Origin: Thermoprotei archaeon
GTDB taxonomy: Archaea; Thermoproteota; Thermoprotei; Gearchaeales; WAQG01
Direction: 5' to 3'
DNA: 64,000 nt
NCBI GenBank assembly: GCA_038881895.1
Contig: JAVZOV010000002.1
Coordinates: forward strand, 226,961-290,960
The stretch's first letter is position 1. Each line of letters opens with the position of its first letter. The notes under the pieces are model-generated. The model saw only the letters and a list, made by a program, of their open reading frames with translations. It did not search any database and had not been told where the DNA came from. Below are positions 1 through 64,000 of this stretch, piece by piece. The position numbers were made by a program, and so were the translations under genes.

Positions 1-198
1 TTTTAAGTGATTTAAATATTTTTTATATGCAATTCAACGTTATTGCAAGGAAATTCTCTTTAGCGAAAAGTAACAACTTTTGTCTATAATTAAGGGCCTC
101 ATTTTTGAAGTGAAATGTAAAGAATGCTCTTACATGTTGTACAATGATCTATTTATATTATATTATGAAATGAAGTGTTGAGATTAAAATATTTTTGA

Positions 199-1155
199 TC
201 ATGATGTGCCCATTGCTGTTAGGGCTTCTTCTATTTTGGTTAGAATGTATTGTAGCCATGTGTTTTTATCATCTTTAGAGATGATTTCTAGAGGTAATCT
301 GCCTCCTGCTATGAATTTATGACCTCCTCCATTGAAATATTCGGCAATTTTGTTGCATAATATATTTGTTCCTTCACGCTTTTTTATGGTTAGTGTTCCT
401 TTCTCATGTACGACAATGCTTATGTCCGCATTTGTCTTTTGATCGATGACATCTAGCGCATCTGATGATGCTAAGAGATCATGCGCAAATCCTATAGCGA
501 TTTTGTATCCTTTTATGGTGCTTGTTATTATATTAGATGAGAGCTTCTTTATCGCATCTTTCTTTTCTATTATGTATTTTTCACGTTCTTTTTGCATTGT
601 ATAATCCCAAAATATTCCTTGGGATAATTTATGTGTTAGTTGTACAAGTAATTCGTCATTTTTGAGATAGTTGTAGTATGCTATAATGTCTTTTAGTAGT
701 TCGGTTATGGTGTAAAGGTTTAGGTGGAAGTCAGAGTCCCTGGCTATTGATGCTAGCATATTGCATATTTCATCATTGCAAAAAATTATGTTCATGATTT
801 CTGTCGCACATTTAGTAGTATCAATGATTAGCGTTGCATACTTTGACACCTCATGTTTTAGATCATCAGGCCATTGATGGTGATCTACCCAAATTATATT
901 CCATCCTTTTTGTTTTAACTCTTTTAACTCTTCAATTATTATAGGACTAGTGCTCCTATTAATACCAATGTCTGAAATTATTATATTTCCATTTTCGTTT
1001 ATATGTGACGCCTCTTTCATTATTTTAATCATCCTTAATGCTTCTTCATCACCGTAATTAGTGAAGTAAATCTTAGTTTCTTTATTATTTCTAAGGTATA
1101 CTGCAGCGCTCATTATTCCATCGCAATCTTTTCTGTGAGAAAATATGTAGCTCAT
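199..1155 (-). CDS. DHH/DHHA1 family phosphoesterase
   Basis: Predicted phosphoesterase or exonuclease-like enzyme of the DHH superfamily (RecJ, NrnA, GdpP relatives), which hydrolyse phosphodiesters of nucleotides or oligonucleotides with two metal ions. The N-terminal metal motif HRKDCDG (residues 7-13, a variant of H-x-D-x-DG), an Asp near residue 62 and the signature DHH at 91-93 are all present. The C-terminal DHHA1 substrate-binding domain is marked by GGGH near residue 275. At 318 residues it is close to the compact archaeal members. No signal peptide or membrane segment is seen, so it should be cytoplasmic. The gene stands alone, followed by the M32 peptidase on the same strand. Substrate cannot be told from sequence. 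Confidence 0.85.
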   Translation of the reverse strand: MSYIFSHRKDCDGIMSAAVYLRNNKETKIYFTNYGDEEALRMIKIMKEASHINENGNIIISDIGINRSTSPIIIEELKELKQKGWNIIWVDHHQWPDDLKHEVSKYATLIIDTTKCATEIMNIIFCNDEICNMLASIARDSDFHLNLYTITELLKDIIAYYNYLKNDELLVQLTHKLSQGIFWDYTMQKEREKYIIEKKDAIKKLSSNIITSTIKGYKIAIGFAHDLLASSDALDVIDQKTNADISIVVHEKGTLTIKKREGTNILCNKIAEYFNGGGHKFIAGGRLPLEIISKDDKNTWLQYILTKIEEALTAMGTS

Positions 1156-1220
1156 GGTAACCAGAAAAATGTTGTATTTTATAAGCTTATGTTATGTTCA
1201 TTTTTCTTGTATAAAAAATA

Positions 1221-2750
1221 TTATAATGAGTAGGATGGTTTTGAATATTTCTCTTCTAAGTACTGTAAGAAATATTGGGGATTTATCTCTTCTCCTACTG
1301 CCTTTCTAAGTAGATCTTTGGGTGGATATGTGGATCCCCATTTATGGATCTTATTTCTTAACCATTCTTTAATACTCATGAATTTAAGATTTGTTATTTG
1401 ATCGTGAAGATCTGGGATATCTTTCAGCATGTGCGCACGTAGCTGTGCGGCCACAATATTACCTATCGTGTATGTTGGAAAATAGCCTACCGAACCTTGG
1501 CTCCAATGTATGTCCTGCAAGACTCCTTCGGAGTAGGTTTTAGGTTTAATTCCTATGTATTTTTCCATGTTTTCATTCCATAACTCTGACACGTCAGAAA
1601 CTTTAATTTCACCGTTTAAGAGCAATCTTTCTATTTCAAATCTTACAAGTATGTGTAAATTATACGTTATCTCATCAGCATCTACTCTTATGAGGCTGGG
1701 TCTTACTGTATTAAAGTACAAGTATAAGTCGTCGACCGAAAATTTTGCAAGAAAGTCAAGGTGTTTAGCTAATATCGGATACACGGCTTTAGAGAATTGT
1801 TTACTTCGTCCTATTATATTTTCCCAGAATCTTGACTGAGATTCGTGTATACCTAAAGATGCGCCGCCTGCTAACGGCGTGACTATGAATGTTTCATCGT
1901 TTTGGAGTTGATATAAGGCATGGCCGTATTCGTGAATTAATGAAAATAATGCTGACTTGAAATCCTTGCCTTCATACCTAGTTGTTATTCTTACATCTTT
2001 TATGCCGATGCCTATAGTAAATGGATGTGTTGACGTGTCAATCCTGAACCTTTTAGGATCATAACCTAAGATTGTTGCTATTTCTTTTGTAACATTTCTC
2101 ATGTTGTCAATATTATATGTGATGTCTTCTAATGGATGTTTTTGTGGATAGTTTCCTCTTTCTATTACATTCTCTAGAACTTTTTTTGTTGTAGGGACTA
2201 TTGAATTAAATATTGAAGATACTTCTCTGCTTGTTAATCCTTCTTCATAAAGGTCTAATAATGCGTCATAAGGATGCTCTTTATAACCTAAATATTCGGC
2301 GATTTCTCTTGATATTGTAACTATTTTTTCTAAATATGGTTGAAATATTTTAAATTCATTTTTTGCCCTAGCGTTTCTCCATATGACCACTGACTCTTGA
2401 GTAACTCTTGAAAATTCTTCTAACAGTTTCGGTGGTATGCTCTTGTAAATTTTTATTGTTCGCTTTAATACCCTAACGACACCACGCTCAAAATCATTAA
2501 GATCGCTTATTTCGTCTGCTTTATCTACTAGGGAAATGAGATCAGGATCAAGAATTAATTTTTGTTTAAGAAGATTTAGCTGGCTCACTGAGATGCTTCG
2601 TTCTTCAACGCCTGACTCTGGCATGTAAGTTTCAACATCCCATTTTAATACTCCTAACGCATGTTCTATTGACCAGATGGCTTTATATTTCTCTAGTATA
2701 TCGAGCACTATTTTATTTTGAAATATCGCGGTTGACATATTAATTAGCAT
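1221..2750 (-). CDS. Metallocarboxypeptidase, M32 (Taq) family
   Basis: Zinc (or cobalt) carboxypeptidase that removes C-terminal residues from peptides in the cytoplasm. The HEYGH zinc motif lies at residues 273-277 and the third ligand is likely E303 in IHESQSRFWE, the paired signature of family M32. Length 509 agrees with the usual ~500 residues. Helical organisation fits the family and no signal peptide is visible. Two starts are possible, ATG at 2750 or the ATG four codons later at 2738; homologous sequence begins shortly after both. It is divergent from the glycerate kinase gene across about 90 bases. Confidence 0.92.
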   Translation of the reverse strand: MLINMSTAIFQNKIVLDILEKYKAIWSIEHALGVLKWDVETYMPESGVEERSISVSQLNLLKQKLILDPDLISLVDKADEISDLNDFERGVVRVLKRTIKIYKSIPPKLLEEFSRVTQESVVIWRNARAKNEFKIFQPYLEKIVTISREIAEYLGYKEHPYDALLDLYEEGLTSREVSSIFNSIVPTTKKVLENVIERGNYPQKHPLEDITYNIDNMRNVTKEIATILGYDPKRFRIDTSTHPFTIGIGIKDVRITTRYEGKDFKSALFSLIHEYGHALYQLQNDETFIVTPLAGGASLGIHESQSRFWENIIGRSKQFSKAVYPILAKHLDFLAKFSVDDLYLYFNTVRPSLIRVDADEITYNLHILVRFEIERLLLNGEIKVSDVSELWNENMEKYIGIKPKTYSEGVLQDIHWSQGSVGYFPTYTIGNIVAAQLRAHMLKDIPDLHDQITNLKFMSIKEWLRNKIHKWGSTYPPKDLLRKAVGEEINPQYFLQYLEEKYSKPSYSL

Positions 2751-2840
2751 TATACATGCCTTCCTAATATTTTTGTGTTCTAAAACTGATATAATTATAG
2801 AACAATAACTATTAATCTACGAAAGTGACAAAACTAAATT

Positions 2841-4172
2841 GTGAACTACCCTAAGATGCGAAAAATATTATTAGATGTGTTAAACGAAACACTAAACTAT
2901 ATAGATCCTGCTAACTTAATTAAAAGCTCTGTAAAAATCTCTGATGGCAAACTCATTGCTAATAACGTAGAACTTGACTTGCATAGTGTTAAAAGAATAT
3001 TTGTTATTGGAGGAGGTAAAGCTGTTGGAAGAATGGCGCTTGGAATCGAAAGTATTCTTAGCGATAAAATTAGTGATGGGCTAATAATCGTTCCTTACGG
3101 TTCTAATATTTCTACGTTAAGGCGTATTAAGGTTATAGAGGCACGTCATCCAATTCCTGATCAGAATGGTGTTAATGGCGTAAGAATGATGTTAGAGTTG
3201 TTGAAATCATTAGATAAAAATGATCTTGTCATTGTACTAATTTCAGGTGGTGGTTCTGCATTAATGCCTCTGCCTGTTGACGGTATCACATTAGAAGAAA
3301 AAAGTGACTTGATCAAGTCGTTAATGTTACGTGGAGCCAACATAAGAGAACTTAATACTGTTCGTAAACATTTGTCAAAGATAAAGGGAGGACAGCTTGC
3401 ACGTTATCTCTATCCCGCAAATGTTCTTAGTCTTATCATTTCAGATGTTGTGGAAAATCCATTAGATGTGATAGCATCTGGTCCAACTGTACCAGATCCA
3501 ACAACATTCTCTGATGCCATCAATGTGTTAAAGCGATATAATTTATGGGAAAGTACTACTGAAAAAGTGAGAGATGTTTTATTAAAAGGTGTTAAAGGTG
3601 AGCTTCTTGAAACGCCAAAACACGGTGATCCAATTTTTGAGCATGTTCATAATATTATAATCGCTGATAACAGTTATGCATGTAGAGTCGCCGTTAAAGT
3701 ATTGGAGAGAAAAGGCATACATGGTATTTATCTCTCATCAAGTATTGAGGGGGAAGCCCGTTATGTTGGTTCCGTAATAGGTGATATAGTGAGGGGAATG
3801 GCAAAGGGTGAGACGTCACTTGAGAAACCTCTCGGTTTAGTTATTGGTGGTGAAACTACCGTCACTGTTAAGGGTAGTGGTATTGGTGGTAGGAATCAGG
3901 AATTGTGTTTAAGCGCTGCTTTTCGTATTAGGGGTTTGAAAAATGTCATTCTTACTTCGATCGGTACTGATGGTATTGATGGTGTGACTGATGCTGCTGG
4001 TGCAATTGTGGATGGCAATACTATTGATAGAGGATTAGCATTAGGTCTTGATCCCACCAAGTATTTAGAGAATAATGATACGTATACCTTTTTCAAGAGT
4101 CTTAATGATTTAGTAATAACTGGTCCTACTGGAAATAATATGAATGATATTATTATAGCGCTAATCTTTTAG
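2841..4172 (+). CDS. Glycerate 2-kinase (MOFRL family)
   Basis: Phosphorylates D-glycerate to 2-phosphoglycerate, feeding non-phosphorylating (Entner-Doudoroff-type) sugar breakdown or serine/glyoxylate salvage into lower glycolysis. The N-terminal DUF4147 domain has the Gly-rich stretch VIGGGKAVGRMA (about residues 55-66) and LISGGGSALMPLP; the C-terminal MOFRL domain has GGETTVTVKGSGIGGRNQE and GTDGIDGVTDAAGA, both diagnostic. Length 443 is typical. The start is GTG at 2841, since no earlier in-frame ATG exists before the divergent gene. The archaeal phosphoglycerate mutase at 52.7 kb would act on the 2-phosphoglycerate formed. Confidence 0.9.
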   Translation: MNYPKMRKILLDVLNETLNYIDPANLIKSSVKISDGKLIANNVELDLHSVKRIFVIGGGKAVGRMALGIESILSDKISDGLIIVPYGSNISTLRRIKVIEARHPIPDQNGVNGVRMMLELLKSLDKNDLVIVLISGGGSALMPLPVDGITLEEKSDLIKSLMLRGANIRELNTVRKHLSKIKGGQLARYLYPANVLSLIISDVVENPLDVIASGPTVPDPTTFSDAINVLKRYNLWESTTEKVRDVLLKGVKGELLETPKHGDPIFEHVHNIIIADNSYACRVAVKVLERKGIHGIYLSSSIEGEARYVGSVIGDIVRGMAKGETSLEKPLGLVIGGETTVTVKGSGIGGRNQELCLSAAFRIRGLKNVILTSIGTDGIDGVTDAAGAIVDGNTIDRGLALGLDPTKYLENNDTYTFFKSLNDLVITGPTGNNMNDIIIALIF

Positions 4173-4208
4173 TTTAAGCATTTAAATATGTGCAAGTACT
4201 AACTTTAT

Positions 4209-4538
4209 GTGAGAATAATGGCTACACAAATATCTAAGGAAGACATATTAGAAGCGTTTAAGAGTATTGTTGATCCTGAATTAGGGCTTAATATTGTGGA
4301 TTTGGGTATTATTTATGATATAAATATTGATGGCAGTAAAGTAATCGTAAAGATGACACTCACTACGCCTAGATGCCCTTTTTCTTTCATAATTTTTAAG
4401 CAAGTTAGGGATACTCTCAAGAAACTTGGTTTTACTGATATTAAAGTTAACATCGTTTTTGATCCGCCGTGGAATCCTTCTATGATAAATCCTGTTACGA
4501 GAAATAAGATACACAGTTCGCCCTGGACAAAGTATTAG
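4209..4538 (+). CDS. MIP18/DUF59 family Fe-S assembly protein (PaaD/SufT-like)
   Basis: Small protein of the MIP18 (DUF59) family, whose members help assemble or transfer Fe-S clusters. The family core is plain: IVDPELGLNIVDLGIIYDI near residues 17-35, then a Cys-containing TTPRCPF segment (about residues 53-59) that carries the conserved Cys, and a DPPWNPSMI tail. The open frame begins with GTG at 4209, but the ATG at 4218 three codons later gives the usual N-terminus and is equally likely. It follows the glycerate kinase gene by 36 bases. Fe-S clients in the window include the sulfite reductase and Cas4. Confidence 0.88.
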   Translation: MRIMATQISKEDILEAFKSIVDPELGLNIVDLGIIYDINIDGSKVIVKMTLTTPRCPFSFIIFKQVRDTLKKLGFTDIKVNIVFDPPWNPSMINPVTRNKIHSSPWTKY

Positions 4539-4612
4539 GTGCTAGATTTTTCGTGATTTCTTGACATATTTCTACTAAATCTTTTTATTTTAGTCACGAT
4601 GATAAATATGCG

Positions 4613-5017
4613 GTGAAGGGTTTGAGTTACAGACCAGAAGAGGCTGGAGCGATAAAAGAGGGTTCATATGTTATAATAGATGATACACCTTGTAGAGTGG
4701 TTGAGGTTGAAAAATCAAAAACTGGTAAACATGGATCGGCGAAGGTTAGAATTGTGGGAATAAGCCTATTCGATGGGTCAAAACATACATTGACTTTACC
4801 AGCAGGGTCAACAGTACAAGTTCCCATTGTTGAGAAAAAACCTGCTCAAGTCACTGCTGTTCTTGGTGATATGGTTCAGCTCATGGATTTAACTAATTAT
4901 CAGACATATGAAGTATTAATGCCTACTGATAATGATCTTAAATCCAAAATAGCACCTGGTGTGGAAGTGGAAGTGTGGGAAGTAATGAACAAGCGTTTTA
5001 TAGCCAGAACTAAATAA
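4613..5017 (+). CDS. Translation factor aIF5A (hypusine-containing)
   Basis: Archaeal homologue of eIF5A/EF-P, which binds the ribosomal E site and relieves stalling, for example at polyproline. The hypusination loop KTGKHGSAK is intact, with the modified lysine expected at K39. An N-terminal SH3-like domain is followed by an OB fold; 134 residues is normal for archaea. The start is GTG at 4613; the ATG at 4608 runs out of frame into a stop at once. An AT-rich TATA-like stretch (TTTTTATTTT near 4580) lies about 30 bases upstream, so the mRNA may be nearly leaderless. It converges with the DUF655 gene. Confidence 0.96.
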   Translation: MKGLSYRPEEAGAIKEGSYVIIDDTPCRVVEVEKSKTGKHGSAKVRIVGISLFDGSKHTLTLPAGSTVQVPIVEKKPAQVTAVLGDMVQLMDLTNYQTYEVLMPTDNDLKSKIAPGVEVEVWEVMNKRFIARTK

Positions 5018-5030
5018 GCTAATAGTAGAA

Positions 5031-5651
5031 CTAAAACCGTCTAGGTTGGAATCGTGTTCTTTCCTCTAATGTGACTTGTACACCCTTGGCAAACAATACA
5101 TGGGCATCTTCACTTTTTATTTCTTTCATTATTTTCTCAGTAAGCAATTTTATTGGATCACCTACATCAGTTCGTTTCTTTAAATCTTCAAAACTCTGGA
5201 ATGGTGATTTTGCTCTCTCTTCAAGTATTCTTACTACTGTCTTTTTACCTATACCTGGTATTGTTTCTAACGCGTGCATCCTGGGAGAAATTGGCCCGGC
5301 TGTATTAAAGAATGTTAAAAATTCTTTTTCTCTAAGTTTTACTATAGTCATTACTGCATTTTCAAGTTCGGTTTTAGCATTCAATGAAAGTTCGTCATAA
5401 ATAAGACGCCTACCAACTTTTCTTATTTTATCACTACCCCTTCCTATGAATACTATCTCTCCTACACTTAATTGAACCGCAGGCCATGGAATTAGTTCAA
5501 AAAGAGTGAAATACTCACGTCCTATACCTTGTACTAATGTCTCTAAATCCTCTCTAAACCTGGTTTGCATTTTTCGCAGAAGGTAACTTGGCACATAATC
5601 TAGTATGTATGCAAAGTCTTCGAAATATCTTCTTTCAAATGGCACATTCAT
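5031..5651 (-). CDS. DUF655 protein with helix-hairpin-helix
   Basis: Archaeal DUF655 family protein, a predicted RNA-binding protein usually encoded with Rpo4 and eL21. The N-terminal part (about 1-110) is a beta-rich DUF655 domain with FERRYFEDFAYILDYVPSY and the LSVGEIVFIGRG segment. A helix-hairpin-helix motif, LETIPGIGKKTVVRILEER (about residues 126-144), would bind nucleic acid backbone. It is co-directional with rpo4, separated by 26 bases, and probably co-transcribed. In many archaea ksgA follows; here the next gene is the convergent aIF5A. Biochemical role not established. Confidence 0.88.
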   Translation of the reverse strand: MNVPFERRYFEDFAYILDYVPSYLLRKMQTRFREDLETLVQGIGREYFTLFELIPWPAVQLSVGEIVFIGRGSDKIRKVGRRLIYDELSLNAKTELENAVMTIVKLREKEFLTFFNTAGPISPRMHALETIPGIGKKTVVRILEERAKSPFQSFEDLKKRTDVGDPIKLLTEKIMKEIKSEDAHVLFAKGVQVTLEERTRFQPRRF

Positions 5652-5677
5652 GAAATGTACATCCCCAAATTAAAAGA

Positions 5678-6049
5678 TTAACCAGTAGATTGCAAAGAAG
5701 TTTCTTGTGACTTAAGTCTATTTTCATCTAATAATTTAAGAATCTGGGATATATCATCCTTTGAAAGTAATTTTTCAGGCGGTATTAATGTTCTTAGCTC
5801 CTCAGCTGTCTCAGGACAGATGTTGACTATTTGCACTACAATTTCATGAGAGAGTTTAAATTTATTCTTTAACGTTTCTATCACTAGTTTTGCTCTATCT
5901 ACGTCAAATTTACTGAATTCAGAGAATTGCTTATATGTAATATTCTGTAAATCTATTACATTACCCTCTTTTATTCTAGCTTCTAGTAGTGCTTTTGCCT
6001 CTGGTATTGAGATCATGACACTCTCTATTATGTTCATCCGTCCCGCCAA
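5678..6049 (-). CDS. rpo4: RNA polymerase subunit Rpo4 (RpoF)
   Basis: Archaeal RNA polymerase stalk subunit Rpo4/F, homologue of eukaryotic Rpb4, which pairs with Rpo7 and contributes to open-complex formation and RNA binding. The 123-residue protein shows the helical HRDC-like core with the segment TPxEAxxLL-type (SIPEAKALLEARI) and the C-terminal ICPETAEELRTLIPPEKLLSKDDI-type helix region. ATG at 6049 or the second ATG at 6037 (MNIIESVM) could be the start; the latter matches the family length better. It is upstream of DUF655 in one operon and head-to-head with eL21 across about 60 bases. Confidence 0.93.
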   Translation of the reverse strand: MAGRMNIIESVMISIPEAKALLEARIKEGNVIDLQNITYKQFSEFSKFDVDRAKLVIETLKNKFKLSHEIVVQIVNICPETAEELRTLIPPEKLLSKDDISQILKLLDENRLKSQETSLQSTG

Positions 6050-6111
6050 TATATCTTTAGTGTATTAAGTTTATAAAGATTACAGAGTTAGAGATGATGT
6101 GGTGATAACCA

Positions 6112-6393
6112 GTGAAGCACTCTAAAGGGTATAGAACGCGCAGCAGAAATTTATTCTCAGCCGGGAGAGCTAGAAAAGGGCTTTCTGTTTACTTACGGAA
6201 ATATGAGGTAGGAAACAAGGTACACATCAATATAAACCCTTCATCTTTAACTACAGCTCCTCATAGAAGATTTCAAGGATTAACCGGTGTTATTGTTGGG
6301 AAAAGAGGACGCGCATATATAATAAAAGTAAATCTCGGTAATGAAGAGCGGACAGTAATAACTACTCCAGAACATCTCGAACCTGCAGTCTAG
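6112..6393 (+). CDS. rpl21e: Ribosomal protein eL21
   Basis: Large-subunit ribosomal protein eL21, an SH3-like barrel protein shared by archaea and eukaryotes. The family N-terminus KHSKGYRTRSRNLFSAGRARKG and the barrel segment FQGLTGVIVGKRGRAY are unmistakable, and 93 residues is standard. The start codon is GTG at 6112. In most archaea eL21, rpo4 and DUF655 lie in one direction in one operon; here eL21 is divergent from the other two, so the 60-base interval must hold promoters for both directions. Confidence 0.96.
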   Translation: MKHSKGYRTRSRNLFSAGRARKGLSVYLRKYEVGNKVHININPSSLTTAPHRRFQGLTGVIVGKRGRAYIIKVNLGNEERTVITTPEHLEPAV

Positions 6394-6510
6394 CTAAAAA
6401 TGTTCTTATCATTTCTGTAAAGAATTATCCTCACCCATTTCATGTTTAAGACAAAAGCATTATTAAAAAATTTCTCTTAACAGAACAATTGTTAAAAGAA
6501 TGCAAGTCCT

Positions 6511-6740
6511 TTAATTTTGACTCTCTTCACGACTAAAGTCGGGAGTTTCTCCAATCTCAACAAACTCTCCACTTAACCGACATGGTTTAGGAAAACTTGC
6601 CTCACTTGGAGTTATGGGTTGTGTCAATCCTACTCCGTCTCCAAGCATGTAGCTCAGAGACAACTAAGAATTAGAATCCTTAACAAGTATTCAAACCTTT
6701 CAGCAATTCATCCCAGAACTAAATTCTAGGCTTTCTTATC
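6511..6740 (-). pseudogene. Remnant of TnpB (IS200/IS605) C-terminus
   Basis: In an otherwise gene-free gap, the minus strand reads a TnpB-like tail: from the ATG at 6648 the frame runs LGDGVGLTQPITP, then a Pro/Ser-rich stretch and EIGETPDFSREE before the stop at 6511. Such short GxG...E-T/A-P tails are typical of the extreme C-terminus of archaeal TnpB, where the coding end overlaps the element's right-end hairpin; a CGACT-AA-AGTCG hairpin sits at about 6530-6541. Farther upstream the frame is broken by stops but still reads GMNC and an Asn-containing helix like the zinc-ribbon end of TnpB. No transposase body or second end is left. Confidence 0.5.
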
Positions 6741-6764
6741 GAACTATTTGTAATATTCCTGATT

Positions 6765-7331
6765 TTATATTTTTAAAAGTTCTTTTGTTACAGTGGTAGC
6801 TATCATATTAGCTAAACGTATTGGTTCTGGAATTTTTCCTCCTAAGCTTGTATTTTTGATGATTTCTATTGTTAAACGATTATCTAAGCCAAGAAAGTAA
6901 CAGTATATTGGTTTACTTTTTTCTGTTTGTTTTATTTCTACTAAGGGTTGTGTTCTTTCTATTATTTTCCATCTATTTTCCCAGTCTGGAAAATGTTTCA
7001 TTAATGCATCTTTTATACTTGGCATTGATGGTTTCTTCTCTACAATTATTATGATTGGTATGTTGAGGTCACTGTTGATTTTAAATGGATCAGCGATGTT
7101 AAATCCTGCAAAGGAAATGCCACTAAGAAATATTACATTAGGTTTTATTGGAGATTTTTTAACAATTTTTATTATTATGTCTGTGGCTTCATTACCGTCT
7201 ACAGTGATCAGCTCTGATCCTATCCATTCTAGTTTCATATTAGTTAATAGAACACCCACTAATAGTGTTTTAAAGGTTTTTTTCTTTATTTTTACAAAAG
7301 AAGGAAAAGCCCCATCGTCTATTCCAAGCAT
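6765..7331 (-). CDS. DUF99 (UPF0215) family protein
   Basis: Archaeal DUF99 protein, a family with an endonuclease V-like fold but no proven activity. Family landmarks are the N-terminal LGIDDGAF, the central FLSGISFAGFNIADP (DUF99 proteins carry G-x-x-x-x-GFNV-D), and a C-terminal PEPIRLANMIA segment. An upstream ATG at 7382 would overlap the orc1 gene; the ATG at 7331 puts the conserved LGIDDG directly at the N-terminus and leaves a 16-base gap, so I chose it (about 188 residues). It lies immediately downstream of orc1/cdc6 on the same strand. Confidence 0.85.
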   Translation of the reverse strand: MLGIDDGAFPSFVKIKKKTFKTLLVGVLLTNMKLEWIGSELITVDGNEATDIIIKIVKKSPIKPNVIFLSGISFAGFNIADPFKINSDLNIPIIIIVEKKPSMPSIKDALMKHFPDWENRWKIIERTQPLVEIKQTEKSKPIYCYFLGLDNRLTIEIIKNTSLGGKIPEPIRLANMIATTVTKELLKI

Positions 7332-7347
7332 ATGTTTGACATAATAA

Positions 7348-8598
7348 TTAATGCTGGATGAGTACTGAAAGTCTTGAATCATCTTTTATACCTTCTATCA
7401 TAGCTTTTTCATTAATCGATAGTGTAACGTATTTAGTTCTTCCGTATCGTCCTTTGCTCATCAATCTTGCTTGGACTAAGCCTATCATGTCTAATTCGCT
7501 TATTACATCGCTGATTCTTCTTTGTGTTAAAGAATCCAGGTTCATGCGCTGTACTAATTTGGAATACATCTCATATACCTCGCCTGTTGATGCTGAGATC
7601 CCTCGTTTCCAAAGTAAGTAAATGCTTACAAGTACAAGTTTTGAATGTAATGGTAACGTTTTTATTACTTCTACTGTTTTATCTTTTTCAATGTCTTTTA
7701 ATGCTAATTTAACATATTTCTCAGTAACTTTTGTTGAACCATCACGCTCCGCTATCTCACCTGCTACTCTGAGAAGGTCAAGTGCTCTTCTTGCATCTCC
7801 ATGTTCCCTTGCAGCTAATGATGCGCATAAGGATATTACTCCAGAGTCTAGTACGTTTGGTTGAAATGCCAGTTCTGCTCGTTCCCTTAATATATCTTCT
7901 AATTCAAATGCATTATAAGGTGGAAACACTAATTCTTCTTCTCCTAAGCTACTTTTCACTCTTGGATCTAAATAGTCTCTTAAGTTAAGACTGTTTGTAA
8001 TTCCTATTATAGTAACTTTTGATCTGGTAAGTTCTGAGTTGATCCGTGTGAGCCTGTAAAGCAGTTCATCACCACTTTTATCTATTAGTTGATCTATTTC
8101 ATCTAATGCCACTACAAATAAAACTTCATTCTTTTCAAGAACATTTATGAATCTATCATAAAGTTCTGCTACAGAGAGTCCTGTAAAGGGGACCTCAACA
8201 CCGAGTACTCCAAGTAGTGCTCTCAATATTCTATAATTGGTATTTTCTGTTCTACAATTTACTATCGCAGTTATAACTCTCACGATATTACTTTGATTGT
8301 AAAGAAATGTTTCGAGTGTGGCAGTATTGTTGTATCCCCACTTTCTTTCAAGCCACTTTAAAACATGCTTAGTGACAGCGGTCTTTCCGGTACCTGTATA
8401 ACCATATATAAACACATTTGATGGCCTTGCACCTTTCGCTATTGGTGAAAGTAATATTTCTGCCAAACGTAAGATCTGAGTCTCACGATGAGGAAGATTC
8501 TCAGGTAAATAATCAGGCCTTAGCTTTTCTCTATCTTTAAATATATTGGCCTTAGAGAGCTTCTTCAATAGATCTTCTATGCTTGGAGATGCTGACAT
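7348..8598 (-). CDS. orc1/cdc6: Orc1/Cdc6 replication initiator
   Basis: Archaeal origin-recognition and helicase-loading AAA+ ATPase. Walker A GYTGTGKT is at residues 66-73, Walker B LFVVALDEID at 160-169, and sensor 1 (TIIGITNSLNL) follows. A C-terminal winged-helix domain (about 310-416, LVLVSIYLLWKR onward) would bind origin DNA. Length 416 is typical. The start ATG at 8598 is followed by the MSASPSIEDLL leader common in the family. The AT-rich intergenic region just upstream (8599-8802) contains two direct repeats resembling origin recognition boxes, suggesting that this gene sits at an origin and may autoregulate. Confidence 0.95.
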   Translation of the reverse strand: MSASPSIEDLLKKLSKANIFKDREKLRPDYLPENLPHRETQILRLAEILLSPIAKGARPSNVFIYGYTGTGKTAVTKHVLKWLERKWGYNNTATLETFLYNQSNIVRVITAIVNCRTENTNYRILRALLGVLGVEVPFTGLSVAELYDRFINVLEKNEVLFVVALDEIDQLIDKSGDELLYRLTRINSELTRSKVTIIGITNSLNLRDYLDPRVKSSLGEEELVFPPYNAFELEDILRERAELAFQPNVLDSGVISLCASLAAREHGDARRALDLLRVAGEIAERDGSTKVTEKYVKLALKDIEKDKTVEVIKTLPLHSKLVLVSIYLLWKRGISASTGEVYEMYSKLVQRMNLDSLTQRRISDVISELDMIGLVQARLMSKGRYGRTKYVTLSINEKAMIEGIKDDSRLSVLIQH

Positions 8599-8609
8599 TG
8601 TCGCTCATT

Positions 8610-8659
8610 TTCTAGTAGAAACCAAGGTATAAAACCTTAATTTCTACTAAATACCAAGC
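8610..8659 (-). repeat. Two ORB-like direct repeats upstream of orc1/cdc6 (candidate origin)
   Basis: TTCTAGTAGAAACCAAGG at 8610-8627 and TTCTACTAAATACCAAGC at 8642-8659 match each other at 14 of 18 positions in the same orientation, 32 bases apart (about three helical turns). The first resembles the archaeal mini-ORB element (TTCCAGTGGAAACnAAGG-type). They begin 12 bases upstream of the orc1 start codon and are followed to 8800 by a very AT-rich tract that could serve as unwinding element. An inverted repeat AAGGT-ATAAA-ACCTT (8624-8638) lies between them. Strand is nominal. Confidence 0.5.
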
Positions 8660-8802
8660 GGAATTGCTTAATTTTTCGAAAAAATACGTTTATTAAAATA
8701 AAATATTTAAGTCTGATAAAGCAATATATTATTTATTTTAAAACTATTTTTATGAATATTTGTAGATTTTTAACATAAGTTTTTTATTAGTTTTCGAACT
8801 CG

Positions 8803-9339
8803 TCACCATGGTTTATTTTTTATGCCTACTATATAAGCTAAAATATTTGTTGCAATATGAAGAATAAAAGTTATTATAAGTATGATAAAAATAAGTTCTA
8901 GATCGATCCAGTTAGGCAATCCTACCATCATCCAAACTAAAAGTAATGCTATAGTGATGAAACCTGTTTGGTCTATAAGAGGGAATGGTGCACCGCGCTC
9001 CATTTTTAACCGTCTTTTAATGAAAGAACCTATTAAATCACCCGTCATAGCACCTATTGATAGTAACAAATATTCAATGGGATTTTTATACAAATAAGGC
9101 ATAAGAAAACTGATAACAAATCCAGTAACTGAACCAATTATTGTTCCACTTACAAATCCTTCGATGCTTTTTCCATCACCTAATAACCTTTGACCATCCC
9201 ATGCAATAATTCCCCTATCGATTGGTGTGGTTTTTCCATTAAGTAGCCTATATACCACTACTGGTGTACCATTTGCAACATATGCTGGAAAAATGTATAT
9301 GATCGATAATATCACATCAGTTATATTCAACATATCCAC
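8803..9339 (-). CDS. carS: CDP-archaeol synthase
   Basis: Membrane enzyme that transfers CMP from CTP to unsaturated archaeol phosphate, making CDP-archaeol for polar head-group attachment in ether-lipid synthesis. The diagnostic LLGDGKSIEG (about residues 52-61) and RGAPFPLIDQTGF (about 115-127) motifs are present, between four or five hydrophobic segments. Length 178 agrees with CarS. ATG at 9339 overlaps the end of the dihydropteroate-synthase-like gene by 23 bases, showing translational coupling; the second ATG at 9333 is an alternative. Works in the same pathway as the G1P dehydrogenase at 54.1 kb. Confidence 0.93.
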   Translation of the reverse strand: MDMLNITDVILSIIYIFPAYVANGTPVVVYRLLNGKTTPIDRGIIAWDGQRLLGDGKSIEGFVSGTIIGSVTGFVISFLMPYLYKNPIEYLLLSIGAMTGDLIGSFIKRRLKMERGAPFPLIDQTGFITIALLLVWMMVGLPNWIDLELIFIILIITFILHIATNILAYIVGIKNKPW

Positions 9340-10186
9340 CTGTTTCAGCTTTTCTTATAGCTTCAGAAAGACGAACAGCTTGTATTGTTTCTGGAACGTC
9401 GTGTGTTCTAACCATATTTACACCTTTAAGAACAACGATTGATACCGCTGCAACGGAACCAATTAACCTATCTTCAGGTCTTTCTATGGAGAGTATTTTG
9501 CCGATAAATGATTTTCTCGAAACTCCTATACATATTGGTTTTCCAAGCTCTGCCAATTGATTAATATTTGCTATGACATTAATATCCCATTCATACCATG
9601 GTATCTCAGGGTATCTAAAGAATCCTATTCCAGGATCCACTACAATCTTATTCTCATCAATATTAAGCTTTCTAGTAAGGTCTAAACTTTCTTTTAAAGC
9701 ACTAATTACTCTTTGTATAGGTGTTCCTAACCTTGGTTGTCTTTCATGAGCAACCAAAATTAATGATACATCATATTCTTTTGCTATACGTATCATTTCT
9801 GGATCATGTTTTAAGCCTGATACATCATTAATTACATCAGCACCAGCTTCTATCGCTTTTTCAGCGACTCGACTTCTTTGCGTATCAATGGATATTGTAA
9901 TTTTGATGTTATCCCTTATTGCTTTTATAGCTTCTACAATACGTCTTTTTTCTTCATCTTCATCAATCCATGTAGAAAGATAAGGAGCAGTGCTCATTCC
10001 GCCAACATCTATGACATCCGCTCCATTTCTAGACATAGAAATAGCAGTTTCAACGATATCATCAATTTTGGTCCTCACTGAACCTTTATAAAAAGATTCT
10101 GGGCTTACATTTATTACTCCCATGATTCTCACTGGCTGGTTTTCACCTACCTGAAGTTTGCCTAAACGTGCTAACCTTCTCATCAA
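9317..10186 (-). CDS. Dihydropteroate synthase-like protein
   Basis: TIM-barrel protein of the pterin-binding (DHPS) family, expected in tetrahydromethanopterin or folate-type cofactor synthesis. The N-terminal MGVINVSPESFYKGS corresponds to the DHPS motif GILNVTPDSFSDGG, then ADVIDVGGMST, ISIDTQRSRVAEKAIEAGADVINDVSG and a C-terminal GVSRKSFIGKI and RTHDV, all catalytic or pterin-binding loops. Length 289 is normal. Two adjacent ATGs (10186, 10183) are possible starts. It is the first gene of a two-gene operon with carS. In archaea the exact acceptor substrate of these proteins is not always p-aminobenzoate. Confidence 0.88.
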   Translation of the reverse strand: MMRRLARLGKLQVGENQPVRIMGVINVSPESFYKGSVRTKIDDIVETAISMSRNGADVIDVGGMSTAPYLSTWIDEDEEKRRIVEAIKAIRDNIKITISIDTQRSRVAEKAIEAGADVINDVSGLKHDPEMIRIAKEYDVSLILVAHERQPRLGTPIQRVISALKESLDLTRKLNIDENKIVVDPGIGFFRYPEIPWYEWDINVIANINQLAELGKPICIGVSRKSFIGKILSIERPEDRLIGSVAAVSIVVLKGVNMVRTHDVPETIQAVRLSEAIRKAETGGYVEYN

Positions 10187-10386
10187 TTAATAATAAAAAC
10201 CATTTAGTATTAATTTTTTGCTATCATACATTAATCACGAATCCTCACATCGGTTTTATTTTAAGAGCTCTCGTTTTCTTTGACGTAACTTTACGAGTTA
10301 ATAATATTTTAGTATATGTCTCGAATTAAATTAAAAACACGTAGCATGATACTAGTTGCACAACAAATCATAAAGAGAATTATTTT

Positions 10387-10410
10387 ATACAACGGCGTTG
10401 TATTTAAATA
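10387..10410 (+). promoter_or_regulatory. Palindrome overlapping promoter of the sulfite reductase operon
   Basis: The interrupted palindrome ATACAAC-GGC-GTTGTAT (10387-10403) directly abuts a TATA-like TTTAAATA (about 10403-10410), some 35-40 bases before the GTG start at 10445. A protein bound there would cover the B-recognition element, so it is a good repressor or activator site. The HTH gene downstream of tusA is a candidate regulator, by position only. Confidence 0.5.
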
Positions 10411-10444
10411 CGTGTGCGCAATTTATATTTTGAGGTAGAAAAAA

Positions 10445-11944
10445 GTGCCTGGAGCGTCAGAACTTGAAAATGTGCTAAGGTTTGCTGATAGATTTACTCT
10501 TGGATTTGAAAATGGTAACGGTTCGCAATTTTTCTTGAGAGTGTCAATTCCTAACGGCATTTTGACAACCGAACAATTTAGAATTATTGCAAAATTGGCT
10601 GAAACATATGGTAAAGGATATGCTGAGGTCACTGATCGACAGGATATTCAGTTGCATTGGATTGATCCAGAGAAAGCGTTTGAGATATTCAGTATTTTAG
10701 ATCAGATTGATTTTACTACTGACAAATGTGGTCAGAGTTATCCTGGCGCACGATATGGTGATGTGAGAAATATTGTTGGGTGTCCAGTTGCTGGTGTTGA
10801 TAAACATGAAATATTTAATGCATATCCATTAATTAAAGAGATAAAGAGATTTTTTGCCGGAAACAAAGATTTTCTTGACTTACCGAGGAAGTTCAAGATA
10901 TCAATTTCAGGGTGTGCAATTAATTGTTCGTCGCCTGAGATTCAGGATTTAGGATTAATTGCCTTAGCTAGAGGAGAGAAAATAGGATTCATACCATTTG
11001 TGGGTGGTGGCCTTGGGTATCCACCTAAGCTAGCGAAGCCTTTAAGCATTATTATAAATCCTGAGGATGTAGTTAAGTTCGTTATTGCTGTCGTTGAAAT
11101 ATATCGTGATTATGGGAGACGAGATAGTAAAGCAAAAGCTAGATTTAAGTGGTTAGTGGAAGAATTAGGTTGTGAAAAAATAAAAGAGATGATCGAAAAT
11201 AAATTAGGAATTACCTTTGAAAAATATGACTATACACAATTATTGATTAGTGGTAAAGAGCATACCGGTATAAATCCTCAAAAACAGGACAACCTCTGGT
11301 ATATTTGTGTACCACTTTTAGGCGGTCGTTTGGATTCAAAACAAATGTTTAGTTTTGCATCCATCGCAGAAAAATATGGTTGGCCAGAAATAAGACTCAC
11401 ACCTCATCAGAATATAATACTTGTAGGTGTTCAAGCAAGTAATATAAAAATTGTACTTAACGAATTAGAAAAAATAGGATTGAGAGTAGATACCATGTCT
11501 ATGAAATATTATGGCATTGCATGTGCAGGAGGTTTTTGTAGCAGATCACCAGAAGATCCTAAAACTAGGCTTAATGAAATAATCACATACATTGAGTCTA
11601 GATTTCCTAAGGAGTTAGTAAAAGATATACGAATTTACATCAGTGGTTGTCCAAATGCGTGCGGTAAACATCCTATAGGAGACATTGGTTTACAAGGAGT
11701 TTATATAAGAGATGGTGATAATACGCATGCAGGCTATAACATATTTCTAGGAGGGGGTTTAGGTTATCTACCTTCGTTTGCGCGACTTGTTAAAAGAGGC
11801 GTAAAAGCCGATGATATTAAATTTTATATTGAAAAAATAATAGATGCTTATCTTAGAAATAGGATTAATAACGAAAGTTTCAAAGATTTTTGTAGTAAGT
11901 ATACAGATAACGAATTACAGAAAATTGTTGAGGGGTGCGTTTAG
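10445..11944 (+). CDS. Siroheme [4Fe-4S] sulfite/nitrite reductase
   Basis: Monomeric assimilatory-type reductase carrying out six-electron reduction of sulfite to sulfide (or nitrite to ammonia). It has two ferredoxin-like repeat modules: residues about 15-75 with TDRQDIQLHW and about 285-335 with RLTPHQNIILVG. The C-terminal cluster/siroheme motif has C360 and C365, then C402 and C406 in SGCPNACGKH, giving C-x4-C...C-x3-C. The N-terminal half has SGCAINC at 156-161 as a partial counterpart. Length 499 fits the NirA/CysI class. The stop codon touches the ATG of tusA, so both are translated together; the sulfur-carrier partner favours sulfite over nitrite. Confidence 0.88.
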   Translation: MPGASELENVLRFADRFTLGFENGNGSQFFLRVSIPNGILTTEQFRIIAKLAETYGKGYAEVTDRQDIQLHWIDPEKAFEIFSILDQIDFTTDKCGQSYPGARYGDVRNIVGCPVAGVDKHEIFNAYPLIKEIKRFFAGNKDFLDLPRKFKISISGCAINCSSPEIQDLGLIALARGEKIGFIPFVGGGLGYPPKLAKPLSIIINPEDVVKFVIAVVEIYRDYGRRDSKAKARFKWLVEELGCEKIKEMIENKLGITFEKYDYTQLLISGKEHTGINPQKQDNLWYICVPLLGGRLDSKQMFSFASIAEKYGWPEIRLTPHQNIILVGVQASNIKIVLNELEKIGLRVDTMSMKYYGIACAGGFCSRSPEDPKTRLNEIITYIESRFPKELVKDIRIYISGCPNACGKHPIGDIGLQGVYIRDGDNTHAGYNIFLGGGLGYLPSFARLVKRGVKADDIKFYIEKIIDAYLRNRINNESFKDFCSKYTDNELQKIVEGCV

Positions 11945-12187
11945 ATGAGTGAAAGTAATAAGGAAAAACACCATGTGCTTGATGTAAAGGGTTTGTCCTG
12001 TCCTTATCCACAATACTTAGTTTTAAAGACCATGGAGAAACTTTCTTTGGGAGAGAGGTTAGAGGTTATTTTAGATAACCCGCCATCTTACAAGCTTATC
12101 CAAGAGGCTGCTAAAAAGAAAGGGTATAAGATAATAGTCGCTGAACAAATTCACGAAGGTCTTTGGCGAATCATTTTAGAAAAATGA
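11945..12187 (+). CDS. TusA-family sulfur carrier protein
   Basis: Small sulfur-relay protein of the TusA/SirA family that carries a persulfide on a conserved Cys. The motif LDVKGLSCPYPQ places the reactive C19 in CPxP at the start of helix 1, and the two-layer alpha/beta fold is complete in 80 residues. It begins at the base after the sulfite reductase stop. The pairing with a siroheme reductase resembles DsrE/TusA and sulfite-reduction clusters, suggesting handling of sulfide or persulfide produced by the reductase. Confidence 0.9.
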   Translation: MSESNKEKHHVLDVKGLSCPYPQYLVLKTMEKLSLGERLEVILDNPPSYKLIQEAAKKKGYKIIVAEQIHEGLWRIILEK

Positions 12188-12213
12188 TATTAACCTAGTG
12201 TGGTATATTTTTA

Positions 12214-12633
12214 GTGGGTAAAATGCTTACATATTTTGAGCTTGCCTCAAAAGTGATCTGCCCGACACTTAGAGCTATGGTAGCGTATAAGTTAATCAAA
12301 AATCATAATTTTACTCAGAAGGAGGTTGCTAATAAGCTTGGCATTAAACAACAGGCTATAAGTAATTATATGAGAGGTCTTAGAGGGCACATGGGGTATT
12401 TATCAGAACGTTTATCTAAAACTGAGAAAGCCATTGCGTGGACTGACCGTATTGTGCTATATATAATAAATGAACGAGAGAAGGTAGACCCGATAGATAT
12501 TACAATATTGTTGACTGAAGCATGCAATGACATACTAAAGAGCCGAGCAATATGCGAAATACTCCCTAATGAACTGGTATGTACCGTGTGCAAGCAACAG
12601 CCTATAAATTGTCCTTATACCTTAAAGGTATAA
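12214..12633 (+). CDS. HTH regulator with C-terminal cysteine cluster
   Basis: Predicted transcription regulator (139 residues) with an XRE-type helix-turn-helix at about 30-55: FTQKEVANKLGIKQQAISNYMRG. The tail carries LVCTVCKQQPINC, a C-x2-C-x6-C cluster that could bind a metal or Fe-S centre. The same architecture is found, frame-broken, at 38675-39071 next to an iron-permease remnant. Lying 26 bases after tusA it may belong to the sulfite-reductase operon and respond to redox, iron or sulfur state. The start is GTG at 12214 or the ATG at 12223. No ligand is proven. Confidence 0.75.
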   Translation: MGKMLTYFELASKVICPTLRAMVAYKLIKNHNFTQKEVANKLGIKQQAISNYMRGLRGHMGYLSERLSKTEKAIAWTDRIVLYIINEREKVDPIDITILLTEACNDILKSRAICEILPNELVCTVCKQQPINCPYTLKV

Positions 12634-12753
12634 GAATGCTAATTCCCAAGAGTAATTCCTATAGTTTAGTTAGAGATTGTATTCTAAATTTAAGCTATTA
12701 ACTGAGCAATAGTTAAATACTGGTTTTTAAACCTTTGTTTAGGTGAGGTAAGC

Positions 12754-13566
12754 GTGAACAAAGGTGATTTCATATTAATAGATTACGTGGCACGCATAAA
12801 AGAAACAGGGGAAATACTAGATCTAACACTTGAGGAGGTTGCGAAAAAAGAAAAGTTCGCTAGATCAGATGGGATTTATGAACCAATGCTAGTGGTTGTT
12901 GGTAAAAACTGGGTGCCAAAAGGACTTGATGAAGAACTCGAAAAAATGAATGTCAACGAGAACAAAGTTGTTGAAATATCACCGGAGAAAGCATTTGGTA
13001 AAAGAGATCCCAAAAAGATAAAGATTGTAAGTGTTAGAGAGTTGCCAAAGGAGGGCGGACCCATAAGAGTTGGTTCAGTTGTGACTGTTGAGGGTTTAGA
13101 GGGTATCGTATTGAGCGTGGGTGGTGGAAGAGCCGTTATTGATTTTAATCATCCGCTTGCTGGAAAAACGATTGTCTATGAGGTAACAGTGCGTAATGTG
13201 ATCGAAAAGCTTGAAGATAAAATAATGGCTCTTTTATCCAGAAGAATACGTGGGTTAGATAAGAGTAAAGTCCAAATAGAAAAAATAAATGACGAAGTAA
13301 CAATCAGGTTACCTTCTGATATATTAACAGCAGAGAACATACAATATGCACTGAAAGGTGTAGCTGATGATATAAAAGAATTACTCCCAGAAATTCGTGC
13401 ATTAAAATATTCAATAAGTTTTGAGTTGCAATTGCCTAAAACTACTGAAAAAATAGAAGAGCAAAAGAAAGAAGAAAAAGCACCAAGCGCTAGTGAAACT
13501 GTGACAACCGTAACACAACAGGAAACACAACAAGCTACATCTCAAAACACAACTTCTCAGCAATAA
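12754..13566 (+). CDS. FKBP-type peptidyl-prolyl isomerase (SlyD-like)
   Basis: Cytoplasmic proline isomerase and folding helper. The FKBP domain (about 1-150) starts with GDFILIDYVARIKETGEILDLT and contains the KGLDEELEKMNVNENKVVEISPEKAFGKRDP flap; as in archaeal long FKBPs, an insert-in-flap domain interrupts it (about 85-130), followed by the strand IDFNHPLAGKTIVYEVTV. A C-terminal domain of about 75 residues and a Glu/Lys then Gln/Thr-rich tail complete 270 residues. The start is GTG at 12754, just after GTGAGGT, a plausible ribosome site. Confidence 0.93.
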   Translation: MNKGDFILIDYVARIKETGEILDLTLEEVAKKEKFARSDGIYEPMLVVVGKNWVPKGLDEELEKMNVNENKVVEISPEKAFGKRDPKKIKIVSVRELPKEGGPIRVGSVVTVEGLEGIVLSVGGGRAVIDFNHPLAGKTIVYEVTVRNVIEKLEDKIMALLSRRIRGLDKSKVQIEKINDEVTIRLPSDILTAENIQYALKGVADDIKELLPEIRALKYSISFELQLPKTTEKIEEQKKEEKAPSASETVTTVTQQETQQATSQNTTSQQ

Positions 13567-13894
13567 GCTAAAAGATTTCTTATTTCTACTTGTTTCTTTA
13601 TTTAATTTTCGATAATTTAAGGATAATGAAGCAGAATTAAACGTGTAGCAAAGAACATTTAAAATGCATAATTAATATAAATTTTATTTCTGAAAGCTCA
13701 GTTCTTTGATAAACTTAAATCAACTATTAAGCATTTCTTAATTTGAGCGTGTCACTCAATAATGGAGCTATGAACGCACGTAAGCAGAATATTACACTTA
13801 CCTCCACAACAGGAGTTGTCTTGACACATCCTGAACTCGCTATAATTAAGGGTTATTCTCAGAAGAACGGAGACTCCCCTTTAGTGTATAGGTA
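13567..13894. other. Intergenic region, possible mobile-element relic
   Basis: No convincing complete gene. From about 13743 the plus strand reads an open stretch containing NARKQNITLTSTTGVVLTHPE followed by KNGDSPLV before running antisense into the UPF0179 gene. This low-complexity, Thr-rich tail is reminiscent of archaeal TnpB C-termini, and shares a TGTGTCAA-type stretch on its reverse complement with the TnpB relic near 6620, but the resemblance is weak. The rest (13567-13740) is AT-rich without visible features. Confidence 0.25.
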
Positions 13895-14308
13895 TCAATG
13901 TACAATACGTTCTATAGTTACTTTTACGAATGTTTCGTTGTTATATGATTGTTTCTCTTTCCATACTTTTATTATCTTTATTTTATCACCTGGTTTTAAG
14001 CCTTCGGGTTTAAATAAATCGGCTGGTTGTAATTCGCTTGATACTGGTTGGGGTTGGAATGTTATTATTAATCCTTCTACAGCATATTTTGCCGGTATCA
14101 TTAAAGTTATTGTTGCTTCTGCTACTTCTACTGCTACAACACCGTCTTCACTTATTAGGCATTTATGTTTCATTGGTCGTATTTTTAAGATCTCATAAAT
14201 TCGTCCCACTTCTAGTTGTGAGTTTCCTGCGCATGCAGAGAAGAGTTTACAATTGCGACATTCATCAACAGGTCCAGTAAATATGAACTTTTCTCCTATT
14301 CGTGCCAT
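13895..14308 (-). CDS. UPF0179 family protein
   Basis: Conserved archaeal protein of the UPF0179 family, function unknown. Four cysteines, C17 and C20 (DECRNCKL), C26 and C50, are placed to bind a zinc ion or Fe-S cluster. The remainder is beta-rich and includes a KCLISEDGVVAVEVAEA strand pair and a C-terminal KPGDKIKIIKVW segment resembling an OB-like fold. Length 137 is typical. It is divergent from the proteasome beta gene. Confidence 0.82.
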   Translation of the reverse strand: MARIGEKFIFTGPVDECRNCKLFSACAGNSQLEVGRIYEILKIRPMKHKCLISEDGVVAVEVAEATITLMIPAKYAVEGLIITFQPQPVSSELQPADLFKPEGLKPGDKIKIIKVWKEKQSYNNETFVKVTIERIVH

Positions 14309-14438
14309 TCCTGGTCCTACTAATGTTATTATTTTTTTCCCAATGTGTTCACCTAAGTATCATAATATAGGAAAGCTTATATAAATGGATTTTTCTATTA
14401 ACAGTTGGTGTAAGTAACTTCTAGAGGTGTATGATTAA

Positions 14439-15089
14439 GTGTCAATGATAAATATGAGTTCCAAAGATATGAGATTACGAACAGGAACAACAACAGTTGG
14501 AGTAGTATGTAAAGATGGGGTAGTTCTAGCAGCAGATAGGAAGGTAACTGCAGGGCATTTGGTTGCACATAAAATAAGTAAAAAAATCTTGCCTATAGAT
14601 ACACACGCATTAATTACTATCGCAGGGCTAGTAGCAGATGCTCAAGCGTTAGTAGATGTATTACGGGCTAACGCGTCACTTTATCGGATCAGAAATAAAC
14701 GCCCCATTCCGATTAATGCTATTGCAAGTCTTGCATCAAACATACTGTTCGGATCAAGATTTTTACCATATATAGTTGAAGTTAACGTAGGTGGATATGA
14801 TATGCGCGGGCCTTCATTGTATTCTATAGATTTCTTTGGTTCTGTCACTAATGAACGAAATTACGTTGCTAGAGGATCTGGTTCACCTGTAGCTTTAGGA
14901 GTACTTGAAAAAGAATATAAGGAGGGAATCACGTTAAATGAGGGCGTTCGGATCGCTACATTGGCAGTACACTCAGCATCACGTTGGGACTTGTACACTG
15001 GTGGTTCCGGAATTGATGTGGTTGTAGTTGATGCAAATGGTTATAGATTTCTGGACGATCAAGAAATAATTAAAATATTATCATCATGA
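14439..15089 (+). CDS. psmB: Proteasome beta subunit
   Basis: Catalytic subunit of the archaeal 20S proteasome. Autocleavage after G16 in LRTGTTTVG would expose the nucleophile Thr17; Asp33 and Lys49 correspond to mature D17 and K33, and GSG near residue 145 plus the SGGSGID-like loop are also conserved. Length 216 matches the family. Start GTG at 14439; internal ATGs at 14448 and 14457 would only shorten the propeptide. FttA follows by 34 bases in the same direction. No alpha subunit is in the window, but a PAC2-type protein with an HbYX tail lies at 20.4 kb. Confidence 0.96.
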   Translation: MSMINMSSKDMRLRTGTTTVGVVCKDGVVLAADRKVTAGHLVAHKISKKILPIDTHALITIAGLVADAQALVDVLRANASLYRIRNKRPIPINAIASLASNILFGSRFLPYIVEVNVGGYDMRGPSLYSIDFFGSVTNERNYVARGSGSPVALGVLEKEYKEGITLNEGVRIATLAVHSASRWDLYTGGSGIDVVVVDANGYRFLDDQEIIKILSS

Positions 15090-15123
15090 TCCTTTAGAGG
15101 TCTTAAAAAAGATGTGAGTACGA

Positions 15124-17043
15124 ATGGGAGTACAAGTAGCAGATATACAAACTAGAATAACTCGCGCACTACTTGAAAATCTACCAGCCGATGCTAAGAT
15201 CACACGTATAGAATTTGAAGGCCCATACCTAATATTGTACACGGAGAATATTAAGGCTGTAACTGGTGAAGAAGGTTTAGCTGCGAAAATTGCTAAAGCT
15301 GCACGAAGAAAAGTGATCATAAGACCAGCAGAATCTATCAGATTACCAGTAGAAAAAGCTAGGGAGTTTTTAATAAAAAACATTCCACCAGATGTAGGAC
15401 TGCAAGAAATATACTTTGATGAGCTTAAGGGTGAGGTTCACATATATGCACTAAAATTAGGGCAATTAATAGGCAGAGGAGGAATGAATCTCTGGATGCT
15501 TATGAATGAAATAAAATGGAAAATTGTTCCACACCGAGCGCCTGCTATGCAATCAGAAATTTTTAGAATTGTATCTGAGCAAATAATATCTTCTAAGAAA
15601 GAACACTTAAAAACATTAATGAAAATAGGACAACGTTTAAATCGCTTACGTATATACCAAGATGAATATATACGTATAATACCATTAGGAGGTTTTGGAG
15701 AAGTAGGACGCAGTTCTATTCTTGTAGAAACGCCAAATAGTAAAGTTTTGCTGGATGCCGGAGCAAAGCCTGGAGCAAAAACACTCTACGATGAATACCC
15801 CGCATTTTATATTGATGGGTTAAATATTGAAGACCTTGATGCGATAGTAATATCCCACGCGCATTTTGATCATACTGCAGCATTACCTTATCTTTTCAAA
15901 TATGGATACAGAGGCCCTGTTTACATGACTGAGCCTACATTGCATCTAACATATTTAATTATAAAGGATTATCTTGATGTTGCTTTAAAAGAGGGGCGCT
16001 CATTACCCTATACTATGAATGATGTGCGCACGATGATGCAACACGTCATAACAATAGATTATGAGGAGGTTGTAGATATTGCTCCTGACATAAAGCTTAC
16101 GTTCTATAATGCAGGTCATATTTTGGGTTCAAGTAGTGTACATCTTCATATTGGTGATGGTTTACACAATATAGTATACAGTGGTGATTTTAAATTTGCT
16201 AATACACGCCTTCTTAATAAAGCATTTAATAATTTTAAACGCGTTGAAACACTTATAATGGAATCTACTTACGGTGCACCAACGGATGTAATGCCATCTG
16301 TTGAAGAGACCGAGCAGTCTCTTATAAAAATTGTCAAGGATACTTTAGAGCGCGGTGGTAAAGTTTTAATGCCCATGCTTTCAGTAGGACGAGCACAGGA
16401 AGTCATGCTTGCTTTTTATGAAGCTATTGAGAACAATAAAATGCCCAAAGTACCTATATATGTTGAGGGTATGATATTAGAGAGCACTGCACTTCATACA
16501 GCATTTTTAGATGAACTCTCATGGGACATCAAAAATAAGGTGTTTAAGGAAGGCGTTATACCCTTCAAATCGGATTATTTCTATATGCTTCATGAGAAAA
16601 TTGATAGGTCGGAAATTATAGAGAGTTCACCATGTATTATAATGGCTCCTTCAGGTATGCTTAATGGAGGACCAGCCCTAGAGTACTTACGTCTCTTAGC
16701 TAATGATGAGAAAAGTACTGTAGTATTTACATCATACCAAGTCTCAGGCACGTTAGGTAGAAGATTAAAAGATGGTATTAGAGAGGTCATGCTACCTGAT
16801 GAAAACGACGTCGAACGACTTATCACCGTGAAAATGGATATACAAAGTGTAGAGGGATTTTCAGGTCATAGTGATAGAAAACAACTCTTAAACTATGTAC
16901 GAACAATGCCACAGAAACCTAAGTTAATAATTGTGAATCATGGAGAGAGATCGAAGAGTTTACAATTAGCTCACGCAATAGAAAAAATGTTTAACATAAA
17001 AACTATAGCACCAGAAGTTCTTGAAGCAATCAAAGTACATTAG
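15124..17043 (+). CDS. fttA: aCPSF1/FttA, KH-beta-CASP transcription termination ribonuclease
   Basis: Archaeal CPSF73-like ribonuclease that cleaves nascent RNA downstream of U-rich tracts and terminates transcription. N-terminal KH-like domains (1-~150, with LIGRGG at about 115-120) precede the metallo-beta-lactamase domain whose zinc motif SHAHFDH puts H245, H247, D249 and H250 in place; the beta-CASP insertion includes MPMLSVGRAQE and SGMLNGGPAL, and the final motif is the GFSGHSDR near 580. Length 639 is standard. It is probably co-transcribed with psmB, which is a common arrangement in archaea. Confidence 0.96.
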   Translation: MGVQVADIQTRITRALLENLPADAKITRIEFEGPYLILYTENIKAVTGEEGLAAKIAKAARRKVIIRPAESIRLPVEKAREFLIKNIPPDVGLQEIYFDELKGEVHIYALKLGQLIGRGGMNLWMLMNEIKWKIVPHRAPAMQSEIFRIVSEQIISSKKEHLKTLMKIGQRLNRLRIYQDEYIRIIPLGGFGEVGRSSILVETPNSKVLLDAGAKPGAKTLYDEYPAFYIDGLNIEDLDAIVISHAHFDHTAALPYLFKYGYRGPVYMTEPTLHLTYLIIKDYLDVALKEGRSLPYTMNDVRTMMQHVITIDYEEVVDIAPDIKLTFYNAGHILGSSSVHLHIGDGLHNIVYSGDFKFANTRLLNKAFNNFKRVETLIMESTYGAPTDVMPSVEETEQSLIKIVKDTLERGGKVLMPMLSVGRAQEVMLAFYEAIENNKMPKVPIYVEGMILESTALHTAFLDELSWDIKNKVFKEGVIPFKSDYFYMLHEKIDRSEIIESSPCIIMAPSGMLNGGPALEYLRLLANDEKSTVVFTSYQVSGTLGRRLKDGIREVMLPDENDVERLITVKMDIQSVEGFSGHSDRKQLLNYVRTMPQKPKLIIVNHGERSKSLQLAHAIEKMFNIKTIAPEVLEAIKVH

Positions 17044-17093
17044 GTTAAACAGGTGAAACTTGGACTTCATTACTAAAGAACTTTATAAAGTTT

Positions 17094-17588
17094 CTATCTC
17101 AACAATTCTGACACAACTTTCCAGATTTTATCATTAAAATGATGTAAATTCCTGGCAATTTTTCCATGTTTATCTTTCATTAATAGTGACCAGTCGTCTA
17201 GTATTTCGACAATAGCTAGTGGTCTATTATTTGATTGATCAACTACAACAGCTAACACTCCTTCCTTTAGCTCTCCTACAATTTTAGTAACACCTGGAGC
17301 CATTACATCAGCTCCGTTTATTATATGAGGAACTGCTCCTTGATCTACATATAACCTTGGAAGTTGAAGAATAAGTTTTGATGTGAGGAAGGGTACCATT
17401 TTGTTATTTATCTCTATTATCTCAGGTTTTTTATCTATCAAATAAATTATTTCTCCACTTTTTAATTCTACATATTCTATAGTCTTATCTGACAACTCTA
17501 ACCTAATATTGCTTATTTTTAACCGTTCATTAAGTTTTTTACTGTCACCCTTACTCAAATAAAAACGTTTTTTAATTTGAGCGCTCAT
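17094..17588 (-). CDS. PUA-domain RNA-binding protein (MCT-1-like)
   Basis: Archaeal PUA-domain protein related to the MCT-1/Tma20 translation regulators. An N-terminal DUF1947-like part starting IKKRFYLSKGDSKKL leads to a C-terminal PUA domain (about 75-150 of the shorter protein) with VDQGAVPHIINGADVMAPGV, the hallmark. An upstream ATG at 17642 adds 18 hydrophobic residues not expected in the family, so the ATG at 17588 was chosen. It is divergent from the Sm-like gene and likely cytoplasmic, binding tRNA or rRNA. Confidence 0.85.
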   Translation of the reverse strand: MSAQIKKRFYLSKGDSKKLNERLKISNIRLELSDKTIEYVELKSGEIIYLIDKKPEIIEINNKMVPFLTSKLILQLPRLYVDQGAVPHIINGADVMAPGVTKIVGELKEGVLAVVVDQSNNRPLAIVEILDDWSLLMKDKHGKIARNLHHFNDKIWKVVSELLR

Positions 17589-17654
17589 GATTCTACATAA
17601 CTTATAGAAAAACACATTTATATATGAAACTGAGAACATCATTAGTAGTAGAAG

Positions 17655-17906
17655 GTGAGCTATGTGAACCGTAATCCAAACATAAGCGAAACACAGTCAA
17701 AAGATTTTCTGCAGGCAAGTATAGGACAAACAGTACTGGTTAAATTAAAAGGCGGTAGATTCGTAAGGGGTATTTTAAAAAGTTTCGATATGCACATGAA
17801 CCTCATATTATTAGATGCAGAAGAAATAGATGAAAATAAAAACACACACAAATTAGGTACATTAGTTGTGCGTGGAGATAACGTAATCTTGATATCACCT
17901 TCATAG
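17655..17906 (+). CDS. Sm-like archaeal protein (SmAP)
   Basis: Lsm/Sm-fold protein forming heptameric rings that bind U-rich RNA. Sm1 motif (TVLVKLKGGRFVRGILKSFDMHMNLIL-type region, residues about 28-54) and Sm2 motif (LGTLVVRGDNVILI, about 66-79) are complete in 83 residues. GTG at 17655 or the GTG at 17664 may start translation. It is 11 bases upstream of eL37; this Sm-L37e pair is a conserved archaeal and eukaryote-like operon. Confidence 0.93.
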   Translation: MSYVNRNPNISETQSKDFLQASIGQTVLVKLKGGRFVRGILKSFDMHMNLILLDAEEIDENKNTHKLGTLVVRGDNVILISPS

Positions 17907-17917
17907 GTGAGTATTAA

Positions 17918-18103
17918 ATGAAAGGCACATCATCAATGGGAAAAATGAACCGAACTCCCACACATATAAGATGCAGAAGATGTGGAAGACATTCATATAA
18001 CATTACAAAAGGATACTGCGCAGCTTGCGGATTTGGTCGCACAAGTAAAATAAGACAATATAGCTGGCAGAATAAAAAGGTTAACGGAATCAGACTTATT
18101 TAG
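17918..18103 (+). CDS. rpl37e: Ribosomal protein eL37
   Basis: Large-subunit zinc-ribbon ribosomal protein. The N-terminus [19 protein letters not shown] and the two C-x2-C pairs (CRRC and CAAC) are the family signature; 61 residues is normal. Downstream of the Sm-like gene in the same operon and 21 bases before a tRNA-Ala gene, whose transcript may be processed from the same or its own promoter. Confidence 0.96.
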
Positions 18104-18124
18104 TACTATTGCGTTAAATTTAAC

Positions 18125-18198
18125 GGGCCGGTAGTTCAGCCTGGGAGAATGCCCGCTTGGCATGCGGGAGGTCGCGGGTTCAAATCCCGCCCGGTCCA
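18125..18198 (+). tRNA. tRNA-Ala (GGC)
   Basis: A complete cloverleaf without intron. Acceptor GGGCCGG (18125-18131) pairs with CCGGTCC (18191-18197), giving the G3-U70 pair that identifies alanine tRNA. Anticodon stem CCCGC/GCGGG encloses the loop TTGGCAT with anticodon GGC at 18159-18161. The T-arm reads GCGGG-TTCAAAT-CCCGC. The discriminator base is A and CCA is not encoded. Confidence 0.95.
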
Positions 18199-18392
18199 CT
18201 AATCTTACTAATAAATAAAAACAAACTTTTGTAAACTAGGTACTGTTTCAAGTTTATCCAACAAAAATATGAAACCTAAACTATAAGCACTGGAACAAAG
18301 ATACACCTGTTTTAGTACATAAGAATATTTCATTCAAAACTTAGATAGATTTTTAATTGATGTTATTATTTTCGATTAGGGAGGTTGAGGAG

Positions 18393-18812
18393 ATGTCCAT
18401 AGTCGGGATTCGGAGATTCACCAGCGAAATTAATAACCTAGTAGGACGGATAATAGAAGTACGCACGTCGCTCGGTAGAACATATATTGGTCGTTTATCT
18501 GCAATAGACCCAGAAAAACTAAACATGATACTCACAGAAGTTTCTAGCAACGGTAATAAATATCATGCTGTTGTACTTAATGGCTCAAACATAACAGAAA
18601 TATTGCTCAAGGAAAAACCATTCGATATGAGAGCATTGGTTGAAAGATTAGAGAAAATATTTCCTAAAATGGTTAGGTACGATGAGAGCGCACGATTAAT
18701 AATTGTTGCAGAGCGTGTAAAAGTTGGAGAACAAGGTGTTGTTGAAGGAGCAGGACCCATTGCTGAGAAAGTGAAGTCAATATACGATCAGTATATAAGA
18801 GAAATCCAATAA
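18393..18812 (+). CDS. Two-domain Sm-like protein (SmAP3 type)
   Basis: Protein with an N-terminal Sm fold (about residues 10-75, LVGRIIEVRTSLGRTYIGRLSAID and VVLNGSNITEILL) and a C-terminal helical/alpha-beta domain of about 65 residues with IVVAERVKV-type strands. This layout matches archaeal SmAP3. The open frame extends to 18357, but the ATG at 18393 is preceded by GAGGAG, a good ribosome site, and removes a non-conserved 12-residue leader. It is 6 bases upstream of the tgtA frame, so the two are likely co-transcribed. Confidence 0.85.
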   Translation: MSIVGIRRFTSEINNLVGRIIEVRTSLGRTYIGRLSAIDPEKLNMILTEVSSNGNKYHAVVLNGSNITEILLKEKPFDMRALVERLEKIFPKMVRYDESARLIIVAERVKVGEQGVVEGAGPIAEKVKSIYDQYIREIQ

Positions 18813-18818
18813 AAATGA

Positions 18819-20420
18819 GTGCATGATAGTGAAATGAGTTTCGAAATACTAGATAAAAGCCTTTGCGGAAGAATAGGACTACTTAAGACTAGACATGGAA
18901 ACATTAAAACACCCGCACTTTTACCAGTTTTAAACCCTGTAAAACAAGAACTTTCTGCACAAGATGTTGCTAAAATAGGCTTTGATGCAGTAATAACCAA
19001 TGCTTATCTTCTTTGGAAGAACATGAAAGGGAAACCAATAGATGTTCACGACCATTTAAACTTTAGCGGACCAATAATGACAGATTCTGGGGGTTATCAG
19101 ATTCTACGTTATGGCACTGTTGAAGTTAAGCCCGAAGAAATTGTAGAATATGAAAAGTTAATTAACAGTGATGTTGCAGTAATACTCGATGTGCCAACTG
19201 GTCCTGACGATGACTGGAACAAAGCTAAAGAAAGTGTGGAGATAACATTACGAAGAGCAATTGAAAGTAATAAAATAAGAGACCGTGAAAGACTTTGGGT
19301 TGGACCTATTCAAGGTGGTAAGTATCTCGATTTAGTTAAATTATCAGCTGAATCAATGAGCCAGCATGGGTTTGACATATACGCTGTAGGAAGTCCGACC
19401 GGTTTAATGGAAGGTTACAAATTTAGTACAGTATTAAAAATGGTGATCATTGCGAAAAGCATTATTGGCTCCGGGAATCCAATGCATTTATTTGGTGCAG
19501 GACACCCTATGTTCTTCCCCTTTATGGTTGCTGTTGGAGTAGATATATTTGATTCTGCCGCATACGCTCTCTACGCACAAAATAATAGATATATGACTTC
19601 ATCAGGTACATTTAGGATAAACGATCTAAAAGAATTGCCGTGCAACTGTCCTGTCTGTTCAAAAACTTCTGCAGACGATGTAAAAAATATGTCCCAGGAA
19701 GAAAGAAAACGTTTTCTGATGATTCACAATCTGTATGTTAGTCTATCTGAAATAAAAAGAATACGTCAGCACATAACTGAAGGTACACTCTGGGAGCTTT
19801 GTGAAGAAAGAAGCCGTGCACATCCATCCTTGTTTAAAGCTATGAAAGTTCTTGTGAAATTTCACAAACATCTGGAACGATGCGATCCAATCACCAAACC
19901 CGTCATTCATGGTCTCTTTTTCTACAACAATGAGACTGCATTAAGACCTCAGACCTATAGACATGTTATGAGAATTATATCAAATTATTCACCAGAATCT
20001 GTTAAACTTATTATATTGCTTCCTCCGATAATAAGTAGACCATACATTAGATCTTCTACTATAAAGAATATCATACAACTAATTAATAATACGAAATATG
20101 CGGATTCATCATGCATAGCTATTGTAGGTGATCCGTTTGTCTTCACGCCAATAGAACTTTCTGAAGTATATCCTCTATCTCAGTATGAAGGCATAGCTTG
20201 TTCCAAAACTCTTTCAAAAATATTTATAGATAATCTTTCTAATCTTAAATTTCTTAATGAGTTAGAAATGGCAATATCAGTATCTGATAACCATAACAAT
20301 TATCTTCTTAGCAGAATTAATGAGCATCTAAGAGAAAGAGGAGTAAAAGTTATAGAAGTTAGTTTACAGAAGGGAGATTCTGTAATAAAAATTCTTAGAA
20401 ATGTGCTTAGTTTATTATAA
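18819..20420 (+). CDS. tgtA: Archaeosine tRNA-guanine transglycosylase
   Basis: Exchanges guanine-15 of tRNA for preQ0, the first step to archaeosine. The TIM-barrel catalytic domain (about 1-345) has MTDSGGYQ with D89, the nucleophile candidate D245 in VDIFDSAAY, and zinc ligands C275, C277, C280 and H303. The C-terminal part (about 370-533) resembles the archaeosine-synthase-associated domain (FFYNNETALRPQ, VKLIILLPP). No C-terminal PUA domain is evident, so the protein is shorter than classic TgtA (~580). Start GTG at 18819 or ATG at 18834; the latter gives MSFEILDKSL. Confidence 0.9.
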   Translation: MHDSEMSFEILDKSLCGRIGLLKTRHGNIKTPALLPVLNPVKQELSAQDVAKIGFDAVITNAYLLWKNMKGKPIDVHDHLNFSGPIMTDSGGYQILRYGTVEVKPEEIVEYEKLINSDVAVILDVPTGPDDDWNKAKESVEITLRRAIESNKIRDRERLWVGPIQGGKYLDLVKLSAESMSQHGFDIYAVGSPTGLMEGYKFSTVLKMVIIAKSIIGSGNPMHLFGAGHPMFFPFMVAVGVDIFDSAAYALYAQNNRYMTSSGTFRINDLKELPCNCPVCSKTSADDVKNMSQEERKRFLMIHNLYVSLSEIKRIRQHITEGTLWELCEERSRAHPSLFKAMKVLVKFHKHLERCDPITKPVIHGLFFYNNETALRPQTYRHVMRIISNYSPESVKLIILLPPIISRPYIRSSTIKNIIQLINNTKYADSSCIAIVGDPFVFTPIELSEVYPLSQYEGIACSKTLSKIFIDNLSNLKFLNELEMAISVSDNHNNYLLSRINEHLRERGVKVIEVSLQKGDSVIKILRNVLSLL

Positions 20421-20435
20421 TTCTATTAATCTGTT

Positions 20436-21203
20436 TCACATATAGAACATGAATTTTTCTCTACTTTTCTCATCGAGCACTTTTTGCTCACTTTCTTTCA
20501 TACTTGCCTCTATTCTAGCCTCAATTTCTTCTACTTCCTTTCTAATAGATTCTACATTAATTTTTGCATCATAGTGTTCATTAAGTACGTTCAAAGCTAC
20601 CATTGTTGCACGCGTATCAGGCTCAAATTGTCTAGCATATGGAAGAATGGTTATTGCAGGGAATTCGTTAAGCTCAAAGTAGGAGAGTAATGATGCTAAT
20701 GGCCCAAAGATTGTTAAACGTGGGTCTATCAATTTTCCGAAGATTTTTCTAGCTGATGCATATGCACTAGTATACGCAACTCTGTATTGTTCATCATCAC
20801 TTCTATATTTATCTGATAAACCCCCAATCAAAACTGCCTCTTCAAAACCTTGAGCTATAACCCACTCAGCAATCCCCCGTGTTAATAAGTGCATCTCTCT
20901 AGGTTCCGGAGGTGATTCTGTAACCATTATTATAAAGTTTTTTCTTTTATAAAGTTCAAAAGGTAATTGGATTCTCGAATCCCCCATTTTTACGACTAAC
21001 GGTAATCTGTCCAACAAAATATATCCAATGTGCTTTGAATCCGGTTGATCAGCTATATATCTAGTAGTCAGATATCCTACCGCCCCAATTCCATGAAAAC
21101 CCGTGAGAAATATTTTATTTTTTCCTATAGGCTCTTTTATCGCCCTATCTTTTAATATTACTGTAAACTTTGTTCTCTCACTCGCTCGCTCTTCCGTCTT
21201 CAT
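20436..21203 (-). CDS. PAC2-family protein with C-terminal HbYX motif (proteasome activator/assembly-like)
   Basis: Member of the PAC2 (proteasome assembly chaperone) family, alpha/beta fold with FLTGFHGIGAVGYLTTRYIAD near the N-terminus and an AEWVIAQGFEEAVLIGGL core. The final residues F253-Y254-M255 form a hydrophobic-Tyr-X tail, the motif by which PbaB-type proteins and ATPases dock into the proteasome alpha ring. A charged helix (about 215-250) precedes the tail. Length 255 fits. An ATP-independent proteasome activator is the likely role, inferred from the family and the tail. It converges with tgtA. Confidence 0.85.
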   Translation of the reverse strand: MKTEERASERTKFTVILKDRAIKEPIGKNKIFLTGFHGIGAVGYLTTRYIADQPDSKHIGYILLDRLPLVVKMGDSRIQLPFELYKRKNFIIMVTESPPEPREMHLLTRGIAEWVIAQGFEEAVLIGGLSDKYRSDDEQYRVAYTSAYASARKIFGKLIDPRLTIFGPLASLLSYFELNEFPAITILPYARQFEPDTRATMVALNVLNEHYDAKINVESIRKEVEEIEARIEASMKESEQKVLDEKSREKFMFYM

Positions 21204-21287
21204 AGTTTTTTCAACCTCACACTATTAATTATAGCTAAAAATAAATATGTAACCTAATTTAATACTGTGAAACACAAGTGAAAAGTC

Positions 21288-22556
21288 ATGTCCGAGGTTA
21301 CAATTCAAGTTCTAGGCGCCGGAGGAGAAGTAGGTAGGTCTGGAATTCTTATTAAATATAAAGAACGAGCATTACTCCTAGATTATGGTACACTTACAAA
21401 CGATGAAGTACAATTTCCATTACATGTAACACCAAGAGATCTCTCTGCCGTAATATTATCACACGCTCATTTAGATCATTCAGGCGCGCTTCCAATGCTC
21501 TATGCATCAGCAAAAGCACCACCACTCTATTCAACAATAATGACACTCGAACTAACAGACATTCTTCTTCACGATTTTATGAACATTAGTAAATCATATT
21601 TACCATTCGAAGAAAGAGAAGTTCAAAAAATGTTTAAAAATTCAATACCAGTTACCGCCGGAGATTCAATCGATGTAGACAACTTCCACGTAAAGTTTTA
21701 TGATGCAGGCCACATTCCTGGTAGTTTAATGGTCGAAGTTGAAGTCAATAATAAAAAAATATTGTACACCGGTGACTTTAATACATGGGAGACAAAACTT
21801 CTTAAACCTGCACAAACACCAAATTCAGAATACGACCTCATCATCAGCGAAAGCACTTACTCTGGAGTCGAACATCCACCAAGAAGTGATGTTGAGAAAA
21901 AATTAATAGAAATATCCACAACTACAATAGAGAATAAAGGTTTTGTCCTAATACCAGCTTTTTCCGTAGGAAGATCTCAAGAAATCTTATCAATCTTTGA
22001 AGAACATAATATACCATACACAATATACCTAGATGGAATGGCAAAAGAAGTAGGATCGTTATTTCTACAATACCCATCATTCTTTAGAAACTATTCATTA
22101 CTTAAAAAAGCATTAGAACGGGCCGTGTGGATCAATTCAAACGCTCAACGAAAAAGAATCATAGAAAGACCAAACATAGTAGTAACACCAGCAGGAATGC
22201 TAAAAGGTGGACCAGCAGTATATTACATGAACAAAATTGCAACCATTAATAAAAACTTAGTAGTCCTAGTATCATATCAAATTCCAGGCACACCTGGTCG
22301 TAGACTTTATGATGAACGTTTATGGTATATGCCCAACCTTAAAAAAGATGTTAACGTCGCAGCAACAGTTGAGTGGTTAGACTTCTCAAGCCACTGCGGA
22401 CACTCCCAACTTAAATCATTCCTAACAAAAATAAGCACTAACAGAATATTGCTAGTCCACGGTGAAACACAAAAAGCATCCATTCTCAAATCAGAATTAG
22501 AGGAGCATGGAATTAATGTCGAAATCGCAAACAATGGATATACAACAAAGATATAA
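21288..22556 (+). CDS. aCPSF2, beta-CASP ribonuclease
   Basis: Metallo-beta-lactamase/beta-CASP RNase without KH domains, the archaeal aCPSF2 group. The zinc motif SHAHLDH gives H59, H61, D63 and H64; later motifs are DAGHIPGS, TGDFN, ISESTYSGVEH, PAFSVGRSQE, VTPAGMLKGGP and SSHCGHSQ. Length 422 is as expected. Exo- and endonuclease activities are known in the family. ATG at 21288 follows AAGTGAAAAG. The 3' end overlaps the presenilin-like gene by about 50 bases. Confidence 0.92.
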   Translation: MSEVTIQVLGAGGEVGRSGILIKYKERALLLDYGTLTNDEVQFPLHVTPRDLSAVILSHAHLDHSGALPMLYASAKAPPLYSTIMTLELTDILLHDFMNISKSYLPFEEREVQKMFKNSIPVTAGDSIDVDNFHVKFYDAGHIPGSLMVEVEVNNKKILYTGDFNTWETKLLKPAQTPNSEYDLIISESTYSGVEHPPRSDVEKKLIEISTTTIENKGFVLIPAFSVGRSQEILSIFEEHNIPYTIYLDGMAKEVGSLFLQYPSFFRNYSLLKKALERAVWINSNAQRKRIIERPNIVVTPAGMLKGGPAVYYMNKIATINKNLVVLVSYQIPGTPGRRLYDERLWYMPNLKKDVNVAATVEWLDFSSHCGHSQLKSFLTKISTNRILLVHGETQKASILKSELEEHGINVEIANNGYTTKI

Positions 22557-23466
22557 ACTAATCACCCTTCAATTTTTAAAAACAAGCATCTTACTACTCT
22601 TCATATCATTCTTAACATTGCTATTCACACTCAATTTACAATACAACGGGACAGGAAGCATAATAAGAAATGCTACCGGTACCACTAACATCCAAACAGC
22701 AACAAGTGAAGCTGCATTTATGACAGCCTTCGCGTTTATCGGCGCATCCCTAATACTCTTTTTATTACTTAAACACAAATTTACTTTTATCTACCTGCTT
22801 TTCATTGCTTCAATGTTTACAGTCACATTCATAGCGCTCGAACTACACTTAGTATCACTACTGAATTTCAGTCAAATTAACGAAAACATCTTAACATTAA
22901 CATCTCTCTCACTCTCACTTACTTTGACCTACACAGTCTTTATAAATAAAAATGTGACCGTGAACGCAATTGGATTAACACTCTTTACAAGCATCACAGG
23001 ATCATTATTGGGAACCATGTTTACCGATATACAAATTACATTAATCCTTCTCATACTATCACTTTACGACATTTTCACGGTCACAAAAGGACCATTAAAA
23101 AAGATCGTAACAAAAATAAATGAAATAGAGAGAAAAACAATAAAGGAAACAACCCCAAACAAAGATCACACAACCTCTCAAAACAAAAACACAATAACAA
23201 AAAAGAGGTTAGACTTTAAACAAGGAATGTTTCTTAATTTGGGTCACGTTGAATTCGGAATTGGTGACTTATTATTTTACTCAGCAATCATATCTAACGC
23301 ACTCACCATGGCATTTCTAACTTACATCACAACACTAATAGGAGTAATCATTGGCGTCGGACTCACCCTTTACCTATTAACCCGAAAAGAATTAGTTCCC
23401 GGATTACCAATACCGTCACTATTAGGCCTAACAGCTCTATGGATCACGAAACTCTTTTTATTATGA
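22507..23466 (+). CDS. Presenilin-like intramembrane aspartyl protease (A22 family)
   Basis: Multi-pass membrane protein with about nine hydrophobic segments. The catalytic aspartates are D188 in LSLYDIFTV and D254 in GIGDLLFYS (the YD and GxGD motifs); PGLPIP (298-303) stands where presenilins have PAL. A hydrophilic loop rich in Lys/Thr/Asn (about 205-237) lies between the two halves. Length 319 suits archaeal presenilin homologues. Start codons at 22507, 22516 or 22534 are all within the aCPSF2 gene, so translation is coupled. It would cut membrane-embedded helices; substrates unknown. Confidence 0.88.
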   Translation: MELMSKSQTMDIQQRYKLITLQFLKTSILLLFISFLTLLFTLNLQYNGTGSIIRNATGTTNIQTATSEAAFMTAFAFIGASLILFLLLKHKFTFIYLLFIASMFTVTFIALELHLVSLLNFSQINENILTLTSLSLSLTLTYTVFINKNVTVNAIGLTLFTSITGSLLGTMFTDIQITLILLILSLYDIFTVTKGPLKKIVTKINEIERKTIKETTPNKDHTTSQNKNTITKKRLDFKQGMFLNLGHVEFGIGDLLFYSAIISNALTMAFLTYITTLIGVIIGVGLTLYLLTRKELVPGLPIPSLLGLTALWITKLFLL

Positions 23467-23469
23467 TAA

Positions 23470-23664
23470 CTATAACGTTACAATCGGGCATGTAATTTGT
23501 TTTATCAAACTCTCAGCCTTTTCTGGCGACGTTTTATACGTATATAACTTTGACGAAGTACGCAACTTTAACTTTACAACATCACCACTCCTTTTAACAC
23601 GGCACTCCTTAGCCCTTTTAGCAACCTCCAAAAACTCTTTTTCATCAAATATTTCCGCAGGCAT
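23470..23664 (-). CDS. rpl38e: Ribosomal protein eL38
   Basis: Small ribosomal protein eL38: MPAEIFDEKEFLEVAKRAKECRVKR and the strand pair VVKLKLRTSSKLYTYK, ending with the lysine-rich helix and CPIVTL, are characteristic. The frame extends back to ATG 23685, but the ATG at 23664 gives the conserved N-terminus and 64 residues. Among archaea this protein is mainly found in TACK lineages, so it helps place the organism. It converges with the presenilin gene with only 3 bases between, and marks the left edge of the accessory island. Confidence 0.88.
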   Translation of the reverse strand: MPAEIFDEKEFLEVAKRAKECRVKRSGDVVKLKLRTSSKLYTYKTSPEKAESLIKQITCPIVTL

Positions 23665-23747
23665 CCCCGCCCACTTACTTGACATTCAAAATTCTAATTA
23701 ATATTCTTATTGCCCCATCCCTAAACTATCCAAAAACAGAAATTAAA

Positions 23748-25895
23748 GTTTCAAGCCCTTATAGGTATTCTAACAACTGTCTGCAACGTTTGCAGCAAAC
23801 CTTCCTGCAGGAAGGTTTCAAGCCCTTATAGGTATTCTAACAACACTAATGCAACAATTACGTCATCAGGTTCTTCTACAGTTTCAAGCCCTTATAGGTA
23901 TTCTAACAACATTCACCAGCACACTATATATGTTTTAGGAAGTATTGTTTCAAGCCCTTATAGGTATTCTAACAACCTGAATTTTCTTGCATTTTTTGTT
24001 GCTTTTTTTTCTGTTTCAAGCCCTTATAGGTATTCTAACAACTCGAAAAACGTTTTTACATCCTTCAGCTCTTGCAAAGTTTCAAGCCCTTATAGGTATT
24101 CTAACAACTAGCGGGTGCGCTTTTCGGTGGACGTTCAAAGTTTATGTTTCAAGCCCTTATAGGTATTCTAACAACCACGTTTGATATTCAAATATATCTG
24201 ATACTTGGGTGTTTCAAGCCCTTATAGGTATTCTAACAACATTTCACTCTCTATAGTATGGATTTAGCTTTCGCTAGTTTCAAGCCCTTATAGGTATTCT
24301 AACAACAATGCTTGCGCCTAATGCCCCTAATGCACCATTCTTGTTTCAAGCCCTTATAGGTATTCTAACAACTTTCGTTGGGTGTGTGGAATTGTGGGCG
24401 TTTTTGGGTGTTTCAAGCCCTTATAGGTATTCTAACAACTCGGGGAGGGATGCCCGTATCAGATGTGGAAGGAGTAGTTTCAAGCCCTTATAGGTATTCT
24501 AACAACATAGCAGTGGTTATCCAGGTGGAGCTGGAGGAAATGGTTTCAAGCCCTTATAGGTATTCTAACAACGTGGTGGAGGTGGTGGTGGCGCCTGTTA
24601 TGTGTTCTATGTTTCAAGCCCTTATAGGTATTCTAACAACTTTCCGCCCCGCTAAAAATGCTATGCCTCCGATGATGTTTCAAGCCCTTATAGGTATTCT
24701 AACAACTCGAAAAACGTTTTTACATCCTTCAGCTCTTGGAGAGTTTCAAGCCCTTATAGGTATTCTAACAACCCTGATTTTTCACTAATTTGTCGAGCAC
24801 GCATTAGTCTGTTTCAAGCCCTTATAGGTATTCTAACAACCAGAAGGTTTAGGCTAAGACGTCCAAGCCCCGCAACCAGTTTCAAGCCCTTATAGGTATT
24901 CTAACAACGAGAATATGAGCATGGTATCAAGGGGACATTTTCGAAGTTTCAAGCCCTTATAGGTATTCTAACAACCTGCACCGCCACAGCTGAGCTACCG
25001 GCCGCCACTGTGTGTTTCAAGCCCTTATAGGTATTCTAACAACAGGAAGAGGAATAGATGGTTTCATAGTAGATTGTAAGTTTCAAGCCCTTATAGGTAT
25101 TCTAACAACGATATACACTTACGCTTGGGGCTGCTCCGAGCGTGATTTCAAGCCCTTATAGGTATTCTAACAACTCCATATGCTGGCGGAGATGGAGGAA
25201 GTGCAACAGATTTCAAGCCCTTATAGGTATTCTAACAACTCTATAGGATATTTCTTTTTCTTCAAAAATGATGTAATTTCAAGCCCTTATAGGTATTCTA
25301 ACAACAAAGAGATAAATTCATGGGTCAAAGAGACGTATAAAAGATTTCAAGCCCTTATAGGTATTCTAACAACATTTACCAAGATAAAAATCATAGATTA
25401 TGACGATGAATTTCAAGCCCTTATAGGTATTCTAACAACAGGAAAGAGGAAGGTATTTTTGTGAGACCAGGGGAGAATTTCAAGCCCTTATAGGTATTCT
25501 AACAACTAGTTGTGATAGCTGAGAATCATAACCTTGATTCAAATTTCAAGCCCTTATAGGTATTCTAACAACAGAAGAAGGAAGAAGAAGGCGGAGGCGG
25601 GCATTTCAAGCCCTTATAGGTATTCTAACAACACATGTTAGTTTTGATTTTACCTGTTTTATTTTTGAATTTCAAGCCCTTATAGGTATTCTAACAACTA
25701 TCTCCACGAGTTTTTGCACTGCTTCAGGCTTCAAATTTCAAGCCCTTATAGGTATTCTAACAACCAGATGTTTTACATCGGTATCTTTCCAATATTTTTA
25801 TTTCAAGCCCTTATAGGTATTCTAACAACCCAAACTGAACAATCTTTTGAATCAAGGATATGACTATTTCAAGCCCTTATAGGTATTCTAACAAC
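23748..25895 (-). CRISPR. CRISPR array 1: 33 repeats, 32 spacers
   Basis: Thirty-base repeats begin GTTTCAAGCCCTTATAGG and end TATTCTAACAAC on the plus strand; in the likely transcript sense (minus) they end CTTGAAAC, the usual crRNA 5' tag. Starts run from 23748 to 25866; spacers are 35-38 bases except one of 30 (25573-25602, purine-only but for a final C). Repeats 1-21 start with G, repeats 22-33 (from 25145) with A, so the 12 repeats nearest the leader encode a tag ending in U. Spacers at 24043-24078 and 24707-24742 are almost identical. The leader is on the right, between the array and cas2, so newest spacers are at the right. Confidence 0.98.
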
Positions 25896-25983
25896 CCCTG
25901 AATAATTTTGCGGCTTTTTCGGTGATGGTTTCCTGTCGATCTACAATGATGACTTGGTGATGTTTGATCGACTGTTAGGGGGT
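25896..25983 (-). promoter_or_regulatory. Leader of CRISPR array 1
   Basis: Eighty-eight bases between the cas2 stop and the first (newest) repeat. On the minus strand it contains the inverted repeat GTCGATC...GATCGAC (25935-25941 and 25966-25972 in plus coordinates) followed by GAAAAAGCCGCAAAA before the repeat. The same elements precede array 2, supporting function in adaptation (integration-host or Cas protein recognition) rather than chance. Confidence 0.8.
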
Positions 25984-26259
25984 TTATATTATTGTCGTGC
26001 TTTCTCCTTTTATTACTCCGAGGTTTTCCTTTTTGAGGTATGCTGTGGTTCGAAGAATGTAAAAAGTTATGGCGTCGTATTTCTTGTCTATTACTTTTGA
26101 TAAGTTATCTTTTAGTCTTATGAAATTGGCATCGCTTATTTCGCCCTCGAAAACCGAGTTTTGGACCCATGTAAGATACCTTCTTCCTATGCTCAGAACT
26201 TTGGGAAGCCGTTCCTCGCCAACGTCATACACCATTATCACGAACATGATTATCACCAT
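25984..26259 (-). CDS. cas2: CRISPR endonuclease Cas2
   Basis: Ferredoxin-fold protein that bridges two Cas1 dimers in the spacer-integration complex. The N-terminal strand FVIMVYDVGEERL carries the conserved Asp; the second half reads YDAITFYILRTTAYLKKE. ATG at 26259 overlaps cas1 by 7 bases; the ATG at 26247 (MFVIMVYD) gives the usual N-terminus. Length 87-91 is typical. It is the last cas gene before the leader and array 1. A decayed copy of its 3' end precedes array 2. Confidence 0.95.
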   Translation of the reverse strand: MVIIMFVIMVYDVGEERLPKVLSIGRRYLTWVQNSVFEGEISDANFIRLKDNLSKVIDKKYDAITFYILRTTAYLKKENLGVIKGESTTII

Positions 26260-27242
26260 TGCGTGACAAATGGCTCATACTCCTTTTCTCCGATGAGGTG
26301 CTTTTCAAGCTTGTATAGCTCAAGCCTTATCATCCTCTGATAAGAGACCCTCATTCTTTCGTAGCTTATGGTTTGTTTGAGCTTATCTTCATACTGCTCT
26401 ATAAAATTTTTTCTTCCCTTTTCGCTAAGGTATACGCCACCTAACTCCTCCATGTAGCATGAGGGGTCAAGCATTCTTTTATTTGTCAGTGTAAATATGA
26501 CCCTGTCGACTATTATCGGCTTAAATACTTCTGCAACATCTAAGTTTAACGAAAATTTTCTGTAATTTGTAGCGTGGAGGAAGCCTATTCTAGGATCTAG
26601 ATGTGTTTTATAAATTTCGCTCAGCACCGTAACGTAAAGAAGACTGTTGCCGAAGCTCAACAAAGCATCCAACCGACTTTTAGGTGGCATTCGTTCCCTT
26701 TTTTCATAATGGTATTCTGCATCGTCGATTATTGTGTTGAAGGAAATATAATATTGCTCTTTTGCTTGACCCTCAACGGCCATCACCTCCTCCACTGTGC
26801 GAGCTTCCCTCAGTTTAAGCGAAGCATCTTCAAGGAATTTTATTGTCGAGCTGAGTCCTCCTTTCCTATTATGGTAGTAGATTACATTTCTCAACATATT
26901 TCTTAAACTACCTTCAGCGAACTTTCTAGCCAGTATGAGCCTTTTTGCATAATCTAGATAATGTTCACACTGTTTCAGCGTCATAAACCCTGAGTTGTAG
27001 TGGGTTTTAGGGTAAAAACTTCCCATATAATAACCGTAATGGTTGAAAATGTGAAGGGTTATTTCGTTTGATGATAAAAACTCCAGCAACCTCTTATTAA
27101 ATGTCGTCTCTCCAAAGATCATCAGGGAGGAGATTTCCGATACAGGTACATATTTCTTCTCACCGTTCTCCTTGATAAGACATAATGTGTTTCCCTTTCG
27201 CTTTATCTCGCCTATACTGAAAATGTAAATTGTTTTCTTCAT
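26253..27242 (-). CDS. cas1: CRISPR integrase Cas1
   Basis: Metal-dependent integrase of the adaptation complex. N-terminal beta domain (1-~80) begins KKTIYIFSIGEIKRKGNTL; the catalytic helical domain has the metal ligands in VEGQAKEQYY (Glu near 162), GFLHATNYRKFSL (His near 228) and DVAEVFKP (Asp near 240). Length 329 matches type I-B Cas1. It starts 3 bases after cas4 ends and overlaps cas2, so the three are one translational unit. Confidence 0.96.
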   Translation of the reverse strand: MKKTIYIFSIGEIKRKGNTLCLIKENGEKKYVPVSEISSLMIFGETTFNKRLLEFLSSNEITLHIFNHYGYYMGSFYPKTHYNSGFMTLKQCEHYLDYAKRLILARKFAEGSLRNMLRNVIYYHNRKGGLSSTIKFLEDASLKLREARTVEEVMAVEGQAKEQYYISFNTIIDDAEYHYEKRERMPPKSRLDALLSFGNSLLYVTVLSEIYKTHLDPRIGFLHATNYRKFSLNLDVAEVFKPIIVDRVIFTLTNKRMLDPSCYMEELGGVYLSEKGRKNFIEQYEDKLKQTISYERMRVSYQRMIRLELYKLEKHLIGEKEYEPFVTQW

Positions 27243-27245
27243 AGC

Positions 27246-27767
27246 TTACGCCCAGCAAAATTCCTTATATGCACATCTTCTGCAATAGGGAATCCTGATC
27301 GGCGGCGGGGGGCGTTCCAGCCGAGCTATCTCCTTAATTTCGTTAAGGACTTTTAAGAGCACCTGTTCAGCTTCTGCATCTAGCTTCACACTTATCTTCC
27401 TCTTTTCGGTTGGGATAAGGATCCAGCCATCAGCATCAACATCGTACTCCTTAAGTCTGAAAAGGTAGTAGAGGAGTTGAAAACGTGCTGCTTCAATAAA
27501 TTTCGAGGATGCTTTTATCTCGCACGCCGCTCTTTCGGCTCTTTTGAATAAATCGATCTTTATGCCCTCCAAGGATACTTCCTTTAGCATCCTACGGTAG
27601 AAGATCTCATGAATCGCCCTCCCAATATCTAAAGCCGACGCGTCTTCGTCAGGGGTTATTTCGTGGCTCATTAGCCAAACCTCGCGCTTACAGATGAAGT
27701 AATACCAAACAAGCGTGCCCGTAATCGGTTTGCTGGAGCAAAGGGTGTAGGGAAGATCGACTTGCAA
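27246..27767 (-). CDS. cas4: CRISPR adaptation nuclease Cas4
   Basis: RecB-like nuclease with a [4Fe-4S] cluster that trims prespacers and fixes PAM orientation. The first cluster Cys is in YFICKREVWL (about residue 27) and the last three are in YCRRCAYKEFCWA at the C-terminus; GRAIHEIF holds the RecB His and the DADGWILIPTEKRK segment the acidic and Lys residues. Length 173 is normal for type I-B. It lies between cas3 and cas1. Confidence 0.93.
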   Translation of the reverse strand: MQVDLPYTLCSSKPITGTLVWYYFICKREVWLMSHEITPDEDASALDIGRAIHEIFYRRMLKEVSLEGIKIDLFKRAERAACEIKASSKFIEAARFQLLYYLFRLKEYDVDADGWILIPTEKRKISVKLDAEAEQVLLKVLNEIKEIARLERPPPPIRIPYCRRCAYKEFCWA

Positions 27768-27784
27768 TACAATACCACCTCATG

Positions 27785-30241
27785 TTAGAATATTAAGAAT
27801 TTTGATTCTTCGCGTGTTGCGGTTTTAAATCCCGTCTCCGGATCATAGTAGGCAGGGATTTCCTCGCGGGGCACACGTAATACGTTAGCTCGGGTCGTTA
27901 TGGGCTCAAGGCTCTTCAAGCTCGCCTCGCTCTCATAAACCTCGACAATGTAGTTCTCCATCTCAGCCCTCAGCTTTCTAAGCTCTGCTTTAAGCTTAAA
28001 CACATTCTCTAAAACTTCTTCCTTTTCTATAGCGCTTAGGACCTCCTTAAACTTTTTCAGCAGCTGCTCAGCCTCACCATCATATTCCACGTAAACGGGC
28101 ACCTTGGGCTCCTCTTTGATAAGTGAGAAGTGAGCCAATTTCTCGAAGTTCAACCTCTTTATTTTGTTCAATAGGTCCTCGCAATATTGATTCTTCTCGA
28201 CGTTCATTCTGTAAGTGACGTCTTTGTAATACTGCTTCATCAATTCTGCAAGTTCGTGCTCTTTTATGCTCTCCTTATGGGCTATAAGTTCCATGGTTAT
28301 CTTCGGAAGTATGCAGCCGTATATTTTCCTGGAATCCTCCTGTCCGTTTTCATCAACGATCCTGAGGACGTACACTTTCCCTTCCGGAAGCCTCCAGTTC
28401 CTGTTGCATCTTCCGGCAACCTGAACGATTGAGTCGAGGGGGCCAAGATCCCTAAAGGCGAGGTCGAAATCCAGGTCCACGCCTGCCTCAACAACCTGTG
28501 TGGAAACCAGAATCACGCTGCGCCGCTCTTCCAAAAGCCTCCTCAACAGTTCTATCCTTCTCTTCCTCTCCATGGGAATTATGCTCGTCGACAGGTATGC
28601 CAACACAACCTTTGCAGGCTCTGGCAATTCATCATTTGGTCCGACCCTGACTGCCTCCTCCCCAAGCCTTTCAACCAACCTTCTATAGACCCTTTTCGAA
28701 GCCCCTATAGTATTAACAACTAAAAGCGCGGATGTGCCCTTCGTCCACTTTGATAGGAAGAGATCCGCAAACTCTTCAGCCGTTACGGTCTTTTCAAGCT
28801 GTGGTATCAGCTCCGTTCTGTCCATGTGTTTGAAGTATCTTTCCGGTTCAGGCACCAGTTCAACGCTTTCCCCACTAAAGATTGCCGGCATGGTGGCGGT
28901 CATCAATATGATCCTCATGTTAAACTCTTCGGCCAGATACAGCAGGGCGTCGCGCACAAGCCTCCAATACTCAAGCGGGATCGCCTGAACCTCGTCCAAG
29001 ATGAGGATGGAGCCAGCCAGGTTGTGAAACTTTTTAAGCGGCGAATTTTCGCTCCCAATTATGGACCGCAGAAGCTGCTCAAAGGTTGTGACGACGAAGC
29101 TTGATTCCCATGAGTCCACTAAAAGCAGGAGCTTATCGAGTGGAACATTGTTTGATTTCTGTGATGGGAAAAATAGGTGATGGTGCTTCAGAAGAGTGGA
29201 GATGTCGGGCTTCCTCCCATAGTAGACGGACAGCACATCCTCCACGCGGGCATAGGTCTGCTCAATTATGTTGATGTAGGGCAGGCAGTAGACTATCCTG
29301 ACATACCCGAGGCTCTCGCTGACTTTGAGCGCAGCATGTATTCCTAGCAGGGTTTTCCCTGCTCCTGTAGGCAAAGTGATCGTGATGATTCTCGGCGCGC
29401 TCGTCAAAACTGCAGCGAGGCGTTTGTCCACATCTGAGAAAATGGACTTTCTGAGCTTGTTTATTTCGGATGAGTTCGTTGAGGCAAACCTTTCTTCAAC
29501 GTATTTCGAAACAAGGTCCGAGGGAAGCGTTCTTCGGCTGATAGTCTTCACCCCTCCGGCATCTTTTTTGTCCGCGTCAACGAGGGCTGAAAAGAGTAAA
29601 AGGGTGGTGTAATAGCTTCGCCACCTCTCCTGCTCTTCCAAGCCCCGGAGATGACGTATGGCCGACTTTAACGCTTGACTGACTTCGGGTAGAAAGTTCT
29701 TAAAGTTGCATATGAAATCAGAGATCTCCTGTAAACCGATTTCAGCTAGCTCGTTAGATATTTTGCTGATGTTACTTTTAATAGAGCTTACCTGCTCCAT
29801 AATCACATGTTCATCAAGCCCGGGAAGGTCAATGTTTTTTTCTAAAAAGTCAAAGCTCTTAAGATTACCGTGATGGGAGTAAACACAGATAAATCCTATA
29901 GCGGCTAGGAAAGGGTCTTTCAACCTCCTGTTTATCAGCCAGGATGCAAAAATTGCTGACAGCTCGGAATGGTCCGAAAGGTTGCCCCGCACTTTTACAT
30001 TTTGATAACAGTTGGGTTTTAAGCGCTTTTGGAAGTAGATTGTGTATTTGCCTATATCGTGGCATTTACCGATGATCTCAGCAGCTTCAGCTATCCTTGG
30101 ATCATCAATCCTGACGGAAGAGACGTACTCCCTGCACAACTTTCCAACTTCGCTGAGATGTCTCTTCAGCTCAACGCCTGGATGCGAGCAAAAATGTTCA
30201 CAATCATTATTACATGAAAACGCCGACAACTTTGTCACCAT
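27785..30241 (-). CDS. cas3: Cas3 helicase-nuclease (HD + SF2)
   Basis: Effector that is recruited to Cascade-bound target DNA and degrades it. The HD nuclease domain (about 15-240) shows HPGVELKRHLSEVGK and IIGKCHDIGKYTIYF with the HD pair; the helicase has Walker A TLPTGAGKTLLG (about 288), DEVQAIP as motif II, TATMP as motif III and VAGRCNRNWRLPEG as motif VI. Length 818 is complete. It overlaps cas5 by 32 bases. Base composition is clearly more GC-rich than the core genes, in keeping with horizontal transfer. Confidence 0.95.
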   Translation of the reverse strand: MVTKLSAFSCNNDCEHFCSHPGVELKRHLSEVGKLCREYVSSVRIDDPRIAEAAEIIGKCHDIGKYTIYFQKRLKPNCYQNVKVRGNLSDHSELSAIFASWLINRRLKDPFLAAIGFICVYSHHGNLKSFDFLEKNIDLPGLDEHVIMEQVSSIKSNISKISNELAEIGLQEISDFICNFKNFLPEVSQALKSAIRHLRGLEEQERWRSYYTTLLLFSALVDADKKDAGGVKTISRRTLPSDLVSKYVEERFASTNSSEINKLRKSIFSDVDKRLAAVLTSAPRIITITLPTGAGKTLLGIHAALKVSESLGYVRIVYCLPYINIIEQTYARVEDVLSVYYGRKPDISTLLKHHHLFFPSQKSNNVPLDKLLLLVDSWESSFVVTTFEQLLRSIIGSENSPLKKFHNLAGSILILDEVQAIPLEYWRLVRDALLYLAEEFNMRIILMTATMPAIFSGESVELVPEPERYFKHMDRTELIPQLEKTVTAEEFADLFLSKWTKGTSALLVVNTIGASKRVYRRLVERLGEEAVRVGPNDELPEPAKVVLAYLSTSIIPMERKRRIELLRRLLEERRSVILVSTQVVEAGVDLDFDLAFRDLGPLDSIVQVAGRCNRNWRLPEGKVYVLRIVDENGQEDSRKIYGCILPKITMELIAHKESIKEHELAELMKQYYKDVTYRMNVEKNQYCEDLLNKIKRLNFEKLAHFSLIKEEPKVPVYVEYDGEAEQLLKKFKEVLSAIEKEEVLENVFKLKAELRKLRAEMENYIVEVYESEASLKSLEPITTRANVLRVPREEIPAYYDPETGFKTATREESKFLIF

Positions 30242-30962
30242 TTAACGTGCAGCTGAAAACCTCACAATCTACCTTGACTTTTATTGGTTTACTTTTCTCT
30301 TCATAGACGTAATCTTCTTTTCTTCTCAGTTTCCTATCTTCACTGAAATCTGCCGGTACAAGATCTTCGATATATATTTTCCGTTCATGCTGCGGGTAAA
30401 TCTTCTTAATGACTGAGATGGGTATCACAGTATGGACTTCAACCTCATCGTTTGGCTTATAAACTTCAGCGTCTACAACATCAACGAATTCCACACTAGC
30501 TATATTGTTAGCAGTGCCCAAAGATGGAGGATATGAAAATTTATGTCTCCTTATTCGATCTGCAACCTCATTCATCAACTTCTCATCTTCATGGTTGAAG
30601 AATATTCTGAAGGATAGTTGAGATAGTTCACGTTCGCCTGAAACAAGCGTGTCCACGTGCACTTGCATTGATCCCCCAGCTCCCATCAACTTCTTTAAAG
30701 TCAGAGGCTTGTCAGTCATTAAGTAATTCAATGTGTTTGTAATATGTCTTACTGGCGATTTCACTTGCAACGCTATCCTGCATTTATCTGAGGAAAAAAT
30801 AGAATAGTATGAGTCTCTATCGTAGCCGAGTATAGCTGCAATCATCCCAGCGATCGTAGTTCTGGGCGGGAAGGAGTAGCTGAGAGAACTTGTAGTTGAG
30901 AAGTGCTTTCTGAAATGCGCAAAAAAGCTCTTCACATCGAAGACTAGTAGCTTCAAGTTCAC
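30210..30962 (-). CDS. cas5: Cas5 (type I-B), Cascade subunit
   Basis: RAMP protein that caps the crRNA 5' handle in the Cascade complex. The N-terminal MNLKLLVFDVKSFFAHFRKHF and SYSFPPRTTIAGMIAAILG segments are the Cas5 signature of subtype I-B (Cas5h). Length 250 is standard. It begins at the base after cas7 ends and overlaps cas3. Since the crRNA 5' handle it holds has two versions in array 1 (last base C or U), its handle recognition may be of interest. Confidence 0.92.
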   Translation of the reverse strand: MNLKLLVFDVKSFFAHFRKHFSTTSSLSYSFPPRTTIAGMIAAILGYDRDSYYSIFSSDKCRIALQVKSPVRHITNTLNYLMTDKPLTLKKLMGAGGSMQVHVDTLVSGERELSQLSFRIFFNHEDEKLMNEVADRIRRHKFSYPPSLGTANNIASVEFVDVVDAEVYKPNDEVEVHTVIPISVIKKIYPQHERKIYIEDLVPADFSEDRKLRRKEDYVYEEKSKPIKVKVDCEVFSCTLNGDKVVGVFM

Positions 30963-31913
30963 TCACGTTCTCTCTATAACGGCTTTTATTTCTGCGTCAG
31001 TTAATTCATGTGGAAGTTTTGAGAACTTTTCAGGGCAGCAGCTTTTAACAGGTTTTTCAACGAAACTTAGTTCCTCACTTGTCCTCAAGTAAAGCTTGGA
31101 TATGACGTCCTTGTTCCGTTCTAGGTTGTTGACTAGCTCATTAAAGTTAATGTCCAAGTCTTTGAAATCTCTTATAGCTTCTCCCTTTTGATTAACCACA
31201 ATGAACCTGCGTAGGTCACCGAGAACAGTGTCAGCGTCTTTGTATTCTATCCGCATATAAAGATGTGGTCTCTCACCTATCTTGCTCCTCGTTGTTGGCT
31301 GAACCTCGAGGGCTTTCCAGATAAGATTGTCGAACACTTTCAAGTCGTTCTGAGACATCCCTGTTACTTTAGCTCTTCTGCCGCTTACAACGCCGTAAAA
31401 TCCAATTAGAGAATAGTAAACGCGCCAGTCCCTGCCTATTGTACCGTATTTTTCAACAGCCCCGGAAAAGACTGATGTTATTGCAGATGTGTCCATGACT
31501 TCAACCTTGTGGAATGAGAACCCCCATGTGAACTGAACTGGGCCTATAAATGATTTTGGTTTTTCTTTGATAGTCATGGTCGCTCCGAAAAGCCGCGCAT
31601 CTATACACCTCTCAAGCACTTTATGAAGACTCTCTTCGTCAAGATTTCTGAGAAGCATTTTAACTCTTTCTTCGGCTGTGACGTTTTCGCCCGCAATTTT
31701 AGTTACATAAACATAATTTTCGCCGAACTTTTCGACAATGTAATCTCGGAAGAACCTTTTCAGTCTAACATCAGTGACAAGGTTTATGTTTGTTTTTGGG
31801 TCGATCCTCGGCTTATTCTCTGCATCAGGATCGCCGTTTGGATTGCACATTTTCGCCTCGTATATTAACAGGATCTCACTGTTCGTAAGTCCCTCTTCCA
31901 TCTCATTTTTCAC
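30963..31913 (-). CDS. cas7: Cas7 (Csh2-type), Cascade backbone
   Basis: Backbone RAMP subunit that polymerises along the crRNA spacer. Csh2-family hallmarks are the opening SEILLIYEAKMCNPNGDPDAENKPR, where CNPNGDPD is diagnostic, followed by VTDVRLKRFFRDYI, and the central FGATMTIK region. Length 316 fits. It overlaps cas8b by 11 bases and directly abuts cas5. Confidence 0.95.
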   Translation of the reverse strand: MKNEMEEGLTNSEILLIYEAKMCNPNGDPDAENKPRIDPKTNINLVTDVRLKRFFRDYIVEKFGENYVYVTKIAGENVTAEERVKMLLRNLDEESLHKVLERCIDARLFGATMTIKEKPKSFIGPVQFTWGFSFHKVEVMDTSAITSVFSGAVEKYGTIGRDWRVYYSLIGFYGVVSGRRAKVTGMSQNDLKVFDNLIWKALEVQPTTRSKIGERPHLYMRIEYKDADTVLGDLRRFIVVNQKGEAIRDFKDLDINFNELVNNLERNKDVISKLYLRTSEELSFVEKPVKSCCPEKFSKLPHELTDAEIKAVIERT

Positions 31914-33750
31914 CTCCGCTCGTTATGGCTTGAAGAGTTACATACGCGTATCCGGAAAGTATGTAAAACACATTGTCTATTGGATTCTGAAGCGCTTCTA
32001 AATTTCTGTCTAACATTTTTTTCATGTATGCATATAATTCCTCATTATAGGTGTCTAGTAATCTGTAATTCTTTAACCCCTCATGCACAGAGGAAGCAAG
32101 ATATTTAACTCTTTCAACAGGCATTCCCTCGTATCTTATCTTATTGAGCACGGCTTTATTTTTATTATTTTTGTACTGTTCTATTCCTATTTTTCCTATA
32201 AGGACACCAAGCAAGAAAAGCGCTTTTTGCCACTCCGTATACTTCATCATTGAGAAGAATTTTTCAATTTTATCGTCGGGGATTTTGAGCGAATTTGTCC
32301 CGTTTTCTTGCTCCATTTCAATAGCCTCCTGCCACTCTTCAATAACATTGAGCTCCCTTAAAAGTTTTATTAACAAATTATACTTTAAAAGACCTCTGCA
32401 GAGTGATTCCTCGTCGCTCTTTTCAGTATTTATGTTGTATCCCCTAGTCTTATATCTGTTAATCCTAGCGAATAGAACAGCCCTGGAAATTATGTTTTCC
32501 CTTGGGTACATGGTTCTAGTGAGCATGGAATTAAACAGCTCTACTAAAGGTTTCCAGTCTATTTGCGTTGCTTTTTTTAAAGGAAATATTGAGGAAATAT
32601 TTTCGAACCCAATGTACCATTCCCTAGAGTACTCAGAAAACAATTCCGCTAATTCTTTTGAGATACTACTAGACAACTTAGCCAATTTCAACAGTTCCAT
32701 CATTGGAACATCTTGAATTAAATATTGAAAGGAGAAGTGTGATGAGGCTCGATATCCGAACAGCAAATTTAAAAAGACTAAGGGGAGGTTTTCGTCTTGC
32801 ATGAGATCTTCAACCTTTTCCAGTTTTTCAAAAGTATTCACTGCATTAAAAGCATCACTAATTTCTTGGGCGATGTTCTGGAGTATATCATAAGACATAC
32901 GTGTTTCCATGCCTCTCTCCACGATCCTGAATGTTCCGGGTATTAGGAAGAGATTTAACTCTTCACCAATTCTTGCAGTTAGCTTTCGTTCTATAAAGTT
33001 CATGCTCAACACAAGCTTTTTTTTGCAATCCGTACACACGGCATGAGCTTTTAACATGTTTTCGGGCTTTCTGCTTAACTCTGGCATAAAACCAGCCTTG
33101 TCAACGTTATAAATGATTAGTAGTGTCCCTTCTGGATAAGATGGGTTAGTTAGCACTTTCTTCTCTTCGCCGCAGATGTGGCATCTCCCAAGCTTCATAG
33201 GATAATCTTCGCTCTCATATTCGTACAATATATAGCGCAGGAATTTCCGGTAGCCTGGTTCTTTAACTAAGTCTAGTAGTTTTCCATCCTTCTTTATAGA
33301 TACTGTGTAGAGAGCATTGTTCTTAGGGCATTCTCTCTCGGAAAGTAAAGCTTCAAAATCTTGAAAGCTCTTTCCGCCTGAGAAAAATTTTTCCTTAACC
33401 TCGCTGAGAATACGCTCCAGTTTCCTTATGTCTTCATCATTTAATCTTTTTTTAGTAATTTCGCTGATTATCTGATCGATAGCCCACTTCTTGTTTTTTG
33501 GATCAAGCAAATATTTTGGATTATTGGTGGTCAGTACAAGTTGTGGCTTCATACCTATTGCATTACCAGTCCAGAGGAATTCTTTTGCTCTTTCTTGGTC
33601 ACATTCAATAGTGCAGTCATATTCCAACTTCCCACTGTCTAGGTCAAAAATAACCTTGACAAGCCGATCTTCTTTTTTAATCTTTTCAATGGGGAATTCT
33701 TCTCCCTGTGAAAGTAATATCTCGCCAATTTCCTTCAATGCACTAAGCAT
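31903..33750 (-). CDS. cas8b: Cas8b (Csh1-like), Cascade large subunit
   Basis: Predicted large subunit that reads the PAM and recruits Cas3. It is identified mainly by position between cas6 and cas7 and by the zinc-finger-like pair GRCHICGEE and AVCTDCKK (about residues 193-240), typical of Csh1/Cas8b. The 615 residues are otherwise divergent, as usual for Cas8. The C-terminal helical part likely includes the small-subunit function, since no separate cas11 is present. It shares one base with cas6 at 33750. Confidence 0.88.
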   Translation of the reverse strand: MLSALKEIGEILLSQGEEFPIEKIKKEDRLVKVIFDLDSGKLEYDCTIECDQERAKEFLWTGNAIGMKPQLVLTTNNPKYLLDPKNKKWAIDQIISEITKKRLNDEDIRKLERILSEVKEKFFSGGKSFQDFEALLSERECPKNNALYTVSIKKDGKLLDLVKEPGYRKFLRYILYEYESEDYPMKLGRCHICGEEKKVLTNPSYPEGTLLIIYNVDKAGFMPELSRKPENMLKAHAVCTDCKKKLVLSMNFIERKLTARIGEELNLFLIPGTFRIVERGMETRMSYDILQNIAQEISDAFNAVNTFEKLEKVEDLMQDENLPLVFLNLLFGYRASSHFSFQYLIQDVPMMELLKLAKLSSSISKELAELFSEYSREWYIGFENISSIFPLKKATQIDWKPLVELFNSMLTRTMYPRENIISRAVLFARINRYKTRGYNINTEKSDEESLCRGLLKYNLLIKLLRELNVIEEWQEAIEMEQENGTNSLKIPDDKIEKFFSMMKYTEWQKALFLLGVLIGKIGIEQYKNNKNKAVLNKIRYEGMPVERVKYLASSVHEGLKNYRLLDTYNEELYAYMKKMLDRNLEALQNPIDNVFYILSGYAYVTLQAITSGGEK

Positions 33751-34532
33751 TAAATCACCTCAAACATTCCAAAGCCTTGTGAATTTTTAGCACCGAGTCC
33801 TGTTTCGTATGCAGTCATAATGAGTGTTTTTGGGCCTTTTAAAAGGAAATGGCCTATCCAACCCTTCACAACTGTGTCCTTATACAAGGTTGTTACTTCT
33901 TTTACTCTTAATGGTTTAATTTTAATGTTGGATTTTATATTTTTGCCAGAAAGCAGATAATACTTTTTCTTTACGTTGGAATTGATGAGGGCTGAAAACT
34001 CCTTCTCATATGGTGAAAAATAATATGTCTTTTTCTTACCATCAGGAGTCATGAGTGTGCTATATACTGTTAAAGGGGAGAGCATGCGTATTCTTAACTG
34101 ACCGTTTTTTATAGTTGGCATAGCTGGAAAAGCCAAATCAACCACTCTAAGCATGTGTTTACCTAAAACCATGAAGCCCTTCTTCACAATTGTATTTGCT
34201 AAGTCTTCTATAAATTTTTTGATAGGAGAGGAAATGTGCAGAGTTATGTTGCCGTCGTAAATGAACAGCTTGTTCTTTTTGTCCAACATATAATGTCCTT
34301 CAAGCCTTGAGAACGTGAACATTTTAAACTGTCTCTTATTGAAAAGGAAGCCTTTGTCGTGTAGAAAAGTAGCTAATTCCCGCGAGATATTATGATAAAT
34401 AGTAGCCTGAATAAGGTAATTATAATTTGTAGGCAAAACTACTCGTCCATCTTCTTGGTCTCTAAGGGTTAATCGCATCCTCATAGATCCAATCATCTCC
34501 AACCATTTCACAAGAGTTCCTGGCCATCTCAT
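33750..34532 (-). CDS. cas6: Cas6 crRNA-processing endoribonuclease
   Basis: Cuts the array transcript within each repeat to leave an 8-base 5' tag. The Cas6 family pattern is present: MRLTL near the N-terminus, LPTNYNYLIQATIYHNIS, and the C-terminal Gly-rich loop GLGAKNSQGFGMFEV. First gene of the cas operon. The ORF starts at 34532, but family alignment favours the ATG at 34484 or 34478 (MRMRLTL). Length 242-260. Its two substrate repeats differ only in the first 8 bases (array 1 versus 2), consistent with a single Cas6 serving both. Confidence 0.92.
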   Translation of the reverse strand: MRWPGTLVKWLEMIGSMRMRLTLRDQEDGRVVLPTNYNYLIQATIYHNISRELATFLHDKGFLFNKRQFKMFTFSRLEGHYMLDKKNKLFIYDGNITLHISSPIKKFIEDLANTIVKKGFMVLGKHMLRVVDLAFPAMPTIKNGQLRIRMLSPLTVYSTLMTPDGKKKTYYFSPYEKEFSALINSNVKKKYYLLSGKNIKSNIKIKPLRVKEVTTLYKDTVVKGWIGHFLLKGPKTLIMTAYETGLGAKNSQGFGMFEVI

Positions 34533-34981
34533 TAGTCATTAAATTGGCTATCCTTTCTTCACACAAACATGAATCACCTTAATATGATTTTGTTTTAGCT
34601 AACATTTAAGCTTTGCTCTCTTTCTGAAAACAAGCGCGAATTTTCAGCTAAAATTTTAATAGAAAAAGAAACTTACGGTTGGCACAAGGAAGGTTTCCCA
34701 CTACATGAGGGTTTCACCGAACTTGCCAACATCAAACTTTTCCATGCTGTTCCTAAACCTGTTGCCCAAAAAGCCTAAAACCACCCGTAGGACGGCTAGA
34801 CAAACACCAGCACGACGGGGTTCTCAACAGCGGCTAACGTTAGGTTTTCAAACATTTCAGGTCAAATAAAATTTAAATAAAAGGGTTTAAAAAACTTTCC
34901 AGTTGGATGATGAGAAAATATCGCCGAAAGAAACTCTCCTTTCTCCCCTCGAAACATTTTAAATCCAACAGCAGCTTAACC
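34533..34981. other. Intergenic region with cas promoter and unrecognised coding-like relic
   Basis: A TATA-like CTTAAATG on the minus strand (34604-34611 in plus coordinates) is suitably placed for the cas6-cas2 operon. From about 34690 to 34850 base composition is GC-richer than its flanks and the minus strand has overlapping partial frames (for example FLGNRFRNSMEKFDVGKFG ending at a stop near 34700), which look like the decayed end of a gene. I do not recognise the family. The remaining 34860-34981 is AT-rich. Confidence 0.3.
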
Positions 34982-36928
34982 TTAACTTATATGCCCTATC
35001 ATTTTTTTGAATTCTTGATGAGCTTGTTTAATTTCCTCCACTGAAGCTTCGTCCTCTAGGGTGGTCACATCTCCCACGGGTATGTTTGAAACCACGGCCT
35101 TTAAGACCCGTCGCATAATTTTGCCGCTTCTCGTCTTCGGCAATTTTGAAACAAAATATATTTCGTCAGGTGTAGCAACGGGGCCTATTGTCTTTCTCAT
35201 GTGCTCCTTTAATTCTTCTCTAAGTTTCTCGCTTGGCACGTAGCCTTGCTTTAGGATTGCGAAAATAACGATACTTTCGCCCTTAATTTCGTGGGGTTTG
35301 CCTATTACGGCTGCTTCGGCGATTGCCGGGTGGGATATGACGGCGCTTTCTAATTCCATAGTTCCTAGCCTGTGGCCTGCTATTTTTAATACTTCGTCTG
35401 CCCTTCCGAGAAGCCAGAAGTAGCCATCCTCGTCTTTCATGCAATAGTCTCCAGTGTAGTACATGCCTGGAAATTTGGACCAGTATGTTTGTTTGTAGCG
35501 TTCTGGGTCTTTGTATAGGGTCATTAGCATGCCTGGCCAGGGCTTCTTTATTACGAGGTAGCCTCTTACGCCTGGGGGCGCTGGCTTGCCGCTTTCGTCA
35601 ACCACGTCGGCGTCTATGCCTGGTAGCGGGAATGTTGCTGATCCGGGTTTTAGGGGCACTAGCCCTATTCCTGGTGCGGGCGATATCATTACGCCTCCTG
35701 TTTCTGTTTGCCACCAAGTGTCTACTATTGGGCAGCGTTCTCCACCTATGTGCCTGAAGTACCAAAGCCATGCTTCGGGGTTTATAGGTTCGCCTACACT
35801 TCCAAGAATTGTTAGGCTGCTTAGGTCATGCTTTTTGGGCCATTCCTCGCCGTATCGCATGAACGTGCGTATGGCTGTTGGGGAAGTGTAAAATATTGTG
35901 ACCCTATATTTTTCGATTATTTCCCACCATCTGTCAGGTTTTGGGTAGTCGGGGGCTCCTTCATAAATCACTATCGATGCCCCATGCATTAACGGCGCGT
36001 AAACGATTAAGCTGTGCCCCGTCACCCAGCCAACATCAGCTGTACACCAGTAAACGCTGTCCTCCTTTATGTCAAAGACCCACTGATATATGGAGTTTAG
36101 GAACACCAAATATCCGCCAGTGCTGTGAACTATCCCCTTAGGCTTGCCGGTTGTGCCAGAAGTGTATAGAATGTAAAGTGGATGGGTGCTTTCAATGGGC
36201 AGTGGATCTATCCTTCCTTTTATGTCGTTTACAAGTTCGTGATACCAGAGATCTCTGCCTTCTTTCATTCTAACCTCTTGGCCTGTCCGCTTAACCACTA
36301 TAACTTTCTCCACAGACGGAGTATTTTCTAAAGCTGAGTCCGCTATTTCTTTTAGCTGAACAACTTTTCCTCTTCTGTAACCTCCATCAGCCGTGATCAA
36401 CACCTTTGCTTCTGTGTCGTTTATTCTGTCTGCTAACGCCATTGAACTAAATCCAGAAAAGATTACGGTGTGTATGGCCCCTATCCTCGCAGATGCCAAC
36501 ATGGCAATGGGTAATTCAGGAATCATGGGAAGATAAAGTGCTATTCTGTCGCCCTTTTTGACTCCAAGATTTTTGAGGGCTATTGCCAACTTGTTTATTT
36601 CCCTATAAAGTTGGGAATAGCTCAGGGTTCTCTCTTCACCATTCTCTCCTTCCCAGTAGATGGCAACCTTATTCCTTCTCCAAGTTTTCAGGTGTCTATC
36701 AACACACAGATACGATGCATTTATTAAACCCCCAGAAAACCATTTTGCAAAAGGTGGATCCCACTCAAGAACTTTATCCCATGTTCTAAACCATTCTAGC
36801 TTTCTCGCTTCCTTCTCCCAAAATTCTTCAATATTTTCTAACGATTCTTTGTAAATGTCTATGTATTGTCTTATTGGCCAGTACTTTAGCATGACAGGCA
36901 AGGATTCAAATTTATCTTTTTCAGCCAT
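34982..36928 (-). CDS. acs: Acetyl-CoA synthetase (AMP-forming) or related acyl-CoA synthetase
   Basis: Adenylate-forming ligase that activates acetate or a short acid to its CoA thioester. P-loop [11 protein letters not shown] is at 255-265; [38 protein letters not shown] and the C-terminal [11 protein letters not shown] (catalytic Lys) follow. Length 648 and the N-terminal ACAS extension match Acs. It forms an operon behind an acyl-CoA dehydrogenase (14 bases apart) and is probably controlled by the divergent ArsR protein. It is distinct from the ADP-forming system at 57-61 kb. Substrate may be longer or branched given the dehydrogenase partner. Confidence 0.93.
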
Positions 36929-36942
36929 TTACTATCCCTCAT

Positions 36943-38073
36943 TTATGCTAGGAGCAACTGTGCAACGAAGGATTTATGATAATCAGTGGGAAATCCCGCT
37001 ATGGTAAGTGCAAGGGCATCCCTCAAATGTCTTTGTAGCGGATAATCTTTTGTGATACCATACCCGCCGAATAATTGTAATGTCTCTTTTGAAACTTTTA
37101 CACAAGCTTCTGTTGCATACCACTTAGCCATTGAAGCAATCGTAGATGCCTTCGGGTCCCCTTCCTCAAGTAGTTCAGCTCCATAAAATGCCAGCTGCCT
37201 TGCAGCCTCAACCTCCAAAGCCATTTCCGCTATTTTCCACCCAACGCCTTGAAGCTTACTCATAGTTGAACCGAACATTTCCCGCTCCTTAACATGTTTA
37301 ATTGCCGCCTCAATTGATGCCCTAGCTATTCCAACGGCAAGCATGGTGTCAAGAATCAAAATAGAAAACAAGACCTTTAGCACTATATTTAAACCATTCC
37401 CCTCTTTGCCAATTTTGTTTGCTATATCAACAATGCAATTATCAAAATAGACAACCGCATTACCAATTGCTGTAGCGCCGATGAATTTATTAAGTGCCCC
37501 GACACTTAATCCAGGTGTGTTTCTATCCACCAAAAATAAAGTATAGCCCCCATCAGAACGCATCAGAACAATGAACGCGCGGACAACAGTTGCCAGCTCA
37601 GTAAAAATTTTCTGCACATTTATCACATACTTGTTTTCCTCCGCTTTCGTGCTCAAGGATAATTTTAAGAGGTCCGTTCCGCCTTCTGGTTCAGAATAGG
37701 AGAAAGCCATTAATTTTTCACCTCTGCAGATGGCTGGAAGATATTCATTTTTTTGTTCTTCTGTTCCCCCCTCCAACAGAATTGCACTGCACGCGTCTAA
37801 TATATGAATGATGAATGCGGTGTTAGAACATGCTCCAGCAACTTCCTCCCAAACGACACACGCATCGGTAAGGGTCAACTCTTGACCACCATACTTTTCA
37901 GGGACTCTTAAGCCTAATAGTCCATGTTCGGCTACCTTACTGATATTTTCTAAAGGGACCTGGTTTTGTTCGTCCCAATATGAAGCTTTGGGGACGAGTT
38001 CTTTCTCAACAAATTCCCGTATAGATTTTTGAAGCAAAACTTGCTTCTCATTTAAAAGAGTCATTATTAACAC
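36943..38073 (-). CDS. Acyl-CoA dehydrogenase family protein
   Basis: FAD-dependent dehydrogenase expected to introduce a 2,3 double bond in an acyl-CoA, giving electrons to ETF. Family landmarks are LRVPEKYGGQELTLTDAC, AFSYSEPEGGTD (usually TEPxaGSD), REMFGSTMSKLQGVGWKIAEM, and LQLFGGYGITKDYPLQRHLRDA. In the C-terminal loop where many members have IYEGT with the catalytic Glu, this protein reads TIAGFPTD, so Glu is absent there; the base could be elsewhere, as in isovaleryl- or long-chain enzymes. Length 376 is normal. ATG at 38073 or 38064. No ETF genes are in the window. Confidence 0.88.
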   Translation of the reverse strand: MLIMTLLNEKQVLLQKSIREFVEKELVPKASYWDEQNQVPLENISKVAEHGLLGLRVPEKYGGQELTLTDACVVWEEVAGACSNTAFIIHILDACSAILLEGGTEEQKNEYLPAICRGEKLMAFSYSEPEGGTDLLKLSLSTKAEENKYVINVQKIFTELATVVRAFIVLMRSDGGYTLFLVDRNTPGLSVGALNKFIGATAIGNAVVYFDNCIVDIANKIGKEGNGLNIVLKVLFSILILDTMLAVGIARASIEAAIKHVKEREMFGSTMSKLQGVGWKIAEMALEVEAARQLAFYGAELLEEGDPKASTIASMAKWYATEACVKVSKETLQLFGGYGITKDYPLQRHLRDALALTIAGFPTDYHKSFVAQLLLA

Positions 38074-38144
38074 CCCTTCTTGAATTATGTTTCATGTAGT
38101 ACTCATCCATAAATTTAAGCTTTTTGCGCAACATTTATAAAACG

Positions 38145-38162
38145 TATGAAAATATTTTCATA
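38145..38162. promoter_or_regulatory. Operator palindrome between acyl-CoA dehydrogenase and arsR-type gene
   Basis: TATGAAAATATTTTCATA is a perfect 18-base palindrome in the divergent promoter region. It lies between a plus-strand TATA-like TTTATAAAA (about 38134-38142) and the regulator's start, and roughly 70 bases from the acyl-CoA dehydrogenase ATG, with a minus-strand TATA candidate at about 38110-38119. A dimeric winged-helix ArsR protein could bind it and repress its own gene and possibly the operon. Confidence 0.6.
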
Positions 38163-38179
38163 TAACTAGGTTGAGAAAT

Positions 38180-38554
38180 ATGAAGCAATCCCTCGCTGAA
38201 ACTTGTTATATGTTTTTCTCGACATTGGCTAATCCTACAAGACTAGCCATACTGGAATTGTTGCGTGATGGTCCTAAGAACGTTACACAAATTGCAGAAG
38301 CTTTAAAACAGGAGCAGAGCATGATCTCACATAATTTAAAACTGCTATTAAGGTGTAGTTTTGTATTTTCAGAGCGTAGAAAAAAGGAGCGCATATACTA
38401 CCTAAACAAAGAAACCATGGAAAAACTTTTTAAATTATTTTCGCAGCACGCTGAGAAATATTGTCCAACAGGCGGAAAATGCCTCACAGATAAAGTTTTA
38501 AAGGAGCACAAAAAGAATGAAGCTTCACGACACATATATTCGAAGCGTTTCTAA
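38180..38554 (+). CDS. ArsR-family winged-helix regulator
   Basis: Dimeric winged-helix repressor with the HTH at about 18-75: FFSTLANPTRLAILELLRDGP, VTQIAEALKQEQSMISHNLKLLLRCSFV, then a wing with ERRKKERIYYL. A C-terminal extension contains C-x5-C (YCPTGGKC) that could sense a metal or redox state. The frame can start with TTG at 38171, but the ATG at 38180 is likelier. Divergent from the acyl-CoA dehydrogenase/acs operon with an 18-base palindrome between; control of that operon is inferred. Confidence 0.88.
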   Translation: MKQSLAETCYMFFSTLANPTRLAILELLRDGPKNVTQIAEALKQEQSMISHNLKLLLRCSFVFSERRKKERIYYLNKETMEKLFKLFSQHAEKYCPTGGKCLTDKVLKEHKKNEASRHIYSKRF

Positions 38555-38674
38555 ATAAGAGGGAAGGGATTAAGTGTCAGTGTTTTGACAAAATTTTAAA
38601 TATTACAATTGTAATAAATACTACATAGTAATAAGACGTGCCGCCTCAATGGAAAAACACTATAGGGAATGAAT

Positions 38675-39071
38675 ATGCTACCTCCTTGTGAAGTTGTTGT
38701 AAAATGCTTATTGCCACCAATTCGCTCCACAATCGCAAAAACTCTTATAACAAGGTATAATTTGGCACAGCATAAAGCGGCCGAACTCTTGGGAGTCGGT
38801 CAACCAACCATAAGTCTCTAATAGGAGAATGCGAGGCAAAGCCCTAAGCCTAGAAAACGACGCTGAAATCATGGAATTGATAGAAAATATCGCTAATGCC
38901 TTAACAAGGAGTGCCATTCCCTACAAAGACTTCATTCAAAAAATTTGCCCCATCTGCAAATTAGCACGTGCAAAGGGATTATTGTGCTCGATTCATAAAA
39001 GTTTGGTTCCAACGCTTTTGATTGAAAAATGCGAGTTATGTCTTGCATCGAATGAATTAGAGTGCTTATAA
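38675..39071 (+). pseudogene. Frameshifted HTH regulator with cysteine cluster
   Basis: The first part (ATG 38675 to about 38816) encodes an HTH region ending AAELLGVGQPTISL, then runs into TAA-TAG at 38817. One frame over, an 80-residue frame from ATG 38829 continues the same family: MRGKALSLENDAEIMELI and a C-terminal CPICKLARAKGLLC plus CELC. Comparing with the intact paralogue at 12214, the expected protein is continuous across the break (IS-x-x-x-RG), so a single indel near 38815 has split the gene. It could also be two cooperating short proteins, which seems less likely. Confidence 0.65.
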
Positions 39072-39305
39072 ATGCTTGGACAATATTTAATAACTTTTAG
39101 GGAAGCATTTGAGGCCGCCTTAATAACTACGACGATGTTATCTTACTTGGCGAGAAGCGGTAGACGTGTTTTATCGCGTTATGTTTGATTAGGCGCTGTT
39201 TCAGCGTTAATCGCCAGCGTAATATCGGGCATGTTTGCTTGGCTTGCATATGGTGCCCTTCCGAAAGACCTAAAGTTGCTTTTCAAAAAGTTTGGGTGTT
39301 TTTAA
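39072..39305 (+). pseudogene. Truncated FTR1-family iron permease
   Basis: Starting right after the stop of the preceding frame, MLGQYLITFREAFEAALI matches the FTR1 N-terminus with its RE-x-x-E-A motif (usually REGLEA), followed by a membrane segment and LARSGRRVLSRYV. TGA at 39186 then interrupts the frame, which continues LGAVSALIASVISGMFAWLAYG before a stop at 39303. Only the first two of about seven membrane segments remain. A nonsense codon plus loss of the 3' part make this a pseudogene. Adjacent to the broken Cys-type HTH gene, so the pair may once have been an iron-responsive unit. Confidence 0.6.
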
Positions 39306-39544
39306 TTCCAGATGTTGTTGCAGATTTAAAAGAAGCTGTAGTGATTGTGAAGAGATATGCAAAGCTAGCGCTTTTTGATTGATGATTATCTGATGATCAC
39401 ATTTGCAAGAAAATTTATGTAAATGCTTCTGTTGAAGGTTTGTCTATTTTTGTTGGTTATTGTTAACAGAGATCAGATGATAAAAATTTTTATTCTTTAA
39501 AGAATTTAAACATAATCTATTTATTGTGAGGTGTTTGGTGTTAT

Positions 39545-40402
39545 GTGGTGAGTGTCTTGGGTGGGCATGGGTTACGTCCGTCTTTGAACGTTGTTTTGAC
39601 GGGCCTTTGTGCTGCTTTATATGCTGTTGGTGCTTATGCTACGGCGTATATTCCATCTCCATGGGGTTTTGGGCAGTTTCGTCCAGCAGTTGTTATACCA
39701 GCTGTCTTTGCTGTCGTCTTTGGTCCTTGGGTTGGTGGTGTAGGGTCAGCCATTGGAACGTTGATTGCTGATTCTGCTAAGCATGGAACGCTTTATGTGG
39801 GTAGTCTTATTGCTGCTGTGCCTGGAAACTTTATCGGGTTTTTTATACTTGGCTACTTGATGAGGAAGAGGTTTAGCTGGGGAAGGTTCATTCTTGCATC
39901 AAACTTAACGCTTGTCATTGGAAATGTTATTGTGGCATTTTTATACATCTTCTTGTATAGGGTGCTTTACGCTCAGGCTTTACAAATGCCTGTTGAGTCG
40001 TTGGTGATGCTCTCCATCGGATTGACAATATACTGGTACGTAACGATGCTTCCATTCGTCCTTACAATCGCTCCTATTCTTATAAGGGCGGTTGCTGTAG
40101 CTTTCCCTGAAATGGTTTCTGAGGATATTAGGATTAATTCACTTAAAAAAGAAATTCCAAAGACAGAGTTTGGCTTTGCCTTAGCTATCCCAGGGATGCT
40201 TATACTATCGACGGGGATAGTGATTGCCTACACACCTTTTGGAAGCTATCTTGCAACGAGCTTTCCAAAAACTTTCACTCCGACAGTCATGGAACTCCTC
40301 CAGTTACTCTTTTATCTAAGTGGCGTAGCGCTCTTGATTCTGGGTTTAGCATCTCTAGGTGTGAAGTCCTTCTTAATTCGGAAAATGGCAAATAATTCTT
40401 AG
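39545..40402 (+). CDS. ECF transporter S component-like membrane protein
   Basis: Integral membrane protein with about seven hydrophobic segments. Residues about 12-150 resemble the substrate-binding S component of energy-coupling factor vitamin transporters: LTGLCAALYAVGAYAT, the QFRPAVVIPAVFAVVFGPWVGGVGSAIGTLIAD loop and PGNFIGFFILGYLM. An additional C-terminal part (about 200-285) adds two more membrane segments, making it longer than typical S proteins (~180). No ECF ATPase or T component is nearby, so it may use modules encoded elsewhere. The start is GTG at 39545 with GTGAGGTG upstream. Ligand unknown. Confidence 0.75.
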   Translation: MVSVLGGHGLRPSLNVVLTGLCAALYAVGAYATAYIPSPWGFGQFRPAVVIPAVFAVVFGPWVGGVGSAIGTLIADSAKHGTLYVGSLIAAVPGNFIGFFILGYLMRKRFSWGRFILASNLTLVIGNVIVAFLYIFLYRVLYAQALQMPVESLVMLSIGLTIYWYVTMLPFVLTIAPILIRAVAVAFPEMVSEDIRINSLKKEIPKTEFGFALAIPGMLILSTGIVIAYTPFGSYLATSFPKTFTPTVMELLQLLFYLSGVALLILGLASLGVKSFLIRKMANNS

Positions 40403-40767
40403 CAAAGTGTGGTATGATATGCGTTTATGTTTAAATACGCATTCACTAACTCGAGGTATGGTTCCTAATCATATTGATAGGAAGTTGATGTATTTGCATA
40501 TCCTTTGTGAGTTCAGGGTAAAATGCAATGCCAATTATTTTGCTATAAGTTTTTGGATTTAATCGATCAAATAAAATGGTTTCTATAGAATCTATTCGAA
40601 TTCAATGAGAACTTTTTTCATTCATGCAGAGTTATAAATTCTACACAAAATTAAATATTGCAATCTGAATTTACTCGGATTTAGAGTTGTAGCGTTTAAA
40701 ACGTGTTAAATAGAAGATGTTGAAGAAGTTTCTAGGGGTTATATTAAGAATTATGTTAAGGAAAAAC
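40403..40767. other. Intergenic region with one possible short ORF
   Basis: AT-rich. A TATA-like TTTAAATA (about 40430-40437) precedes an ATG at 40458 that opens a 34-codon frame to 40562 (begins MVPNHIDRKLMYLH); it has no recognisable family and may be chance. From about 40680 onward the sequence may include more decayed cas DNA, but only the part from 40768 can be aligned to cas2. Confidence 0.2.
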
Positions 40768-40842
40768 CATACTTCGAACAACAGCATATATGAAAAAGAA
40801 AACCTTGGAATAATAAAAGGGAGAAGAACAACAATAATATAA
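40768..40842 (+). pseudogene. Relic of the cas2 3' end
   Basis: Reads ILRTTAYMKK, then after a one-base deletion NLGIIKG and TTII-stop at 40840, matching the C-terminus of the intact Cas2 at 25984-26259 (ILRTTAYLKKENLGVIKGESTTII). DNA identity is also high (for example ACAATAATATAAA at the stop). It is directly followed by a leader and array in the same order as at array 1, only on the opposite strand. Confidence 0.75.
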
Positions 40843-40969
40843 AACTCCTATATAAAACTCCTAACCGTCGATCAAACATTATTAGGTTCTAATCCTAAAT
40901 CGACGGGAATTATCACAGAAAAGCCACAAAAAAACTATAAAACAGAAAATAATCAATTTCACCTTGGCA
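40843..40969 (+). promoter_or_regulatory. Leader of CRISPR array 2, homologous to leader 1
   Basis: Contains CTAACCGTCGATCAAACAT, the matching arm ATCGACGG (40899-40906) and ATCACAGAAAAGCCACAAAA, which align with CTAACAGTCGATCAAACAT, GATCGACAGG and ATCACCGAAAAAGCCGCAAAA of leader 1. The inverted repeat CCGTCGAT...ATCGACGG spans 40865-40906. It is about 38 bases longer than leader 1 before the first (degenerate) repeat. Confidence 0.75.
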
Positions 40970-42128
40970 CCACGAGAATACCTATATAAGGATTTAAACA
41001 CATTATAAATCTTGATTACACCGTTCAGCTGAGCAGGGGTTTTAAGAATACCTATAAGGGCTTGAAACTCAAAAAGAAAACTAGTTGTTAAAAATCCAAC
41101 TACAGTTTTAAGAATACCTATAAGGGCTTGAAACCCTTCTTTTATTTCATGAGCATTAGCGACAAGCTCAGTTTTAAGAATACCTATAAGGGCTTGAAAC
41201 TTCCTACTGGCACCCAGCTCATTTTTCTTCACTTTTGTTTTAAGAATACCTATAAGGGCTTGAAACCGGTTGCACTGACGATCGTTCCCGCAGGTGCTGA
41301 TGGTTTTAAGAATACCTATAAGGGCTTGAAACTATAGATCCTAAAACATATATAGTGTGGTGGTGAAAGTTTTAAGAATACCTATAAGGGCTTGAAACCG
41401 TCTTTATACCAATTGAGAAGTGGCTGTATACTGCGTTTTAAGAATACCTATAAGGGCTTGAAACCATAAAAACGTATAAAAAACCAAAAATAAAAAATGA
41501 GTTTTAAGAATACCTATAAGGGCTTGAAACCATTTGGGTTATCCTCATGCGTAAATTGATATCCAAGTTTTAAGAATACCTATAAGGGCTTGAAACGAAA
41601 AGTTGAAAGGTGATGAAAAATGAAAAATAAAAGTTTTAAGAATACCTATAAGGGCTTGAAACGATTTATGATGGTTGCGGGCAGTAAAGAATCGATCGGG
41701 TTTTAAGAATACCTATAAGGGCTTGAAACCTCGATTACCTTGTTAATATACTCATCACTAAAATTAGTTTTAAGAATACCTATAAGGGCTTGAAACGCAC
41801 ATTTCAATAGAAGCCTGCCAAAAGTCGGTATTGGTTTTAAGAATACCTATAAGGGCTTGAAACGATATATTCCAAGTTGTTCTCGCTGTTTTGCGATTTG
41901 TTTTAAGAATACCTATAAGGGCTTGAAACGGTATCGAACTTCTCAAAGATGCAGGTTATGACATAGTTTTAAGAATACCTATAAGGGCTTGAAACCAGTT
42001 ACAGCATACGTGAAGTTCAGAAAGTTCACATGTTTTAAGAATACCTATAAGGGCTTGAAACACAATAATTCATAATCATATTTCGCTTTATTGTAAGCGT
42101 TTTATACATCCTACAAGTTCACAGTTTA
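40970..42128 (+). CRISPR. CRISPR array 2: 16 intact repeats plus degenerate repeats at both ends
   Basis: Sixteen 30-base repeats (41039-42061) begin GTTTTAAGAATACC and end TATAAGGGCTTGAAAC on the plus strand; spacers are 36-37 bases. They equal array 1 repeats in transcript sense except at positions 4-7. A degenerate repeat (about 40970-40999, GAGAATACCTATATAAGG then ATTTAAAC) stands at the leader side with a 39-base spacer, and a decayed terminal repeat (from 42099, GTTTTATACATCCTACAAG) follows a 37-base spacer at the far end. No functional cas gene is adjacent; the I-B proteins of array 1 presumably process it. Confidence 0.96.
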
Positions 42129-42338
42129 AAGCACCAGCAATTCAAAGCACCCACTTAGCTTTTACTAGTCCAAGCCAATAAAACCCAAAAGTTCCGTTAG
42201 TCATCGATAAAAGAATATTAGAGGAGAACTTTGGGATAGATTCTGAATATTTTTGAATAGACTGTCGACTTTGATGGTGAGGAGTGTTGGATATAAATGT
42301 AGACTCTGCCTAAATTAAAAAGTCGAAGAATAGGTTTA

Positions 42339-43124
42339 CTAAACTGCTTTGGCGATTATGTTTAGGCTTGTTAGTGGGGTCATGGGCTGTAATGTTGATA
42401 TATTTCCGTAACTGGCGATTGTTTCCCATCCAGCCCTTTCGAGAAGCCCGACAAGCTCGCTTAGGCTATATATGTGAAGTTGAAAATCTACTTTGTCAAT
42501 GAATTGTAGGTCGTTTCCATGCTTTTTATAGAATATCCATGTTGTTTTTAGTTGGGCTTTTCGCGGATCATAGTTTCTGTTCTCCAAGATTACGAGGTCA
42601 TCTATTTCGGAATAAGAGGTTGGTGTAAACTTCAGGGAAAAGAATTCCGTGTGAGCTGTTTCGAGGATGAACAGTATTGCGCCTTTCCTTGATAGTTCTC
42701 TTGCCTGTTTAAAGACGCTATACTCCTCTTCTTGAGAAAAATAACCTATGGAAGTCCAAGCATTTACAACCACGTCGAAGGGTTCAGAGATTCCCTTGAG
42801 AACCTCTTTTAGCTGTCGCACGTCTCCCTCAACAAAACTTATTCTATCCGTTACACCATGCTCCGCTGCTTTTCTGTTGGCGTCTTCTATAAAAGCCCTA
42901 GAAACGTCCACACCAACAGCTTTAAAACCCTTCCTAGCCATATAAACCGAGACGCGGCCATTTCCACAACATAGATCAAGAAGGTTACCAGAGACTATGC
43001 CGAAACCGCTAAGCACTTTCAACATCCCGTTAACAAGATCTTCTGTCACAGCCCATCTTTTATCAAGAATTTTTAGGAAGATGTCTGCCCTTTTAATGAA
43101 TAATTTGCTAATCCATTCCTCCAT
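42339..43124 (-). CDS. Class I SAM-dependent methyltransferase
   Basis: Rossmann-fold methyltransferase with motif I LLDLCCGNGRVSVYMA (about residues 48-63), the acidic end of strand 2 VGVDVSRAFI, motif around FVEGDVRQL, and post-motif FDVVVNAWTSIGYF. Length 261. No signal or membrane segment. It stands alone in the island between array 2 and the peptide cluster, with GC content above that of core genes. Substrate unknown; the ISxGYF loop resembles small-molecule methyltransferases. Confidence 0.85.
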   Translation of the reverse strand: MEEWISKLFIKRADIFLKILDKRWAVTEDLVNGMLKVLSGFGIVSGNLLDLCCGNGRVSVYMARKGFKAVGVDVSRAFIEDANRKAAEHGVTDRISFVEGDVRQLKEVLKGISEPFDVVVNAWTSIGYFSQEEEYSVFKQARELSRKGAILFILETAHTEFFSLKFTPTSYSEIDDLVILENRNYDPRKAQLKTTWIFYKKHGNDLQFIDKVDFQLHIYSLSELVGLLERAGWETIASYGNISTLQPMTPLTSLNIIAKAV

Positions 43125-43722
43125 ACGGAAGGCTCCAACGTTTTGGCTGAAGCTAGGAATATCCTTAAACCTCCTCTATACTCATTGATTGCCCTATAGA
43201 TCCCATTGGGAAACTCGATAGTTTTTTAACCATCAGCAAGCACCACAAATAAACCATCACAACTTTAGGTATTTAAATCTTATTTTCAGATTTCCTTAAA
43301 TTCTGAAAACAATTATTAACGGAAAAAGCCAGTTTTGGACTGTTTAAAATAGAAAAAGAAGGGGGATTGAGCTCGGCGAACTCATACTCAAACAGGACAG
43401 TCTCATAGTTACTGTTAGAAAAGAGGTGGAGCTAAATCATACTTTATGAGAGTTCTTTTATGCCAGTCTATGATTCTTGAAAACTTAAATTTAAAGCGTT
43501 CTATTAGTCGCTGCTAAGAGAGAAGCGACGAGCAGTTGTCAATTCACTTAGACGTTATTAATGGAAAAGGTGGCATTGCAAATTTTTTAACGTTGCAAGT
43601 TTTGCCTTGGAATTGAGTTCCATTATTAGTTGCAAAAGCTTTATATACTTAAAAAAAAAAAAAAAGAATCTTAAGGTCGGAGGTGAGGTTAAACCTCTTA
43701 AGTTTAATGGAGGTGTGTATGA
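43125..43722. other. Intergenic region with gene relic, hairpin and promoter
   Basis: No complete gene. At 43351-43449 the plus strand reads GIELGELILKQDSLIVTVRK and EVELNHTL then a stop, with a TAA just upstream and no start, so it looks like the last third of a lost small gene that I do not recognise. A hairpin GTCGCT...AGCGAC is at 43507-43529. A 15-base poly-A run (43651-43665) and GAGGT-TAA-ACCTC hairpin (43685-43697) lie in the 5' leader of the next gene. Confidence 0.35.
43634..43649 (+). promoter_or_regulatory. BRE/TATA promoter of the Cys-rich precursor gene
   Basis: AAAAGC followed by TTATATACT (43641-43649) is a good archaeal BRE-TATA pair; transcription would start near 43671, giving a leader of about 50 bases with GGAGGTG as ribosome site just before the ATG at 43723. 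The strength of both elements suggests good expression. Confidence 0.55.
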
Positions 43723-45078
43723 ATGAAGGCCTATTCTGTTTTGGAGATGCGTAGTCAGAGGTTGATTGCTGTTGGTCTTGTCACTGTGCTTTTGATTGCT
43801 TTCGTTGCGGTGCCCGCAGCCTTTACTGAAACGTCTGGGGCTGGAGCTTATGAGAACATAAGTGTTGATACGGCTTACAACATGATAAAGAAGAAACAAG
43901 TAAGCCTTGTTTTGGATGTTAGAAACCAGAGCGAATATAATCTGGGGCATTTATATGGTGCTGTTCTCATACCAGTTTACGAGCTTGAAGATAGAATAAG
44001 CGAAATACAGAAGCATATGAACGATCCAATAATAGTTTACAGTAAATCAGGATACAGAAGCCAGACAGCATGTGAAATTCTCGTTAACCACGGCTTTACA
44101 AAAGTCTACAACATGCTTGGCGGAATAACGGCTTGGATGGAAGCAGGATACCCAATCTATACAACTTACCACTACATCACAGTAGGCATAGTCAACAAAG
44201 AAATCCTATTGCAAATAGACCCACTACTATTGCATCAGACCGTTTGCACGTCATGCGGTTGCCAATCATGCCCTAAAAACCAAACATGCCAAAGCACTAA
44301 CGCTCCATCAAATATTACAGTTACCACAATAGAACAGAACGAAAGCGTCACAATAAAACTGATAACGTTTAAAGTGAATGGCACAACCTACGAAGTAACA
44401 GTCACCCAAACTTTGCTGTGGAGTTATAACGAACTTACAGATAAAATTAACAGAACAGCCAGATTTGTTTCAACGGAAATCGCTGCGCAGAACATGTCCA
44501 TGCAATTCTACAGCCTCAGCTACATAGTGCGGCATAAAGAATACAACCTAACCGTGCTAACAACGCTTACACCGCGAGACTCGGAAACCTACAACAGCTC
44601 ATTTACAGTTATTAACTATGCGCCTGCAGGCAAATCTGAAATCGTATCACTGGAGTTTGTGAAGTTTAATTCTTCCGTTACTTTATCGCAGCAATACGCC
44701 ATCTTAGGCAAAGTCGCCAAGGAAATAGGTAAAATCTACGAGAAGAGCGGAGACGAAAACCTTGCACAGCTTGCGCAAAGCTACTACACTATGGAGAAAG
44801 AAGCCAAATATCTGTCTAGGCTGGTAGGAAAACAACTACAAGAATATGATAGAGAAATCCTCAAAAGCTCCGCAGTCTTGATGGACGACTTCTGGTGTGA
44901 TCTTTACTGTCAAATCGCTTGTTATGCTGCTTATGCGGTGATAGTAGCGGCATGCATTTATGGTGGCGTTGTAACTTACGGTGGTTTATTGGTAGCTTGT
45001 TTATACCTGTTAACTGAGGGATGGGACTATTGGGAGTACTTTTGTGACATAGTGTGCTATCTCATTTGTGGCGGGTGA
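43723..45078 (+). CDS. Secreted rhodanese-like precursor with C-terminal Cys-rich (halocin C8-like) domain
   Basis: Residues 1-40 form a Sec signal peptide (hydrophobic core LIAVGLVTVLLIAFVAV). A rhodanese-like domain follows (about 46-147, LVLDVRNQSEYNLGHLYGA), but the active loop reads IVYSKSGYRS, so the catalytic Cys is Ser107 and sulfurtransfer is unlikely. After a CTSCGCQSC segment (175-183) comes a Thr/Asn-rich region; 11 N-glycosylation sequons imply an extracellular location. Residues ~380-451 are hydrophobic and hold eight Cys (392, 396, 400, 411, 426, 441, 445, 449). Long N-terminal domain plus ~70-residue Cys-rich tail is the plan of the halocin C8 precursor, so the tail may be a released antimicrobial peptide and the front part immunity or carrier. 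Inference, not proof. Confidence 0.6.
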   Translation: MKAYSVLEMRSQRLIAVGLVTVLLIAFVAVPAAFTETSGAGAYENISVDTAYNMIKKKQVSLVLDVRNQSEYNLGHLYGAVLIPVYELEDRISEIQKHMNDPIIVYSKSGYRSQTACEILVNHGFTKVYNMLGGITAWMEAGYPIYTTYHYITVGIVNKEILLQIDPLLLHQTVCTSCGCQSCPKNQTCQSTNAPSNITVTTIEQNESVTIKLITFKVNGTTYEVTVTQTLLWSYNELTDKINRTARFVSTEIAAQNMSMQFYSLSYIVRHKEYNLTVLTTLTPRDSETYNSSFTVINYAPAGKSEIVSLEFVKFNSSVTLSQQYAILGKVAKEIGKIYEKSGDENLAQLAQSYYTMEKEAKYLSRLVGKQLQEYDREILKSSAVLMDDFWCDLYCQIACYAAYAVIVAACIYGGVVTYGGLLVACLYLLTEGWDYWEYFCDIVCYLICGG

Positions 45079-45191
45079 CGACCTTTTAGACATATTACTG
45101 CAACCTCTGAGAAGGTGGGCTTAAGTTGCTATGTCTGAAACATGCACATAACCTTTTTATTTTTTACTTAAACAATATAGGTGAGGGTAAG

Positions 45192-45590
45192 ATGGGAAAG
45201 CCTAATTACTGGAAAGCTCGAATTCTGTTCTACAGTCTAATCGCTCTAACTTTCTGTGTCATAATTTCGTGGGTGGGGTATATGACTGGCTATGTTCCTC
45301 TCCAAACAGCTGTCAAATTCTCAGCCATCGCGTTGTTGCTCGTAGGTTCAACTTACGCTCTCCGACGTTTCGTTTGGACCTCTCCCCGAAGATGGCAGAT
45401 TACCCGTCGAGTTATCTTCATCTTCTGCGGCATTGTCTGGATCGGTTGGTTTTTATGGGGAGTTTCCGTGATTGCCCTAAGGCATGTGTTCGGTTTAAGT
45501 GCAGATACCTCAGCATTCTTGGCGTTACCCTGTTACTTACTGGGAGCCTACCTTGGAGACAAACTGGAGAAGCGCACTCGCCATTCTTGA
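45192..45590 (+). CDS. Four-helix membrane protein of the peptide cluster (upstream part)
   Basis: Unrecognised membrane protein with four hydrophobic segments (SLIALTFCVIISWVGYM, a second at about 38-56, VIFIFCGIVWIGWFLWGV and FLALPCYLLGAYLG in the protein counted from 45192). ATG at 45192 follows GGTGAGGGTAA, a good ribosome site; the frame is open from 45126 but that start lacks one. The stop is TGA at 45588, and the same frame continues at once into another membrane segment and the next ORF, so this may be the front of one split protein. Position after the precursor gene suggests immunity or export. Confidence 0.55.
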   Translation: MGKPNYWKARILFYSLIALTFCVIISWVGYMTGYVPLQTAVKFSAIALLLVGSTYALRRFVWTSPRRWQITRRVIFIFCGIVWIGWFLWGVSVIALRHVFGLSADTSAFLALPCYLLGAYLGDKLEKRTRHS

Positions 45591-45992
45591 CCAAGCCTCC
45601 TCTTAGCCTTTATTCTTCTCGTTGTGGGAGGTTTGGCATGTATTGCTATGTTACCGAGAGCAGTGACTATTCAAAAGCGAGAGATGGATGAGCAACTGTC
45701 CAAGGCGATAGAAGAGACTGATTTTTCAGAGCCATTGAGGTTAAAAGACTTTCTGAAATGGAAGAGTTGGCTAAAGCTTGCACGTAAATGGGGAGCCTGG
45801 AAGACCGCAAGCACCTGCTCCATCCTTGGAGCAGCCATCATTGCAGGGGTATCCTATATCGTCCTAAGTGCATTTAACATGATGAACATGCTGCTCGTTG
45901 CGGGCTATACAGCTTCTGCAACAATTATCATCTTTATTTTCTTCCATCGCCAAATCAGCAAAGCTTTAAAAGAGACCAAGCAAAGTCTATAG
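45591..45992 (+). CDS. Membrane protein of the peptide cluster (downstream part, same frame)
   Basis: Read in the same frame as the preceding ORF directly after its TGA: PSLLLAFILLVVGGLACIAML is a membrane segment, followed by a charged stretch (QKREMDEQLSKAIEE and KWKSWLKLARKW) and two more hydrophobic segments near the C-terminus. The first usable start is GTG at 45624, which would cut the first membrane helix in two. Together the two frames would give about 265 residues with seven segments. Either a nonsense mutation split an old gene, or two subunits are made. No family recognised. Confidence 0.45.
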   Translation, partial: PSLLLAFILLVVGGLACIAMLPRAVTIQKREMDEQLSKAIEETDFSEPLRLKDFLKWKSWLKLARKWGAWKTASTCSILGAAIIAGVSYIVLSAFNMMNMLLVAGYTASATIIIFIFFHRQISKALKETKQSL

Positions 45993-46224
45993 AAATTCAG
46001 CTATTTTCTTTTAGCGTCTCCTAATAGAACATTTTATGCTAAAAGAGTTATTACATTAATAGAATATGCTCAAAAAGTTTGTAAATTACGGAATAATCGT
46101 GAAACTTCTTATGGGTGATGCGAGGTGATTAGGAACAAAAAGGTTAAAGGTTAAGTCCGTTCCAATTGACTTTAAATAACGCCGTTTAAATTTGCTTAGA
46201 GCGGTTTAACAGTTTTCTTTATGC

Positions 46225-46545
46225 TTAACGGCTATGTATATAAAGGCTAATAGGCAACCTACACTTGAAATGAAACATGCTATTCCATACGGACGGAAGC
46301 AAGGGATGCGGGACCTTAATTTCTTCATATATACCGACCCATGCTTCATAAGGCAAACTTAGACCTTGATCAAGTTTGAATGGAACTACAAGATAATATG
46401 TTCCGGGCTTAAATATCCAACTGTTCACTCTTTGCCCATCAGACGTTTCAAAATACTCGACGTAAAATGTAAATGCATAACCCCTAGGGGGCACACCCAC
46501 ATCTGCGTAGACATGCCCTTCTATTGTAACGTTGAAATCCTTGAT
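46225..46545 (-). pseudogene. Coding-like fragment of an unknown beta-rich protein, opposite strand
   Basis: The minus strand from a TGA near 46546 to 46225 reads a protein-like sequence without start: FNVTIEGHVYADVGVPPRG, FTFYVEYFETSDGQRVNSW, FKPGTYYLVVPFKLDQGL and AWVGIYEEIKVPHP. Alternating hydrophobic residues suggest an extracellular beta-sandwich. The first 91 codons are open from GTG at 46500. The fragment ends exactly where homology of the plus-strand peptide gene begins, pointing to a rearrangement junction near 46530. Family not recognised. Confidence 0.4.
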
Positions 46546-46791
46546 AGCTCAGCCATCCTGATGGATCAAATTGAATGCGCGCTTTCCTGTCTGTTCTGTG
46601 CCTTAAATGCAGGGATAGTTATCTCGAGTTGCTGGCCATGTTTCTTCCCTTGTGCATTCATTTTCACATTGTGGACTTGTGCACTGTGCCTATTAACTTA
46701 CTGCATAATATCAAGCATTCCTCAAATCATAGTCTTCGCCGAGACTATATATGACTGCTGGGTGTGCGCGCACTGTTTAGGCTATCTCTAA
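46513..46791 (+). CDS. Second Cys-rich halocin C8-like peptide, pro-region missing
   Basis: From ATG 46513 the frame encodes MPFYCNVEILDSSAILMD, then a hydrophobic region with 12 cysteines (C-x3-C-x2-C, SSCWPCFFPC, CALCLLTYC, and a final YDCWVCAHC). EILDSSAILMD matches EILKSSAVLMD at the start of the Cys-rich domain of the 451-residue precursor, and both end about 70 residues later. No signal peptide or rhodanese part precedes it; the frame is open back to 46366 but that stretch is antisense to another coding-like fragment. It may be a relic, or be expressed as a short peptide. No ribosome site is seen. Confidence 0.45.
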   Translation: MPFYCNVEILDSSAILMDQIECALSCLFCALNAGIVISSCWPCFFPCAFIFTLWTCALCLLTYCIISSIPQIIVFAETIYDCWVCAHCLGYL

Positions 46792-46856
46792 CCTTTGCTT
46801 AAAAATCGAAAGGCTTATTTCTTTTTTTATCTTTTTACACATCAGGGGGATAACGT

Positions 46857-47054
46857 ATGGATGTTGTCAGTGATAGGAAAGACTTGATCAAATTGTTAGT
46901 CGTCACCGTGGGCACAGGAATAATTTCATATTGGGCTTTTACACGACAGGAAATAATTGCCTCCATAGTAGGCGCTTTTCTTTGCGTTGCCGGCATTGGC
47001 GTCTTTCTATATACAGTTATGACACTTACTCGAAAAAGAAAACTGCAAGAGTAG
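46857..47054 (+). CDS. Small two-helix membrane protein
   Basis: Sixty-five residues with two membrane segments (LIKLLVVTVGTGIISYWAF and IIASIVGAFLCVAGIGVFLYT) and a basic tail TRKRKLQE. A clear ribosome site, AGGGGGAT, precedes the ATG at 46857, which argues that it is a real gene. Lies 65 bases after the second Cys-rich peptide. Size and topology are like bacteriocin immunity proteins, but this is inferred from position only. Confidence 0.55.
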   Translation: MDVVSDRKDLIKLLVVTVGTGIISYWAFTRQEIIASIVGAFLCVAGIGVFLYTVMTLTRKRKLQE

Positions 47055-47107
47055 AACAGAAAAAAGAAGATGGTTAGAGAAGAAATCGTGTTTGGGGGGA
47101 AATATAT

Positions 47108-47428
47108 ATGGAATTGCTTGAGGCGTTGGTTCTATCTTTCATCGGCACGATGATAGTGACCCCTTTATACGTAATTCAGGTTAAAAGAATTAGAAAAGTT
47201 AAGGTTTACGATCCATTTTTTTATAAACTGGATGAGTCAGGAGCCCTAAAAGAAGTGACGGCAGAATCCATTCCAGAGGAGCTTATTGAGGCACTTCGAC
47301 AAAAGGTGCTGAGTGAATTTAAACCTCCCAGTAAAACTAGGCAAATGTTACCCATCATAATCTTCGCTTTAGCAATCTTTATAATATATATGATAATCTT
47401 GCTAAGTATATTTGGGATCTCTACTTAG
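47108..47428 (+). CDS. Small membrane protein with internal soluble loop
   Basis: One hundred and six residues: a membrane segment at about 5-24 (ALVLSFIGTMIVTPLYVI), a charged loop of about 55 residues (KRIRKVKVYDPFF to FKPPSKTRQ), and a second segment MLPIIIFALAIFIIYMIILL. GGGGGG precedes the ATG at 47108 as ribosome site. It follows the 65-residue protein by 53 bases and likely shares its transcript. No family recognised; an accessory or immunity role in the Cys-rich peptide cluster is possible. Confidence 0.6.
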   Translation: MELLEALVLSFIGTMIVTPLYVIQVKRIRKVKVYDPFFYKLDESGALKEVTAESIPEELIEALRQKVLSEFKPPSKTRQMLPIIIFALAIFIIYMIILLSIFGIST

Positions 47429-47666
47429 TTAATACTTTAAAAACTTTTTAGAAGCATTAAAACATAAGGCGTAGAAATATGTTTTGCGCGCAATAGGAAA
47501 ATCTTAATAATTTTGCAGTTTGATGAATTACTGTGCATGTGTAGCCAGATGTTAGGTTTCTTTCTGCGGTGCATGTGGAATTTGTCTGGGGCCAGGTGGC
47601 TGCCTTCATACTCATCAATTACGAAAGGACGTGTTCCAATGTTTAAGGGTTTACTTAAAAATTTAA

Positions 47667-47772
47667 GTGGGCCGGGCCGGACTTGAACCGGCGACCACCA
47701 CCGTGTCAGGGTGGCATCCTACCAATCTAGACGACCGTTCTGTGCTATTAAGCAGCCCAGGATTGCCCGACC
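47667..47772 (-). tRNA. tRNA-Val (GAC) with ~32-base intron in the acceptor region
   Basis: On the minus strand, GGGTCGG (47772-47766) pairs with CCGGCCC (47674-47668) as acceptor stem. A 32-base insertion (about 47765-47734) follows, then TCGTCTAG and the rest of a normal tRNA: anticodon stem-loop CCACC-CTGACAC-GGTGG (GAC) and T-arm GCCGG-TTCAAGT-CCGGC. Removing the insertion gives a 74-base tRNA. A GG doublet at both borders leaves the exact junction uncertain between positions 5/6 and 7/8. A hairpin TGCT-TAAT-AGCA lies inside the intron. Discriminator A; no CCA encoded. Confidence 0.85.
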
Positions 47773-47901
47773 CATAAATATTTTAAAAAGACTATAATAT
47801 AACCTATTCGGTTAATTTTTAATGATAAAATAATTTTTTAAAGCATAATTATAAATTTATTTAAATATTACTTTGGTTAGTATAGAATGGGGTGAAAGGA
47901 T

Positions 47902-50403
47902 GTGGCTGACTTTGATTTAAAAGCTAAGGTAGGGCGTGATTTTGCTTTTCCTGAATACAGACCTCGTTATCCGCGAGATCCGTTCTATAAACTTAAACAT
48001 ATCAGGGCTGAGCTTAAAATTGATGTCTGGAATCGTTCGGTCGATGGAAAAGTTACTTATACTGTGAGTGGTAATCGTTCTTGTGTGAATTACATTGATC
48101 TTGATGCAGTTGAAATGGTTATTAGGGCAGTGAAGAATATTTCTGGCAAGGAATTACGTTTTGATTATGATGGGAAGTTTCTCAGAGTATATCCTGAAAC
48201 AAAGATCTCGGATAATAGTGAGTATGTGTTCGTAGTTGAATATTCTGCAAAACCTCGTAAGGGTCTTTATTTTATACTTCCTGATAAGTATTATCCAGAT
48301 CGTGTACCTCAGGTATGGAGTCAGGGGGAGTCGGAGGATAACAGGTATTGGTTGCCTGTTTATGACTATCCAAATAACAAAACTACTGCTGATATTATAA
48401 TTACAACGCAATCTAATCTTACGGTAGTATCAAATGGTGATTTATTATCTGTTGTTGAGAAAGATGGATGGAAAACGTGGCATTGGAAGTTAGATAAGCC
48501 TAATTCTACATACCTATTAAGTATTGCTATAGGTGATTTTTCAAAGTTTGAGGAAATTCATGATGGAATAAAGTTTGAATATTATGTTCCTAGAGGACGA
48601 GAAGGTGATGTAGAAAGAAGTTTTCAGAAAACTCCTGATATGATGAGGTTCTTTAGTGAATATACAGGAGTGCCATATCCTTATAGAAGATATGCACAGG
48701 TTTGCGTGTCTGATTTTATTTTTGGGGGTATGGAAAATGTAACAGCAGCAACATTAACTGAGACAACGCTCCATGATGAGAAAGCTCACATGGATTTCTT
48801 TAGCGAGCCACTGGTTGCACATGAACTTGCGCATCAATGGTTTGGTGACATGGTTACAACTAAGGATTGGGCTAACATATGGCTTAATGAATCCTTTGCC
48901 ACTTACTTCGAGAATCTTTATCTTGAAAGAGATCGAGGAAAGGCAGAATTCATTTATGAGGTGTACAGGGACATTCAATCATATTTAGATGAATATAAGA
49001 CCAGGTATGCACGGCCTATTGTAACACGATTATATGCTGTGCCGGATGAAGTCTTTGATGGACATGCGTATCCTAAAGGTGCTGTTGTTTTACATATGCT
49101 AAGGAATGTTATAGGTGATGAAATGTTTAGAAAAGCTATAAACCTTTATCTTAATCGTTATAAGTTCGGTAATGCGGATACTGAAGATCTGAGGGAGTGC
49201 ATTGAAGAGGTAACAGGTAAAAATTTTGAATGGTTTTTTGATCAATTCGTTTATAGTTCAGGGCATCCTGTATTAAAAATATCATACTCATGGGAACCAG
49301 ACTCTAAACTCTTGAAAATAACTATTAAGCAAACTCAGGGTGATGATTCATTAAGTGTATATAAATTACCTCTCGAAATAGAGGTAAGTAATGGTTCCGC
49401 AAAGATCAGAAAAACTTTTTGGATTGATGAGCGAGAACAAATTCTTTATATACCATTCGAGAACAAGCCTAGTTATGTATGTATTGATCCAGAACTTAAG
49501 AATCTAACAGTTTTAGACATAGACGCTGGTGTAGAAGATTGGATAAAACAATTAGAGTGTGAACATGTATACTGCAAGATTTTGGCTGTAAATGCGTTAG
49601 GTAAGATTGGTGGGGGTAGAGCTGTCGAAGCGTTAAAAAAGGTCTTGATTTCTGGTGAGTATTGGTTCATAAGATCGGAGGCTGCTAAGGCTCTTGGTAA
49701 AATAAGTAATAGTGAGGCAAAAGAAGCTTTGCTTGAGGGACTTGAAAAAGTAAATGATGCTCGAGTTCGCCGTTCAATTGTTGATGCACTTAGTAATTTT
49801 AAAGAGGACGATGTTGCTGTTGCTCTTCTTAAGGTTCTCAAAAATAGTGATGAAAGTTATTATGTGAGACATCAGGCTGCGGTAAGTTTAGGCAAAATGA
49901 AGAAGAAAGAATACTTTAACGATATTGTTGAAGTATTAAATGTTCCTTCACATAATTATGTAATAACAGTAGGTTCATTACTAGGTCTCGGAGAATTGGG
50001 CACTGATGAGGCTTTAAAGGTTATAATGGATCATACTGAATTAGGAAAACCAAGCTTAGTAAGGATAGGAGCGACTTTAGCATTGGCAAAGTTTCCAGGA
50101 AAAGCAGAAGTGATAGAAAAGTTAGAAGAACTATCGAAGGATCCAGATCTAAGAATTCGTTCAGCTGTGGTTCGTGCAGCGGCAGAATTAATGGATCCCA
50201 AATTACTTCCAATATTGGACATGTTATCAGCTACAGACCTTCATGGACGTATAATTAGATCGGCAAGGGAGACAGCAGTAAAAATTAGGTCGATGTTGGA
50301 AAAAGGCTTAGAATATAAACAATTAAGGGAAGAGCTCGATAGGATTAGAGAAGAAAATAGGAAATTGCTTGAAAGAATTGCAAAGATTGAATCAAAGGGA
50401 TAA
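47902..50403 (+). CDS. M1 family aminopeptidase with C-terminal HEAT repeats
   Basis: Zinc aminopeptidase that trims N-terminal residues, like tricorn-interacting factors acting after the proteasome. N-terminal beta domain (1-~200), exopeptidase motif GGMENVT at 275-281, zinc site HELAHQWFGD with H307, H311 and E330 in WLNESFATYFE, then a catalytic helical part to about 450. Residues about 540-800 form HEAT-like repeats (for example AVEALKKVLISGEYWFIRSE, EAKEALLEGLEKVNDARVRR), and a coiled coil closes the protein. Length 833. Start GTG at 47902 after GGGGTGAAAGG. Confidence 0.93.
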   Translation: MADFDLKAKVGRDFAFPEYRPRYPRDPFYKLKHIRAELKIDVWNRSVDGKVTYTVSGNRSCVNYIDLDAVEMVIRAVKNISGKELRFDYDGKFLRVYPETKISDNSEYVFVVEYSAKPRKGLYFILPDKYYPDRVPQVWSQGESEDNRYWLPVYDYPNNKTTADIIITTQSNLTVVSNGDLLSVVEKDGWKTWHWKLDKPNSTYLLSIAIGDFSKFEEIHDGIKFEYYVPRGREGDVERSFQKTPDMMRFFSEYTGVPYPYRRYAQVCVSDFIFGGMENVTAATLTETTLHDEKAHMDFFSEPLVAHELAHQWFGDMVTTKDWANIWLNESFATYFENLYLERDRGKAEFIYEVYRDIQSYLDEYKTRYARPIVTRLYAVPDEVFDGHAYPKGAVVLHMLRNVIGDEMFRKAINLYLNRYKFGNADTEDLRECIEEVTGKNFEWFFDQFVYSSGHPVLKISYSWEPDSKLLKITIKQTQGDDSLSVYKLPLEIEVSNGSAKIRKTFWIDEREQILYIPFENKPSYVCIDPELKNLTVLDIDAGVEDWIKQLECEHVYCKILAVNALGKIGGGRAVEALKKVLISGEYWFIRSEAAKALGKISNSEAKEALLEGLEKVNDARVRRSIVDALSNFKEDDVAVALLKVLKNSDESYYVRHQAAVSLGKMKKKEYFNDIVEVLNVPSHNYVITVGSLLGLGELGTDEALKVIMDHTELGKPSLVRIGATLALAKFPGKAEVIEKLEELSKDPDLRIRSAVVRAAAELMDPKLLPILDMLSATDLHGRIIRSARETAVKIRSMLEKGLEYKQLREELDRIREENRKLLERIAKIESKG

Positions 50404-50407
50404 TTAA

Positions 50408-51496
50408 TTATTTTATATTAATTTTTATCCAACAATGTCCACGTAAGTTTCCTAAAGCAATATTTATCTTTACTTTAGTGTTTATTATTTTTTCTGATTT
50501 TAGTGTGATATCAGCATTACCTATGTATTTAATAATTTCTAAATTGTTGCCTATGATTTTACCCACATTTGTTAAATCAACCCATGTTTCTAGAGGTTCG
50601 ATATTAAATTTAGATCCTATTGTATAGAATTTTATGAAGTAAGGTTCATTAACTTTTCCTTGATCTTGTACATCGATTATTACTGTTGGATTTATTAATA
50701 TTGAAGCTATCTCTGGTGATATAACTTTTTCCCAGTGTTCTCCACTAATTGTTTCTGCAAATTTTATCATTTTTTCTATATTACCTGATTCAAAGAAGCC
50801 GCTTGTTGCATCCCAAATAGCTTGAAATCTCCAATACTCATCATTAATCTCATTAAGAACTGTTATTATATCATTTATTGAAAAGTTCCATTTAGCGAGA
50901 AGTCTTATGAAATCAGACATTATTTGAAATCTTTGAGATCTATCCTGGATGAAATTTATATTATCCGTGACTAAATTAATAAACCGGTCTTTGTATTCAC
51001 TAAGTTCATTATTTAAAATACTACCTAACATGATTAGAGCTTCTAATCTGTTTAGAGGATCATCAATGTTTTTTATGTTATCAAATATCTCATTAATAGT
51101 TTCTTTAAAAGTATTGTATTCTAAAAATATTCCAGCAATTTGAAGTATTCTGATCATTGCTGATAGTTGATTGTACAAATCTTTTAACTCTCTTGCCTGT
51201 GAAAAAGCTTTATTGATGATCTCTGACGCCTTTTCTATGTGATAATTTTCTGCATATGTTTCAGCTAATTTTGCAAGCAGCCATATATAGTCCTCATCTT
51301 TTTCCACTGTGCTGATCTCTTTATTGACAAATTGTAATATTGTCTGTGCCTCATCTAGTTTGTTGATATTTGCAAGTATTTTTGACATTTCTAATTGATA
51401 CCACATTCTCCAATAAAAATTATTTTCAGTTTTTAATATAGAGTGTAGTCGGTATAGCTCTTTATCAGGGTTAATTAATTTAATGAGATATCTCAT
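50408..51496 (-). CDS. Helical-repeat (TPR-like) protein of unknown function
   Basis: I do not recognise a named family. Residues about 15-265 consist of repeated helix pairs of 35-40 residues (DEAQTILQFVNKEI, EKASEIINKAFSQAREL, RLEALIMLGSIL, RFQAIWDATSGFFESGN), suggesting a TPR/alpha-solenoid scaffold. The last 95 residues (from about 270) look like a beta-sandwich with IIDVQDQGKVNEPYFIKF. Soluble, no signal peptide. It converges with the M1 aminopeptidase (4 bases between stops) and lies downstream of TyrRS. Confidence 0.7.
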   Translation of the reverse strand: MRYLIKLINPDKELYRLHSILKTENNFYWRMWYQLEMSKILANINKLDEAQTILQFVNKEISTVEKDEDYIWLLAKLAETYAENYHIEKASEIINKAFSQARELKDLYNQLSAMIRILQIAGIFLEYNTFKETINEIFDNIKNIDDPLNRLEALIMLGSILNNELSEYKDRFINLVTDNINFIQDRSQRFQIMSDFIRLLAKWNFSINDIITVLNEINDEYWRFQAIWDATSGFFESGNIEKMIKFAETISGEHWEKVISPEIASILINPTVIIDVQDQGKVNEPYFIKFYTIGSKFNIEPLETWVDLTNVGKIIGNNLEIIKYIGNADITLKSEKIINTKVKINIALGNLRGHCWIKINIK

Positions 51497-51542
51497 CCTA
51501 ATTAATAATGTGATTTTTACTTAAATAAAGTTGTAGTATGGA

Positions 51543-52631
51543 TTATCTTGTTATTGCAGCATTTTTCAGTAGTGAGAGCGTATCAAGAGCATCTTTGTTA
51601 TTAGCAAAATAACGACGTGCTGGTTCTAGAATTTTTATTAAGTACTCTGCAACAGTATTCTTGAGATCAAATGGATGGAGTTTTCCTTCCACATAGTCTT
51701 TTTCTAATTCTAAATATGAATGATATTCTGTCATGCCGCCATATTTTAGTGGTCTTTCAATTGTTATTGTTGAATATTCTCGAAATATTATATATTTAAC
51801 TATGTCTAGAATTGGATTAAATCTAGTCTCTCTTTCAGGCGCAAATGCCCCAAGTATCTTCTTTTTTATAGTTTCTGGCTCATCATAAATGAATACTGCA
51901 GTGTTGGGAAGGCTTTTGCTCATTTTTACTGATGAGAGAATTTCGGCTTTCTGTTCGTCAGGTATTGGCCATACTGGTGGTTTAGCTAATCCTTGAAGTA
52001 AATGGTGATGTACACTTACAGGTTTCCATAATCCAAGTTTGGGTCCAATTTCTCTTGCAACCATGTTTGCTTTTCGTTGATCCATACCGAGTTGTGCAAT
52101 TTTTACATTCATGAAAAATATATCAGCAACTTGCATAGGTGTATATATAAAATCTGCCACTCTTCTAGCTTCGACTTCTTTTCTACCCATAATTTCTAAT
52201 GTTCGTTTTACTCTATCTATTGTCAGTTCCTGTGCAATCTGAAGAACTAATTTCCAGTAATCTGAATCTTTGTAGAGTTCATCAGCATATACAAATTCTA
52301 CTTTATCTGCAGGGACTCCTAATGCGATCCATGCGTGTTTAAAATGATCGGCAGCTTTCTTTATCAATTCGAGGTTTCCTCCAAGTTTTCTATTAATCCA
52401 TGCGTGCCATGTTGCTAAAAATGCTTTAAAGTGTATTCCAGCCTCTATAAAATCCTTCATTTTATATGCACAAATTAAGCCCGTTCCTAAATGAACCATA
52501 CCGCTAGGTTCCCAACCATTATATGCGATCACATGTTCTCCCGTTTCAAGAAGCTGTCTTAGTTCATCTATAGTAACTACTTCTTCAGTAGGTGGACGTG
52601 TTATTAGTTCTAATCGCTCTTCTATATTCAT
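51543..52631 (-). CDS. tyrS: Tyrosyl-tRNA synthetase
   Basis: Class Ic synthetase that charges tRNA-Tyr. The Rossmann domain has AYNGWEPSGMVHLGTG (HIGH equivalent HLGT) and ATWHAWINRKLGG; the tyrosine pocket segment VADFIYTPMQVADIFF is present, and KMSKS occurs intact in SSVKMSKSLPNT. Length about 362, the archaeal/eukaryal short form with no S4 domain. The ATG at 52631 (MNIEERLELI) is preferred over 52649, which adds MLLVNA. Co-directional with the phosphoglycerate mutase gene upstream, 18-36 bases away. Confidence 0.95.
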   Translation of the reverse strand: MNIEERLELITRPPTEEVVTIDELRQLLETGEHVIAYNGWEPSGMVHLGTGLICAYKMKDFIEAGIHFKAFLATWHAWINRKLGGNLELIKKAADHFKHAWIALGVPADKVEFVYADELYKDSDYWKLVLQIAQELTIDRVKRTLEIMGRKEVEARRVADFIYTPMQVADIFFMNVKIAQLGMDQRKANMVAREIGPKLGLWKPVSVHHHLLQGLAKPPVWPIPDEQKAEILSSVKMSKSLPNTAVFIYDEPETIKKKILGAFAPERETRFNPILDIVKYIIFREYSTITIERPLKYGGMTEYHSYLELEKDYVEGKLHPFDLKNTVAEYLIKILEPARRYFANNKDALDTLSLLKNAAITR

Positions 52632-52666
52632 GGCATTAACCAATAACAAGATATCTAAAAAATAAA

Positions 52667-53938
52667 TTAAACTTTTTGTATTAAGCTTAATAATTTTGGA
52701 ATTAGGTCATATCCATGGTCTATAATACCCAACTCCCCCTTTTCTGCTTCTCTCTCTGAAAATTTTCTTTTTTTAACGTGTTTCTTTATGAAATTCCCAC
52801 CGTATATTGCTAAAGGTACTGGATCAGTGCTATGAGAACCAAGCTTACATGGTGTAGAATGATCAGCAGTCACTACTATGATAGTATCGTCTAAGATGAT
52901 ATTATTAATAATGTTGCTTATAAAGTATCTGTCTATATCTTCGATTGCTCTGCGTTTTCCTTCGCAATCTTTGTCATGGCCGGGTTCATCAGGGCCTTTT
53001 AAGTGAACATATACAAAGTTGAATTTTTTAAGAAGATCTACAGCTGTGTTTGCTCGTTTTTCATATGATTCTGGAGAGCGTTCTGGTGTAAATTTTTCTA
53101 AGCTAAATCCTAAAACTTTCGCGATACCTAATTCAACTGGCATGTCTGCAATTATTACTGGTTTCGTTGCAAATTTCTTTTCAAAAGGTTCTACATTAGG
53201 GTATTTAGAGCCTGCATCTCGCATTAGTATGATGTTTGCAGGTAGCTTATTGTTTTTTATTCGTTCAATGTTAATTGGATGGTTTTTAAGAAAATTCTGA
53301 ACTTTTTCCGAGAATTCATTTACTAATTGTGCTGCTCTCTTTGCTTCATAAGAGTCATCTAATGCAGTACAAGGTTTAAGGGTCATATCAATGGTTGATT
53401 TTGCAACCGAAATAGATCCCATTTTTTCATATGCAGGGTCATAATTGGATATAGCGTCTGATAGTTTAACGTTATGATCACGTATTACGAGGACAGCTCT
53501 ATGACCAATCGTACTTTTAAATGAAAAATCTGCATTATCTAGTTTAATGTTTTTCTCTATATCAGATGCAAGCTTTTTAGCTTCCTCTAATGTTAAATTT
53601 CTTCCAACACGACGATCGATTATTTTGTTTCCTTCTGATGTTGCAAAATTACAACGTAATGCAAGCCAGCCATCTCTAAATTCTAAATCAGCCCCTAATG
53701 CTTCTATTACACCTCTCGAGAGTAAATATCTATTAGGATCATAACCCAATAACGAAAAGGCAGCAGCATCACTTTCAGGAGCGACATTCTTATCTATCGT
53801 ATACATAAGACCTAGGTATCCACCAGATGCAATATGAGTTAAACTGGGTGTATCTGCTAGATCTAACGGTGTTAGACCGTATTTAGGATTATCACTGGCG
53901 CCATCTAATATAATCATAAGAATTTTGTATTTTTTCAT
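52667..53938 (-). CDS. apgM: 2,3-bisphosphoglycerate-independent phosphoglycerate mutase (archaeal type)
   Basis: Interconverts 3- and 2-phosphoglycerate in glycolysis and gluconeogenesis. Alkaline-phosphatase-superfamily signatures: ILDGASDNPKYG at the N-terminus (first metal Asp12), NVAPESDAAAFSLLGYDP with the phosphorylated S56, VHLKGPDEPGHDKD and VVTADHSTPCKLGSHSTDPVPLAIYG with the C-terminal metal ligands. Length 423 is typical of ApgM. It is the first gene of an operon with TyrRS. Confidence 0.95.
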   Translation of the reverse strand: MKKYKILMIILDGASDNPKYGLTPLDLADTPSLTHIASGGYLGLMYTIDKNVAPESDAAAFSLLGYDPNRYLLSRGVIEALGADLEFRDGWLALRCNFATSEGNKIIDRRVGRNLTLEEAKKLASDIEKNIKLDNADFSFKSTIGHRAVLVIRDHNVKLSDAISNYDPAYEKMGSISVAKSTIDMTLKPCTALDDSYEAKRAAQLVNEFSEKVQNFLKNHPINIERIKNNKLPANIILMRDAGSKYPNVEPFEKKFATKPVIIADMPVELGIAKVLGFSLEKFTPERSPESYEKRANTAVDLLKKFNFVYVHLKGPDEPGHDKDCEGKRRAIEDIDRYFISNIINNIILDDTIIVVTADHSTPCKLGSHSTDPVPLAIYGGNFIKKHVKKRKFSEREAEKGELGIIDHGYDLIPKLLSLIQKV

Positions 53939-54096
53939 TGAATCTCATACTTTAATTGTTCTACTGATTTAAAAGCTTTTATTTTATAACATTACTATAA
54001 TTGTTCTTATCTTAATTGAGAAACAAAGATCGTAAAACTGAGATAATGCATAGGATGCGCAAATTTATGTATGTGGAATGATATTATTTCAGAGAT

Positions 54097-55197
54097 ATGG
54101 TAGGTATCAATAGAATTGAGATGGCACGATATGTGTATATGGGTCCAGGTGTTATAAAAGAATTACCAAATATTATCGAGCTTCTAGAGTTAAAATCTAA
54201 AAGTGTGCTAATTTTTTCGGGCGGGAAAAAAACAACATCCATAGCCCTTGACATGGTGAAACCTCTAATTGAGTCCTCTAATATTATTGTCAATTCTATG
54301 AACAATAAAGATCTTTTTGATTTCATAGAAAATTTATCAGAAATACTTAAAAATATAAAAAATCTTAAAACTAGTTTGCTCATAGGTGTTGGTGGAGGAA
54401 GAGTAATGGATATTACGAAGGTTATTTCATACTATTTAAAAATACCTTATATAAGTGTACCGACTAGTGCCTCACATGATGGTACTGCATCACCTGCTAT
54501 AGCCACACCTTTTGCTAACCTTCTGAGATCAAAGTATGGTCAATTAGAATCAATTCGTGCGCCACATGCAATAGTCGCTGATATAGAAATTATTTCTAAG
54601 GCTCCTAGAGAGACTATAACATCGGGTGTGGGTGATCTAGTAGCTAAACTTACTGCTGTAAGGGATTGGAGGTTAGCACACTTAATAAAAGGTGAAGAGT
54701 TTAGTGAATATGCAGCATCACTAGCATTGATGAGTGCTCATTTGGTTTCTAATAGGGCGAAAATAATTTCGACTGGTAATTTAGAGGGTGTTTCAGTTTT
54801 AGTTAAAGCATTAATAGGTAGTGGTGTCGCTATAAGTATCGCTGGTAATAGTAGGCCTGCGAGCGGATCTGAACATCTTTTCAGTCATGCATTGGATTAT
54901 CTCGCAGCAAAGTATGGATTTAAACCTAATATGCATGGTGTTCAATGCGGTATAGGAACGATTATGATGGCTAAACTTCATGGATTAAATTGGAGAAAAA
55001 TAAAAAAGATTTTAAGAACTGTTAATGCCCCTGTTAATTCAGAAGAACTTGGCATTAATCCTGAATATATAGTTAAAGCGTTAAGCATTGCACACACTAT
55101 AAAATCAAACTTTTATACAGTTCTTGGAGAAAATGGTATAACTGAGAATGCTGCAAGAAAACTAGCTATGGAAACCGGGATAATACCATACAGGTAG
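54097..55197 (+). CDS. egsA: sn-Glycerol-1-phosphate dehydrogenase
   Basis: NAD(P)H-dependent reduction of dihydroxyacetone phosphate to G1P, the step that sets archaeal lipid stereochemistry. The Rossmann part has LIGVGGGRVMDITKV and SVPTSASHDGTASPAIA (SHDGxxSP is typical); the metal ligands are Asp and His in the GVGDLVAKLTAVRDW and SGSEHLFSHALD segments and a later His. Length 366. ATG at 54097 or the ATG at 54121 (MARYVYMGPGV). Divergent from the apgM gene across about 160 bases. Confidence 0.95.
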   Translation: MVGINRIEMARYVYMGPGVIKELPNIIELLELKSKSVLIFSGGKKTTSIALDMVKPLIESSNIIVNSMNNKDLFDFIENLSEILKNIKNLKTSLLIGVGGGRVMDITKVISYYLKIPYISVPTSASHDGTASPAIATPFANLLRSKYGQLESIRAPHAIVADIEIISKAPRETITSGVGDLVAKLTAVRDWRLAHLIKGEEFSEYAASLALMSAHLVSNRAKIISTGNLEGVSVLVKALIGSGVAISIAGNSRPASGSEHLFSHALDYLAAKYGFKPNMHGVQCGIGTIMMAKLHGLNWRKIKKILRTVNAPVNSEELGINPEYIVKALSIAHTIKSNFYTVLGENGITENAARKLAMETGIIPYR

Positions 55198-55253
55198 TTG
55201 AATATTCTAGTTAAGGATATTTTTATGAATGTAGTACTCTTTCTGGGTTTAGT

Positions 55254-56051
55254 ATGATTGAGGCAGAGATTATAAGTGTTGGACGAGAAGTATTAAGAGG
55301 ATTTACGATAAATACTAATGCTAGTTGGCTTGCTCAACAATTAACATCACTGGGAATAGAGGTTAAACGAGTGACTGTAGTCGATGACAAAGAGATTGAC
55401 CTCATTAAAATTACTAAGGAAGTTCTTGAACGAAAACCTCAAATAATAATTTATACAGGAGGGCTTGGCCCAACATTTGATGACATCACTGTTGAATCCG
55501 TATCTAAAGCATTAAACTTGCCTATAGAATTAAATGAAGATGCATTAAATATGATCAAGAAGGTTTATGATAAACTTGGATTACCATTAACGGAAGAAAG
55601 AATTAAAATGGCTAAAATGCCTAAAGGTTCTTTACCACTTCCTAATTCTGTAGGAACAGCTCCAGGTGTTTTTCTTGTTTTTAATGGAATTATTATTATT
55701 ATGCTTCCTGGTGTTCCGGAGGAGATGAAAAGCATTTTTACTGAGAGTATAAAGCCTAGGTTAACAGAGCTTAGAGGTAGGGGAATTTATTTGGAGAAAC
55801 TATTTAAAGTTTATGGTATTCCAGAATCAGAGGCAGCTAAGATAGTCAAAGATGTAAAGAAGCAGTTTAAGATTGTTTATATCAAATCTCATCCAAGAGG
55901 GTATATGGAGGGTAAACCTATGATACTATTTCAATTATCTTATTTTGGAGAAAACCAGGAAAACGCTGAGACAGAGCTGGAAAATGCTATGAGAACGCTT
56001 ATATCAAAATTATCTAGTTTAGGGGCTAAAGTTGAGGTAATTCAGGCATGA
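55254..56051 (+). CDS. CinA-like MoaB/Mog-domain protein
   Basis: Molybdopterin-binding-fold protein like the N-terminal domain of CinA/YfaY, which hydrolyses pyrophosphate bonds of ADP-ribose-type nucleotides in bacteria. AEIISVGREVLRGFTINTNA (normally GTELLxGxxxxTN), IIYTGGLGPTFDDITVESV and MLPGVPEEMKSIF are the motifs. The C-terminal part (about 170-265) is the small CinA middle domain; the deamidase domain is missing, as in archaea generally. Its stop overlaps the next start by ATGA. Confidence 0.88.
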   Translation: MIEAEIISVGREVLRGFTINTNASWLAQQLTSLGIEVKRVTVVDDKEIDLIKITKEVLERKPQIIIYTGGLGPTFDDITVESVSKALNLPIELNEDALNMIKKVYDKLGLPLTEERIKMAKMPKGSLPLPNSVGTAPGVFLVFNGIIIIMLPGVPEEMKSIFTESIKPRLTELRGRGIYLEKLFKVYGIPESEAAKIVKDVKKQFKIVYIKSHPRGYMEGKPMILFQLSYFGENQENAETELENAMRTLISKLSSLGAKVEVIQA

Positions 56052-56836
56052 AAGCTATTAAGTATATTTATATTCTTGGACCAGCAGGTAGTGGCAAATC
56101 TACATTAACTGCATCCCTTGCAAATACTATTGAAAGTCATGATCTAACTGTAGCTAGAGTGAATTTGGATCCCGGTGCTGAGTGGATTCCTTATGAGCCT
56201 GATGTAGATGTGAGAAATTATATCAAATTATCTGACGTGATGGAAAAATATAAACTGGGTCCTAATGGTGGTCTTGTAGTTTCTGTTGATTTAATGATAA
56301 ATTATATTAACGATATGGTTAAATCTATTGAAGACATGGAACCAGATTATGTATTAATTGATACACCAGGTCAAATGGAGCTTTTTGCATTTAGAGATAC
56401 TGGAGTTAATATAGCTAAAATTTTAGGTGCAAAAAAGAATTCAGCTATTCTTTTTCTTATTGATTCGTTTTCAATGAGAAAACCATCTATCATGGCCTCC
56501 ATGCTTCTTTTAGCTGCATCTACATACGTAAAGTTCATGTTTCCACAGGTTAATGTTTTGACAAAAATTGATAAAATAAGTGATGATGATTTAAAACAAA
56601 TAATTGAGTGGTCTCAAGATCTTACTGCATTATCTGACGCATTAGAATTAGAAATGCAAGAGTCCCAACGTGAAATTTCAAGAGATATTTTAATAATAGT
56701 AAGTAATTTAGGCTTTCTGGGTGACATGGTTCCTGTATCGTCTTTTAGATCAGAGACCACAATGGCACTTTATGCAGAATTACAAAGAATTTTTTCCTCA
56801 GAAGATGAAGCAGAGCTTAAATACGATGATCAATGA
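56048..56836 (+). CDS. GPN-loop GTPase
   Basis: Dimeric GTPase of the GPN family; eukaryotic members help assemble RNA polymerase. Walker A GPAGSGKST at 11-19, the Gly-Pro-Asn loop GPNGG at 71-75, switch DTPGQ at 105-109, and the base-recognition TKID in VLTKIDKIS. Length 262 is typical. Start ATG at 56048 within the CinA stop, so the two are translationally coupled. Confidence 0.94.
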   Translation: MKAIKYIYILGPAGSGKSTLTASLANTIESHDLTVARVNLDPGAEWIPYEPDVDVRNYIKLSDVMEKYKLGPNGGLVVSVDLMINYINDMVKSIEDMEPDYVLIDTPGQMELFAFRDTGVNIAKILGAKKNSAILFLIDSFSMRKPSIMASMLLLAASTYVKFMFPQVNVLTKIDKISDDDLKQIIEWSQDLTALSDALELEMQESQREISRDILIIVSNLGFLGDMVPVSSFRSETTMALYAELQRIFSSEDEAELKYDDQ

Positions 56837-57182
56837 TAAGAAAGTTGTAGAGATCTTTTACTTCCCTCGTGATAGAATAAAAATTATCTATCATAAAATC
56901 ATTAATGCTTTTTCTTTTAATGAAAAGTGAACCTATACTTAAAATCATAAGTCCAATAATATCGCTTATTATTGGTTCAGGCATACCTGCTATCATAAAA
57001 ATACCAATGGATACGAGCTTAGAATCGCGAAACGAGACGCTTCTAGTATTACTTAATGTTAAATTAATGGATTTGTAAATATTTGCTAGCTTTGCATAAT
57101 CTCTTGAAATATCTGCTATAAACTTCGTATTTTCTAGGTAAATCTTATAGGTATTGTTCATGACATACATAGAATTTTTCAT
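56817..57182 (-). CDS. Small hypothetical protein with a hydrophobic hairpin
   Basis: One hundred and twenty-one residues, not recognised. A polar N-terminal part (with NTYKIYLENTKF and helical IYKSINLTLSN) is followed by LVSIGIFMIAGMPEPIISDI and IGLMILSIGSLFI, which could form a membrane hairpin of about 35 residues, and a polar tail. The ATG at 57182 or 57161 (MNNTYKIYL) may start it. Its 3' end overlaps the GPN gene end by 20 bases in opposite orientation. The frame looks protein-like but there is no independent support. Confidence 0.5.
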   Translation of the reverse strand: MKNSMYVMNNTYKIYLENTKFIADISRDYAKLANIYKSINLTLSNTRSVSFRDSKLVSIGIFMIAGMPEPIISDIIGLMILSIGSLFIKRKSINDFMIDNFYSITREVKDLYNFLIIDHRI

Positions 57183-57330
57183 AATTTAAATGCTTTAGTT
57201 TTTTCTTACAATTCAGTATGGTTTGTTATTGCTTCATAGTATGAATGATTATTATTACGTAGGACTGTTGTCATGGGGATGTTACTTAAGATTAAATAAA
57301 AGTGAGGATTTTTTTATCGTTGAAAGAGAG

Positions 57331-58728
57331 ATGCTCGATCCATTTTTTAAGCCAAAAAGTGTTGCAATAATTGGTGCTACTGATAGGCCAAATTCTTTAG
57401 GTCGTTCATTAACTGAAAATGTGCTTAATACTTTCTTAGGGAAAGTATATTTGGTTAATATAAAGGGTGGTTCGTTTAATAATATTATTATGTATAAAAG
57501 CATACTTGATGTTGAAGAAGATGTTGATTTAGCTCTTATAATAACACCATCTCATACTGTAGTTCAAATTCTTAATGAATGCGGGATGAAAGGTGTAAAA
57601 GGTGCTATTATATTTAGTGGAGGATTTAGTGAAATTGGTCATGAAGGAGCAGAGCTTGAACGTAAAGTTATAAATATAGCGAAAAAGTATGATATCCGTA
57701 TAATTGGACCTAATTGCGTTGGCATAATAGATAATTGGTTACCGTTGAATGCTACCTTTATTTCCTCTGAACGATGGCTTAAACCGCCATCTGGTAATGT
57801 TTCTATAGTATCTCAATCGGGTGCGTTAGGTTCGTTAATTTTAGATGTATCAGCAACATTAAATATAGGATTCAGTAAGTTCATAAGCTTAGGTAATTCG
57901 TCTGACATAGGTATTGCTGATGCAGTTGAGTATTTAGCAAACGATCCAACAACAAAAGTGATCGGTATCTATTTAGAAAGTGTAAAAGAGGGTAGAAAAC
58001 TCCTTAACACTCTGAAGAAAATTACTCATCATAAACCTGTAATTATTCTAAAGGGTGGTATTGGAGAGAAAGGTAGCGCTGCAGCTAAGTCTCATACTGC
58101 TGCTATGTCAGGACCCATCGAGGTTTTAGATGGAGCGCTTAAACAAGTTGGAGCTATACGAGCTAAAAGTTTTAGTGAATTTATCTCGTTATTAAACATT
58201 TTTGGAAAATCAAAACTCATAAAAGGTGATCGTGTGGCAATAATAACTAATGCGGGTGGTATGGGAGTATTAGTAACAGATTCTTTAGAGAGTAGAGGGA
58301 TTTTACTTTCTGAATTTACAACAACTACTTACGATAAGTTAAAGGAAGCCATTCCGTCATATATGGGAATAAACAATCCAATCGATGTGGCTGGTGATGC
58401 TGATAGTTATAGGTATGACAAAATTTTAAGGATACTTGAAGATGCTCCTGAGGTAGATATAATAGTGACAGTAGTGTTACCCCAGACACCAGCACTGGAT
58501 AGTGAAAATTTTAGTAAAATGATTGTAAATCATTGCAAAAATAGCAATAAGCCTCTTTTATTACTGATTTCAGGAGGAGATTATGCAATGAAAATGGCAA
58601 GATGGATTTCCAGTGAGAATGTACCAGTATTTTTTGATCCAGATGAGTTAGCATTATCACTTAAAGAATATATAAAATATAACAAATACATTACATCGTT
58701 TTCTAATTTTAATAATCTCCTCAGCTAA
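57331..58728 (+). CDS. ADP-forming acyl-CoA synthetase, alpha-type subunit (copy 1)
   Basis: CoA-binding/ligase subunit of the NDP-forming acyl-CoA synthetase family, which makes ATP from acyl-CoA (acetate-type) in archaeal fermentation. Start motif MLDPFFKPKSVAIIGATDRPNSLG, CoA-binding Rossmann fold, then the ligase domain with KSHTAAMSGP holding the phosphorylated His. An open frame reaches 57223, but the ATG at 57331 preceded by GAAAGAGAG gives the normal N-terminus (465 residues). It lies upstream of a second alpha and a beta gene. Confidence 0.88.
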   Translation: MLDPFFKPKSVAIIGATDRPNSLGRSLTENVLNTFLGKVYLVNIKGGSFNNIIMYKSILDVEEDVDLALIITPSHTVVQILNECGMKGVKGAIIFSGGFSEIGHEGAELERKVINIAKKYDIRIIGPNCVGIIDNWLPLNATFISSERWLKPPSGNVSIVSQSGALGSLILDVSATLNIGFSKFISLGNSSDIGIADAVEYLANDPTTKVIGIYLESVKEGRKLLNTLKKITHHKPVIILKGGIGEKGSAAAKSHTAAMSGPIEVLDGALKQVGAIRAKSFSEFISLLNIFGKSKLIKGDRVAIITNAGGMGVLVTDSLESRGILLSEFTTTTYDKLKEAIPSYMGINNPIDVAGDADSYRYDKILRILEDAPEVDIIVTVVLPQTPALDSENFSKMIVNHCKNSNKPLLLLISGGDYAMKMARWISSENVPVFFDPDELALSLKEYIKYNKYITSFSNFNNLLS

Positions 58729-58877
58729 AGTCAAGGGATTCTTATTTCTAAGATGTTCACTGATTCATTGTTCATCACTGAAGACTGAGGCTGAACATGT
58801 ATACTATTGTATGGCATATACAATATATTTTTACGACAAGTTTATTTATTTGATCTTAATTAAAGACTTGATGTACC

Positions 58878-60338
58878 TTGGAGCATTCATTGACAAGTGA
58901 TAGAAGTAAAACAAGGATTAAGAGATTAAAAGATTTTTTTGAACCGAAAACAGTTGCAATAATTGGTGCTTCGTCTAAGCCTAACAGTGTTGGTAATGTT
59001 TTAGTTAGGAATCTTCTTTATGGTCGATTCATGGGTAGGATTTATTTAGTGAATCCGAATTATAAAGAGATTTTAGGAAAACCTTGCTATCCTACTGTTA
59101 AGGAAGTGCCTGAGAAAATTGATCTAGCAATTGTAGCAGTACGCGCTGAGCTCGTTCCTCAGATTATTGAACAGTGTGGAGAAGCGGGCATAAAAAATGT
59201 CTTAGTTTTGAGTAGTGGTTTTAGAGAGACAGGTCCTGATGGAGCTAAGCTTGAACAATACATGTTAAGTATAGCTGAGAAATGGGATATACGTATTATC
59301 GGGCCTAATTGTTTGGGAATATACAATGCTGAGAATGGACTCGATGCACTATTTCTCCCAGATACTCGTCTTAAAAGAGCTAAATTAGGTGGTGTAGCTT
59401 TTATTTCACAAAGTGGTGCATTATTAGCAGCTATTATGGATTTAGCAGCAGCTATTGATGTAGGGTTTTCGAAGGCTGTAAGCTATGGTAATCGTGCTGA
59501 TGTAGATGAGGCAACGTTAATAGAATATCTTCTTTATGATGAGAAAACCAAAATAATTGCTGCATATATCGAAGGACTTGATCCTGGGAAAGGTAAGCAG
59601 TTTCTCGAATCTATAAGGCGTGTTATTTATCATAAACCAGTCATAATAGTGAAAGGTGGGAAAAGTATTAGCGGAAGTAGAGCAGCAGCATCACATACTG
59701 GTTCGTTAGCAGGTGAGTACAATCTTTTTAGATCCGCATTAAAACAAGTGGGCGCTATCGAAGCAACAAATTTTGAAGATATGTTTGATTTCATAAAAGC
59801 ACTTACTATGCAACCTATTCTCAGTGGTAATAGATTACTTGTGTTGACTAATGGCGGCGGGTTAGGAGTTATGATGACTGATGCTGCTGAAATGTATGGT
59901 TTTAATGTTCCTGAGTTATCTAAGGAAACTCAGTCTAAACTGAGATCGATTTTACGACCTTTTGCCGCAATAAAAAATCCAGTGGATGTAACAGCTAATG
60001 GCACTGCAGAAATGTATAGAGAGGTGTTGGAAATAGTATTCAATAGTAATGAGGTTGACGCAGCTATTATAGGAATCTTACCTCAGACACCAGATTTAGG
60101 TATAGACATTGTGGATAATTTAATAGTGACAAAGTCTTTAGGAAAGCCTATGGTTGTGGTTACTGTTGGTGGTGAATTAACCATACAGATCTCAAACATG
60201 CTTGAAACTGGAGGAATACCAGTTTATCCATCTCCAGAAAGAGGAATACGCGCACTAAAAGTTCTTAGAGATTATTATGAAATAAAAGAACGGTTTAAAT
60301 GTGAGACGAGTAGTTTGGAGTGTGAGACAAATGGATAG
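58878..60338 (+). CDS. ADP-forming acyl-CoA synthetase, alpha-type subunit (copy 2)
   Basis: Paralogue of the preceding gene: FFEPKTVAIIGASSKPNSVG, IGPNCLGIYNAENGLDALF, FISQSGALLAAIMD and the His site ASHTGSLAGEYNLF. Length 486. GTG or TTG/ATG-type start: the frame opens at 58878 (TTG GAG CAT region). Its last eight bases overlap the beta-subunit start, so this alpha copy most likely is the partner of that beta. Different substrate ranges for the two alphas (acetate, branched or aromatic acids) would be usual for the family but cannot be read here. Confidence 0.92.
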   Translation: MEHSLTSDRSKTRIKRLKDFFEPKTVAIIGASSKPNSVGNVLVRNLLYGRFMGRIYLVNPNYKEILGKPCYPTVKEVPEKIDLAIVAVRAELVPQIIEQCGEAGIKNVLVLSSGFRETGPDGAKLEQYMLSIAEKWDIRIIGPNCLGIYNAENGLDALFLPDTRLKRAKLGGVAFISQSGALLAAIMDLAAAIDVGFSKAVSYGNRADVDEATLIEYLLYDEKTKIIAAYIEGLDPGKGKQFLESIRRVIYHKPVIIVKGGKSISGSRAAASHTGSLAGEYNLFRSALKQVGAIEATNFEDMFDFIKALTMQPILSGNRLLVLTNGGGLGVMMTDAAEMYGFNVPELSKETQSKLRSILRPFAAIKNPVDVTANGTAEMYREVLEIVFNSNEVDAAIIGILPQTPDLGIDIVDNLIVTKSLGKPMVVVTVGGELTIQISNMLETGGIPVYPSPERGIRALKVLRDYYEIKERFKCETSSLECETNG

Positions 60339-61056
60339 AAGAAAAATCTTCTTGGAAATTTGCTCAAAAGCGCTTAATGAGGGACGAAATTGGTTACTTG
60401 AACCTGAAGCAAAAGAAATTTGTAGGATATATGGATTACCTGTCACTAAGTTAGGTGTAGCAAGGAATGAAGAAGAACTTCTTAAGTTATCTAAGGAAAT
60501 AGGTTATCCCATAGTACTTAAAATTTTATCTCCAAATATATTACACAAGTCTGATGTGGGTGGAGTATTAGTTGGTTTAAAAAATGAAACAGAAGTCCTT
60601 AATGGTTATAGACAAATCATTAATAATGTAAAAAAGAATAAGCCTGACGCAATAATTAATGGTGTTGTAGTTCAAGAGATGGCACCCCCATCGACTGAAG
60701 TAATTATTGGTGTTACTAAGGATCCACAATTTGGTCACGCTATAATGTTTGGGTTAGGTGGAATTTTTGTTGAATTATTTAAGGATGTAAGTTTTAGAAT
60801 TATTCCTATAACCAAAAGGGATGCTGAAGAAATGATAAGGGAGATTAAAGGGTATGCTCTTTTAAAGGGTTATAGGGGAAAACCTCCCGCTGATGTAAAT
60901 AGTCTTATAAACACTCTTTTAACAGCATCGCAAATTATTGAGGAAAATCATGAAATAAGCGAGATGGATTTAAATCCTATCCTAGTGTATGAAAGTGGAA
61001 TAAAGATTGTAGATGCACGAATAGTAATAGGAGGTGTTGAAAAATGTCAAACATAG
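60331..61056 (+). CDS. ADP-forming acyl-CoA synthetase, beta subunit (ATP-grasp)
   Basis: Nucleotide-binding subunit that passes phosphate between ADP/ATP and the alpha-subunit His. ATP-grasp fold: LPVTKLGVARNEEELLKLSKEIGYPIVLKILSPNI with the nucleotide Lys, HKSDVGGVLVGL, FGHAIMFGLGGIFVE and SEMDLNPILV (metal ligands). An upstream start at 60301 is possible, but ATG 60331 (MDRRKIFLEIC) with the ATGGATAG overlap on the alpha stop is convincing; about 241 residues. Followed by a coiled-coil gene overlapping by 13 bases. Confidence 0.92.
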   Translation: MDRRKIFLEICSKALNEGRNWLLEPEAKEICRIYGLPVTKLGVARNEEELLKLSKEIGYPIVLKILSPNILHKSDVGGVLVGLKNETEVLNGYRQIINNVKKNKPDAIINGVVVQEMAPPSTEVIIGVTKDPQFGHAIMFGLGGIFVELFKDVSFRIIPITKRDAEEMIREIKGYALLKGYRGKPPADVNSLINTLLTASQIIEENHEISEMDLNPILVYESGIKIVDARIVIGGVEKCQT

Positions 61057-61928
61057 AAAATAGTAATTTAAAAACAGAGCTTGAAAGCATCAGAAATGAG
61101 TGGTTTAAAGCTGATAACGAAGTAAAATCATTGTTAGAAAAACGAGAGCAATTAATTAGACGAAACAGGGAACTCAAATTATTACTTAAAGAATTACGTG
61201 ATCAGCTAAAAAATGAGCGAAATACTATGGACGAGTTGAGAAAAGAATTAGAACAGTTTAAGAATGAAAAAAATTATTTGTGGCGTGAACGAGCTGAAGC
61301 TTTGAACAATCTTAAAGAATTATCTAGACGTGTTATTGAAGATGAAGAAAGATTACGTAAAAAGCTTGAACGACTAGAGTGGTATCATCAAACAACACCG
61401 TTAAGTGCTAAGGAAGAGGATGAGATCATAAAAAAGATTATAGATGTTGAAAAGAAACTTTTAATCTATAACAAAATGATGCAGATTAAAAAGAGGAGTA
61501 CTGAAGCTGACGAGAAACTTAATGAAGTAATCAAGAAGAGAGAAGAGATCGTCTCAAAACTTGAAGAGACAAGAGAAAAAATTAATAACTTAAGATCCGC
61601 AATAGATGAAATGATGAAAGAAATGCAGCAAAATGGAATAGCAATAAAGGAAATTATGAAAAACATTATAGAAACTGCACAGAGAGCGTATGAACTCAAA
61701 AGTAGATACTTTGAACTTTCAAATAAATTACGAGAAGAACAGTTTCACAGAAGAAGTTCTTCTGAAAATGAAAAGCGCCAAAAACTTGAAAAAATAGAGA
61801 ACGAAATATTTGAACAAGCATTAGAAAAGTTAAAAAAAGGTATGAAACTTGACTTCTACGAATATTCCATATTAGTTAAACGTGGCATATTAAATCAAGA
61901 AGAAGGCAGCGAGAATACAGGTAAATAA
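61044..61928 (+). CDS. Archaeal coiled-coil protein (COG1340-like)
   Basis: Two hundred and ninety-four residues, almost all long charged helices with heptad patterns: residues about 5-130 and 140-250 are coiled coils rich in Glu, Lys, Arg and Leu, broken by the YHQTTPLSAKEEDEIIKKI segment near 112-130, a feature of the archaeal COG1340 coiled-coil family. The C-terminus (LKKGMKLDFYEYSILVKRG) is short and more ordered. ATG at 61044 overlaps the beta-subunit end. Function unknown; Smc-like structural role is possible. Confidence 0.82.
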   Translation: MSNIENSNLKTELESIRNEWFKADNEVKSLLEKREQLIRRNRELKLLLKELRDQLKNERNTMDELRKELEQFKNEKNYLWRERAEALNNLKELSRRVIEDEERLRKKLERLEWYHQTTPLSAKEEDEIIKKIIDVEKKLLIYNKMMQIKKRSTEADEKLNEVIKKREEIVSKLEETREKINNLRSAIDEMMKEMQQNGIAIKEIMKNIIETAQRAYELKSRYFELSNKLREEQFHRRSSSENEKRQKLEKIENEIFEQALEKLKKGMKLDFYEYSILVKRGILNQEEGSENTGK

Positions 61929-62090
61929 AATTTTTAACTTATTTAAGAATAATTTCTGAATCAATAATATTTATATCTTTCCTTATTCGAAATTACAGAA
62001 TTTTTAAATGAAAGGTAGACAAACAGCTTGGTAAGATTTTAGAACAAAATTCTTAAATTAGACTTTGTAGAAAAATAATCTAGAGAAAAG

Positions 62091-63245
62091 TTGTCTGAAG
62101 TAAAGGGCCCGTACAAAGGAAGGATACTAGTACTTTGTGTTGATAGAGATGATGATCTAGGCATGAATACTGGTATAAAGACGCCAGTAATGGGGCGCGA
62201 ATCAAATTTGAATGCTGCAATTAATTTTGCTATAGTATCACCTGAGGATTCTGATGTGAATACTATGTTTTCTGCAATAAAACTTTATGATAGATTGGTT
62301 GGAATCCTAGGTAAAGAAAACTGTGAAATTGCTTGTATAACAGGACTTCCTGAGGAAGGAATCGAAGCTGATATTAAAATAGGCAAAGAGTTAGATGAGA
62401 TATTGAGAGTATTCAGGGCTGATGGTGTGATATTAGTGAGTGATGGTGTGTCTGATGAAAGTGTTGTACCGATAATTACATCAAAAGTACCAATAATCTC
62501 AGTGCACAGAGTTATTGTTCAGCAATCTCAAAGTGTAGAGGAAATATATACTATAATTACTAGATATATAAAGAGGTTAGCTGAAGATCCTGATGCAAGA
62601 AAAATACTGTTAGGTATTCCAAGCATAATAATAATTTTGTACAGTATCTTTTATGCAGCTGGTTTTGTTAATTATTTCTGGGTTATAGCGGGATTTATTA
62701 TTGGAGCTGTAGGATTAGTTAAAGCTTTTCGAATTGATAAAGCATTATATGAGAGCTGGGAAAATGCTCATACTATAGTTGTTTCAGCAGCATTAAGTCT
62801 TATTCTTATAGTGACTGGTTTCTATATTGGTTTTCTGGGAATAACAACTTATCTATCACATGTAGGAAGTCAAAACATATCAAACACAGTATTAGTTGGA
62901 ATATTTATTACAGAACGGCTAGGTCAACCATTTTCTTCAAGTGATTTGGTAATAGCCGGGCTCATAATTTTAATGCTAGGAAGATTTATTACAAAGTTTA
63001 TTAAACATGCTCCTGGTGTTATGCATGGTGCATGGCATGAGGTTGTAAGTATCTCATTTCTAATAACATTGAAATTTGTTGTTGATACTTTGGGCGAAAT
63101 ATTAACTAAAGGAACTATACTTCCATCAGAAATTCTTATACCAGTTATCTTAAATAGAGTTGCACTAAGTTTCACAATAACAGTATTATTAACTATATTG
63201 TTCATGTCTTATGAACGTGTTCAGCGCATTAGAGTTTCCTCATAG
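62091..63245 (+). CDS. DUF373 family membrane protein
   Basis: Archaeal DUF373 protein, function unknown. The N-terminal ~150 residues are a soluble alpha/beta domain with ILVLCVDRDDDLGMNTGIKTPVMGRE and GVILVSDGVSDESVVPIITS; the C-terminal half has about six membrane segments (from IPSIIIILYSIFYAAGF to LTILFMSYERVQ). Length 384 is typical. The start is TTG at 62091 (TTG TCT GAA); no ATG is nearby in frame, and AGAGAAAAG precedes it. Confidence 0.88.
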   Translation: MSEVKGPYKGRILVLCVDRDDDLGMNTGIKTPVMGRESNLNAAINFAIVSPEDSDVNTMFSAIKLYDRLVGILGKENCEIACITGLPEEGIEADIKIGKELDEILRVFRADGVILVSDGVSDESVVPIITSKVPIISVHRVIVQQSQSVEEIYTIITRYIKRLAEDPDARKILLGIPSIIIILYSIFYAAGFVNYFWVIAGFIIGAVGLVKAFRIDKALYESWENAHTIVVSAALSLILIVTGFYIGFLGITTYLSHVGSQNISNTVLVGIFITERLGQPFSSSDLVIAGLIILMLGRFITKFIKHAPGVMHGAWHEVVSISFLITLKFVVDTLGEILTKGTILPSEILIPVILNRVALSFTITVLLTILFMSYERVQRIRVSS

Positions 63246-63267
63246 GATGGCATATAAGAAAAAATTA

Positions 63268-64000
63268 TTAATAGAGATCACGGGGGAATCGTGAAAGTAG
63301 TTGGTAACCATTTTTAGTTACTAAAACATCTTCTTCTATACGTATTCCTCCAAATCCGGAAATGTAAATGCCTGGTTCAATAGTTACAACATTATATTCG
63401 TCAATAATATCATCGCTTGTTGAGCTTAATGTTGGATACTCGTGTACAGCCAAACCAATGCCGTGCCCAAGTCCATGTGTAAAGTATTCACCGTAACCTT
63501 TCATTTCTATGACTTGCCTAGCGGCTTTATCAATTTCTGAGGCTTTTACGTTTGGTGAGACAACTTTAAGTGCTTGCTCGATTGCATCAGTAATAATCTG
63601 ATGTAACTCTATTTCTTTTTCGTTTGGCTTCCCAACTATAAATGTTCTTGTTAAATCTGCGCAGTATCCATCTACACGAGCGCCTAAATCTACTACAACC
63701 AATTCTCCATCTCTTAGAATCTTGTTAGATGATGAGCCGTGTGGATACGCTGCTCTTGCTCCTGAAGCTACTATTGGTATAAAGGCTACCCATTCCGCAC
63801 CACTGTTAATCATTTCTGAAACGACTGCATTCATTATCTCAACCTCTTTGATACCCCCCATAATCATATCCTTTGCAACGTTTAATGCTTGTTCTGTGAT
63901 AGTAGTTGCTCTTATTATGCTCTCCAATTCTAATAGATCTTTTTTAGATCTTATATAAGCTATCGTAGTGGAGACATCCTTTGTATTAACTCCTTCATTA
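63268..64000 (-). CDS. M24 family Xaa-Pro aminopeptidase/dipeptidase (5' end beyond window)
   Basis: Metallopeptidase of the pita-bread fold that cleaves Xaa-Pro bonds. Metal ligands appear in VVDLGARVDGYCADLTRTF (two Asp), GLGHGIGLAVHE (His), TIEPGIYI (Glu) and GGIRIEEDVLVT (Glu). The frame does not begin at the TTG at 63927: it continues upstream as TIAYIRSKKDLLELESI to the window edge, as expected for the linker from an N-terminal creatinase-like domain, so the gene is truncated by the window. It converges with the DUF373 gene. Confidence 0.9.
   Translation of the reverse strand, partial: NEGVNTKDVSTTIAYIRSKKDLLELESIIRATTITEQALNVAKDMIMGGIKEVEIMNAVVSEMINSGAEWVAFIPIVASGARAAYPHGSSSNKILRDGELVVVDLGARVDGYCADLTRTFIVGKPNEKEIELHQIITDAIEQALKVVSPNVKASEIDKAARQVIEMKGYGEYFTHGLGHGIGLAVHEYPTLSSTSDDIIDEYNVVTIEPGIYISGFGGIRIEEDVLVTKNGYQLLSRFPRDLY

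What the first reader, a model, noticed from the sequence alone, without database searches (positions are those of the whole stretch)
43634..47428. Putative archaeal Cys-rich antimicrobial-peptide system of halocin C8-like architecture
A secreted 451-residue protein ends in a ~70-residue hydrophobic domain with eight Cys; a second gene 1.5 kb on encodes a 12-Cys version. Both begin this domain with EIL-x-SSA-[VI]-LMD, a likely processing boundary. Around them are three or four small membrane proteins of unknown family. Halocin C8 is made from a precursor whose long N-terminal part gives immunity and whose C-terminal 76 residues with 10 Cys are the peptide (established). The same plan outside haloarchaea, with a rhodanese-like front domain and in the variable part of a genome, would be a new family. 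A membrane-anchored redox or structural protein is the alternative.
Basis: partly seen in the sequence, partly recalled or inferred. Interest (0 to 1): 0.85.

Follow-up and report, generated by a model that had tools for sequence, protein, structure and literature searches.

The report
Archaeal swappable-tail toxin-immunity candidate family
A family of secreted archaeal proteins keeps one conserved front but swaps its cysteine-rich, greasy tail from genome to genome, almost always next to a small membrane protein, which is the pattern expected of a peptide weapon and its antidote; nobody has yet shown that it kills anything.

Summary
The 451-aa protein (43723-45078) has a signal-like N-terminus, a rhodanese domain, a ~200-aa front domain and an 8-Cys hydrophobic tail. 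The '12-Cys second gene' is an orphan tail: it starts abruptly at the same boundary (46534) and lacks a front and a signal peptide. Profiles of the front domain found about 33 relatives across Thermoproteota, patchily distributed and absent from the other genomes of the window's order. The front is conserved; the tail is exchanged. WIN and L143 have fronts 76% identical and unrelated tails; L088 and L149 have fronts 28% and tails 50% identical. AU tests reject one origin of the fronts for two tail types. A small multi-TM gene follows the tail in 25/33 members against 15/173 other genes. Tail similarity predicts partner similarity beyond the front (partial Mantel r 0.39, p 2e-4). One genome carries a duplicated orphan tail plus partner. 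Best reading: a polymorphic secreted toxin with a membrane-active, usually disulfide-rich C-terminal peptide and membrane immunity proteins. It works like Bacillus SdpC/YitM with SdpI/YitQ, and like halocin C8, but is not detectably homologous to either. Toxicity, cleavage and immunity are inferred, not shown.

The parts
43640..43715 (+). TATA-like element (tttatatact, 43640-43649) and Shine-Dalgarno-like GGAGGTG (43709-43715) ahead of the precursor gene
   Evidence: by inspection of the sequence
43723..45078 (+). precursor gene: secreted 451-aa protein (signal-like N-terminus, rhodanese, front domain, Cys-rich tail)
   Evidence: relatives
43864..44142 (+). rhodanese domain, residues 48-140; active-site loop IIVYSKSGYR, with Ser in place of the catalytic Cys kept in the other rhodanese-bearing members read
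   Evidence: Pfam PF00581 3.6e-18; loop comparison
44149..44895 (+). conserved front domain, residues 143-391, the family's defining region
   Evidence: profiles A1 and A2; searches
44245..44289 (+). CTSCGCQSCPKNQTC cysteine cluster in the front domain
   Evidence: a CxC/CxxC motif in 27 of 30 Cys-tail members, in none of 6 Cys-poor-tail members
44854..44885 (+). boundary EILKSSAVLMD where tail exchange happens
   Evidence: DNA match to 46534-46565; tails diverge after this point
44893..45075 (+). hydrophobic tail with 8 Cys, the predicted membrane-active peptide
45192..45590 (+). 132-aa multi-TM protein, predicted immunity partner of this tail
   Evidence: related to the downstream partners of L042 (BLASTP 5e-4; z 10.9) and L078 (z 7.7) and to an HTH-membrane protein beside L145 (E 2e-7)
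45624..45992 (+). 122-aa membrane protein, possible second or orphan partner
   Evidence: E 2e-6 to a membrane protein beside member L151; z 5.5 to L149's partner
46534..46791 (+). orphan tail cassette (EILDSSAILMD plus 12 Cys), no front, no signal peptide
   Evidence: tail type shared with L149 and L084 (z 6.6, 6.1); tblastn of the precursor E 0.006
46857..47054 (+). 65-aa membrane protein, candidate partner of the orphan tail
   Evidence: position and hydrophobicity; weak likeness to L153's partner (z 5.1)
47108..47428 (+). 106-aa membrane protein of unknown family
46225..46500 (-). open-frame remnant antisense to the start of ORF 46366-46791; likely debris at the cassette junction

Best explanation
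A polymorphic secreted toxin-immunity system. The precursor is exported. Its conserved front carries and matures the C-terminal tail; the front's CxC/CxxC cluster, and in many members a fused rhodanese, plausibly help the tail's disulfides form. The tail of roughly 55-110 residues is the effector: a hydrophobic, usually disulfide-rich, membrane-active peptide that is released or presented to competing cells. The small multi-TM protein encoded just downstream protects the producer, and in some Bathyarchaeia a related membrane domain is fused to an ArsR-like helix-turn-helix that could report the peptide. New specificities arise by swapping tail, or tail plus partner, at the EIL-x-SSA-x-LMD-like boundary, leaving orphan cassettes such as 46534-46791. 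Shown here: conserved front, exchangeable tails, linked membrane partners, orphan cassettes and patchy spread. Inferred: export, cleavage, disulfides, toxicity and immunity.
For: Front and tail have different histories. WIN/L143: fronts 76% identical, tail z -0.1. WIN/L078: 68%, -0.5. In contrast L088/L149: fronts 28%, tails 50% (z 23.5), and L043/L080a: 43%, 52% (z 18.1). AU tests on the fronts reject one clade for tail type I (p 1e-45) and type V (p 6.5e-4). A same-strand ORF of 50-260 aa with at least 2 TM starts within 150 bp of the tail in 25/33 members against 15/173 other long ORFs (Fisher p 3e-15). Tail similarity predicts partner similarity beyond front similarity (partial Mantel r 0.39, p 2e-4). 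L092 carries a second orphan tail (z 19.2 to its own tail) followed by a second partner (z 29.1). The window has an orphan tail followed by membrane genes. An HTH protein of the DUF7347 kind, mostly fused to a membrane domain, lies within 2 kb of 6 of 13 members in six genomes, where about 0.3 are expected. Distribution is patchy: 12/91 genomes of one family, 6/81 of the window's class, none of four relatives in its own order. Codon GC3 is 0.38-0.57 in the ~26-45 kb stretch against 0.20-0.30 for most genes outside it, and the stretch ends near a tRNA-Val.
Against: No toxicity, cleavage or immunity was or could be tested. No sequence match to any known bacteriocin. Several Bathyarchaeal members (L083, L145, L148, L150, L151, L081) carry a further domain after the Cys-rich region, so the tail is not always terminal. 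No recurrent protease or exporter was seen beside the genes. Partners of the same tail type are often too diverged to align (L088/L149 partner z 4.4; L043/L143 z 2.2), so the match of tail to partner is statistical, not one-to-one. Several members have broken or split frames (L041, L043, L085, L143, L152), from decay or assembly error. AlphaFold gave no usable model (mean pLDDT 36).
Confidence: 0.66

Rival explanations
1. A membrane-anchored redox or sulfur-transfer protein: the rhodanese and CxxC front works outside the cell, the hydrophobic Cys tail anchors it or forms a redox site, and the small membrane protein is a complex partner.
For: Rhodanese domain with the catalytic Cys kept in the other rhodanese-bearing members read, and a CxC/CxxC cluster in the front of most Cys-tail members.
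Against: The rhodanese domain is absent from many members and its Cys is Ser in the window's copy. An anchor or redox site would not be expected to have exchangeable tails with different Cys spacing or, in L093, L094 and L153-L156, almost no Cys, nor orphan tails without a front.
Confidence: 0.12
2. A peptide signalling system: the tail is a secreted pheromone and the membrane partner, sometimes fused to an ArsR-like helix-turn-helix, is its receptor and regulator.
For: HTH-plus-membrane proteins related to the partners sit next to several members; pheromone and receptor pairs also diversify together.
Against: The tails are long, very hydrophobic and Cys-rich, unlike known pheromones. Most partners have no DNA-binding or signalling domain. 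Orphan tails without a secretion signal are typical of toxin loci. In SDP the membrane immunity protein is itself encoded with a repressor (PMC6818787), so a regulator does not argue against a toxin.
Confidence: 0.11
3. A hypervariable surface recognition module (self/non-self or adhesion), like the VARTIG modules of Thermococcales, with no released toxin.
For: Variable C-termini, orphan C-terminal genes and associated membrane proteins are also reported for VARTIG (PMC8416519). Some members end in an extra, weakly F5/8- or CBM-like domain beside the Cys region.
Against: No Ig domains or sorting signals here. In most members the variable part is a short hydrophobic tail rather than an exposed domain.
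Confidence: 0.09

Closest known systems
SDP / YIT toxins of Bacillus subtilis (SdpC with SdpI and SdpR; YitM with YitQ)
   Same: Secreted precursor with a hydrophobic C-terminal toxin domain that differs completely between homologs; separate, mutually unrelated, specific membrane immunity proteins; an adjacent transcriptional regulator (PMC6818787).
   Different: No SdpC match in NCBIfam for the precursors or tails and no SdpI match in Pfam for the partners scanned. No SdpA/SdpB-like genes noticed. Here the front is rhodanese/CxxC-bearing, most tails are Cys-rich, and regulator and membrane domain can be one protein.
Halocin C8 family (TIGR04449)
   Same: Exported archaeal precursor with a Cys-rich hydrophobic C-terminal peptide of about 76 aa; many tails here also end in G-[LW]-C or similar. 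Two halocin C8-like plasmid loci (L097, L098) also have a 68-aa TM gene 20-25 bp downstream.
   Different: No TIGR04449 match, and scores of both window tails are no better than shuffles. No detectable likeness between the fronts. In halocin C8 the precursor's own front, HalI, is the immunity part (PMC11509114).
Polymorphic toxin systems (CDI, Rhs and relatives; Zhang et al. 2012, PMC3482391)
   Same: Conserved delivery part, exchangeable C-terminal effector, immunity gene next door, orphan effector/immunity cassettes joined at a conserved boundary.
   Different: Small secreted carrier with a membrane-active-looking peptide tail instead of a large delivery protein with an enzymatic toxin.
VARTIG modules of Thermococcales (PMC8416519)
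   Same: Archaeal hypervariable locus with orphan C-terminal genes and associated membrane proteins.
   Different: Ig-domain surface proteins; no Cys-rich hydrophobic tails described in the passages read.

Membership tests
Halocin C8 family (TIGR04449) | C-terminal domain matches the TIGR04449 model | tested here: not met
   No hit for either window protein or the relatives scanned at E<=10, while halocin C8 itself scores 61.5 bits. No match in the window's genome. Against a profile of four halocin C8 peptides, 93/200 and 103/200 shuffles score as high.
Halocin C8 family (TIGR04449) | N-terminal part homologous to the HalI immunity region | tested here: not met
   hhalign of the front profile against halocin C8-like fronts: P 0.16 and 0.24
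Halocin C8 family (TIGR04449) | Exported precursor cleaved to a released disulfide-rich peptide that kills relatives | not testable with these tools
   Signal-like N-terminus seen directly; cleavage, release and killing need experiments
SDP/YIT (SdpC with SdpI) system | Sequence homology of precursor or immunity protein to SdpC or SdpI | tested here: not met
   No such family among NCBIfam or Pfam matches
SDP/YIT (SdpC with SdpI) system | Conserved precursor with exchangeable hydrophobic C-terminal domain and adjacent membrane protein | tested here: met
Polymorphic toxin systems (functional class) | Exchange of C-terminal effector domains on a conserved carrier | tested here: met
   AU tests p 1e-45 and 6.5e-4; pairwise discordance
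Polymorphic toxin systems (functional class) | Orphan effector plus immunity cassettes | tested here: met
   L092 duplicated tail and partner (z 19.2 and 29.1). The window's orphan tail is followed by membrane genes, but its own partner is unproven.
Polymorphic toxin systems (functional class) | Immunity by the adjacent gene | not testable with these tools
   Only linkage (25/33 vs 15/173) and covariation are shown
   Absent from G001-G004 of the same order; 6/81 genomes of the class; 34/398 in the phylum even at E<=0.1

The most novel reading that the evidence does not exclude
A previously undescribed, Thermoproteota-wide arsenal of polymorphic peptide toxins. One secreted carrier with a built-in disulfide or sulfur maturation front (CxC/CxxC, often rhodanese) is re-armed by recombination with interchangeable Cys-rich or Cys-free membrane-active tails. 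Membrane immunity proteins travel with the tails, some fused to a DNA-binding domain so that immunity and sensing are one molecule.
Probability: 0.45. Interest if true: 0.85.

Novelty: new variant of a known kind. Interest (0 to 1): 0.74.

Why it matters
Few peptide weapons are known from archaea and nearly all come from haloarchaea. This family lies in Bathyarchaeia and other mostly uncultured Thermoproteota. If confirmed, it would give a sequence rule (a conserved front found by profile, then the tail and the gene behind it) for mining many candidate archaeal peptides and their antidotes, and a testable case of intramolecular help for disulfide formation outside the cell.

Tried and rejected
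Halocin C8 homology of tail and front: rejected. Rhodanese as the key to the family: rejected, since many members lack it and plasmid hits with the whole protein are plain rhodaneses. Viral origin: a scan of viral contigs with the front profile gave no relatives (a first try with the larger alignment could not run). Collection scan of GTDB genomes: only the two near-identical Bathyarchaeum records, because one conserved motif had to match; whole-genome profile searches worked far better. AlphaFold on a two-row alignment: pLDDT 36, not used for fold search. Empty-site comparison with relatives of the same order: the downstream aminopeptidase is only 30-39% identical or absent there, so synteny was not pursued. 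'Every member has a same-strand partner': rejected, 8 of 33 lack one, mostly long forms with an extra C-terminal domain, though five of these have an HTH-membrane protein nearby, in other orientations or further off. Literature: no description of this family was found in the held library. The most relevant survey known to me, Makarova et al. 2019 (mBio), could not be read, so part of the family may be listed there.
Full report
What is in the window. The 451-aa protein at 43723-45078 has a hydrophobic N-terminus, a rhodanese domain (Pfam 3.6e-18), a front domain without database match and a 60-residue hydrophobic tail with 8 Cys. Downstream on the same strand lie four small membrane proteins and, between them, a second Cys-rich open frame. 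That frame is an orphan tail: likeness to the first protein begins at 46534 with the DNA GAAATCC...TGATGGA (23 of 32 bases shared with 44854-44885). What precedes it is antisense to an unrelated open-frame remnant. The locus lies between a CRISPR array and a tRNA-Val (47667-47741), in a stretch (long genes from about 26 to 45 kb) with GC3 0.38-0.57 where most of the rest of the window has 0.20-0.30.

A family. Whole-protein search found two full-length relatives in other classes of the phylum (G147, G144), the second being Candidatus Bathyarchaeum tardum or a near-identical record. A profile of the front domain alone, without rhodanese and tail, found relatives in 34 of 398 Thermoproteota genomes at E<=0.1, 20 of them at 1e-4 or better, then in 12 of 91 genomes of one family and 6 of 81 of the window's class, with none in four other genomes of its order. 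The rhodanese is optional. Where present, its catalytic Cys is kept except in the window's copy (SKSGYR). A CxC/CxxC motif occurs in the front of 27 of 30 Cys-tail members and in none of the 6 Cys-poor-tail ones (Fisher p 4e-5; 1.7e-4 without L156, whose front is incomplete; read with split members joined, tested).

Tails are exchanged. After the boundary nothing is conserved across the family, but tails fall into types shared by distant fronts: type I (orphan tail of the window, L084, L088, L089, L149), type II (L041, L090, L092), type III (L082, L085, by eye), type IV (L078, L144, L079, L147), type V (L043, L143, L080a). The window's own tail is only weakly like L144's (z 3.7). WIN and L143 have fronts 76% identical and unrelated tails; L088 and L149 have fronts 28% and tails 50% identical; L043 and L080a 43% and 52%. 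On the front tree, AU tests reject a single clade for type I (p 1e-45) and type V (p 6.5e-4), and L089 (type I) sits in a strongly supported group with type II members. Some members have hydrophobic tails with two or no Cys (L093, L094, L153-L156), so Cys-richness is common but not the essence. These six are the weakest profile matches (24-43 bits).

Partners. A same-strand ORF of 50-260 aa with at least two hydrophobic segments starts within 150 bp of the tail in 25 of 33 members, against 15 of 173 other long ORFs of the same loci. Tail similarity and partner similarity go together (Mantel r 0.48; 0.39 after removing front similarity; both p 2e-4). L092 carries a duplicated tail followed by a duplicated partner. 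The window's 132-aa partner belongs to a group shared with L042, L078, L079, L144 and L147. In L080, L086, L145, L148 and L152 a related membrane domain is fused to an ArsR-like helix-turn-helix, and L146 has the helix-turn-helix with another membrane domain. DUF7347-type HTH proteins number 3-13 per genome, yet one lies within 2 kb of 6 of 13 members in six genomes (about 0.3 expected).

Mechanism. The pattern of constant carrier, exchanged effector-like tail, linked membrane protein and orphan cassettes is that of polymorphic toxin and immunity systems (PMC3482391). The nearest functional parallel is B. [quoted passage not shown]). Halocin C8 is the nearest archaeal parallel (PMC11509114), but neither tail nor front is detectably homologous. 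I therefore file it as 'works like', not 'is a'.

Limits. No activity was tested. Long forms with domains beyond the Cys region need another explanation for release. Several members are frame-broken. The z scores come from 100 shuffles with hand-chosen boundaries, the members are not independent, and the tail types were named after seeing the tails, though not the front tree.

Noticed in passing
window 24000-42000: A CRISPR-Cas locus (cas genes from about 26 kb, arrays near 24.4-25.5 kb and 40.9-41.9 kb) shares the raised GC3 of the toxin-like locus, suggesting one imported defence/conflict island ending at tRNA-Val (47667-47741).
   Followed up: partly
L097 4304-4510 and L098 4299-4505: In two haloarchaeal plasmids a conserved 68-aa membrane protein is encoded 20-25 bp behind the halocin C8-like gene, a possible separate immunity or accessory gene in a family thought to carry its own immunity.
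   Followed up: no
L093 4725-5591 and L100 1096-1761 (both G287): A weak, Cys-poor member of the front family lies about 5 kb from a protein with a halocin C8-like domain (TIGR04449, above cut-off), also followed by a membrane-protein gene.
   Followed up: partly
L079 6454-7013: Behind L079's partner there is a second, apparently frame-broken partner gene resembling that of L042: a likely orphan immunity gene in decay.
   Followed up: no
L143 3837-5191: The tail is in another frame and overlaps the end of the front's frame, so front and tail may be separate coupled products, or the assembly has a frameshift.
   Followed up: no
window 43864-44142: The rhodanese catalytic Cys is Ser (codon AGT) in this genome only among the rhodanese-bearing members read.
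   Followed up: partly
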